DNA of 33,882 nucleotides from Clostridia bacterium (GTDB lineage Bacteria; Bacillota; Clostridia; Christensenellales; Borkfalkiaceae), in NCBI GenBank assembly GCA_021204625.1, contig JAJPZA010000167.1, positions 1 to 33,882 on the forward strand. Reading direction: 5' to 3'. The position numbers were made by a program, and so were the translations under genes. Each line of letters opens with the position of its first letter. The stretch's first letter is position 1. Of the stretch, positions 1 to 33,882 are shown in pieces. Under the pieces are notes generated by a model. That model was not told the origin of the DNA. It saw only the letters and a program-made list of their open reading frames with translations, and did no database searches.

Positions 1-23
1 GAAATTTGTGAACGGATTTTTGC

Positions 24-39
24 GCGAACATATGTTCGC
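24..39. promoter_or_regulatory. LexA (DinR-type) SOS box
   Basis: The sequence GCGAACATATGTTCGC is a perfect 16-bp palindrome and contains CGAACATATGTTCG, which fits the Gram-positive LexA/DinR operator consensus (CGAAC-N4-GTTCG). It lies about 130 bp upstream of the phoH promoter, so it more probably controls a gene to the left of the window, perhaps divergent, than phoH. The match is seen directly; LexA control is inferred from the known consensus. Confidence 0.8.
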
Positions 40-169
40 AAACTGGGCCGTTCATTTTACCGCTGCACACAGAGTGCGGCGGGCCGGAAGGTCTTGAAAA
101 ACGTTGAAAAAACAGCTCTGTACCGGTGCGGGTGCAATGAAATTAAGCGGTGTTGTATATAGAAAGCTT

Positions 170-198
170 TTGCTTTTTTGGCAAAGGGGTGTTATAAT
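170..198 (+). promoter_or_regulatory. phoH promoter (sigma-A type)
   Basis: TTGCTT at 170-175 is followed after exactly 17 bp by a consensus TATAAT at 193-198. The predicted transcript would start near 205 and leave about 75 nt of leader before the phoH GTG. This promoter probably serves phoH and the overlapping HD gene, and perhaps the whole cluster. The -35 box is weak (3 of 6), the -10 box perfect. Confidence 0.65.
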
Positions 199-279
199 GG
201 CTCTATCATAATATATTATATGGTAAATTGGGAAAGTTTGCGTTCGGGCTGTTTGCGGGCGCTTTTGGGCTGAGAAGCT

Positions 280-1347
280 GTGAAGACGGATGTATCGGTA
301 AGGAAAGTCCAGACAGGGCATGTGGATCTGCTGCAGAAGGTTCTGGGGACTTTTGATGAAAATCTTAATACGATAGTGCACGAGACAGGCGTCAACGCAA
401 GGCTTGAAGGCACCACGGTGGTTCTTACCGGCAAGGAGGAGTATGTGGCGCTTGCGGCCACTGTTGTGGAAAACCTCTTAAGGCTCGCCGAAGAGGGCGA
501 GACGCCGGACAAGGGAAGAGTGGAGTACCTTTTAGAGCTTGCCCATGAGGGCAGGGCCGGGGACATTTTGAAGCTCTCTTCCGGGACCATAGCCGTTACG
601 GCGAGAGGAAAGCCTGTCAAGTGCAAGACCATGGGCCAGAAGAGGTACGTGGACTGCATCAGGAAGTCGGACGTGACTTTCGGAATAGGGCCGGCGGGCA
701 CAGGAAAGACGTATCTTGCGGTGTGCCTTGCGGTTCAGACGCTCAAGCAGCACCGGGTGGAGAAGATAATTCTCACAAGGCCGGCCGTGGAGGCTGGCGA
801 GAAGCTCGGCTTCCTGCCGGGAGATCTGCAGGAGAAGGTGGACCCGTATCTGCGTCCCCTGTATGATGCGCTGTATGAGATGCTCGGCGTGGATTCGTAC
901 GCGAAGTACGTGGAGAGGGGCGCAATTGAGATAGCGCCGCTCGCATACATGAGAGGCAGGACGCTGTCCAATGCGTTCATTATTCTGGACGAGGCGCAGA
1001 ACTCCACAAGGGAACAGATGAAGATGTTCCTGACCAGGCTTGGAGACGGAAGCAAGATGGTGGTCACCGGAGACATCACCCAGGTGGACCTCCCGGACGG
1101 CAGAAGGAGCGGCCTCATACATGCGGCCAGGCTTTTGGAAGGAATTGAGGGAGTGTCGTGCGTGTACCTCACGGACAGCGACGTTGTCCGCAATCCCATG
1201 GTAATGAGAATAGTTAAGGCGTATGAGCAGGAAGAGGCTCTTACAGCCGCTAAGAAAGACACCGCCAAAGGGGCGGCGGATGCGAAGACAGAGGCTGCAA
1301 TGGAAGGAGCGGCTGAGAAGGAGGATGCGGATGGCAAGGAACAATAA
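280..1347 (+). CDS. phoH: PhoH family ATPase (PhoH/YbeZ)
   Basis: Predicted cytoplasmic PhoH-type P-loop NTPase of 355 aa, a family linked to RNA metabolism and usually encoded beside ybeY. The Walker A motif GPAGTGKT is at residues 137-144 and the Walker B-like ILDEAQN with D237/E238 at about 234-241. The start is a GTG: the frame opens cleanly there and the protein begins MKTDVSVRKVQT, with only a weak purine-rich site upstream. The last 35 residues form an Ala/Lys/Glu-rich low-complexity tail not part of the core fold, and their coding sequence overlaps the start of the next gene by 17 bp, indicating translational coupling. The downstream order HD gene, ybeY, era, recO is the conserved Bacillota cluster. 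Confidence 0.93.
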   Translation: MKTDVSVRKVQTGHVDLLQKVLGTFDENLNTIVHETGVNARLEGTTVVLTGKEEYVALAATVVENLLRLAEEGETPDKGRVEYLLELAHEGRAGDILKLSSGTIAVTARGKPVKCKTMGQKRYVDCIRKSDVTFGIGPAGTGKTYLAVCLAVQTLKQHRVEKIILTRPAVEAGEKLGFLPGDLQEKVDPYLRPLYDALYEMLGVDSYAKYVERGAIEIAPLAYMRGRTLSNAFIILDEAQNSTREQMKMFLTRLGDGSKMVVTGDITQVDLPDGRRSGLIHAARLLEGIEGVSCVYLTDSDVVRNPMVMRIVKAYEQEEALTAAKKDTAKGAADAKTEAAMEGAAEKEDADGKEQ

Positions 1348-2893
1348 CAGTTCCCCGGTTGATATAAATGATCCCGTGAACCGTCCCGTGCCCATGAAGG
1401 AGCAGTATCCGGAGAAGATTTTCAACGGCGAGCTTTCCAGAAAGCCCGTTGCCGAGAGCATAATCCTCATAATCCTGTTCACGGCAGTGCTCATCGGCGT
1501 CATGCTCCTCATGATCCTTATGGACCAGGGGTCCGCAACTTTTCAGTATTTCCAGGACAATTTAATAGGGCTCATAACCACAATCGTGGCCATGTTCCTG
1601 CTGTCCATAATAAGCTACGTCTATTTCGTCTTTGAGGACCGGCAGATAATCCTGCACAAGACAAAGCTGCTGGAGCTGTATCTTCTCATCGTTGTGTGCT
1701 TCATACTGGACTTCGTGATAGGAAGATACCTCAGCATCTGGGCCAAGCCCATGGTCCTCTTCGCCCTGATAATAGGCATGTTCAAGAAGAACAAGGACGC
1801 CATCTTCCTTAATACCATATATGCCGTAATCCTGTTCGTGTTCTCCAGGTTCCTGTACAACAGCGAAATAGCGGCATACGGCATGACGCAGGTGGAGAGC
1901 TTCGCGAACTTCCTGTGCGTGTTCTGCGGCGGCATGATTGCCATCTTCATCATCCAGAAGATGAAGACAAGGGTCACGAGCCTCCTGGTTGCATTCATCC
2001 TCCTCGTTCCCGTGCTGGTCATAAACCTCATAATGGACCTGCCCAGCGGAGATGTAACCACAGGAACGGGAGTAATAGACGTCATAATATTCAGCGCACT
2101 CGGATGCATAATCTCCGTGCTGCTGTTCATGCTTTTGGAGCCCATCTTTGAAGTGCTGTTCAAGGAGCTCACTTCATTCAGGCTCCGTGAGCTCACTGCG
2201 GAAAACGCAAGGCTCATAGTCCGCCTCAAGAATGAGGCCCCCGGCACGTACAACCACAGCGTGGTTGTGGCCCAGCTCGCGGCGGCGTGCGCGAGAGCCG
2301 TTCATGAAGATGTGGAGCTCACAAGGGCTGCCGCATACTATCATGACATGGGCAAGCTTTCCAACCCCCTGATGTTCTCCGAGAACCAGAAGGGCATGAA
2401 CTACCATGACCAGTACCAGTATTCCCCCGAGATGTCCGCGGAAATCATACGAGGCCACACGACAAAGGGAGCTGAGTTCATAAAGAGGAATCATCTGCCG
2501 GACTTCTTCTCAGACGTGGCAATCCAGCATCACGGCACGATGCCCATAATGTACTTCTACGCCAGAGCCCTCCGTTTAAGCGGAGGCGAGGCCAACATAA
2601 AGGATTTCTCATACGTGGGCCCCAAGCCGCAGACCAAGATAGCAGCCATTGTCATGATATCCGACGCCTGCGAGGCTGCGTCCAGGTCACTTAGCAACCG
2701 TTCCGTTGAGAACATTGCCGAGCTAGTGAACAAGATCATCCAGGAGCGCCTGACCCTGGAGCAGTTCGAAGAGTGCGACATAACCATGATGGAGCTCAAG
2801 CTTGTCCGCGAGGCCATAGTGAAGGAGCTTGCCGGCGTATATCACTCCAGAGTGGCATATCCCAAGCTCAACTTCACAACCTCAAAGAAGTGA
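1331..2893 (+). CDS. pgpH: 7TM-HD phosphodiesterase, PgpH-like, lacking the ectodomain
   Basis: Membrane protein of 520 aa with a cytoplasmic HD hydrolase domain. PgpH/YqfF homologues degrade cyclic di-AMP. The C-terminal half has the family signature APGTYNHSVVV and the HD pair H338-D339 in YYHDMGKL. The N-terminal half has one helix at about 42-63, a loop of only some 14 residues, then seven more helices to about residue 285. Typical PgpH proteins are around 700 aa and carry a large extracytoplasmic 7TMR-HDED domain between the first helix and the 7TM block; here it is absent while everything else is retained. The start ATG at 1331 is chosen because an AAGGAGG site (1318-1324) precedes it. 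It overlaps phoH by 17 bp. Function in c-di-AMP turnover is inferred from the family. Confidence 0.9.
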   Translation: MARNNNSSPVDINDPVNRPVPMKEQYPEKIFNGELSRKPVAESIILIILFTAVLIGVMLLMILMDQGSATFQYFQDNLIGLITTIVAMFLLSIISYVYFVFEDRQIILHKTKLLELYLLIVVCFILDFVIGRYLSIWAKPMVLFALIIGMFKKNKDAIFLNTIYAVILFVFSRFLYNSEIAAYGMTQVESFANFLCVFCGGMIAIFIIQKMKTRVTSLLVAFILLVPVLVINLIMDLPSGDVTTGTGVIDVIIFSALGCIISVLLFMLLEPIFEVLFKELTSFRLRELTAENARLIVRLKNEAPGTYNHSVVVAQLAAACARAVHEDVELTRAAAYYHDMGKLSNPLMFSENQKGMNYHDQYQYSPEMSAEIIRGHTTKGAEFIKRNHLPDFFSDVAIQHHGTMPIMYFYARALRLSGGEANIKDFSYVGPKPQTKIAAIVMISDACEAASRSLSNRSVENIAELVNKIIQERLTLEQFEECDITMMELKLVREAIVKELAGVYHSRVAYPKLNFTTSKK

Positions 2894-2962
2894 CTTCCGC
2901 CCGATGCGCCTATTTTCCGGCGCCGGGCAAGGCCCATTTTTACGGTCAGGAGCCGGAACGCG

Positions 2963-2985
2963 CATATGCCTTTCAGAGGCATATG
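2963..2985. repeat. Inverted repeat between pgpH-like gene and ybeY
   Basis: CATATGCCT at 2963-2971 pairs perfectly with AGGCATATG at 2977-2985 across a 5-nt loop. There is no T-run, so it is not an obvious terminator. It closely resembles the hairpin at 4677-4700 in front of recO; both contain CATATG..CCT/AGG..CATAT. It lies in the 196-bp gap before ybeY. Confidence 0.55.
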
Positions 2986-3089
2986 AAGCCCGCATTTGTT
3001 TGCGGCATATTATGGCTCGTATTACGAAATGCGCCGGAATATGGCGCATTTTAAGAATCAAGGGGCAAATTTACGAACGGACGGCATAT

Positions 3090-3548
3090 ATGCTTAAAAT
3101 ATACTGCGAAGATTATGATTTCACATCCCTTGCCGCCGCCTTTGAAGGCATAGCCAAGGGAGACCCGATGTGCTGCGACGTTATTCTTACGGATGAGGAT
3201 TACATCCGCGAGCTCAATCGCGAGGAGAGGTCCGTGGACGCTGTGACGGACGTTTTAAGCTTCCCGTCTTTTGACGGCATCCGTGGAAAAGAGCTTAAAA
3301 AGGAAGACTGCCCGTACGATATAGACGAGGAAGGGCAGATTATAATAGGCTCCATAGCAGTCTGCAGGAAGCGCTGCGAGGAGCAGGCGGAAGAGTACGG
3401 CCATTCATTTGAGAGAGAGCTCAATTATCTTGTCACCCACGGCGTCCTTCATCTTCTCGGCTATGACCACATGACGGATGAGGACAAGGCGGAGATGCGC
3501 GCCCTGGAGGAGCAGGTCCTCGCTAAAATCGGCCTCTCCAGAGACTGA
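3090..3548 (+). CDS. ybeY: Endoribonuclease YbeY
   Basis: Single-domain metallo-endoribonuclease of 152 aa involved in 16S rRNA 3' maturation and ribosome quality control. The diagnostic zinc motif H-x3-H-x5-H is complete as HGVLHLLGYDH (H117, H121, H127). The segment VTDVLSFP at about residues 53-60 is also typical. The frame is open further upstream, but the protein start MLKIYCEDYD at 3090 gives the normal family length; the ribosome site is weak and the ATG sits in a GCATATATGC palindrome. It lies between the HD gene and era, as expected. The usual dgkA and cdd genes between ybeY and era are missing. Confidence 0.93.
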   Translation: MLKIYCEDYDFTSLAAAFEGIAKGDPMCCDVILTDEDYIRELNREERSVDAVTDVLSFPSFDGIRGKELKKEDCPYDIDEEGQIIIGSIAVCRKRCEEQAEEYGHSFERELNYLVTHGVLHLLGYDHMTDEDKAEMRALEEQVLAKIGLSRD

Positions 3549-3602
3549 AGCTGGCAGGCCCGGCGTCTTCCGGCAGAGGCAGTTTGCACAGAGAAAAGGT
3601 TA

Positions 3603-3619
3603 TTGTGCGTAATGCACAA
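3603..3619. repeat. Small inverted repeat upstream of era
   Basis: TTGTGC and GCACAA flank a 5-nt spacer and are followed directly by a run of A. It could be a protein-binding site or a weak hairpin; no partner is identified. Confidence 0.35.
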
Positions 3620-3624
3620 AAAAA

Positions 3625-3657
3625 ACAGACATAACACAGACATAACACAGACATAAT
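3625..3657. repeat. 11-bp tandem repeat, three copies
   Basis: The unit ACAGACATAAC occurs three times head to tail (the last ends in T) immediately upstream of the era start. No recognisable Shine-Dalgarno site lies between it and the GTG, so the repeat sits in the translation-initiation region or leader. Copy number could vary by slippage. Confidence 0.85.
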
Positions 3658-3677
3658 ACAAGGATATACTGCATACA

Positions 3678-4556
3678 GTGAGAAGCGGTTTCATAGGATT
3701 AATAGGAAAAGCCAACGCCGGGAAGAGCACGCTTGTGAATGTGCTTGTGGGCGAGAAAGTGGCCATAACATCACCCAAGCCCCAGACTACGAGGACTACA
3801 ATTATGGGAGTCCTCACCAAAGCCAATTACCAGCTGGTGTTCGTGGACACGCCGGGAATATACAAGACCATGACATACCTCGGCGAGGTCATGAAGAGGT
3901 CCACGGAGGATGCTGCAAAGGACGTGGATTTCATCCTGTACGTCGTGGACGGGCATGAGGGGATTTCGGATGATGACATCCGTCTCATGAAAAAATACGT
4001 CTGCGGGAGCACCCCTGCGGCCATTGCATATACGAAGATAGACATCATGCCCAAGGAGCGCATAGCGGAGGACGTCGTAAAGATAGCAGAGGCCGGTATA
4101 GACAGGGACGTATTCCCCATCTCAGCGAGAACCCACACGAATATAGCCAAACTGGAGCGTTATCTTGCTTCCCAGATGCCGGAAGGGGAGAAGGTCATAG
4201 AGGACGACATAATCTCAAACAAGGGAGACCGTTTCATGATCTCCGAGATAATGCGCGAGAAGCTCCTTCTAAAGCTCAACGAAGAGGTCCCCCACGGCAT
4301 AGCCGTCGTAATAAACAGCTTCAAGCTCCAGGACAACGATGTGTATGACATCAATCTGGACATCATCTGCGAGAAAAAGAACCATAAGGCCATAATCATA
4401 GGCAAAGAGGGCAAGACCCTCAAGGAGATCTCCTCTTTTGCGCGCAAGGACATGGAAAAGTACCTGGGCAAGAAAGTATTCTTGACGGTATACGTCCGTG
4501 TGGAGGAGAACTGGCGCAGCAAGCCCGGCCTTGTGAAGGACATCATTGAGATTTAA
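3678..4556 (+). CDS. era: GTPase Era
   Basis: Ribosome-assembly GTPase of 292 aa, close to the usual length of about 300. An N-terminal GTPase domain is followed by a C-terminal KH RNA-binding domain (VIIxGKEGKTLKEI region, about residues 235-260). The P-loop GKANAGKS is at 10-17, the G3 box DTPG begins at D57 and G4 is T119-K-I-D122. Two details are unusual: most Era proteins read G(R/K)PNVGKS and NKxD, whereas here Pro and Val of the P-loop are Ala and the G4 Asn is Thr. TKxD is tolerated in other GTPases, so activity is still expected. The start is GTG at 3678, which gives the normal RSGF N-terminus. No good ribosome site is visible. Confidence 0.94.
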   Translation: MRSGFIGLIGKANAGKSTLVNVLVGEKVAITSPKPQTTRTTIMGVLTKANYQLVFVDTPGIYKTMTYLGEVMKRSTEDAAKDVDFILYVVDGHEGISDDDIRLMKKYVCGSTPAAIAYTKIDIMPKERIAEDVVKIAEAGIDRDVFPISARTHTNIAKLERYLASQMPEGEKVIEDDIISNKGDRFMISEIMREKLLLKLNEEVPHGIAVVINSFKLQDNDVYDINLDIICEKKNHKAIIIGKEGKTLKEISSFARKDMEKYLGKKVFLTVYVRVEENWRSKPGLVKDIIEI

Positions 4557-4676
4557 CCAATAGCAATCCCACAGAAGAAACATATTGCAATATGCATCAA
4601 ATACAGGCGTATGTAGGCCTCCAAAGGTTCATAAATGCCGGGTCCTGCCCTTTGTGCGGGCGGCATTAAATAACGC

Positions 4677-4700
4677 ATATGTGCCTGTATAGGCGCATAT
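4677..4700 (+). promoter_or_regulatory. Hairpin abutting the recO start codon
   Basis: ATATGTGCCT (4677-4686) pairs with AGGCGCATAT (4691-4700) over 10 positions with one G-U pair and a 4-nt loop. The last paired base is directly followed by the recO ATG at 4701. No Shine-Dalgarno sequence is visible upstream. The structure could control access to the start, for example as a thermosensitive or protein-bound element; that is inference. Confidence 0.55.
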
Positions 4701-5426
4701 ATGAAAAGGATGGACATTTTAACAGAGGCGCTCGTGCTGAAGGCCGCGGGCTATGGCGAGAATGACAGGGTTCTCACGCTGCTCACGGCTTCGCAGGGCA
4801 GGATAACGGCAGGAATAAAGGGAGTCAGAAAGGCTGGGGCCAAGCTGAAATACGCGGCGCAGCCCTTTTGCTTTGCTCAGTATTCGCTGGCCTTAAAGGG
4901 CAGCAGATATACCGTAACCAACTGTTCAGAGTGCGAGAGCTTCTATGATCTCCAGCAGGATATCGTGAAATATTACGCCGGCTGCGTGGTCCTTGAGGTT
5001 GCGAACAATCTCACCTATGAAGGGGCGGACTGCACGGAGATGCTCCTGCGGTGCGTAAAGACCCTCACGGCCATCTGCCAGAATGAGGACACAGCCATAA
5101 TACGGTATCTTATGGATACTCTACGGGATTCCGGGTACGGTCTTCTGCCGGACAAGTGCGAGATCTGCGGCAAGTCTCTTGTGGATGCGGACAAGCTTCG
5201 CATAGACCTGGATACGGGGGCTTTCACCTGCTATGACTGCGGAGACGGCGTTGGCACTTCCGGCTCCACATACAATCTGCTCCGTTTCCTGGACGGAAGG
5301 TCTTATGACGAGACCCGCATAAACGAGGACGCAAAAAAGCGCGCCCTCAAGCTCATACGCCGCTATGCCTCATACAAGATGGGCATGGAGATAAAGAGCC
5401 TGGATGAGTACATCCAGCTGCTGTAA
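4701..5426 (+). CDS. recO: DNA repair protein RecO
   Basis: Recombination mediator of the RecFOR pathway, 241 aa, which loads RecA on SSB-coated DNA. The N-terminal OB-fold begins ILTEALVLKAAGYGENDRVL, a typical RecO opening. A C4 zinc-binding motif C153-x2-C156 and C177-x2-C180 lies in the C-terminal helical domain. An alternative ATG at 4710 has no better ribosome site. It is the last gene of the phoH-era cluster, 144 bp after era. Its last 81 bp have a diverged second copy at 6283-6363, beyond the toxin-antitoxin pair. Confidence 0.92.
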   Translation: MKRMDILTEALVLKAAGYGENDRVLTLLTASQGRITAGIKGVRKAGAKLKYAAQPFCFAQYSLALKGSRYTVTNCSECESFYDLQQDIVKYYAGCVVLEVANNLTYEGADCTEMLLRCVKTLTAICQNEDTAIIRYLMDTLRDSGYGLLPDKCEICGKSLVDADKLRIDLDTGAFTCYDCGDGVGTSGSTYNLLRFLDGRSYDETRINEDAKKRALKLIRRYASYKMGMEIKSLDEYIQLL

Positions 5427-5452
5427 ACGCACCATATGCCAGCACAAAACAA

Positions 5453-5475
5453 GGCCCGAACTTGCCGTCCGGGCC
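5453..5475 (-). terminator. Terminator hairpin between recO and yoeB
   Basis: GGCCCG (5453-5458) and CGGGCC (5470-5475) form a 6-bp GC stem. Read on the minus strand the hairpin is followed by TTGTTTTG, so it best fits termination of the toxin-antitoxin transcript; it may also help end recO, although no T-run follows on the plus strand. Confidence 0.55.
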
Positions 5476-5516
5476 TATGCAATGTCTGCCTAACAGATAC
5501 ATACTTAGTATAGCAA

Positions 5517-5780
5517 TTATTTATCTCGATAGTGTGAACCACACTGTATGATATAAAGTTGATTGTTGTCTATACGATAGACAATCCTGTTCTTTTGATC
5601 AATTCTTCTGCTCCAAAACCCGGCTAAATCAGCTCTAAGTAATTCAGGTTTGCCAATGCCAGAATTTCCATTTCTTTCAATATCTTTTAGTATTGAAAGT
5701 ATACGCTTATAAGTATTCTTATCATGCTCCTGCCAGTAGAGAAAGTCATTCCATGCGTCATCACTAAAGATTTTCTCCAT
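5517..5780 (-). CDS. yoeB: YoeB family mRNA-interferase toxin
   Basis: Small toxin of 87 aa, full length for Txe/YoeB ribosome-dependent endoribonucleases that cut mRNA in the ribosomal A site. It shows WNDFLYWQEHDKNTYKRI near the start, GKPELL with the conserved Glu, GFWSRRID, the NRIVYRI segment with the catalytic Arg, and a C-terminal SHYRDK with the catalytic His and adjacent Tyr. All residues expected for activity are therefore present. It overlaps the upstream antitoxin by 17 bp, as usual for this family, and is probably translated by coupling. The whole pair lies between recO and a diverged copy of the recO 3' end. Confidence 0.95.
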   Translation of the reverse strand: MEKIFSDDAWNDFLYWQEHDKNTYKRILSILKDIERNGNSGIGKPELLRADLAGFWSRRIDQKNRIVYRIDNNQLYIIQCGSHYRDK

Positions 5781-6027
5781 CGTAATCTACCTCATGAATG
5801 GTGCCTTCTCCTGCTTCTATTTGAGCAATGGATTTTTTCAGTCTTGCGATATTCTCTTCAGACCAAAAAGGGTCAGAACAGGCAACATCAAATGGAATCC
5901 TTCTTTCATATGCAATTTTCCTAGCACACATGTTGAGTGCAACAGATAAGGATAGACCCATTTCTTTGCAAGCTGAATCCGCCATAATTTTAATATCGTC
6001 ATCAATGCGAACATTCACCTGAGCCAT
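5764..6027 (-). CDS. RelB/DinJ family antitoxin
   Basis: Antitoxin of 87 aa that should neutralise the overlapping YoeB toxin and repress the operon. The N-terminal ribbon-helix-helix opens MAQVNVRIDDDIK and continues MGLSLSVALNM, typical of RelB/DinJ. The C-terminal toxin-binding tail ends EAGEGTIHEV. YoeB is more often paired with YefM-type antitoxins, so the RelB/DinJ plus YoeB pairing is worth noting, though known in Bacillota. A good ribosome site GGAGG lies about 10 nt upstream of the ATG, and a near-consensus promoter precedes it. Confidence 0.94.
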   Translation of the reverse strand: MAQVNVRIDDDIKIMADSACKEMGLSLSVALNMCARKIAYERRIPFDVACSDPFWSEENIARLKKSIAQIEAGEGTIHEVDYDGENL

Positions 6028-6063
6028 AATCGGTGTTCCTCCGTATATTTACCAAAGTTCTAC

Positions 6064-6099
6064 GATAACTATCTTAGCATGTCTTGCTGAAAATGTAAA
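6064..6099 (-). promoter_or_regulatory. Promoter and candidate operator of the toxin-antitoxin operon
   Basis: On the minus strand TTTACA (6099-6094) is followed after exactly 17 bp by TAAGAT (6076-6071). Overlapping the expected transcription start is GATAACTATC (6064-6073), an inverted repeat with GATA/TATC arms that could be the antitoxin operator. Boxes are seen directly; autoregulation is inferred from the family. Confidence 0.7.
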
Positions 6100-6111
6100 G
6101 CTTTTTTTATC

Positions 6112-6211
6112 ATTTTGCTATATTTTGCTATAAAATTATGCAAATTTGATAGAATATTATGCTGACAATCTTTGTATGTCCATATGGGAGTATTTGAATG
6201 GGAGTATTTGA
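6112..6211. repeat. AT-rich tract with two short tandem duplications
   Basis: ATTTTGCTAT occurs twice in tandem (6112-6131), and ATGGGAGTATTTGA occurs twice in tandem, perfectly (6184-6211). The stretch is much more AT-rich than the neighbouring genes, consistent with foreign or decayed DNA behind the toxin-antitoxin promoter. No gene is seen from 6028 to 6437 apart from the recO fragment. Confidence 0.8.
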
Positions 6212-6282
6212 TTAAGTGATGATATCGTTGTAAAGTGAATGATGTCTTTCAGGGTTGTTTAGGGTGAGTTAACTTTGTCGCT

Positions 6283-6363
6283 CTAAAGCTCATGCGCCGC
6301 TATGCCTCATACAAGATGGGAATGGACATAAAGAGCCTATATGAATACATACAGCTCCTGTAA
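6283..6363 (+). pseudogene. Diverged duplicate of the recO 3' end
   Basis: This 81-bp stretch aligns without gaps to the last 81 bp of recO (5346-5426), including the stop codon, with 9 mismatches (about 89% identity). Eight of the nine differences fall at third codon positions and six are synonymous, so the encoded peptides differ only at I/M, E/D and D/Y. That pattern means the fragment diverged while part of a working recO, not after duplication. No start or upstream part is present. The similarity appears to continue into the following hairpin region (GTCCGGGC, then TATGCA or TTTGCA). Confidence 0.9.
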
Positions 6364-6400
6364 TATCCTCAATTCAACTACACAAGCAACAGTAAAGCAT

Positions 6401-6420
6401 GGACGCTCAGTCCGGGCTTT
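6401..6420 (+). terminator. Hairpin after the recO fragment, terminator-like
   Basis: GGAC-GCTCA-GTCC is a short stem followed by GGGCTTTTGC. It corresponds in position and partly in sequence to the hairpin behind the intact recO (5453-5475), so it is probably the old recO terminator carried with the fragment. The stem is only 4 bp, so activity is uncertain. Confidence 0.4.
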
Positions 6421-6437
6421 TGCATTCATTCTTGCTT

Positions 6438-6845
6438 TCAAGCCTTCTGCACGGAAAAGCGAAGAGGGGTCAGGTCTTTATCCATGGCATCATTGAGGTT
6501 CTTTGTGTTGGTAAACGGACCGTAAAAGTTATCTGCCAAATATTTCTCTTCATCCTCCGCAGATGCAGCCGCCAATTCTGCAGGGACATGTACGCGGCCG
6601 CGGCACTGACGCACATATACACCGGTTACCACGCTGTATACAAGCATGTTTTGCGAATCTATCTTCTGGCTCCATGAACCTTCCAGTATTCCTTGCAGCT
6701 TTTCGAGGCCTTTGGATTTGTCCGGATTGCGGTTTGGCTTTATAGTTTCAATAAGGCTGAGAATGCGCTTATATGTCGCTCTGTCCGTGGCCTTCCAGTA
6801 ACGGAGATCATCCATAGCCCTTTTACTCATTATTGTCAATAGCAT
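6438..6845 (-). CDS. Degenerate YoeB-like toxin with C-terminal extension
   Basis: Protein of 135 aa. The first 80 residues align with YoeB (MDDLRYWKATDRATYKRIL; GSWSQKID), but two catalytic features are lost: the Arg of NRIVY is Met here (NMLVYSV), and the terminal CxxHY is replaced by CRGRV. The frame then runs on for about 50 residues of unrelated sequence to a later stop. The start at 6845 is preferred because it keeps the beta-strand that aligns with the intact toxin and reproduces the same overlap with its antitoxin tail; ATG at 6830 is an alternative. It is probably inactive as an RNase. The antitoxin in front is only a remnant, which fits loss of toxicity. Confidence 0.65.
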   Translation of the reverse strand: MLLTIMSKRAMDDLRYWKATDRATYKRILSLIETIKPNRNPDKSKGLEKLQGILEGSWSQKIDSQNMLVYSVVTGVYVRQCRGRVHVPAELAAASAEDEEKYLADNFYGPFTNTKNLNDAMDKDLTPLRFSVQKA

Positions 6846-6930
6846 CGCTGTTTACCTCATGAATTTTTTCTTCTCCGGCTTCAAACTGTGCCATTTTGTT
6901 GCGCCGTTTTGCCTTTGTTTTCCATGGATC
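6823..6930 (-). pseudogene. Remnant of a RelB/DinJ-type antitoxin
   Basis: The minus strand encodes 35 codons ending in TAA, starting DPWKTKAKRRNKM and then QFEAGEEKIHEV. They match the C-terminal toxin-binding tail of the intact antitoxin (DPFW..., QIEAGEGTIHEV) with a small internal deletion. Going upstream, the frame hits a stop within a few codons and no ribbon-helix-helix region is present. It overlaps the toxin start exactly as in the intact pair. This is a broken paralogue. Confidence 0.75.
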
Positions 6931-7144
6931 AATAATACCACACAAGGTTTAATGAGTAAAGTCTGAGACGGCAGAATCCGGCTTAGTGCCGTGCGTTTTG
7001 GCGAGCGCAAGGCTTGGTTTTTGCGTATTGGAGGCCGTGCGGGGACATGGAAAGGGTGTGGTGTTTTTGCACAAATTCCGGTGTGCATGACGCTGTAGAG
7101 GACTGTGCGGAAGAGGTAATGGACAGACTGTGTGGATTATGAAT
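6931..7144. other. Non-coding gap between antitoxin remnant and ppdK promoter
   Basis: No convincing gene, hairpin terminator or repeat was found here. Open frames on both strands are short and without family features. The stretch probably contains decayed DNA from the second toxin-antitoxin locus. Confidence 0.5.
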
Positions 7145-7174
7145 GTGAAATATTCGCAACTTTTTTGTTAGAAT
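7145..7174 (+). promoter_or_regulatory. ppdK promoter candidate
   Basis: GTGAAA (7145-7150) and TAGAAT (7169-7174) are 18 bp apart. The same GTTAGAATA context is found in the fucO promoter. The -35 region is part of GAATGTGAAATATTC (7141-7155), a 15-mer that recurs at 23453-23467. The transcript would carry a leader of roughly 115 nt. Confidence 0.45.
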
Positions 7175-7295
7175 ATGGCATTAGGACCTTTTTTTTTGCA
7201 ATTTGCACTGTCAAATGGTTGCTAAAAAACCGGAGATAGATTATTATGTGATATGGATACAGAGTTATCTAATTAGACGGAGGAAAAAATCACAC

Positions 7296-9947
7296 ATGGC
7301 TAAGAAGTATTGTTACCTCTTCTCTGAAGGCGATGCGTCTATGAGAGCTCTTCTGGGAGGAAAGGGTGCCAACCTCGCAGAGATGACCAACATCGGCCTC
7401 CCCGTTCCCCAGGGGTTCACGATTACGACGGAAGCGTGCACGGCATATTATGATGACGGGAAAGTCATCAACCCGGAGATTGAGAATGAGATCCTTCAGT
7501 ACATCAAGAAGATGGAGAAGATCTGCGGAAAGAAGTTCGGAGACAAGGAGAACCCCCTGCTTGTATCAGTCAGGTCAGGAGCCAGGGCATCGATGCCCGG
7601 CATGATGGACACCATCTTAAACCTCGGCCTTAACGAGGACGTTGTCAACACCATGGCTGCAAAGTCCAACAACCCCCGCTGGGCATGGGACTGCTACAGA
7701 AGATTCATACAGATGTTCTCGGACGTCGTCATGGAAGTCGGCAAGAAGTACTTCAATGACCTCATCGACCAGATGAAGGACGCCAAGGGAATCACGTCAG
7801 ACCTGGACCTCACGGCGGAGGATTTCAAGACCCTCGCGCGTCAGTTCAAGGAAGAGTACAGAAACCAGATCGGCAAGGACTTCCCGGATGATCCCAAGGA
7901 GCAGCTCTTCGAGGCCATCAAGGCCGTGTTCCGTTCATGGGACAACCCCCGCGCCAACGTGTACAGGATGGACCATGACATCCCTTATTCCTGGGGCACC
8001 GCGGTCAACGTTCAGATGATGGCGTTCGGCAACATGGGAGACTGCTGCGGCACAGGCGTTGCCTTCACGCGCAGCCCCTCAACCGGCGAGAAGGGCCTTA
8101 TGGGCGAGTTCCTTGTAAACGCCCAGGGCGAAGACGTCGTTGCCGGCGTAAGAACACCGAGGCCCATCGCAGAGATGGCCGAGACCCCCGGCCTGGAAGG
8201 CGCATATGCACAGTTCCAGGAAGTCACCAAGATCCTTGAGGACCATTACCGCGACATGCAGGACATGGAGTTCACGATTGAGAACGGCCATCTCTACATG
8301 CTCCAGACCCGTAACGGAAAGAGAACGGCGCAGGCCGCTATAAAGATTGCCTGCGACCTTCTGGACGAAGGAAAGATCACAGAGCAGGAAGCTCTGATGC
8401 AGATAGACGCAAAGTCCCTCGACATGCTTCTCCATCCCACATTTGACACAGAGGAGCTTGCCAAGGCGGACAAGAACAACGTGGTCGGCAAGGCCATCGC
8501 GGCTTCCCCCGGAGCCGCAGCCGGAACCATAGTCTTCACGGCAGAGGACGCAGCCAAGGCCGGAAAGGCAAAGAAGAAAGTAGTGCTCGTGCGCCTTGAG
8601 ACATCCCCCGAGGATATCGAAGGTATGAAGTGGGCTCAGGGAATCCTCACAGTCCGCGGCGGACAGACATCCCATGCGGCCGTTGTAGCCCGCGGAATGG
8701 GAACCTGCTGCGTTTCCGGATGCAGCGAGATCAAGATGGATGAGGAGAACAAGTGCTTCGAGCTCTCCGGCAAGATGTTCCATGAAGGAGATCCCATCTC
8801 CCTGGACGGTTCCACCGGAAAGATTTATGACACCATAATCCCCACCGTTCCCGCAGATCCTTCATCCGGATATTTCGGACGCGTCATGGCAATGGCGGAC
8901 AAGTACGCAGCCATGGACGTAAGAACAAACGCGGACACTCCGAGAGACGCAAAGCAGGCCGCAGCGTTCGGTGCAAAGGGCATAGGCCTTTGCAGAACGG
9001 AGCACATGTTCTTCAACCCCGACAGAATCGGCGCCTTCAGAGAGATGATCTGCTCAGATACACGCGAGGAGCGCGAGATTGCCCTTGCGAAGATTGAGCC
9101 CATGCAGCAGGCAGACTTCGAGGCCCTCATGGAGTCCATGAACGGCCAGCCCGTCTGCATCAGATACCTTGATCCCCCTCTTCACGAGTTCGTTCCCACA
9201 GACGAGGAAGGCATCGCTCTTCTGGCCCGCGCCCAGGGCAAGACGGTATTCCAGATCCGCCAGATAATCGCAGGACTCCACGAGTTCAATCCCATGATGG
9301 GACACCGCGGATGCCGTCTTTCCGTAACCTATCCGGAAATCGCCGTAATGCAGACCAACGCCGTCATAAAGGCCGCCCTTGCAGTCCAGGCCCGTCATCC
9401 GGACTGGAACGTTGTTCCTGAGATAGAGGTTCCTTTAGCCGGCGAAGAGAAGGAGCTTGGATTCGTAAAGAAGACCATAACCACAACGGCAGACGCCCTC
9501 ATCGCAGCTTCCGGCACAGACCTCAAGTACGAAGTCGGCACGATGATCGAGATCCCCAGAGCTGCCATCACAGCGGACGACCTTGCAAAAGAGGCTGAGT
9601 TCTTCTGCTTCGGCACAAACGACCTCACACAGATGACATTCGGTTTCTCCCGCGATGACGCCGGCAAGTTCCTGAAGTCTTACTATGACAACAAGATCTA
9701 CGAGCAGGATCCGTTCGCGCGCCTCGACACCGTAGGCGTTGGACGCCTCATGAAGATGGCCGTCGATCTCGGAAAGAAGACCCGTCCCAACCTCAAGTGC
9801 GGCATCTGCGGAGAGCACGGCGGAGATCCTTCATCCATCGAGTTCTGCCACAACATCGGCCTCGACTACGTCAGCTGCTCACCTTACCGCGTGCCCATCG
9901 CACGCCTCGCCGCTGCCCAGGCCAACATCAAGAACCCCCGCAAGTAA
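7296..9947 (+). CDS. ppdK: Pyruvate, phosphate dikinase
   Basis: Cytoplasmic enzyme of 883 aa interconverting pyruvate, ATP and phosphate with PEP, AMP and pyrophosphate. An N-terminal ATP-grasp domain opens with LGGKGANLAEM. The phosphohistidine domain has GGQTSHAAVVARG with H460. The C-terminal PEP/pyruvate barrel contains CGICGEHGGDPSS with the catalytic Cys (C838). Length and positions match the well-studied clostridial enzyme. The frame is open 31 codons upstream, but ATG 7296 has a GGAGG site 12 nt before it and gives the family start MAKKYCYLF. It appears monocistronic with its own terminator; no PPDK regulatory protein gene is adjacent. In anaerobes it often works in pyrophosphate-linked glycolysis. 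Confidence 0.97.
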   Translation: MAKKYCYLFSEGDASMRALLGGKGANLAEMTNIGLPVPQGFTITTEACTAYYDDGKVINPEIENEILQYIKKMEKICGKKFGDKENPLLVSVRSGARASMPGMMDTILNLGLNEDVVNTMAAKSNNPRWAWDCYRRFIQMFSDVVMEVGKKYFNDLIDQMKDAKGITSDLDLTAEDFKTLARQFKEEYRNQIGKDFPDDPKEQLFEAIKAVFRSWDNPRANVYRMDHDIPYSWGTAVNVQMMAFGNMGDCCGTGVAFTRSPSTGEKGLMGEFLVNAQGEDVVAGVRTPRPIAEMAETPGLEGAYAQFQEVTKILEDHYRDMQDMEFTIENGHLYMLQTRNGKRTAQAAIKIACDLLDEGKITEQEALMQIDAKSLDMLLHPTFDTEELAKADKNNVVGKAIAASPGAAAGTIVFTAEDAAKAGKAKKKVVLVRLETSPEDIEGMKWAQGILTVRGGQTSHAAVVARGMGTCCVSGCSEIKMDEENKCFELSGKMFHEGDPISLDGSTGKIYDTIIPTVPADPSSGYFGRVMAMADKYAAMDVRTNADTPRDAKQAAAFGAKGIGLCRTEHMFFNPDRIGAFREMICSDTREEREIALAKIEPMQQADFEALMESMNGQPVCIRYLDPPLHEFVPTDEEGIALLARAQGKTVFQIRQIIAGLHEFNPMMGHRGCRLSVTYPEIAVMQTNAVIKAALAVQARHPDWNVVPEIEVPLAGEEKELGFVKKTITTTADALIAASGTDLKYEVGTMIEIPRAAITADDLAKEAEFFCFGTNDLTQMTFGFSRDDAGKFLKSYYDNKIYEQDPFARLDTVGVGRLMKMAVDLGKKTRPNLKCGICGEHGGDPSSIEFCHNIGLDYVSCSPYRVPIARLAAAQANIKNPRK

Positions 9948-9970
9948 TTCCACAACCATGTGTAATAAAG

Positions 9971-9997
9971 GCCCGCGTCCCCGGATGCGGGCTTTTA
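9971..9997 (+). terminator. ppdK rho-independent terminator
   Basis: GCCCGC (9971-9976) pairs with GCGGGC (9986-9991 region) around a short GC loop and is followed by TTTTATC. It begins 23 bp after the ppdK stop. Confidence 0.8.
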
Positions 9998-10346
9998 TCA
10001 TGCCCGTTTTCGCCATTGCCACGCATATATGCGCCGGACAGGCTCCGATCCTGCCTGCCTTTTTTTGGGGCTGGATCCGGACCAAATTCCGTCATAACGG
10101 CCATATGCTAGGGCCCGTCATGGAAAGGTGCACAAATATGCTTCAAACATCCGCTTGCAAGGTAAGAATATGATATGATACTGCCGTCAATGGATTCAGG
10201 TCCGCAGGGCAGGATAGGGAGAGGCATCTCATTTGAGCAGTGTCCGGCTGCGCGGGCCTTCCTATGCATACTGCACGGCCAGCGGAAGGCTGTCTGCACA
10301 AAGATACCGGTTTTTGAATGGCGGTTTTTGGAAGTTGAATTTGTTT
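9998..10346. other. Gap between ppdK terminator and the first GH3 control region
   Basis: No gene is recognised. Noted items are a GCATATATGC palindrome at about 10023 and a weak promoter-like TTGCAA-16-GATACT (10155-10182). Open frames here lack ribosome sites and family features. Confidence 0.5.
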
Positions 10347-10393
10347 GCAAATGAACATGCAACGCTTGAAATGAACATTTTTGATGCTCATTT
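10347..10393. promoter_or_regulatory. Operator cluster upstream of GH3 module 1
   Basis: GCAAATGAACA at 10347-10357 and TGAAATGAACA at 10367-10377 are direct repeats exactly 20 bp (two helix turns) apart. TGCTCATTT at 10385-10393 is an inverted AAATGAGCA variant. The cluster ends about 30 bp before the -35 box. The same motif lies upstream of GH3 module 2, GH78, rhaB and the DeoR gene. A DeoR-type repressor or an activator could bind; the assignment is inferred. Confidence 0.7.
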
Positions 10394-10424
10394 CATATGA
10401 GAAATTGCTGTAAAACGACATGGT

Positions 10425-10453
10425 TTGACCATTGCTTTCTCTTTTATTATGGT
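10425..10453 (+). promoter_or_regulatory. Promoter of GH3 module 1
   Basis: TTGACC (10425-10430) and TATGGT (10448-10453) are 17 bp apart. The context GGTTTGACSATT is shared with the promoter of module 2. The implied transcription start near 10460 leaves a leader of about 400 nt, and puts the first leader hairpin at about +107, almost the same as in module 2. Confidence 0.6.
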
Positions 10454-10565
10454 TGATGTGCTTTCATGCAGGAGGTCCGCTGCGGTTTCGCTTTGGATTC
10501 GGCGCATATGGCACAGACCGGCTTTCCAACAGAGCTGGACAACAGTGTGAACAATATGGTTTTAT

Positions 10566-10612
10566 CCAACAGGGGCGCCCCTGTTGGCATGGACTACATG
10601 CGTAGTCCATGC
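10566..10612 (+). ncRNA. Leader RNA element of GH3 module 1: hairpins A and B
   Basis: Hairpin A is a perfect 22-bp palindrome at 10566-10587 (left arm CCAACAGGGGC). Hairpin B follows at once: GCATGGACTAC at 10587-10597 pairs with GTAGTCCATGC at 10602-10612 around a 4-nt loop. The two share base 10587. The leader of GH3 module 2 has the same pair with the same one-base junction, and the stems differ by compensatory changes, which supports selection on the structure. No T-run follows, so it is not a simple terminator. Function unknown. Confidence 0.7.
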
Positions 10613-10795
10613 ATTCATTCTTACAGCCTCAACACGGCAGGGGTGCGCTGAACGGATTTTCCGGTGCAGTTGCAGGTAAAGGCATGAATATGCCGCGCAT
10701 GTCTGCATCCGCCGTTTTGCACATGTCCGGAAATCCGGCGCAATGCTTTTCTGCCGTCCATGAAATTGAAATTGCCATGGCCTGTCCTGCCGAAG

Positions 10796-10823
10796 CCGCC
10801 CGTCAGGGGAGAGATGCGGGCGG
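10796..10823 (+). promoter_or_regulatory. Leader hairpin C and conserved ribosome-binding region, module 1
   Basis: CCGCCCG (10796-10802) pairs with CGGGCGG (10817-10823). About 30 nt later comes TTTCATTTTCAGTAAGTAAGGAGG, nearly the same as in front of module 2. The SD sequence AAGGAGG is strong. An upstream hairpin at this distance could modulate translation or transcript stability. Confidence 0.5.
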
Positions 10824-10861
10824 GCTCACAGTTTCATTTTCAGTAAGTAAGGAGGTTTGGA

Positions 10862-13800
10862 ATGAAAATAAGCAAGCTTATATCGCCTTTCCGCGGTTTG
10901 GCTGGCACTATGGCCGCTTTGCTTGTCCTGTCTGTTGTGGGGTACGGAATCGCAGACACATACAGGGATACGGTGGACGGAGCTCTCGGAACGGAAAGTT
11001 ACGAGATCAGCGTTGATAATCCCAAATACGTGTCAGACTATGATTCCGACAAAGAAATGATGGCGGCGGCAAAGGATATTGCAATCAGGGAAGGAGAGGA
11101 AGGAACGGTCATAATGAAGAATGACAACGGTGCGCTTCCTCTTTCCACAAGCAAGGTCGCTCTTTTCGGTGTGGGCGCATATAATCCATATATGAGCGCG
11201 GCCGGGAATGACGATCAGGTAAAACTTGTGGACGCCCTTGAAAATGCCGGATACACAATTGACCAGAACGTTTCAAATGTATACACTTCCGCAGGCATCA
11301 AGCCCAACACAAGCGTGGGAGACTGGAAGGACACCTTCACAATCAATGAGCGCTCGCTGGATGATCTTCAGGAGCTTTCAGGCGTTTCAACCAGCTGGTC
11401 AGCCACGCTTTCGTCTGACACTACAGCCATATGCGTGTTTACGCGCGGCGGCGGCGAGGGCAATATGTACAAGCCCGGCTCAGCCGTTGACTATAACGGA
11501 CAGCCGGCATCCTCATACTGCGGCAATGATCCGCTTGCCCTTTCGGACATAGAGCTCGGAGTCGTTAAGTCCGCAAAAGAGAAGTGCGGCAAGGTTATCG
11601 TCCTCATCAACTCAGGCAACGCTATGGAAATCGGCGAGATAGCGGCCAGCGGCTCCGCCGAGGCTGACGCCATCGCATACATCGGCGTTCCCAACGATTA
11701 TCAGTTCACGGGAATCGTCAACGTTCTGTCCGGAAAGGACAGCGACGGTAATTTCCTCAATTCAACAGGAGCCCTTTCCAACAGCTACGTGTACAACAAT
11801 CTGTCTGCTCCCGCTACAGTGAACATGGGCGGCGATTATTATTCAGACTATACCCTTGTAAATGCAAATGAGGAGAACGGCTGGGATTCCAGATGGGGCG
11901 AAGGCAAAGAGATTTCAAACGGAATACCGACAAGCTCATTCTCCAGCAAGGATGAAACAGGCCTTGACACATACAGCGGCGGCCAGTACATAGTTGAGGC
12001 AGAGGGAATTTACGTCGGGTACAAGTATTACGAGACAAGGTATTTCGACTCCGTGGCCAACACATCCTACAATGCAAATTCCACAGCAGGCTCCACGGAC
12101 GGACAGGCCTGGAATTACAGCAAAGAGATGCTGTACACCTACGGGTACGGCCTCTCATATCTCGATTATGAGCAGAATATCAAGAGCGTTAACGTGGACA
12201 GGACGCCGAACGGATACACCACGGCCGTTGTGACCGTGACGAACAAGAGCAACACGGACGGAAAGTTCCTTGCCCAGCTGTACGTTCAGCAGCCTTATAC
12301 GGAATATGACAGAACCAATCTTGTGGAGAAGTCTGCCGTGATGTTTTTAAGCTCCGCCAAGGTTGACGTCAAGGCGAACAGCTCGGCTGATGTTGAGATT
12401 TCTGTTCCCACGAAGTATCTTGCAAGCTATGACTCCAACGAGGCTAAGACGTACATCCTGGATGACGGCGATTATCTCTTCACGGCCGCAGCCGGAGCTC
12501 ATGAGGCGGCCAACAACTTCCTCAGCTATCTCGGATATACCGCTGACAGCAGCGCCAGCATGGATGCGGACGGAAAAGGCGCTACGGTTGTCTGGAACGA
12601 CCTGAGCAGCCTGGACGCGACAACATATGCGACTGAGAATGACACTGTCATAACAAACGTCGCAGACAATGCAGACCTCAATTACTGGCTTCCCGGAACA
12701 GTCACATATCTTTCCAGGCAGGACTGGGAGAGCACATATCCCGTAAATTACAACGAAGTCAATGACGGCCAGGGAGTGTCTCTTGCGAAGAGCTCAAAGA
12801 AGGACGAGTGGATTTCCGAGATCCGAGGAGAGCAGTACACGATAAACAACAACGGACCCGAGGCTGAAAACGTAGACGGGCTCGACGGAGAGTACAGGTT
12901 CAATCAAGAGCAGATTGGCGCTCTCTCATATGAGGATTTCACGAACATCAATTCAGATTACTGGAACGGACTTGTGGCACAGATATCCGTCAATGAGGCC
13001 ATAGGAGCAGTTCTTCACGGCGGATCTTCATCAGACACGCTTACTTATGTGGATAATCCCGTCGTAAAGCAGTACGAAGGGCCTACAGGCGTTCAGACCA
13101 CATACACCTGGACTGAGTACGAGACGGATTCGGACGGCAACTATGTATGTGACGAAGACGACAATCCTATAGTGGCTGAAACCGGAACATACAAGTTCTA
13201 CATCAATTCACAGACTCTTCTCAGTTGCAGCTTCAATCCGGATCTTGCATATGAGTGGGGGCTTGTCGAAGGCAACTCATCACTTTGGACACAGGCTTAC
13301 GATTACTGGGGCTCCGGCCTTACGCTCAACAGGACTCCATACAACGGCCGCAATTACGAGTACATCTCTGAAGACCCCATGCTCACTAATGTCATCGGAT
13401 ACGGCGTCATAAAGGGAACGGTTGAGAAGGGAACGATCTGCGGCCCCAAGCACATGGGATTCAATGACCAGGAGCACAACCGCAACGGCGTGGCTGAATA
13501 CATGACAGAACAGAAGTTCAGGGAGACCGACCTTCGCGGATTCCAGGGAGCTTTGGATGACGCCAACGGACTGGCAGTCATGATAGCGTTCAACCGCATT
13601 GGACCCGTGAACGCATCCCACCATGCCGGAATGCTTCAGACCATACTCCGCGGAGAGTGGGGATTCAAGGGCCTTATCTCAACGGACATGTGCAATGACG
13701 TTTATTATTTCGACGGCCCTTCAATGATAATGGCCGGCATCACTCAGGTTGCAGATTTCGCCGCAGGCAACAGCTATATCAGTAGTGACGGAACCAACTA

Positions 13801-14065
13801 TGACAAATCCGATTCCAACTGGACGTACATAACAATCAACAATGTGAAGAACGACGCGACCCTTGTAAACCAGGCGCGCGAGAACCTCAAGTACCAGCTG
13901 TACGCCTTCGCGAACAGCGCAATTCTCAACATGTCCACAACCAGGGTTACTCCTTGGTGGGAGACCGCATTCAAGACGCTCACAATCGTCAGTGCCGTTC
14001 TCTTCGCAGTATTCGGTGCCGCATGGATTGTATGCGAGCTGATTCCCAGAAAGAAGGAGGACTGA
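10862..14065 (+). CDS. Membrane-tethered GH3 glycosidase, permuted domain order (copy 1)
   Basis: Protein of 1067 aa, probably a surface beta-glucosidase-type enzyme. A helix at about 12-31 follows a Lys/Arg-containing N-terminus, and a second helix at about 1036-1061 is followed by PRKKED, so both ends should be cytoplasmic with the enzyme outside. Domain order is reversed relative to most GH3 enzymes: the GH3 C-terminal-type domain comes first (GTVIMKNDNGALPL, about 78-92), then a fibronectin-III-like domain (about 440-545), then the catalytic barrel (NGRNYEYISEDPML, GPKHMGFNDQEHNR) with candidate nucleophile D942 in GFKGLISTDM. Reversed order is known in some Ruminococcus and Butyrivibrio GH3 enzymes. 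ATG 10862 follows AAGGAGG. The next gene starts 1 bp after the stop. Substrate is not determined. Confidence 0.88.
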   Translation: MKISKLISPFRGLAGTMAALLVLSVVGYGIADTYRDTVDGALGTESYEISVDNPKYVSDYDSDKEMMAAAKDIAIREGEEGTVIMKNDNGALPLSTSKVALFGVGAYNPYMSAAGNDDQVKLVDALENAGYTIDQNVSNVYTSAGIKPNTSVGDWKDTFTINERSLDDLQELSGVSTSWSATLSSDTTAICVFTRGGGEGNMYKPGSAVDYNGQPASSYCGNDPLALSDIELGVVKSAKEKCGKVIVLINSGNAMEIGEIAASGSAEADAIAYIGVPNDYQFTGIVNVLSGKDSDGNFLNSTGALSNSYVYNNLSAPATVNMGGDYYSDYTLVNANEENGWDSRWGEGKEISNGIPTSSFSSKDETGLDTYSGGQYIVEAEGIYVGYKYYETRYFDSVANTSYNANSTAGSTDGQAWNYSKEMLYTYGYGLSYLDYEQNIKSVNVDRTPNGYTTAVVTVTNKSNTDGKFLAQLYVQQPYTEYDRTNLVEKSAVMFLSSAKVDVKANSSADVEISVPTKYLASYDSNEAKTYILDDGDYLFTAAAGAHEAANNFLSYLGYTADSSASMDADGKGATVVWNDLSSLDATTYATENDTVITNVADNADLNYWLPGTVTYLSRQDWESTYPVNYNEVNDGQGVSLAKSSKKDEWISEIRGEQYTINNNGPEAENVDGLDGEYRFNQEQIGALSYEDFTNINSDYWNGLVAQISVNEAIGAVLHGGSSSDTLTYVDNPVVKQYEGPTGVQTTYTWTEYETDSDGNYVCDEDDNPIVAETGTYKFYINSQTLLSCSFNPDLAYEWGLVEGNSSLWTQAYDYWGSGLTLNRTPYNGRNYEYISEDPMLTNVIGYGVIKGTVEKGTICGPKHMGFNDQEHNRNGVAEYMTEQKFRETDLRGFQGALDDANGLAVMIAFNRIGPVNASHHAGMLQTILRGEWGFKGLISTDMCNDVYYFDGPSMIMAGITQVADFAAGNSYISSDGTNYDKSDSNWTYITINNVKNDATLVNQARENLKYQLYAFANSAILNMSTTRVTPWWETAFKTLTIVSAVLFAVFGAAWIVCELIPRKKED

Positions 14066-14066
14066 T

Positions 14067-14567
14067 ATGAACTTTGTAAAGAAGCAGACAGCCAGCACAT
14101 GGATTACGCTCATAGTGCTGATTCTTGCGCTCGTTTCCGTAATCATTTACGGCGTCAACGTTTCAAGTACCGGATATTTTAAATCCATAACGTCGTCCAC
14201 CGTCGTGGTAAGCTCTGTCTTTGAGCTTATCATCCTTGTCGCGATACTCGTTCTGGCCCAGTTCAAGCTGAAGGGATACCTAGGACAGGTAGAGAATCTC
14301 ATCGTGGGAGCTCTCAAGGTCGTAGCCGCATTCCTTCCCATCCTTGCCCTTCTCGCATTCGTGAACGTGCGCGTTGACGGCCTCGGATACGTGCTTGGCT
14401 CCAGCGAGGAAATCAAGGACACAATCCAGACGGCTGAGAACATGTCCTCTTGCTATACAGCAATAGCCGGATTCGTATTCTATTTCATCACCGCGATTGT
14501 CGCCATCGTAGGAGCGTTCTTCAGGCCCTACGGAAAAGCCGGCGAAACCGCCAAGAATGCCGCATAG
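14067..14567 (+). CDS. Four-helix membrane protein paired with GH3 (copy 1)
   Basis: Integral membrane protein of 166 aa, family not recognised. It begins MNFVKKQTASTWITLIV and has about four hydrophobic helices (roughly 12-30, 48-67, 80-100 and 130-150), with a short polar segment in the last loop and a basic, Ala-rich C-terminus after FFRPYGK. It starts 1 bp after the GH3 stop behind an AAGGAGG site and is surely co-translated with it. A paralogue of 168 aa sits in the same position behind GH3 copy 2, with the same MNF(V/I)KKQT start and AFFRPY end. A role as an assembly, anchoring or chaperone partner of the dual-anchored GH3 enzyme is inferred only from this repeated pairing. Confidence 0.85.
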   Translation: MNFVKKQTASTWITLIVLILALVSVIIYGVNVSSTGYFKSITSSTVVVSSVFELIILVAILVLAQFKLKGYLGQVENLIVGALKVVAAFLPILALLAFVNVRVDGLGYVLGSSEEIKDTIQTAENMSSCYTAIAGFVFYFITAIVAIVGAFFRPYGKAGETAKNAA

Positions 14568-14599
14568 CGTTATATCCGTTCATACAGCTGAATGAACTT

Positions 14600-14645
14600 A
14601 AATCCGCCCATGCCAGTCCCCCCGCTGGCGGGCGGATTTCTTTTG
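14600..14645 (+). terminator. Terminator of GH3 module 1
   Basis: AAATCCGCC (14600-14608) pairs with GGCGGATTT (14631-14639), with an inner GCCAG/CTGGC stem. A CTTTTG tract follows. It ends the GH3 and membrane-protein transcript 33 bp after the stop codon. Confidence 0.85.
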
Positions 14646-14846
14646 CCCGCCGCATGCGTGCCAGACATCCGGCGTCTCCGGATATTTGTTTTCCGGGTTT
14701 TTGACGCCGCCGCATGCGGGCGCCAAATTATAATGCCGTCAGCCAGGAGCCCGGCCCGTCCGGTTCTTTTCCCAAGGGGCTTGCACGGACTTTTTGCAAT
14801 GCGTATAATTATGTTGCTGGTTCGCAAAAATTGTGTTTTTGATTCA
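14646..14846. other. Gap between module 1 terminator and module 2 control region
   Basis: No gene or strong signal is seen. The stretch is GC-rich with several GCCGC/GCATGC-type words but no long stem followed by T. Confidence 0.45.
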
Positions 14847-14918
14847 AAATGAGCATGAAATGAACAAAATGAGCAGAAGTGATGAATACGTAGGTGTGAA
14901 ATAAACAGCAAATGAACA
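14847..14918. promoter_or_regulatory. Operator cluster upstream of GH3 module 2
   Basis: Three direct repeats AAATGAGCA (14847-14855), AAATGAACA (14858-14866) and AAATGAGCA (14867-14875) are 9-11 bp apart, about one helix turn. A full GCAAATGAACA is at 14908-14918, directly in front of the -35 box. The motif matches that of module 1. Spaced direct repeats of this kind are usual for DeoR-family operators; the binding protein is inferred. Confidence 0.72.
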
Positions 14919-14922
14919 CGGT

Positions 14923-14951
14923 TTGACGATTATATAGCCATATTATATATT
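14923..14951 (+). promoter_or_regulatory. Promoter of GH3 module 2
   Basis: TTGACG (14923-14928) and TATATT (14946-14951) are exactly 17 bp apart, a strong sigma-A-type match. The implied start near 14958 gives a leader of about 340 nt. Confidence 0.75.
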
Positions 14952-15061
14952 GTCTACGCTGATATGCAGGCAGGATTTCGAGCGGACATTTTGAAATGTT
15001 GCGCATACAGGCACGGCGGTTTCCCGCGGGGGCGGGAACCGGAACAACTGAACAACAGGAA

Positions 15062-15106
15062 CCAAAGGGGTACCCCTTTGGCACGGACTGCAGGTGCAGT
15101 CCGTGC
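15062..15106 (+). ncRNA. Leader RNA element of GH3 module 2: hairpins A and B
   Basis: Hairpin A is a perfect 20-bp palindrome at 15062-15081 (left arm CCAAAGGGGT). Hairpin B is GCACGGACTGC (15081-15091) paired with GCAGTCCGTGC (15096-15106), with a 4-nt loop. Compared with module 1, B has two compensatory swaps (T-A to C-G and A-T to G-C). A has one (C-G to T-A) and loses one whole base pair. Position from the predicted transcription start (about +105) matches module 1 (+107). Confidence 0.7.
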
Positions 15107-15227
15107 ATGCACTCTATTTGCCATCTGTTTTTGCGGGGTACATGAAACAGGCTCCTGACAGTGTCCGGGCGGCTGCCGGCTGAAAAACGGCATTTGGAAC
15201 ATTCAACGGCATCCGGGCCTCTTCAGC

Positions 15228-15252
15228 CGTCTGCAGGGGGGTAATGCAGACG
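15228..15252 (+). promoter_or_regulatory. Leader hairpin C, module 2
   Basis: CGTCTGCA (15228-15235) pairs with TGCAGACG (15245-15252). It is followed by ACAGATTTCATTTTTCAATAAGTAAGGAGG, the conserved ribosome-binding region shared with module 1. The stem sequence is unrelated to hairpin C of module 1 but its position is the same. Confidence 0.5.
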
Positions 15253-15297
15253 ATAGAACCCACAGATTTCATTTTTCAATAAGTAAGGAGGTTAAAG

Positions 15298-18200
15298 ATG
15301 AAATTCGGCTCTTGGATTTCGCCTCTTCGCGGCGTGACTGCCGTAATGGCTGCCATTATGGCCCTGTCCGTTACAGGCTACGCTCTCGCCGATTCATGGA
15401 GAGGCTCCGTGGATGACATGCTGGGTACAAGCAGTTATGAGATTGATGACAGCGGCGTTGCTGAGACAGAGTACAAGTCCACATACAGTACAGCAGCTGA
15501 AATGATGCAGGCAGCCAAGGATATATCCATCAAAGAAGGACAGGAAGGAACAGTAGTCATGAAGAATGACAATAGTGCTCTTCCTATTCAATCCGGAACA
15601 ACGCTTGCTTTCTTCGGGCTGGCTTCATATGGCACATACGAAGCATCAGATGACCTGAACGGAGGAAACGCCGATGCTGTGACAAGTGTCTATGCAGCAT
15701 TTGAGGATGCCGGTTTTACTGTCAACGAAAAGCTGCAGGAAGTTTACAACGCAGCTATGAACAGGCATCAGGAAGAAGTTGATCATACTTACTACACCTC
15801 ACTTGACTGGGTTTATGACATAGGACCCCAGACAACTGTAGGCGACATGACCACCTTCAACAACAATGAGCTCAGCGTTGACGACATCATCAAGGCTGCC
15901 AAAGCAAAGGACAGTTCCATCACCGTGAACTCCACAAGCGATTTGGGCATAACGAAAGATGAAACAGTCGGCATCGTAACCATCGCAAGGGCCGGCGGCG
16001 AGTCCAACACATACCTGCCTCTGTCCCAGGCTAATCTGGATTCAAGCAGTGAGGATTATCTTCCTTCATCTGCAAAAGCGGTTTTAAGCTCAGACGGGAA
16101 GACCATTACATATGAGGGAACCACAAAGGACGCTCTGGAGCTTTCTGACAGTGAGCTTGCTGTCATCAAGACAGCAAAGAGCCTGTGCAGCAAGGTCATC
16201 GTGCTTCTCAACACAAGCAATGACATGATGATCAGCAGCATCACAACCAGCGGGGATTACGAGGCAGACGCCATCGCATACATCGGCGTTCCCAACGACT
16301 ATCAGCTCACCGGCGTCGTGAACGTGCTTGACGGCACAGCCAACTCGACAGGCGCTCTTACAGACACCTATGTCGTAAACAACGAGTCTCTGCCTTCAAT
16401 GCAGAACTTCGGCGGTGATTACTACAGCGACTACACGCTTGTAAACGCCAGCTCCACAAACGGCTGGGATTCCAGATGGGGCGAGGGCGCAGAGATTTCC
16501 AACAAGCCGCCGGTAAACTCATTCTCCGCAAATGATGATACAGGCAACCCTTCATACAGCGGCGGCCAGTACATCGTAGAGGCAGAGGGAATCTACGTAG
16601 GCTACAAGTACTACGAGACCAGATATTATGATTCCATCATGGATGCCTCCGGAACGAGTGCAAACGACAAAGCAGGATCCACAACCGGCAACGCCTGGAG
16701 CTATGATGATGAAGTGGTATATCCTTTCGGATACGGCCAGTCTTATCTGGATTACACACAGGAAGTTGATACCTCTAAAAATTCAGACGGCTTCACTAAC
16801 GGCATTAAGGTTGATAAGCTTGAAAGCGGAGCTATAGATCCGGACGGCTACACAACCGTAGCTGTAAAGGTTACAAACAATACCGATGAAGCAGGATACT
16901 TCCTTGCAGAGCTCTATGTGTCCCAGCCTTACACATCATATGACCAGAACAATGCGGTAGAGAAGTCTGCCATCATGTTCCTCAACTCCAAGAAGGTCAC
17001 AGTTGCAGCCAACAGCTCCCAGACAGTTGAGATCAGCGTGATGACCAAGTATCTCGCAAGCTATGATTATACAACGGCCAATAATAATAACGGCGGATAC
17101 ATCCTGGACTATGGCGTTTACTACTTTACGGCGGCCAACGGCTCACATGAAGCGGTACAGAACGTCATTAAGGAAGTGGACAGCACAAAGCTTTCAGACT
17201 ATACAGGCACAACAGTCGGCATATGGAAATATGGTGAAGGAACCGAAACCACTCCCGATACAACAACATTCGCAACAGACAACGGCACAACAATCAGCAA
17301 CGCTGTTGAAGACTATTCAGACATGAACAGCTGGATCAGCGGATCCGTAAAGTATCTCACACGCTCAGACTGGACTACATTCCCCATCAACTACAATGAG
17401 CAGTATTACAGCAATGACACACTGACAACAGGTGCCATATCCCTTGCAAAGAGCACCAAAACATCCGACTGGGTAGCAGAGCTCAGAGGACAGACATATA
17501 CAATTACTGAGACAGAAGAGCAGGTTGAGAATGTGGACGGCATTGACCTCGGGTATGAGTTCAACATTGAGCAGCTCAATGCAATAAACGAGACAACCGG
17601 CCGCGCAAACTACATGGACATTGACAACGATTACTGGACCAACCTGGTAGCTCAGCTTTCAGTCAATGAGGCAGTAGGCGCCATAATACACGGCGGCTCA
17701 CAGACAGATAACCTGAAGTACGTGAACAACCCCGTGATTTCCCAGCACGAAGGAGTCAACGGATTCTCCGGAACATCCGCGGAAGGCTATAACTACAATG
17801 TAAGCTCACAGACACTTCTCGGATCAAGCTTCAACCCTGACCTCGCTCTTGAGTGGGGCGAAGTGGAAGGCAACTCCGGACTGTGGCTGCAGTATTACAA
17901 CCTCTGGGGCACCGGACTTACACAGCGCAGAACACCGTACAACGGACGCAACTACGAGTACATCTCCGAGGATCCCATGCTCACAAACGCAATGGGCTAT
18001 GGCATCATCAAGGGAACGCTTGAGTTCGGTATCCTTTGCGGACCCAAGCACATCGGATTCAACGATCAGGAACACAACCGCAACGGCATCGCCGCATACA
18101 TGAACGAGCAGAAGTTCAGAGAGACGGACCTTAGAGGATTCCAGGGCGGCATGGAAGACGCCAACGGACTTGCCGTAATGGTAGCTTTCAACCGTATAGG

Positions 18201-18666
18201 ACCCATGAACGCCTGCCACAGCCAGGGAATGCTGAAGCAGATCATGCGCGGCGAGTGGGGCTACAAGGGGCTCATCTCCACAGACATGATGAATGACTGC
18301 TACTACTTCAACCCCGAGTCAATCGTAATGGCAACGGTAACCCAGGTTGCAGACTTCTCAACCAACGACAGCTACATTTCAGCAACGAACAGCTACAATA
18401 TGTCAGACGCAAGCTGGTCATACCTCACAATCAACAAGGTAAAGGTGGACAACAACCTTGTCACCCAGGCCCGCGAGGACATGAAGTATCAGTTATATGC
18501 ATTCGCCAACAGTGCAGTGCGCGGTGTCGAGACAGAATCTGTGACTCCTTGGTGGGAAGCAGCTCTCATCGCCGTCATCGCAGTCAGCGCAACGCTGTTC
18601 GCAGTCGGCGCCGTCGCTCTCGTCACATGCACTGTATTCAAAAAGATAAAGAAGGAGGAGGACTAA
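15298..18666 (+). CDS. Membrane-tethered GH3 glycosidase, permuted domain order (copy 2)
   Basis: Protein of 1122 aa, a clear paralogue of copy 1 along its whole length. It has an N-terminal helix (about 12-31), a GH3 C-type domain first (GTVVMKNDNSALPI), a fibronectin-III-like region, then the barrel with NGRNYEYISEDPML, GPKHIGFNDQEHNR and candidate nucleophile D996 in GYKGLISTDM. A C-terminal helix at about 1088-1113 precedes KKIKKEED. The extra length over copy 1 is mainly insertions in the first domain (about residues 115-200). Divergence in that domain suggests a different substrate or linkage. ATG 15298 follows TAAGGAGG. The stop is 1 bp before the next ATG, as in copy 1. Confidence 0.88.
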   Translation: MKFGSWISPLRGVTAVMAAIMALSVTGYALADSWRGSVDDMLGTSSYEIDDSGVAETEYKSTYSTAAEMMQAAKDISIKEGQEGTVVMKNDNSALPIQSGTTLAFFGLASYGTYEASDDLNGGNADAVTSVYAAFEDAGFTVNEKLQEVYNAAMNRHQEEVDHTYYTSLDWVYDIGPQTTVGDMTTFNNNELSVDDIIKAAKAKDSSITVNSTSDLGITKDETVGIVTIARAGGESNTYLPLSQANLDSSSEDYLPSSAKAVLSSDGKTITYEGTTKDALELSDSELAVIKTAKSLCSKVIVLLNTSNDMMISSITTSGDYEADAIAYIGVPNDYQLTGVVNVLDGTANSTGALTDTYVVNNESLPSMQNFGGDYYSDYTLVNASSTNGWDSRWGEGAEISNKPPVNSFSANDDTGNPSYSGGQYIVEAEGIYVGYKYYETRYYDSIMDASGTSANDKAGSTTGNAWSYDDEVVYPFGYGQSYLDYTQEVDTSKNSDGFTNGIKVDKLESGAIDPDGYTTVAVKVTNNTDEAGYFLAELYVSQPYTSYDQNNAVEKSAIMFLNSKKVTVAANSSQTVEISVMTKYLASYDYTTANNNNGGYILDYGVYYFTAANGSHEAVQNVIKEVDSTKLSDYTGTTVGIWKYGEGTETTPDTTTFATDNGTTISNAVEDYSDMNSWISGSVKYLTRSDWTTFPINYNEQYYSNDTLTTGAISLAKSTKTSDWVAELRGQTYTITETEEQVENVDGIDLGYEFNIEQLNAINETTGRANYMDIDNDYWTNLVAQLSVNEAVGAIIHGGSQTDNLKYVNNPVISQHEGVNGFSGTSAEGYNYNVSSQTLLGSSFNPDLALEWGEVEGNSGLWLQYYNLWGTGLTQRRTPYNGRNYEYISEDPMLTNAMGYGIIKGTLEFGILCGPKHIGFNDQEHNRNGIAAYMNEQKFRETDLRGFQGGMEDANGLAVMVAFNRIGPMNACHSQGMLKQIMRGEWGYKGLISTDMMNDCYYFNPESIVMATVTQVADFSTNDSYISATNSYNMSDASWSYLTINKVKVDNNLVTQAREDMKYQLYAFANSAVRGVETESVTPWWEAALIAVIAVSATLFAVGAVALVTCTVFKKIKKEED

Positions 18667-18667
18667 T

Positions 18668-19174
18668 ATGAACTTCATTAAAAAGCAGACTGTCAGTTCA
18701 TGGCTCACCCTCGTTGCTTTCATACTCGCAATCGTTGCTGTGGCAATGTTCGCATCCGGCAACAACAGTGCCGTTGCCGCAGGACTGTTCGGAACATTTG
18801 ACACAAGCGACCTCATGGCCGAGTCCGTCATTGAGATAATCTTCCTTGCGGCAATCATCGCCCTTTCAGAGTTCAAGCTCGGCGGAATCATCGGCGATAT
18901 CTTTGAATGGGTTGTATGGGCGCTCAAGATTCTTGTCTGCATCCTCCCCGTTCTCGCACTCATAGGCTTCCTTGGCATGAGAGTCCAGGGCCTTGCAAAC
19001 CTCTACTTCTCAGATGCGAACATACAGGCTACAATGCAGACAGAGGAGAACCTCGCGGCAGCATCCCAGGCCATTGCCACAGCCATCATATACGGCGTGA
19101 CAGCAGTCGTCGCTGTAGTCGCTGCTTTCTTCAGACCCTACAAGAAGGTCAAGGCTTCAGCCGCCGTGGCATAA
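18668..19174 (+). CDS. Four-helix membrane protein paired with GH3 (copy 2)
   Basis: Integral membrane protein of 168 aa, paralogue of the protein at 14067-14567. It begins MNFIKKQTVSSWLTL and shows about four hydrophobic helices, a conserved (E/Q)FKLxG segment after helix 2, a LPVLALIGF helix, a TEEN-containing loop and the AFFRPY end. An AAGGAGGAGG site inside the end of the GH3 gene drives translation. The family is not recognised. Retention of the pairing after duplication argues for a functional link to the GH3 protein. Confidence 0.85.
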   Translation: MNFIKKQTVSSWLTLVAFILAIVAVAMFASGNNSAVAAGLFGTFDTSDLMAESVIEIIFLAAIIALSEFKLGGIIGDIFEWVVWALKILVCILPVLALIGFLGMRVQGLANLYFSDANIQATMQTEENLAAASQAIATAIIYGVTAVVAVVAAFFRPYKKVKASAAVA

Positions 19175-19228
19175 TCGCCGGGACGATCTGAATACAGCTT
19201 GATATACGGATAGTATAATTTATGCCTT

Positions 19229-19255
19229 CCGCCCTTCCGGTGCTCGGGAGGGCGG
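19229..19255 (+). terminator. Terminator-like hairpin after GH3 module 2
   Basis: CCGCCCTTCC (19229-19238) pairs with GGGAGGGCGG (19246-19255) including one G-U pair. Only ATTGTC follows, so the T-tract is poor. It occupies the same place as the module 1 terminator. Confidence 0.6.
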
Positions 19256-19270
19256 ATTGTCATAAAATCT

Positions 19271-19318
19271 GGCGCAATATGCGCCTTCCAGACGGCGCCC
19301 TGTGCCGTCTGGAAGGCG
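19271..19318. repeat. Long perfect hairpin overlapped by a second inverted repeat
   Basis: CGCCTTCCAGACGGC (19282-19296) pairs perfectly over 15 bp with 19304-19318, with a 7-nt loop. GGCGCA-ATA-TGCGCC (19271-19285) overlaps its left edge, so the two structures are mutually exclusive. There is no T-run. It could act in the 3' end of the GH3 module 2 transcript or as a protein site upstream of the rhamnosidase gene. Confidence 0.65.
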
Positions 19319-19474
19319 GACAGGGGCCGGGAAATGTCAGAATCCGGAGAGCAATGGTGTCTGGCCCATATGCAGGCATGCACGGCTCCGGAAATGCGGA
19401 TTGCGGCATGCCTTGCGGCAATGCGGAAATGCCGCGCGGAAGTGCTTGTGGGAGAGCAAGGAAAGAGCCCTTGC

Positions 19475-19497
19475 TGTTCATTCTGTTGTTCATTTGG
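19475..19497. promoter_or_regulatory. Operator pair upstream of the GH78 gene
   Basis: TGTTCATTC (19475-19483) and TGTTCATTTGG (19487-19497) are direct repeats 12 bp apart. The second is the reverse complement of CCAAATGAACA, identical to the site upstream of rhaB. It lies about 60 bp before the promoter. Confidence 0.65.
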
Positions 19498-19556
19498 CGG
19501 CATATGTGCAGTATTCGGGCAGGCTCAAACATGTTTTGAAAATCCTCCGCAAAAGG

Positions 19557-19585
19557 TTTAATTTGCGCCGCAAAGGTGTTATAAT
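19557..19585 (+). promoter_or_regulatory. GH78 promoter with palindromic operator in the spacer
   Basis: TTTAAT (19557-19562) and a perfect TATAAT (19580-19585) are 17 bp apart. The spacer holds TTTGCGCCGCAAA (19562-19574), an interrupted palindrome also found upstream of rhaA and, without the central base, upstream of rhaB. A protein bound there would block RNA polymerase, which suggests repression. Confidence 0.65.
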
Positions 19586-19619
19586 ACGCTTGCATTAAAG
19601 AGGCAAGGAGCACTCGGAC

Positions 19620-22196
19620 ATGAGAATCACAGATTTCACAACGGAGAATCTTTCATCCGGATGCGTCACGGACAGCAGGGCGCCCCGCTTTTCATTCAAG
19701 GCGGAGAGCGCGGTGAAGGGCGCTTATATCGAGGACGCTGAGATTTCTGTCAACGGCTGGGAAAAGCACACAAAGGATCAGATACTTGTTCCGTACGAGG
19801 GCAAGGCTTTGGAGCCCTTCAAGGAATATACGGCAAAACTCGTCGTAAGGAACAATGCCAGGGAGGAGGCCTGCGCGGAGACCACGTTCCGCACCGGAAG
19901 GCTGGACACGCCCTGGAAGGCTGAATGGATTACAAACGGCTCATACGTCTTCAAGGAGAAGAAGGTGTCGCCGGCTCCCATGACCTTCCGCAAAAAAGTC
20001 TCCGTCTCAAAGAAGGTGGCATCCGCCATGGTTTATGCCACGGCCATAGGGCTTTACATATTTGAGGTTAACGGAAAGCAGGCCGGGGACATGTACCTCA
20101 ACCCCGGATTCACTTCATACAAGCATACGCTGCAGTACCAGACATATGACGTCACGGATCTTCTTAAAGAGGACAACGATTTTGTCGTGACAGTTTCCGG
20201 CGGATGGGCGGTAGGAGCTTTCGTTTTCACCAGAAAGAACAGGATAACGGCTCCCAGGCAGGCCCTTCTCATGGAAATCCGCATAGCGTATGAGGACGGC
20301 ACGGAGGATGTCATAGGCACGGATTCAAGCTGGCTTGTTACCATGGACGGCCCCTTCAGGGCGGCGTGCATCTATGACGGCGAGACCTATGACGCCACTG
20401 TGGACCTGGATTCCATAAAATGGACCATGGCATCCATTGAGAAAGTGAAGATAAATCCGCAGATTGTGGCAGGGTTCGGGGATCCCATCAGGGCCCATGA
20501 GGTCTTTAAGCCCGTGGCCGTATCCCATTGCGGCAATGAGACCATATATGATTTCGGCCAGAACTTTGCGGGAGTCATCCGCGCGAAGATAAACGGCAGG
20601 GCCGGGCAGACCGTCACCTTCCGCCATGCGGAAGTGCTGGACAAGGACGGGGCCCTGTTCACGCAGATACTGCGCTCCGCGAAAGCCACGGCAATATATA
20701 CGTGCAAAGACGGGGAGCAGACCTATTCCCCCAGGCTCACGTACATGGGATTCAGGTACGTCGGTGTGTCCGGAATAGATGATGAGAACATTGAGATGGA
20801 AGCCGTGGCCCTTTATTCGGACATGAAGAGGGTGGGCGACTTCGAGTGCTCGGACCCGCTCATAAACAGGCTGAACAAGAACATCCTCTGGAGTGCAAAA
20901 TCCAACCTCATGGATCTTCCCACGGACTGCCCGCAGAGGGATGAGAGGATGGGCTGGACGGGAGACATAGCATTGTTCGCCCCCACAGCGTGCTTCAACT
21001 TCGATACATCCCGCTTCTATGACAAGTGGCTTTGCGACCTCCGTTCGGAGCAGCACCGCTCCGGCGGCGTGAACAGCACGGTTCCCGCGCAGGGGTACGG
21101 CTTCCCGGCCACAATGCCTCCCATTGCCGTGGATTTCTGGGGAGACGCCGCGGTCCTCGTTCCCTGGGCCGAGTACCAGTCCAGAGGGGACGTGAAAATC
21201 CTTGAGAAGAGCTACGAGTCCATGAAAAAGTACGTAAAGGCGTGCAAGTTCTGGGCGGGGCTCTTCAGCTTCGGCAAGCGCAGGTACATCTGGAAGAACC
21301 TCAACTTCCTGCATTACGGAGACTGGGTGTCCCCGGACGCCCCTAAAATGTCCCAGTGGCAGGGCAGGCACAAGTACACGGCCACAGCCTCGCTGCAGCA
21401 TACAAGCTCCATAATGGCCGAAGCCGCAAAAATCCTGGGCAAAGCCAAGGACGCGGAGTATTTCGGCAGGATGGCAGAGCGCACCGCGGACGCGTACGTC
21501 TCCGTCTTCACGGACGGCAGCGGAAAGCTCAAGAAGGAAGAGTTCCAGACGGCATACGTCCTTCCGCTGGCCTTTGGCATGTTCCCGGAGGGCCAGAAGG
21601 AAAAGGCCGTGGAAAACCTTAAGTCCCTTGTGGAAAAGGGCGGCTGCCGCATAGGCACGGGATTCCCCGGAACGCCTTTCATACTCAGCGCCCTGGCGGA
21701 CAACGGCGCGGCGGACGTGGCCTTCAAAATGCTCACGTGCACGGACTGCCCTTCATGGCTGTATGAAGTGAAATCCGGCGGAACAACCATCTGGGAGCGC
21801 TGGGACGGCCTCAATCCGGACGGGTCCGTGAAGCTTCCGGATGACGGCACGGACTGCATGATATCCTTCAACCATTACGCGTCCGGAGCCGTCGGCAATT
21901 TCCTGTACACCCGCATAGCGGGCATAGAGATGACAAAGCCAGGCTACAGGGAATTCAACATAAAGCCCTTGGTAGGCGGCGGCATCACATACGCTTCGGC
22001 CACGCACGAGTGTCCGTACGGCGAAATCTCCTCAAAATGGAAGATAGAGGACGGCCTCTTCACCCTGGCCGTGAAAGTGCCCATGGGCACCACCTGCGAC
22101 ATCGTCCTTCCGGACGGCACGGAGCGCTGCGTGGACAGCGGCGAATACATGTACACATGCCGGATGCCCGCGGAGCCTGCAGAGGCTGCGGAGTGA
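19620..22196 (+). CDS. Alpha-L-rhamnosidase, GH78
   Basis: Enzyme of 858 aa that should hydrolyse terminal alpha-L-rhamnosyl residues. N-terminal beta-sandwich domains (about 1-320) include WKAEWIT and GLYIFEVNGK, typical of bacterial rhamnosidases. The (alpha/alpha)6 catalytic barrel starts near 330 and carries TDCPQRDERMGWTGD with D436, E442 and D449, and later TTIWERWDG with E726, the expected acid/base residues. There is no signal peptide, so it should act in the cytoplasm on imported rhamnosides. ATG 19620 follows AAGGAG at a 9-nt distance. It is preceded by its own promoter and operators and followed by rhaD 300 bp later. Confidence 0.93.
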   Translation: MRITDFTTENLSSGCVTDSRAPRFSFKAESAVKGAYIEDAEISVNGWEKHTKDQILVPYEGKALEPFKEYTAKLVVRNNAREEACAETTFRTGRLDTPWKAEWITNGSYVFKEKKVSPAPMTFRKKVSVSKKVASAMVYATAIGLYIFEVNGKQAGDMYLNPGFTSYKHTLQYQTYDVTDLLKEDNDFVVTVSGGWAVGAFVFTRKNRITAPRQALLMEIRIAYEDGTEDVIGTDSSWLVTMDGPFRAACIYDGETYDATVDLDSIKWTMASIEKVKINPQIVAGFGDPIRAHEVFKPVAVSHCGNETIYDFGQNFAGVIRAKINGRAGQTVTFRHAEVLDKDGALFTQILRSAKATAIYTCKDGEQTYSPRLTYMGFRYVGVSGIDDENIEMEAVALYSDMKRVGDFECSDPLINRLNKNILWSAKSNLMDLPTDCPQRDERMGWTGDIALFAPTACFNFDTSRFYDKWLCDLRSEQHRSGGVNSTVPAQGYGFPATMPPIAVDFWGDAAVLVPWAEYQSRGDVKILEKSYESMKKYVKACKFWAGLFSFGKRRYIWKNLNFLHYGDWVSPDAPKMSQWQGRHKYTATASLQHTSSIMAEAAKILGKAKDAEYFGRMAERTADAYVSVFTDGSGKLKKEEFQTAYVLPLAFGMFPEGQKEKAVENLKSLVEKGGCRIGTGFPGTPFILSALADNGAADVAFKMLTCTDCPSWLYEVKSGGTTIWERWDGLNPDGSVKLPDDGTDCMISFNHYASGAVGNFLYTRIAGIEMTKPGYREFNIKPLVGGGITYASATHECPYGEISSKWKIEDGLFTLAVKVPMGTTCDIVLPDGTERCVDSGEYMYTCRMPAEPAEAAE

Positions 22197-22320
22197 CATC
22201 CGCCGGGGAAACGTGCCTGCCGCATTGAGGATCAACGCAGCCATATGGCACGACCAGAGCCGGTATGCCGGTCATGTGCTCCTGAGAAGAAAGGGCTCCG
22301 GCCGGCGGACATGAGCCGCA

Positions 22321-22372
22321 CGGAGCCTCGTTACAGAGCCTCATGGCAGAGCCTCATGACAGAGCCTCACTC
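22321..22372. repeat. 13-bp tandem repeat, four copies, upstream of rhaD
   Basis: The unit CAGAGCCTCATGR occurs four times in tandem (22321, 22334, 22347, 22360), the outer copies slightly diverged. It lies in the 300-bp gap between GH78 and rhaD, about 125 bp before the rhaD start. A GCCGG-rich stretch before it forms a long-range inverted repeat (CCGCCGG near 22201, CCGGCGG near 22303). It may be an array of binding sites or a slippage product. Confidence 0.85.
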
Positions 22373-22497
22373 ACATCAGTAATAATCAATAATACTTACA
22401 AAGCATGCAAGGCTTCCTTCGGCGCGCATGCGCCGGGGATGCCCGGATATATAAGAATACATGCAAGCAAAATTATACCAGCAGGAGAAAGATGATT

Positions 22498-23346
22498 ATG
22501 GGATTCAAAGAAAGCATGAAAAGCCTTACGCGCAAGAATATTCTCACGGCGCCCTTCATGAAGGAGTTTTGCGCCACAGCGTCCAACATGTACCGTCTCG
22601 GATGGGATGAGAGGAACGGAGGCAACATAAGCCTTCTTCTGGACAATGCGGAGCTGGACGAGTACCTTGATTTGGATCATGTGGAAAGGACCATCCCCAC
22701 AGGGTTCAGGGCGGATGCTTTGATTGGCAAGTGCTTCCTGGTGACAGGCACAGGGAAGTATTTCAAGAATGTTGAGAAGGATCCGGAGACAAACCTCGGC
22801 GTCATCCGCATCGCAAAGGACGGAGAGACGGCGGAGCTTCTGTGGGGGTACAAGGACGGAGGAAAGTTTACGTCAGAGCTGCCCGCCCATCTCATGAGCC
22901 ACATGGCGCGCCTTTCCGTGAACCCGGAGAACAGGGTTGTCATGCACTGCCATCCCACATACACTCTTGCCATGAATTTCGTCCACGAGCTGGATGAGAA
23001 GAAGTTCACCCATACCCTCTGGGAAATGTGCACGGAGTGCATAGTCGTGTTCCCGGACGGCGTGGGCGTTCTTCCCTGGATGCTCTGCGGCACCAACTCC
23101 ATAGGCGAGGCCACGGCCGAAAAGATGAAGGAGTTCCGCCTCGTCATATGGGGCATGCATGGCATATACGGCGCAGGCAAGGACCTGGACGAGACGTTCG
23201 GCCTCATCGAGACGGTTGAAAAGGCCGCCCAGATTTACATCCTCACCATGGGCAGGCCCAGGATCAACACCATAACGGACGAGGCCATGGTCCAGCTTGC
23301 AGATTACTTCAAGGTGGACTGCCGCAAGGACTTCCTCAACCTCTGA
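22498..23346 (+). CDS. rhaD: Rhamnulose-1-phosphate aldolase
   Basis: Class II aldolase of 282 aa that splits L-rhamnulose 1-phosphate into DHAP and L-lactaldehyde. It follows E. coli RhaD closely: GWDERNGGN, the phosphate-binding FLVTGTGKYFKNV, TSELPAH, zinc-ligand VMHCHPT with two His, TECIVVFPDGVG and a later zinc His in WGMHGIYGAG. ATG 22498 is placed 10 nt after AGGAG (22483-22487); ATG 22492 two codons earlier is nearly as good. No promoter is obvious, but AT-rich TAATAATCAATAATAC at about 22379-22394 may contain the -10 region. It converges with the DeoR gene. Confidence 0.93.
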   Translation: MGFKESMKSLTRKNILTAPFMKEFCATASNMYRLGWDERNGGNISLLLDNAELDEYLDLDHVERTIPTGFRADALIGKCFLVTGTGKYFKNVEKDPETNLGVIRIAKDGETAELLWGYKDGGKFTSELPAHLMSHMARLSVNPENRVVMHCHPTYTLAMNFVHELDEKKFTHTLWEMCTECIVVFPDGVGVLPWMLCGTNSIGEATAEKMKEFRLVIWGMHGIYGAGKDLDETFGLIETVEKAAQIYILTMGRPRINTITDEAMVQLADYFKVDCRKDFLNL

Positions 23347-23363
23347 TCATGACTTCAGTTTTC

Positions 23364-23416
23364 GCAAATGACAAATACAGCAGGCCCCAAAGGCCTGCTG
23401 TATGATGTTCATTTGC
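23364..23416. terminator. Bidirectional two-part hairpin between rhaD and the regulator gene
   Basis: A perfect 12-bp stem, ATACAGCAGGCC (23375-23386) with 23392-23403 and a 5-nt loop, is enclosed by a second stem GCAAATGA (23364-23371) with TCATTTGC (23409-23416). It lies 20 bp after the rhaD stop, between convergent genes. The right arm contains TGTTCATTTGC, an exact reverse complement of the GCAAATGAACA motif, so the DNA could also be a binding site. No T-run follows. Confidence 0.7.
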
Positions 23417-23435
23417 AAAGCTGGTTTTTATACCT

Positions 23436-23467
23436 CCCGCGTCACGCGGGCGGAATGTGAAATATTC
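23436..23467. other. Small hairpin and recurring 15-mer downstream of rhaD
   Basis: CCCGC-GTCAC-GCGGG (23436-23450) is a short hairpin. It is followed by GAATGTGAAATATTC (23453-23467), identical over 15 bases to the ppdK upstream region at 7141-7155. No gene lies in 23347-23600. Confidence 0.5.
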
Positions 23468-23600
23468 CCGCCCGTATTGACAGCAACCCCCTTTTTGCCT
23501 ACAATATATACGCAAAAACATGCCCGCCGCAAAAGGCTGCCGCCATGTTTTCCGGCCTCCGGTCCCGGATTCACAAAACGGATTCATGGAAGGGAAACGC

Positions 23601-24353
23601 TTAAAAGTTGGTTATGACAAGGTTCTTGTCCAGCTTTTTCAGCGGCTCTGCCTCCTTGTTTGAGGCGTTGGTTATCACGAGGTCATAGTACTGGAGAGGA
23701 GCGGTGCAGTACGGGGCTGTCTGGCCTATCTTGGTGCGGTCGAAGATGAGTATCCTCTTTTTGGCCCGCTCCATGGCAATCTTCTTTATCTCCATGGCCT
23801 CAAGCGAGGATTCGTACGAGCCGCGGGCGTCCGCGCCTGCGCATGAGGTTACGGCAATGTCATAGTTGAACTCCCCGAGCATTCTGGCCGTAAGGCTTCC
23901 GTGAACGGCCGTCGTGTTGTATTTCACTTCCCCGCCCGGGAGTACTATTGAGACGTTGTCCTGCTGCGAGGCAGCAAGGGCTATCTGCAGGCCGTTTGTA
24001 AACACAGTCTTGTTCCTGAGGTTCAGCCTTTCCACCAAAGCCAGGCATGTGGAGGAGTTGTCTATGAACACCGTGGAAAAATCCGGCATGTTGTGGGTGG
24101 CAATGTACGCCACCATGCTTTTCTCCTCCGGGTTCTTGGCCTGGCGAAGATAGATGGACACTTCATCTGCCTTCTCCACATAGATCACGCCTCCGTGCGT
24201 CCTCTTCACAATTCCGGCCTTCTCCATCTCCGTGAGGTCCCTTCGGATAGTCGCCGGGCTCACGTACAGGATCTTGGCAAGCTCCTCGACCGAAGCCGCC
24301 TTGTTGTCCTTGAGAAGGTTCATTATATCCTTAGTCCTGTCACCGATTTTCAT
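23601..24353 (-). CDS. DeoR family transcriptional regulator
   Basis: Regulator of 250 aa. The N-terminal winged helix has RTKDIMNLLKDNKAASVEELA followed by ILYVSPATIRRDLTEMEKAG, the DeoR signature, and then the typical RTHGGV. The C-terminal sugar-phosphate sensor domain runs from about 75 to 240 and includes ATHNMPDFSTVFIDNSSTC and IVLPGGEV. ATG 24353 is preferred over ATG 24362 because AGGGGGG lies 9 nt upstream of it and directly touches the other. It sits inside the rhamnose locus on the opposite strand; no AraC-type RhaR/RhaS is present, so it is the likely controller. Candidate sites of its own lie at 24376-24411. The effector would be a phosphorylated sugar such as rhamnulose 1-phosphate (inference). 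Confidence 0.92.
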   Translation of the reverse strand: MKIGDRTKDIMNLLKDNKAASVEELAKILYVSPATIRRDLTEMEKAGIVKRTHGGVIYVEKADEVSIYLRQAKNPEEKSMVAYIATHNMPDFSTVFIDNSSTCLALVERLNLRNKTVFTNGLQIALAASQQDNVSIVLPGGEVKYNTTAVHGSLTARMLGEFNYDIAVTSCAGADARGSYESSLEAMEIKKIAMERAKKRILIFDRTKIGQTAPYCTAPLQYYDLVITNASNKEAEPLKKLDKNLVITNF

Positions 24354-24375
24354 GCGGCGCATCCCCCCCTGGCCA

Positions 24376-24411
24376 TGTTCATTTCCAGGCTCATCTTACC
24401 CCGAATGAGCA
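24376..24411. promoter_or_regulatory. Candidate autoregulatory operators in front of the DeoR gene
   Basis: TGTTCATTT (24376-24384), GGCTCATCT (24388-24396) and GAATGAGCA (24403-24411) are variants of the AAATGARCA motif, two in one direction and one inverted. They lie just upstream of the regulator start and between the divergent regulator and rhaB genes. Confidence 0.6.
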
Positions 24412-24530
24412 GGATTGTCAACAGGCGTCATGGGCCCGCGCCCCGGGCGCCCCCGAGCCTTTTCAGTGAAAAGCGGTGCATATAAAGCGTTTTTGCCGCA
24501 GATCCGCCTTAAACAGGGCGTGCAAAAAGA

Positions 24531-24566
24531 TTTGCGCGCAAATGCGCGAATGAATCCAAATGAACA
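24531..24566. promoter_or_regulatory. Operator region upstream of rhaB
   Basis: TTTGCGCGCAAA (24531-24542) is a perfect 12-bp palindrome related to the sites at GH78 and rhaA. It is followed by GAATGAATC and CCAAATGAACA (24556-24566), two direct copies of the other motif about 10 bp apart. A possible -10 TATAAA is at 24481-24486, but its -35 box is poor. No gene lies between 24363 and 24656. Confidence 0.65.
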
Positions 24567-24656
24567 GAACACCCGCGCTGCGGCGCCCCTGCGATGCAGG
24601 CGGGGCCGTTAACGGAAGACACAAAAATACCATCCACACAAGGTTCAAGGGCAGTT

Positions 24657-25976
24657 ATGTTAGAGTATTTTCTTGCGATAGACATCGGCGCGTCCAGCGG
24701 AAGGCACATTGTGGGCCGCTGGGACGGAGACAGGATTGAGACGGACGAAGTGTACAGGTTCCCCACAGGCGTGTGCCGCAAGGACGGATGCCTGGAGTGG
24801 GACATAGACCGTCTCTTTGAGTGCGTGGTTTTAGGCATCCGCGAGGCCTTCACGAAGCACCCCGGAATAAAGAGCCTGGCCATAGACACCTGGGCGGTGG
24901 ACTACGTTCTTATGGACGAAGAGAACCAGCCCATAAAGCCCTGCTACGCGTACAGGGACTTGAGGACCGAGAAGGTCATAGACGAAGTGCACTCAATCGA
25001 GCCCTTTGAGAAGCTGTACAAAAAGACGGGCATCCAGTTCCAGCCGTTCAACACCATATACCAGCTGTACGCGGACAAGAAGGCAGGGAGGCTGGACAAG
25101 GCCGCAAGCCTTCTCATGCTCCCGGAATACCTTGCGTACCGCCTTACCGGCGAGAGGCGCCGCGAGTACACGAACGCCACGGCCACCGGCCTTGTGAACG
25201 CAGAGACCGGGGATTATGACAGGGAAATCACGGACGCCCTCGGGCTTCCCGGAAGGTTCTTTGAAAAGCCCGTCATGCCCGGCACCGCCGCAGGCAGGCT
25301 TAAGAAAGGCATAGCGGAATATGTGGGAGGCAACTGCAATGTCGTAATGTGCGCCACCCATGACACCGCCAGCTCCGTGGAGGGAATGGACATAGAGGGA
25401 GACAACCCGTACATCTCCTCCGGCACATGGTCACTGCTTGGCATCAAGGTTCCCAAGGCCATAACCACGGACGAAAGCCTGAAGGCCAACTTCACAAACG
25501 AGGGCGGCGTGGGATACGTCCGCTACCAGAAGAATATCATGGGGATGTGGATAATTAACGAGCTCAAGAAGGACATCTGCCCCTTCCTGTCATTCCCGGA
25601 GATTGTGGCGCTTGCGAAGGCAAGCGGATTCTCCGAGACCGTGGACGTGAACTCCGAGACCTTCCTCTCTCCCATGAACATGAAGAAGGCCTTTGACGAC
25701 ACCCTTAAGACCAGGCCCGCCTGCGTCGGAGACTATTTCCGCTGCGCCACGGCATCCCTGGCGCAGGGGTACAAAAAGGCCCTCGAGGATCTTTCCGCGA
25801 ACACCGGCAAGACCTTTGAAAAGCTCTACATATACGGCGGCGGCGCGAAGAACACCCTTTTGAACGAGATGACCCAGGAGGCCTGCGGCCTGCCCGTCAT
25901 CGCCCGTCCCATAGAGGCCAGCGCGCTCGGCAACCTCAAGGTGCAGATGAGGGCATACTACAAGAACAGGCTGTAA
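24657..25976 (+). CDS. rhaB: Rhamnulokinase
   Basis: FGGY-family kinase of 439 aa that phosphorylates L-rhamnulose at C1. The N-terminal ATPase motif is FLAIDIGASSGRHIVG. AIDTWAVDYVLMD and YRDLRT match RhaB rather than xylulo- or glycerol kinases. The second domain has MCATHDTASSVEG, YISSGTWSLLG and the ADENOSINE-type GGGAKN segment. The frame is open further upstream but the family start is MLEYFLAID at 24657, with AAGGGC 5' of it. It is divergent from the DeoR gene, separated by operators, and followed by a 300-bp gap before rhaA. Confidence 0.95.
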   Translation: MLEYFLAIDIGASSGRHIVGRWDGDRIETDEVYRFPTGVCRKDGCLEWDIDRLFECVVLGIREAFTKHPGIKSLAIDTWAVDYVLMDEENQPIKPCYAYRDLRTEKVIDEVHSIEPFEKLYKKTGIQFQPFNTIYQLYADKKAGRLDKAASLLMLPEYLAYRLTGERRREYTNATATGLVNAETGDYDREITDALGLPGRFFEKPVMPGTAAGRLKKGIAEYVGGNCNVVMCATHDTASSVEGMDIEGDNPYISSGTWSLLGIKVPKAITTDESLKANFTNEGGVGYVRYQKNIMGMWIINELKKDICPFLSFPEIVALAKASGFSETVDVNSETFLSPMNMKKAFDDTLKTRPACVGDYFRCATASLAQGYKKALEDLSANTGKTFEKLYIYGGGAKNTLLNEMTQEACGLPVIARPIEASALGNLKVQMRAYYKNRL

Positions 25977-25985
25977 TGCCGCAAT

Positions 25986-26088
25986 CCGTTCCCTATTATT
26001 CCGTTCCCTATTATATTATCCTATTATATTTTTATATTATACGGATATATTATTATATTATACGGACAGGCGGAACGGACAGGCGGAG
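25986..26088. repeat. Mosaic of short tandem repeats between rhaB and rhaA
   Basis: CCGTTCCCTATTAT(T/A) is repeated with a 15-bp period (25986-26015). TATATTATACGGA occurs at 26033-26045 and 26054-26066. CGGACAGGCGGAR is duplicated in tandem (26063-26088). The AT-rich part could contain rhaB termination or rhaA promoter signals, but no clear hairpin with T-run is present. Slippage is likely here. Confidence 0.8.
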
Positions 26089-26241
26089 CTTCCGGCATGG
26101 CAGATGCGGGCCATTCGGCCCGGACCCGGATGCGGGAAAGCATATTCCGGTCCTTTTTGGCCCGGAGACCTTCCGGCGGAACGGGTTTTCCCCCGGCTCC
26201 CGGAGCAGACTGCGAACGGGGGAGGACAAAACATGAATACA

Positions 26242-26254
26242 TTTGCGGCGCAAA
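26242..26254. promoter_or_regulatory. Palindromic operator upstream of rhaA
   Basis: TTTGCGGCGCAAA is the exact reverse complement of the site within the GH78 promoter. It lies 22 bp before the rhaA ATG, so a bound protein would block transcription or the start of the transcript. Confidence 0.6.
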
Positions 26255-26276
26255 GGCCGCAGAGGCGTAATATAAT

Positions 26277-27524
26277 ATGAGCACTATATACGAACTTGCT
26301 AAAGATAAATACGCGGAATACGGAGTGGACACAGAGTCCGCTCTTGAAACATTGAAGAATATCCCGGTTTCCCTGCACTGCTGGCAGGGGGACGACGTCC
26401 AGGGCTTTGACACGACAGGCGCCCTTTCCGGCGGCATACAGGCCACGGGAAACTATCCCGGCAGGGCAAGGAACTTTGAAGAGCTCAAGGCGGACATCGC
26501 ATTTGCATGCAGCTTAATGCTCGGCGTGAAGAGGCTCAACCTTCACGCAAGCTACGCAGTGAAGCCCGCAGGGGACTTGTCTGACAGGGACGAAGTGAAG
26601 GCGGAGTATTTCAAGCCCTGGGTGGACTTCGCTAAAGAGCAGGGCCTTCAAGGCATAGATTTCAACCCCACGCTCTTCACGCATCCCATGGTAAAGAACG
26701 GGCTCACCCTTTCATCCCCGGATGAAAACGTGCGCGCCTTCTGGATAAAGCACTGCATAGCATGCCTCCGCATCTCGGAGTATCTCGCGGACGAGATGGG
26801 TTCGCCTGTCCTCATGAACATCTGGATTCCGGACGGATTCAAGGACGTGCCCGCGGACAGGCTCGGCCCCAGGATGCGCCTCAAGGACTCTCTGGACAGG
26901 ATTCTGGCCAGCGGGTATGACAGGTCCAAGGTCTCCGTGGCCGTGGAGAGCAAGGTGTTCGGAATAGGCATAGAGAGCTACACCGTTGGATCCAGCGAGT
27001 TCTACATGAACTATGCCGCAAAGAAAGACATCTGCTGCCTTCTGGACAACGGCCATTATCATCCTACGGAAGTGGTATCGGACAAGATTCCTTCCCTTCT
27101 CGCGTTCTATGACAAGATCGCCCTTCACGTGACCCGCGGCGTCCGCTGGGACAGCGACCACGTCATCCTCTTCGAGGACGAGATAAAGGAGATAGCAAAA
27201 GAGATAGTGCGCAATGACGCCATCGGGAAGGTAATGCTCTCAATAGACTATTTCGACGCTTCCATCAACAGGATCTCAGCCTGGGTCACCGGCCAGAGGG
27301 CCCTGCAGCAGGCGCTCCTTTTCGCCCTTCTTCTGCCCAACGGGGATTTAAAGAAGCTCCAGGACGAGAGCAGGTTCACGGAGCTCATGGCCCTGCAGGA
27401 AGAGTGCAAGATGCTGCCGCTCGGGCCCGTATGGAACGAGTACCTCGCCCGCGAGGGGAAGCCGGAGTCATACATCGCCTGTGTGAAGAAGTACGAGCAG
27501 GAGGTCCTTTCCGGGAGGGCCTGA
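26277..27524 (+). CDS. rhaA: L-rhamnose isomerase
   Basis: Manganese/zinc-dependent isomerase of 415 aa converting L-rhamnose to L-rhamnulose. RhaA signatures are HCWQGDDVQGF near residue 34, NLHASYA, NIWIPDGFKD, VESKVFGIG with a metal-binding Glu, LLDNGHYHPTE, the HVTRGVRWDSDHV segment and SIDYFDASINRISAW. Length is normal. ATG 26277 gives the usual start; there is no good ribosome site, and a TATAAT (26271-26276) touches the ATG, which is more likely chance than a leaderless promoter. It is flanked by long gaps and seems to be its own transcription unit. Confidence 0.95.
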   Translation: MSTIYELAKDKYAEYGVDTESALETLKNIPVSLHCWQGDDVQGFDTTGALSGGIQATGNYPGRARNFEELKADIAFACSLMLGVKRLNLHASYAVKPAGDLSDRDEVKAEYFKPWVDFAKEQGLQGIDFNPTLFTHPMVKNGLTLSSPDENVRAFWIKHCIACLRISEYLADEMGSPVLMNIWIPDGFKDVPADRLGPRMRLKDSLDRILASGYDRSKVSVAVESKVFGIGIESYTVGSSEFYMNYAAKKDICCLLDNGHYHPTEVVSDKIPSLLAFYDKIALHVTRGVRWDSDHVILFEDEIKEIAKEIVRNDAIGKVMLSIDYFDASINRISAWVTGQRALQQALLFALLLPNGDLKKLQDESRFTELMALQEECKMLPLGPVWNEYLAREGKPESYIACVKKYEQEVLSGRA

Positions 27525-27540
27525 TGCGCCGGTTCCTGTA

Positions 27541-27710
27541 AATCCGGCATTATCCGGCTCCCGGATTTCCGGGATTATGCCGCCTGCTTTCCGGCATTGC
27601 ATTTCCGGCATTATATTACAATATATTAATAGGTTGACTGAACAGCCCCTTCGGGCCCGGCCCGGCAATCCGGGCGGCCGCTCCGGGGGCGGCCCTTTGC
27701 CCGCGGCGCA
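27541..27710. other. rhaA-fucO gap: CCGGCATTAT repeats and GC-rich hairpins
   Basis: TTTCCGGCATT occurs twice 14 bp apart (about 27589-27614), with further TCCGGCATTAT copies before it. GGCCGC...GCGGCC near 27675-27696, followed by CTTTG, is a possible rhaA terminator. The remainder up to 27797 shows no gene. TGAAATTTCA (about 27767) is a 10-bp palindrome in front of the fucO promoter. Confidence 0.5.
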
Positions 27711-27798
27711 TTGTGAACGCTGGATGTAGTTCATGGAACATTGCAAAAATTTCTATGACAAAAAATGAAATTTCACAATCATTATGTGACATTATATA

Positions 27799-27827
27799 TT
27801 GCAAAGGGTTTTTCAGTGTGTTAGAAT
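27799..27827 (+). promoter_or_regulatory. fucO promoter
   Basis: TTGCAA (27799-27804) and TAGAAT (27822-27827) are 17 bp apart, giving a leader of about 75 nt. The -10 context GTTAGAATA is shared with ppdK. A GGGAGG ribosome site is found just before the start codon. Confidence 0.7.
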
Positions 27828-27910
27828 AAAGCAACGATGTTGTTCGTGGTTCACACTTTCACGGAGTTGCTGAAGGCATAAGACTATAAACAACATGGGA
27901 GGGAAAAACA

Positions 27911-29059
27911 ATGGCCAACAGAATTGTATTGAACGAGACCAGCTATCATGGCGCGGGATGCATTTCTGAAATTTCCGCAGAGGCTAAGAGAAGGGGATTT
28001 TCCAAAGCTTTCGTCTGCTCAGACCCGGACCTCGTGAAGTTCGGAGTCACAAAGAAGATTTTTGACGTACTGGACGCCGCAGGGCTGCCGTACACTCTTT
28101 ATTCTGAGATCAAGCCCAATCCCACAATAGAGAACGTGCTTTCCGGCGTGCAGGCTTTCAAGGAAAGCGGAGCGGATTATATTATAGCCGTCGGCGGCGG
28201 CTCCTCAATGGACACAGCCAAGGCTGTGGGCATCATCATCCGCAACCCCGAATTCTCAGACGTCCGCTCGCTTGAGGGCGTTGCTCCCACAAAGAATCCG
28301 TGCGTTCCCATCTTCGCCGTTCCCACGACAGCGGGCACGGCCGCGGAGGTCACCATAAATTACGTCATCACGGACGTCCAGAAGAAGCGCAAGTTCGTGT
28401 GCGTGGACGTTCATGACATTCCCGTCATCGCTTTCGTGGACAGCGGCATGATGTCCACAATGCCCAAGGGTCTCACGGCCGCAACCGGAATGGACGCCCT
28501 CACCCATGCAATCGAGGGATATATCACGAAGGCCGCCTGGGAGATGACGGACATGTTCCATCTCAAGGCCATAGAGATTGTTTCCAAGTCCCTCCGCGGC
28601 GCCGTAAGGGGCGAGAAGGAAGGAAGAGAGGGAATGGCCTTGGGGCAGTACATCGCCGGAATGGGATTCTCAAACGTAGGCTTAGGCCTCGTTCATTCAA
28701 TGGCTCATGCCCTCGGCGCCGTATATGACACCCCTCACGGAGTCGCAAACGCAATCCTGCTTCCCACAGTCATGAAGTACAATGCGGACGCGACGGGGGA
28801 GAGGTACCGCGACATCGCAAAGGCGATGGGCGTTGAAGGCACGGAAAACATGACGCAGGAAGAGTACAGGCAGGCAGCGATAGACGCCGTAGCCCAGCTC
28901 TCCAAGGACGTGGGCATCCCGCAGGACCTCAAGGGAATCGTGAAGGAGGAGGACATAGACTTCCTCGCGGATTCCGCAATGGCGGACGCATGCTGCCCCG
29001 GCAACCCCAAAGACCCCACAAAAGAGGATGTAGTGGCTTTATACAAGTCGCTGCTTTGA
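27911..29059 (+). CDS. fucO: Lactaldehyde reductase (iron alcohol dehydrogenase)
   Basis: Group III iron-dependent alcohol dehydrogenase of 382 aa, which reduces L-lactaldehyde from the aldolase to L-1,2-propanediol. It parallels E. coli FucO from the MANR start through IAVGGGSSMDTAKA (nucleotide binding), PTTAGTAAEVTINYVITD, GMDALTHAIEGYI and GLVHSMAHALGAVYDTPHG. The four iron ligands (Asp and His in DALTH, His in VHSMAH, His in DTPHG) are present. The start has a GGGAGG site 7 nt upstream. Its last 37 bp recur, altered, immediately downstream at 29070-29110. Confidence 0.95.
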   Translation: MANRIVLNETSYHGAGCISEISAEAKRRGFSKAFVCSDPDLVKFGVTKKIFDVLDAAGLPYTLYSEIKPNPTIENVLSGVQAFKESGADYIIAVGGGSSMDTAKAVGIIIRNPEFSDVRSLEGVAPTKNPCVPIFAVPTTAGTAAEVTINYVITDVQKKRKFVCVDVHDIPVIAFVDSGMMSTMPKGLTAATGMDALTHAIEGYITKAAWEMTDMFHLKAIEIVSKSLRGAVRGEKEGREGMALGQYIAGMGFSNVGLGLVHSMAHALGAVYDTPHGVANAILLPTVMKYNADATGERYRDIAKAMGVEGTENMTQEEYRQAAIDAVAQLSKDVGIPQDLKGIVKEEDIDFLADSAMADACCPGNPKDPTKEDVVALYKSLL

Positions 29060-29066
29060 TGTTTTG

Positions 29067-29110
29067 AAGGAGGATGTAGTGGCTCCTTTTAATTAAGTCA
29101 CTGCTTTGAT
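29067..29110 (+). pseudogene. Diverged duplicate of the fucO 3' end
   Basis: GAGGATGTAGTGGCT and AAGTCRCTGCTTTGAT occur at the end of fucO (29024-29060) and again at 29070-29110. The second copy has a 4-nt insertion between the two blocks, which breaks the frame; past it the codons still read IKSLL-stop against fucO YKSLL-stop. AAGGAG (29067-29072) pairs with CTCCTT (29083-29088), followed by TT, so the segment may also act as a weak hairpin. It lies directly in front of the symporter gene. Confidence 0.75.
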
Positions 29111-29119
29111 ATATATCTC

Positions 29120-31387
29120 ATGGAAACTGAAGCTGTAAAGAAGAAAAGCGGTGGTTTCAACAGTCCCTTTTTCCGTAGCCAGATAAAGACCGCCAGTGTC
29201 TCATTCTTCAAGGAAGGAGTTGTTGGATACCTCGTCGGACCGGCGCTTGCCCTCCTGGCAAACTCCGTTCTGCAGAACTACTTCAACAAGTACATGACCG
29301 ATGTCCTCGGAATCAGTAGCTGGTGTTCCTGGTTCTTCACATGGCTCCCCGTTATCACAGTCGTGTTCGTAGTACTCGGCAATATACTTGTCGGAAAACT
29401 GATGGACAACATGCGCACGCCGATGGGCAAGGCTAGGCCGCTCATCATACTGGCAGTGCCCATCATGCTTGTCGCATTGATTATCCTGTTCATATGCACA
29501 CCGAACATCACCGGTGCCGACTATGCAGTGGCAGAAGGCAGCGTATTTGCTTCTGACTTCTCCGGAAGATACGTGAGCGTTCTTGTCTGCGTAGCTATCG
29601 GATACATCATCTGGTTCGGCCTTGCATATCCCATGTACTTCACGTCTCATGGCACGATGGTCAGCGTATCCACCCGTGAAGGCGGAAAGAGATCACTGCT
29701 TGCAACGCTTTCCAACGCCGCAACCCTCGGCGCCGTCGGAATCGCGCAGATGATCATTCCCTTCTTCTATTTCTGGCTGTTCCCGTCAATGACAACAGGC
29801 ACGTTCGACAAAGACGGAAATGCACTTACAGTCGTAAACGCCGCTTCATCATACAGCGCATGGAAGACATTCTCAATCTGCCTTATCGTTGTATGCTTCA
29901 TCGGCGCACTGCTTGAGTTCTACTTCACACGTGAGCGTGTAACAGAAGAGTCTCTCAACAGCGAGATCAAGGCTCCGAAGGTATCCGTTCCCATGGGCAA
30001 GCAGGCAAAGGCTTGCACAAGCGACGCTTACTGGTGGATTATGATGGTGTTCTTCCTTCTGTACCAGATGGGCGGAATGATGAAGAACGTCTCCATAAGC
30101 TACTACAGCATTTCACATTTCTGGAACAACGGCGTTATTGACCAGACATACGGCGGCAACCTTCAGGGAACCCTTGCAATCATCGGCGCAGTTCCCACAG
30201 CACTCGGCATGTTCATAGCAGCGCCTATAGCCAGCAAACTCGGCAAAGTAAGGACTATAATCTGCGGTGCAGTAGTGGCAGTAATAGGCGGCATCATCGG
30301 ATTCATTGCACCGTACAACTTCGGCTGCATATGCGCATCCTTCTGCATCAAGGCACTCGGATCCACGCCTGCAATGTACCTGTCGCTGTCACTTCTTGCC
30401 GACGTTCATGACCATTCAGAGGCAAAGCACGGATTCCGTTCCGACGGCTTCTCCATGATGGTATACGGCGCAATCATGGCAAGCTGCTCCGGTCTTGCAA
30501 CAGGCATCCTTAACCTGCTCATCACAGGATACGACAGTAACGCATATATTGATATATATAACAACCCTGCATTCCAGAACGCAGTTATGTGGCTCTTCAT
30601 CGGCGGCGAGACGGCTTGCTATCTCGGAATCCTCATCATCATGCTCTTCATGCGTGTTGAGAGATTCTCAGACCGTGACCATGACCTGATTACAGAGCGC
30701 CAGATGGCAGAAGCCGCTGCAGCCGGCGTTGAATTCGTACCTGCAGCAGAGAAGCTGAAGCAGCAGGAGCTTGCAGCCAAGGCTCAGGCAGACGAAGAGA
30801 GAAAGGCTAAGCTCAAGGCTGACTGCGAGAAGAAAGGACTCAACTTCGAGGTAGAAGAGGCTAAGTATCAGGAGCTCAAGGCAGCAAGAGATCAGGCCAA
30901 CGCCGTAAAGAAGGCTCAGGCCGCAGAGGCTAAGGCAGCTAAGAAAGCGGCTGCAGCAGAGGCCGCTGAGGCCAAGCGCAAGGCCGCAATCGAGAAGATT
31001 GCCGCATCCAAGAGCTTAAGCTTCGAAGATGCCGAGAAGGAATACCAGGCCGCAATCGATGCCAAGGCTGCAAAGAAGGCCGAGGCAGACAGAATTCTCT
31101 ACGAGAAGGAAGATGCAAAGGACAAGCAGGCCCGTGACGATGACATCCGCTACGACTTCAAGTCCACGCCGAAGCTTCTTGCAAAGGCTGAGAAGAAGGC
31201 CGCTGCCGCTTCCGCAAAGGCAGATGCTGCAAAGCAGGCAGCCCAGAGCGGAGATGCAAAGCTTGTCGCCAAGGCAGAAAAGCTTGCCGAAAAGGCTGCT
31301 GACGCAGCTGATGCCGTTGAGTACTGGAAGGCTCAGGTAGAGCTGTCCAAGAAGGCATATGAGGCTCTTGAAGGCACGGCAGCATAA
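29120..31387 (+). CDS. GPH/MFS-type sugar symporter with coiled-coil tail
   Basis: Protein of 755 aa. Residues 1-513 form a 12-helix transporter of the glycoside-pentoside-hexuronide:cation type (GVVGYLVGPALALLANSVL; GKLMDNMRTPMGKARPLI, a typical loop; a central loop near 270-300). Residues 514-755 are an Ala/Lys/Glu-rich, strongly helical cytoplasmic tail with three related pieces starting at G536 (GVEFVPAAEKLKQQEL), G573 (GLNFEVEEAKYQEL) and S632 (SLSFEDAEKEYQAA). Known GPH tails, as in LacS, are IIA domains; this one is not. The likely substrate is a rhamnoside or rhamnosyl-glucoside, by context. ATG 29120 has no close ribosome site; the nearest, AAGGAGG, is 47 nt upstream in the fucO fragment. 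Confidence 0.88.
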   Translation: METEAVKKKSGGFNSPFFRSQIKTASVSFFKEGVVGYLVGPALALLANSVLQNYFNKYMTDVLGISSWCSWFFTWLPVITVVFVVLGNILVGKLMDNMRTPMGKARPLIILAVPIMLVALIILFICTPNITGADYAVAEGSVFASDFSGRYVSVLVCVAIGYIIWFGLAYPMYFTSHGTMVSVSTREGGKRSLLATLSNAATLGAVGIAQMIIPFFYFWLFPSMTTGTFDKDGNALTVVNAASSYSAWKTFSICLIVVCFIGALLEFYFTRERVTEESLNSEIKAPKVSVPMGKQAKACTSDAYWWIMMVFFLLYQMGGMMKNVSISYYSISHFWNNGVIDQTYGGNLQGTLAIIGAVPTALGMFIAAPIASKLGKVRTIICGAVVAVIGGIIGFIAPYNFGCICASFCIKALGSTPAMYLSLSLLADVHDHSEAKHGFRSDGFSMMVYGAIMASCSGLATGILNLLITGYDSNAYIDIYNNPAFQNAVMWLFIGGETACYLGILIIMLFMRVERFSDRDHDLITERQMAEAAAAGVEFVPAAEKLKQQELAAKAQADEERKAKLKADCEKKGLNFEVEEAKYQELKAARDQANAVKKAQAAEAKAAKKAAAAEAAEAKRKAAIEKIAASKSLSFEDAEKEYQAAIDAKAAKKAEADRILYEKEDAKDKQARDDDIRYDFKSTPKLLAKAEKKAAAASAKADAAKQAAQSGDAKLVAKAEKLAEKAADAADAVEYWKAQVELSKKAYEALEGTAA

Positions 31388-31447
31388 ATAATACCACTGC
31401 ATCCTACCGGATATGACCCATATACGGCCATACACAAACGACACAAC

Positions 31448-31475
31448 ACGGTCTGGTGGAGTGCCGCCAGACCGT
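31448..31475 (+). terminator. Terminator of the symporter gene
   Basis: ACGGTCTGG (31448-31456) pairs with CCAGACCGT (31467-31475), with further pairs inside. TCGTTTGG follows. It lies 60 bp after the stop codon. Confidence 0.75.
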
Positions 31476-31600
31476 TCGTTTGGCCGGCAGGAATAGTGTG
31501 AATATTAGTGATTTGCCTGTGTCGGCTCCCGACTTTTCCCCGCATGCAGGCACTGCAAGCGAACAGCGAAGCGCAGAACATGACTGGTGGAAGGTTAGAG

Positions 31601-32548
31601 ATGAGGAACCTGTTTTTAGGGATTGACATAGGCGGGACAGGCATAAAAGGCATCCTGACGGATGAGGACGGCAAGCTGTACTCGGAAGCGGACATAAGGA
31701 CGGGAGTCAAGGACGGCAACCAGGCCGTGTGCAACAACATCGCTTTCCTTATTGAGAAGCTCATGGAAGGCTGTGACCGCAGGAACATCCTCGGCGTGGG
31801 TATGGGCTGTCCGGGCATCATAGACCGCAGGCACGGTGTTGTAGTGTTCTCGGCTAACCTTAATATGAGGAATTTTCCTCTGGCGGCTGAGATTGAAAGA
31901 AGAGTAATGATGCCCGTGGTGATGGCCAATGACGCTCACACGGCGGCCCTCGGCGAATCCGTTTTCGGTGCCGGGTCGGACTATCGCAACAGCATTCTGG
32001 TGACCCTTGGAACCGGCATAGGCGGCGGCGTGGTCATAGACGACAGGCTGTTTGAAGGCGGCGGGTCCGCCGGAACCGAGATAGGCCATATGGTCATCGT
32101 GGAAGGCGGCGAACTGTGCGCCTGCGGCAGGCGCGGATGCTTTGAACGCTATTGCTCCGCATCTGCTTTAACCAGAATCACCCGCAGGGCCATGGAGGAG
32201 CATCCCGGCTCCGCAATGTGGAACACATACAACCTTCTGACCTGCTCTGCAAAGACTGTCTTTGATTACATGGACACAGATCCGGTGGCAAGGGAGATTA
32301 CGGATGACTTCTTCCACAAGCTCGCCACAGGGCTCGTCAACATCGCCAACATCTTCCGTCCGGAAGTCATTATGATAGGCGGCGGCATGGCGGCGCAGAA
32401 AGAGAGGCTCACGGCGCCTGTGCAGAAGCTTTTTGACGAGCAGCTCTATGGCGGAACGGATTACATGCCTGTAGAGATAGTCACAGCGTCTCTCGGCAAT
32501 AAGGCCGGATCTTTCGGAGCGGCAGCCCTTATGATGGGCGGGGATTAA
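31601..32548 (+). CDS. ROK family sugar kinase (glucokinase-like)
   Basis: Kinase of 315 aa. The N-terminal phosphate-binding loop is GIDIGGTGIKG; VMANDAHTAALGE holds the catalytic Asp; TEIGHMVIVEGG has the sugar-binding ExGH; CACGRRGCFERY is the ROK zinc motif. These features indicate an active hexokinase of the ROK group; glucose is the most likely substrate next to two GH3 beta-glucosidase-type enzymes, but allose, fructose or N-acetylglucosamine type sugars cannot be excluded. ATG 31601 follows GGAAGG at 7 nt; ATG 31580 in the same frame is an alternative. No helix-turn-helix is present, so it is not a ROK repressor. Confidence 0.9.
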   Translation: MRNLFLGIDIGGTGIKGILTDEDGKLYSEADIRTGVKDGNQAVCNNIAFLIEKLMEGCDRRNILGVGMGCPGIIDRRHGVVVFSANLNMRNFPLAAEIERRVMMPVVMANDAHTAALGESVFGAGSDYRNSILVTLGTGIGGGVVIDDRLFEGGGSAGTEIGHMVIVEGGELCACGRRGCFERYCSASALTRITRRAMEEHPGSAMWNTYNLLTCSAKTVFDYMDTDPVAREITDDFFHKLATGLVNIANIFRPEVIMIGGGMAAQKERLTAPVQKLFDEQLYGGTDYMPVEIVTASLGNKAGSFGAAALMMGGD

Positions 32549-32553
32549 AGCCT

Positions 32554-32795
32554 GCAGGAAACGGTCCTGCGGCACTGTCCCGTGAATGCAGGAACTCATG
32601 CATCTTTACGGCACCTGGTGATGCGCAGACCGGATGATTTGCAGGATATCCTCATCAATACTTGAAACACAGCATTTCAAACCCACATAAAGCGGCGGAT
32701 GCCTGGCATCTGAGCGGCACGGGTGGAATAATTTATATACAGATTATGGAATTAACAATTCCTTGCTTACAACAAAGGAGGATGTAAGGAATTTT
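32554..32795. other. Gap before the secreted-protein gene
   Basis: GCAGGA-AACGG-TCCTGC (32554-32570) is a small hairpin after the ROK gene without T-run. TTGAAA (32662-32667) and CATAAA (32686-32691) are a weak promoter candidate with an 18-bp spacer. GGAATT-AAC-AATTCC (32748-32762) is a perfect inverted repeat just upstream of the AAAGGAGG ribosome site (32774-32781). Confidence 0.45.
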
Positions 32796-33680
32796 ATGAA
32801 AAAAGGAAGTAAAGTGCGCAGGATATGTCTTTGCGTATGCGCCTGTGCGGCAGCAATTGCACTGGTTGCCGTTGCTGCGTGCGCCGAAGACATGACAGTG
32901 CATGAATTTTGTGACGATGACGTTGCAACATTCAACGACGGCATGTCCAATATATCGACATACGAAGGTGACTATACTGTTGGTCTGACAAAGACCGAGC
33001 AGTCCGTGTCCTGGAACAAAAAAGGCACTAAAGTCACCTATACAACTACATATCAGGATGGATTCATTTTCTCGCACAATGCAGTGACCTATAATGATGA
33101 CGGATCTACAAAGGCTGATGACAGTGATAACAGAGTGATTGTCAAATCCTTTGAGACTCCTTATGAGAACGGTACAGCAAAAGATACGACCGAAACTGGC
33201 CTTTATTTCAAGAGCAGGGACAGTGTATACGATCAAGACGGTAAAGAAGTCACCGGTACTCCGACATTCGTTGACAACAAGACAATATCTTATGACACCT
33301 TTACAGGCCTTTCCTGGCTGCCGCAGCTGCTTGTTCAGAAAGATGCAGTAGATACCGTTTCTAAGGCAGAGGATGTCACGGATTTCATTCTTACTATGGT
33401 TTCCGGTGTCGGCGCTCTTGAGGGAGTCGATACATCTGATATTAAGAGCGAAAATCTTGTAGTAGAGTCAAACCAGTACTGTGAAGAGTTCACTCTGACA
33501 GGCAATGTTATTGCATACGAGATGCAGTTTGCCACCACGGAGGCTTCAAGCACTGGTGCAACATATCCTTCATTCACATACCTCAAGGTTGAGGTGACGT
33601 CGCAGGACAAGGTCACAACTATCGAGTGCTACGTTTCATTCGATTACGCCACTACAGCCTGGAGTTCCAATGTTGTGTGA
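32796..33680 (+). CDS. Secreted protein, probable lipoprotein, unknown function
   Basis: Protein of 294 aa, family not recognised. The N-terminus MKKGSKVRRICLC leads into a Cys- and Ala-rich hydrophobic stretch ending VAVAAC-AED near residue 30; VAAC fits a lipobox, although cleavage by signal peptidase I after ACA is possible. The rest is polar, rich in Thr, Asp, Tyr and Ser, and looks like a beta-rich extracellular fold (KKGTKVTYTTTYQDGF). No catalytic motif was seen. ATG 32796 is chosen because the charged signal-peptide start begins there; two purine-rich sites (AAAGGAGG and AAGGA) precede it. Codon use is more AT-rich than in the neighbouring genes. It has its own terminator. Confidence 0.8.
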   Translation: MKKGSKVRRICLCVCACAAAIALVAVAACAEDMTVHEFCDDDVATFNDGMSNISTYEGDYTVGLTKTEQSVSWNKKGTKVTYTTTYQDGFIFSHNAVTYNDDGSTKADDSDNRVIVKSFETPYENGTAKDTTETGLYFKSRDSVYDQDGKEVTGTPTFVDNKTISYDTFTGLSWLPQLLVQKDAVDTVSKAEDVTDFILTMVSGVGALEGVDTSDIKSENLVVESNQYCEEFTLTGNVIAYEMQFATTEASSTGATYPSFTYLKVEVTSQDKVTTIECYVSFDYATTAWSSNVV

Positions 33681-33729
33681 ATATCATAATTCTGATATTT
33701 GCATCAAACCTTCCATAGGTTAAGCACAT

Positions 33730-33762
33730 CCTTCCGGTTCTAAACACCGGAAGGGTGTTTTC
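33730..33762 (+). terminator. Terminator of the secreted-protein gene
   Basis: CCTTCCGGT (33730-33738) pairs perfectly over 9 bp with ACCGGAAGG (33746-33754), 7-nt loop, followed by GTGTTTTCATTT. Confidence 0.85.
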
Positions 33763-33810
33763 ATTTGCAGTGCCGGGATGCGGCAGCTGACTGCTGCAGT
33801 TTACCAAGGG

Positions 33811-33844
33811 CGTAAGCGTCTTAAAATCGTAAGCGTCTTAAAAT
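33811..33844. repeat. 17-bp tandem repeat, two copies
   Basis: CGTAAGCGTCTTAAAAT occurs twice head to tail without mismatch. It lies about 30 bp before a -10-like TACAAT (33876-33881) at the window edge, so it may be part of the control region of a gene to the right. Confidence 0.85.
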
Positions 33845-33882
33845 CGGCGTACTAGCGGACCCCCGGCAGGGGTGATACAATA

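What the first reader, a model, noticed from the sequence alone, without database searches (positions are those of the whole stretch)
10862..19174. Duplicated two-gene module: dual-anchored permuted GH3 enzyme plus a four-helix membrane partner
Two paralogous GH3 proteins (1067 and 1122 aa) have reversed domain order and one membrane helix at each end, so the catalytic part is held as an extracellular loop between two anchors. Each is followed by a roughly 167-aa membrane protein starting 1 bp after the stop. The pairing survived duplication. Reversed GH3 order is known, but the double anchoring combined with a dedicated small membrane partner is not something I recognise as described.
Basis: partly seen in the sequence, partly recalled or inferred. 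Interest (0 to 1): 0.85.

Follow-up and report, generated by a model that had tools for sequence, protein, structure and literature searches.

The report
Membrane sugar-cutting enzyme with dedicated partner
A bacterium carries two copies of a gene pair in which a sugar-cutting enzyme with a membrane helix at each end sits beside a small four-helix membrane protein that, in the genomes searched, occurs almost only next to such enzymes, which suggests a two-part surface enzyme that seems not to have been described.

Summary
In detail: two permuted family-3 glycosidases (GH3; 1067 and 1122 aa) with a hydrophobic helix at each end are each followed after 1 bp by a four-helix protein (166 and 168 aa). 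The other four: one follows a GH3 tail cut by a contig end, one is in a decayed locus, one is at a contig edge, one is a weak match (22.9 bits) without GH3. The partner occurs before or after GH3; the two gene trees share 40 of 74 splits (random maximum 2); one genome has both in one ORF. Catalytic residues are kept (99 of 99; 96 of 99). The pair occurs in four families of the order and two outside. The partner matches no Pfam family consistently. Most likely it is a structural subunit packing against the GH3 anchors; contact is inferred. Caveats: 11 of 22 permuted GH3s in this genome lack an adjacent partner; cleavage of the N-terminal helix is not excluded for the window copies. New variant of a known enzyme kind.

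The parts
10862..14065 (+). GH3-1: permuted GH3 enzyme (1067 aa); N helix 13-31, GH3_C/Fn3/GH3_N, C helix 1040-1058; acid/base E199, nucleophile D942 by alignment
14067..14567 (+). small-1: four-helix membrane partner (166 aa); best Pfam match MARVEL under its cut-off
15298..18666 (+). GH3-2: paralogous permuted GH3 enzyme (1122 aa), helices 7-25 and 1091-1109
18668..19174 (+). small-2: four-helix membrane partner (168 aa)
10349..10612 (+). leader of copy 1: AAATGARCA repeats and two abutting palindromes (10566-10587, 10587-10612); promoter-like boxes between them seen by eye only
14847..15106 (+). leader of copy 2: the same repeats and two abutting palindromes (15062-15081, 15081-15106) with paired base changes
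19620..29059 (.). neighbouring L-rhamnose locus (alpha-L-rhamnosidase, RhaD, DeoR-type regulator on -, RhaB, RhaA, lactaldehyde reductase): context that hints at rhamnosyl-glucosides, not part of the module

Best explanation
Each gene pair encodes a two-subunit, membrane-held exo-glycosidase. Shown by sequence: a permuted GH3 catalytic unit lies between two hydrophobic helices whose outer flanks are on average rich in positive residues (N-in, C-in), so the enzyme should face outside; the four-helix protein has the same N-in/C-in pattern, is encoded directly after the enzyme (in other loci directly before it) and is inherited with it. Inferred: its helices pack against the two GH3 anchor helices to form a membrane base that stabilises, places or orients the enzyme at the cell surface, where it trims terminal beta-linked sugars from glycosides; here, next to a rhamnose locus, possibly rhamnosyl-glucosides. 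In many related loci a GHKL kinase and LytTR regulator are encoded next to the pair and may control it; the window has none.
For: Adjacency: 84 of 86, 38 of 39, and 0 of 1 weak match in L184 abut a GH3 ORF on the same strand; 112 of these 122 GH3 ORFs are full length (profile score at least 655 bits), 107 with both helices, 10 are fragments; none within 350 bp on the opposite strand. One further case follows a GH3 C-terminus cut by the contig end. Of 52 downstream partners 50 start within 20 bp of the GH3 stop. Both gene orders, with 4 changes on the GH3 tree against at least 16 in 200 random labelings; 40 of 74 splits shared by the two trees, at most 2 in 200 random trials. Distance correlation 0.70 (n=77) and 0.85 within this genome (n=10). 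Natural fusion of four-helix unit, GH3 and C-anchor in one 1196-aa ORF. Charge pattern, averages over 71 partners and 95 GH3s. No conserved charge inside the partner's helices, but conserved small residues. Catalytic residues align with GlyA1 Glu-143 and Asp-709 and are kept in 99 of 99 and 96 of 99. Two finds outside the order (L182, L183).
Against: No measurement and no usable model of the complex: GH3 model mean pLDDT 43; the partner alone gives a generic four-helix bundle. In this genome 11 of 22 permuted GH3s have no adjacent partner (for two of them the contig ends first). A permuted GH3 outside the order with helices at both ends (L178) has no profile-matching partner, though a 185-aa four-helix ORF of unknown kind lies one gene away. 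Window N-helices carry AxA-like motifs. Relatedness of the loci inflates the tree and distance agreement. The fusion is one case in one draft assembly. Most loci were chosen by partner hits, so they give no frequency for GH3s.
Confidence: 0.68

Rival explanations
1. The four-helix protein is a permease that takes the sugar released by the GH3 directly into the cell (vectorial uptake).
For: Small four-helix transporters exist (recalled: SMR type); the enzyme should face outside and its product must be imported; close gene coupling. Single members match transporter families weakly: MFS_1 E 3.4e-5 in 1 of 28, CitMHS 6.9e-4 in L212 and Otopetrin 6.1e-3 in L165.
Against: These matches are not shared by other members and fit hydrophobic composition. 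No charged column (over 45% K/R or D/E) inside the helices of 125 aligned homologues. The window has its own MFS/GPH-type transporter at 29120-31387.
Confidence: 0.1
2. The pair is a sensor: GH3 plus four-helix protein reports sugar occupancy to the neighbouring GHKL kinase.
For: 25 of 35 GHKL kinases in four genomes lie on the same strand upstream of a GH3, within 5.5 kb of its N-domain match; 6 of 7 in this genome. L165, L182 and L183 encode regulator, kinase, GH3 and partner together.
Against: No kinase near the window pair; co-localisation is equally explained by transcriptional control; GH3s without partner have kinases too (6 of 23 GH3 rows without partner); catalytic residues are conserved as for a working enzyme.
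Confidence: 0.15
3. The N-terminal helix is a cleaved signal peptide, so the enzyme is held by the C-terminal helix only and 'dual anchoring' is wrong.
For: Window helices end GYGIA-D and GYALA-D; long GH3s of the fetched loci (over 1200 aa) have an [A/S]xA motif there in 6 of 8.
Against: Only 19 of 90 shorter GH3s have that motif; the juxtamembrane Gly of LG is kept in 83% of partnered enzymes; in the fusion this helix follows four others and cannot be a plain signal peptide.
Confidence: 0.25
4. The small gene is an unrelated hydrophobic ORF that hitchhikes in GH3 operons.
For: Poorly conserved in sequence (mean column identity 33% over 12 and 26% over 28 members).
Against: Same-strand adjacency in 122 of 126, both gene orders, a fusion and matching trees.
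Confidence: 0.03

Closest known systems
GlyA1-type permuted GH3 beta-glycosidases (PDB 5k6l-5k6o; PMC5104943)
   Same: Same reversed domain order; E199/D942 align with Glu-143/Asp-709; R830, K863, H864, R874 align with the subsite residues Arg-597, Lys-630, His-631, Arg-641.
   Different: By the same alignment Asp-532 and Tyr-677 face E765 and F910 (the first at an alignment edge). In word searches of the paper, membrane occurs once, for a filter, and anchor and secret 0 times; it was purified in plain buffer and has an extra C-terminal domain instead of a helix.
Permuted GH3 with helices at both ends outside the order (L178, 982 aa)
   Same: Permuted GH3 between N-terminal and C-terminal helices.
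   Different: Two N-terminal helices and no gene matching the partner profile in 16 kb; an unclassified four-helix ORF (185 aa) lies one gene away.
Claudin/TARP/MARVEL-type four-helix proteins, auxiliary subunits of receptors and channels
Agr-like GHKL/LytTR two-component systems
   Same: A kinase with HATPase_c_5 and a LytTR regulator lie beside many of the modules.
   Different: Known ones answer peptides (recalled); no link to such glycosidases appeared in the searches made.

Membership tests
GH3, permuted (GlyA1) subfamily | Domain order sandwich - FnIII - barrel | tested here: met
   GH3_C, Fn3-like, GH3_N in this order in both copies (Fn3 of copy 2 under its cut-off)
GH3, permuted (GlyA1) subfamily | Acid/base Glu in the sandwich and nucleophile Asp in the barrel | tested here: met
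   E199 and D942 align with Glu-143 and Asp-709; 99 of 99 and 96 of 99
GH3, permuted (GlyA1) subfamily | beta-glycosidase activity | not testable with these tools
   needs an assay
MARVEL (PF01284) | Score over the curated cut-off | tested here: not met
   17.8 bits against 32.8, one member of 28
Claudin/TARP-like fold | Same fold | tested here: inconclusive
Membrane enzyme anchored at both ends | Uncleaved helix at each end, catalytic part outside | tested here: inconclusive
   helices in 95 of 99, average charges positive-inside; cleavage of the N helix not excluded in the window copies
Two-subunit complex | Physical contact of GH3 and partner | not testable with these tools
   adjacency, fusion and trees only

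The most novel reading that the evidence does not exclude
A family of self-contained sense-and-cleave surface modules: each permuted GH3 and its four-helix subunit form a membrane complex that both cuts a specific glycoside and reports its presence to a dedicated GHKL/LytTR system, and some small genomes have multiplied it (up to 50 GH3 N-domain matches in a 1.8-Mb genome) to cover many glycosides.
Probability: 0.17. Interest if true: 0.82.

Novelty: new variant of a known kind. Interest (0 to 1): 0.62.

Why it matters
GH3 is a large, well studied glycosidase family usually handled as soluble single-chain enzymes (recalled). A membrane-held form with a subunit of its own, present in many copies in small genomes, would add another way for bacteria to work on glycosides at the cell surface, would give a role to a membrane protein family without a name, and would mean that such enzymes cloned without the partner or the helices may be misjudged.

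Tried and rejected
AlphaFold2 of GH3-1 with five sequences: mean pLDDT 43, pTM 0.34, discarded. The complex was not modelled. Foldseek gave no match at E 0.001 or below for the partner; its GPCR rows were taken as chance helix matches.

Nothing tested says that it lives in a gut.

Matches of the small-protein profile away from GH3, taken as chance: G001 and G012 (stops inside) and G020:C4 (96 bases); G574 (22.7 bits; no GH3 in the 3.3-kb locus L168); G687 (25.2 bits; 22.9 bits in L184 and no GH3 in 16 kb; counted as the 126th ORF); G097 (23.1 bits, three stops). The searches scored only part of the first-look candidates in some genomes (at most 15, 9, 13 and, for the GH3 profile, 3 per genome), so absences outside the own genus are not exhaustive.

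L022:1926-2375 was first aligned with the family and removed: Pfam calls it 8xMP. No Rfam family in the window. The second palindrome pattern was found only in L029 and L043, which are the window itself. The search for related loci with the partner alignment could not run.

Dropped rows: one GHKL match under the cut-off (G002:C4:121320) of 36, and canonical-type GH3s in the list typed into. No shuffle was run for the kinase count. The GH3 fragment C4:10056-10409 (271 aa, one stop) was left out of the 22. One partner ORF (L130 14146) is counted for two GH3s among the 77 pairs.
Full report
WHAT IS THERE. The window holds two copies of a two-gene unit on the + strand: GH3-1 10862..14065 (1067 aa) with small-1 14067..14567 (166 aa), and GH3-2 15298..18666 (1122 aa) with small-2 18668..19174 (168 aa). 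Both enzymes have the order GH3_C, Fn3-like, GH3_N and a hydrophobic helix at each end; each small protein has four. Each small gene starts after one spacer base, with a ribosome-binding site, read by eye, inside the end of the GH3 gene.

THE ENZYME. E199 and D942 align with Glu-143 and Asp-709 of GlyA1, the described permuted GH3 (of PMC5104943 I saw the passages returned by word searches). Over 99 permuted-type GH3 ORFs of at least 850 aa in the loci scanned, the Glu is kept in 99 and the Asp in 96; of the three others, one is cut by a contig end, one (L011) has Cys and also lost the Lys-His pair, one (L130, Thr) may be misaligned. Helices at both ends are called in 95 of 99; two lack the C helix because the gene is cut or split, two lack an N helix over the threshold. 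Average charges around the helices put the catalytic part outside (95 enzymes).

THE GENOME. The assembly (2.84 Mb, 233 contigs, 94% complete, 5.35% contaminated) has 30 GH3 N-domain matches, which I assign to 22 permuted-type genes, three canonical ones (C197, C171, C221) and one fragment. The profile of the small protein finds 14 matches there. Eleven lie beside one of the 22; the other three lie beside GH3s cut by contig ends, one of them recognised by its C-terminal sequence only. So 11 of 22 permuted GH3s have an adjacent partner; for two of the other eleven the contig ends first.

THE PARTNER IS TIED TO GH3. Order-wide, 18 of 248 genomes match the partner profile, one of them (G097) by chance; in the family of G044, 16 of 61; among relatives 7 of 21, two of them (G001, G012) by chance. 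In a phylum sample 1 of 397 other genomes matches, weakly; in a class sample three genomes outside the order match, two of them credibly. Not all candidates were scored in these searches. I fetched stretches for all matches. Of 86 ORFs with a profile match, 84 abut or overlap a GH3 ORF on the same strand; of 39 further ORFs, 38 do; the weak match in L184 does not: 122 of 126. Of the 122, 112 abut a GH3 ORF of at least 850 aa (107 with both helices) and 10 a fragment; none has a GH3 on the opposite strand within 350 bp. The exceptions besides L184 are L062 (preceded by a GH3 C-terminus in another frame), L161 (decayed, contig end) and L219 (contig edge). Eleven of the first 86 come from loci that I chose by GH3, but the genome-wide search finds the same ones. 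The two credible finds outside the order (L182, L183) are GH3 followed by partner.

INHERITED AS A UNIT. The partner follows GH3 in 52 of 77 pairs and precedes it in 25; 50 of 52 downstream gaps are within 20 bp. Order changes 4 times on the GH3 tree (random: at least 16). The two trees share 40 of 74 splits (random: at most 2). The window copies are sisters in both (0.998, 0.902), so the unit was duplicated as such. Distances correlate at 0.70 over 77 pairs and 0.85 over ten pairs of this genome.

FUSIONS. In G044 a 1196-aa ORF holds the four helices, then the GH3 N-helix, ectodomain and C-helix. The helix count fits an outside enzyme only if the first GH3 helix stays in the membrane. It is one case in one draft assembly. 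In G960 two partners, both running off contig ends, carry a fifth helix and bacterial Ig-like Big_2 domains, and in the C4, C114 and similar clusters a protein with an N-helix (Listeria-Bacteroides repeats where tested) sits between a long GH3 and the partner. The partner may thus be a more general membrane base for surface parts.

DUAL ANCHOR, WITH A CAVEAT. Long GH3s (over 1200 aa) look like signal-peptide proteins ([A/S]xA in 6 of 8); shorter ones rarely do (19 of 90). The window copies have GYGIA-D and GYALA-D, so cleavage is possible for them. The juxtamembrane Gly43 is kept in 83% of partnered and 53% of other enzymes, W1033 in 96% and 81%.

REGULATION AND SUBSTRATE. In four genomes 25 of 35 GHKL kinases lie upstream of a GH3 on the same strand, within 5.5 kb of its N-domain match; 6 of 7 in this genome. 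L165 has regulator, kinase, a GH2 enzyme and then GH3-partner-GH3-partner, the same doubling as here. The window pair has no kinase beside it. Both copies share AAATGARCA repeats (7 of 17 occurrences in 263 kb) and two abutting palindromes with paired changes. Downstream lies an L-rhamnose locus with an alpha-L-rhamnosidase, which suggests, without proof, rhamnosyl-glucosides as substrates.

MECHANISM. The partner lacks conserved charges in its helices and keeps small residues (G/A/S in 75-89% at window positions 10, 17, 21, 53, 94), as expected for packing and not for a coupled transporter. Its model is a plain four-helix bundle (pLDDT 72.6) that resembles claudin/TARP-type auxiliary subunits no more than bundles do in general. 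I therefore prefer a structural subunit that packs against the two anchors. Contact, stoichiometry, activity and substrate are inferred.

NOVELTY. Permuted GH3s are known. I saw no description of the membrane-held form with this partner in the listings of ten searches of the open library (only the top rows of the larger result sets were listed; passages of two papers seen); most subscription journals are not in it. No Pfam family matches more than 2 of 28 partner members and no solved chain matches their profile under E 0.1.

Noticed in passing
window 10349-10612 and 14847-15106: Both GH3 copies share an unusual leader: AAATGARCA repeats and two abutting perfect palindromes whose stems differ between copies by paired changes; the second palindrome pattern was not found in the other loci fetched by then.
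   Followed up: partly
window 19620-31387: L-rhamnose catabolic locus with alpha-L-rhamnosidase and an MFS/GPH-type transporter, next to the second copy.
   Followed up: partly
window 25976-26236: 86-aa ORF between rhamnulokinase and rhamnose isomerase without Pfam or NCBIfam match at the thresholds used.
   Followed up: no
window 19282-19318: Perfect 15-bp inverted repeat with 7-nt loop between small-2 and the rhamnosidase gene.
   Followed up: no
L011 5461-8688: Permuted GH3 with nucleophile Asp replaced by Cys and Lys-His lost: probable pseudo-enzyme, without adjacent partner.
   Followed up: partly
genomes G152, G044, G232, G165: 50, 34, 32 and 31 GH3 N-domain matches in genomes of 1.7-2.0 Mb.
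   Followed up: partly
L211 8460-10657, L212 3125-4300: Partner with a fifth helix and Big_2 domains in one ORF, both cut by contig ends.
   Followed up: partly
L014, L015, L020: Clusters of a long signal-peptide-like GH3, a repeat protein, the partner and another GH3; C4 and C114 look alike, perhaps strain mixture in the assembly.
   Followed up: no
L165 (IMGVR_UViG_3300027864_000896): Contig of the viral collection whose recognised genes here are bacterial glycan and regulator genes.
   Followed up: no
L228 8127-14843: GH3-matching ORF of 2238 aa next to a partner gene, with helices at 31-49, 1032-1050 and 1142-1160.
   Followed up: no
L178 3304-3861: 185-aa four-helix ORF one gene downstream of a permuted GH3 outside the order; does not match the partner profile.
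   Followed up: partly
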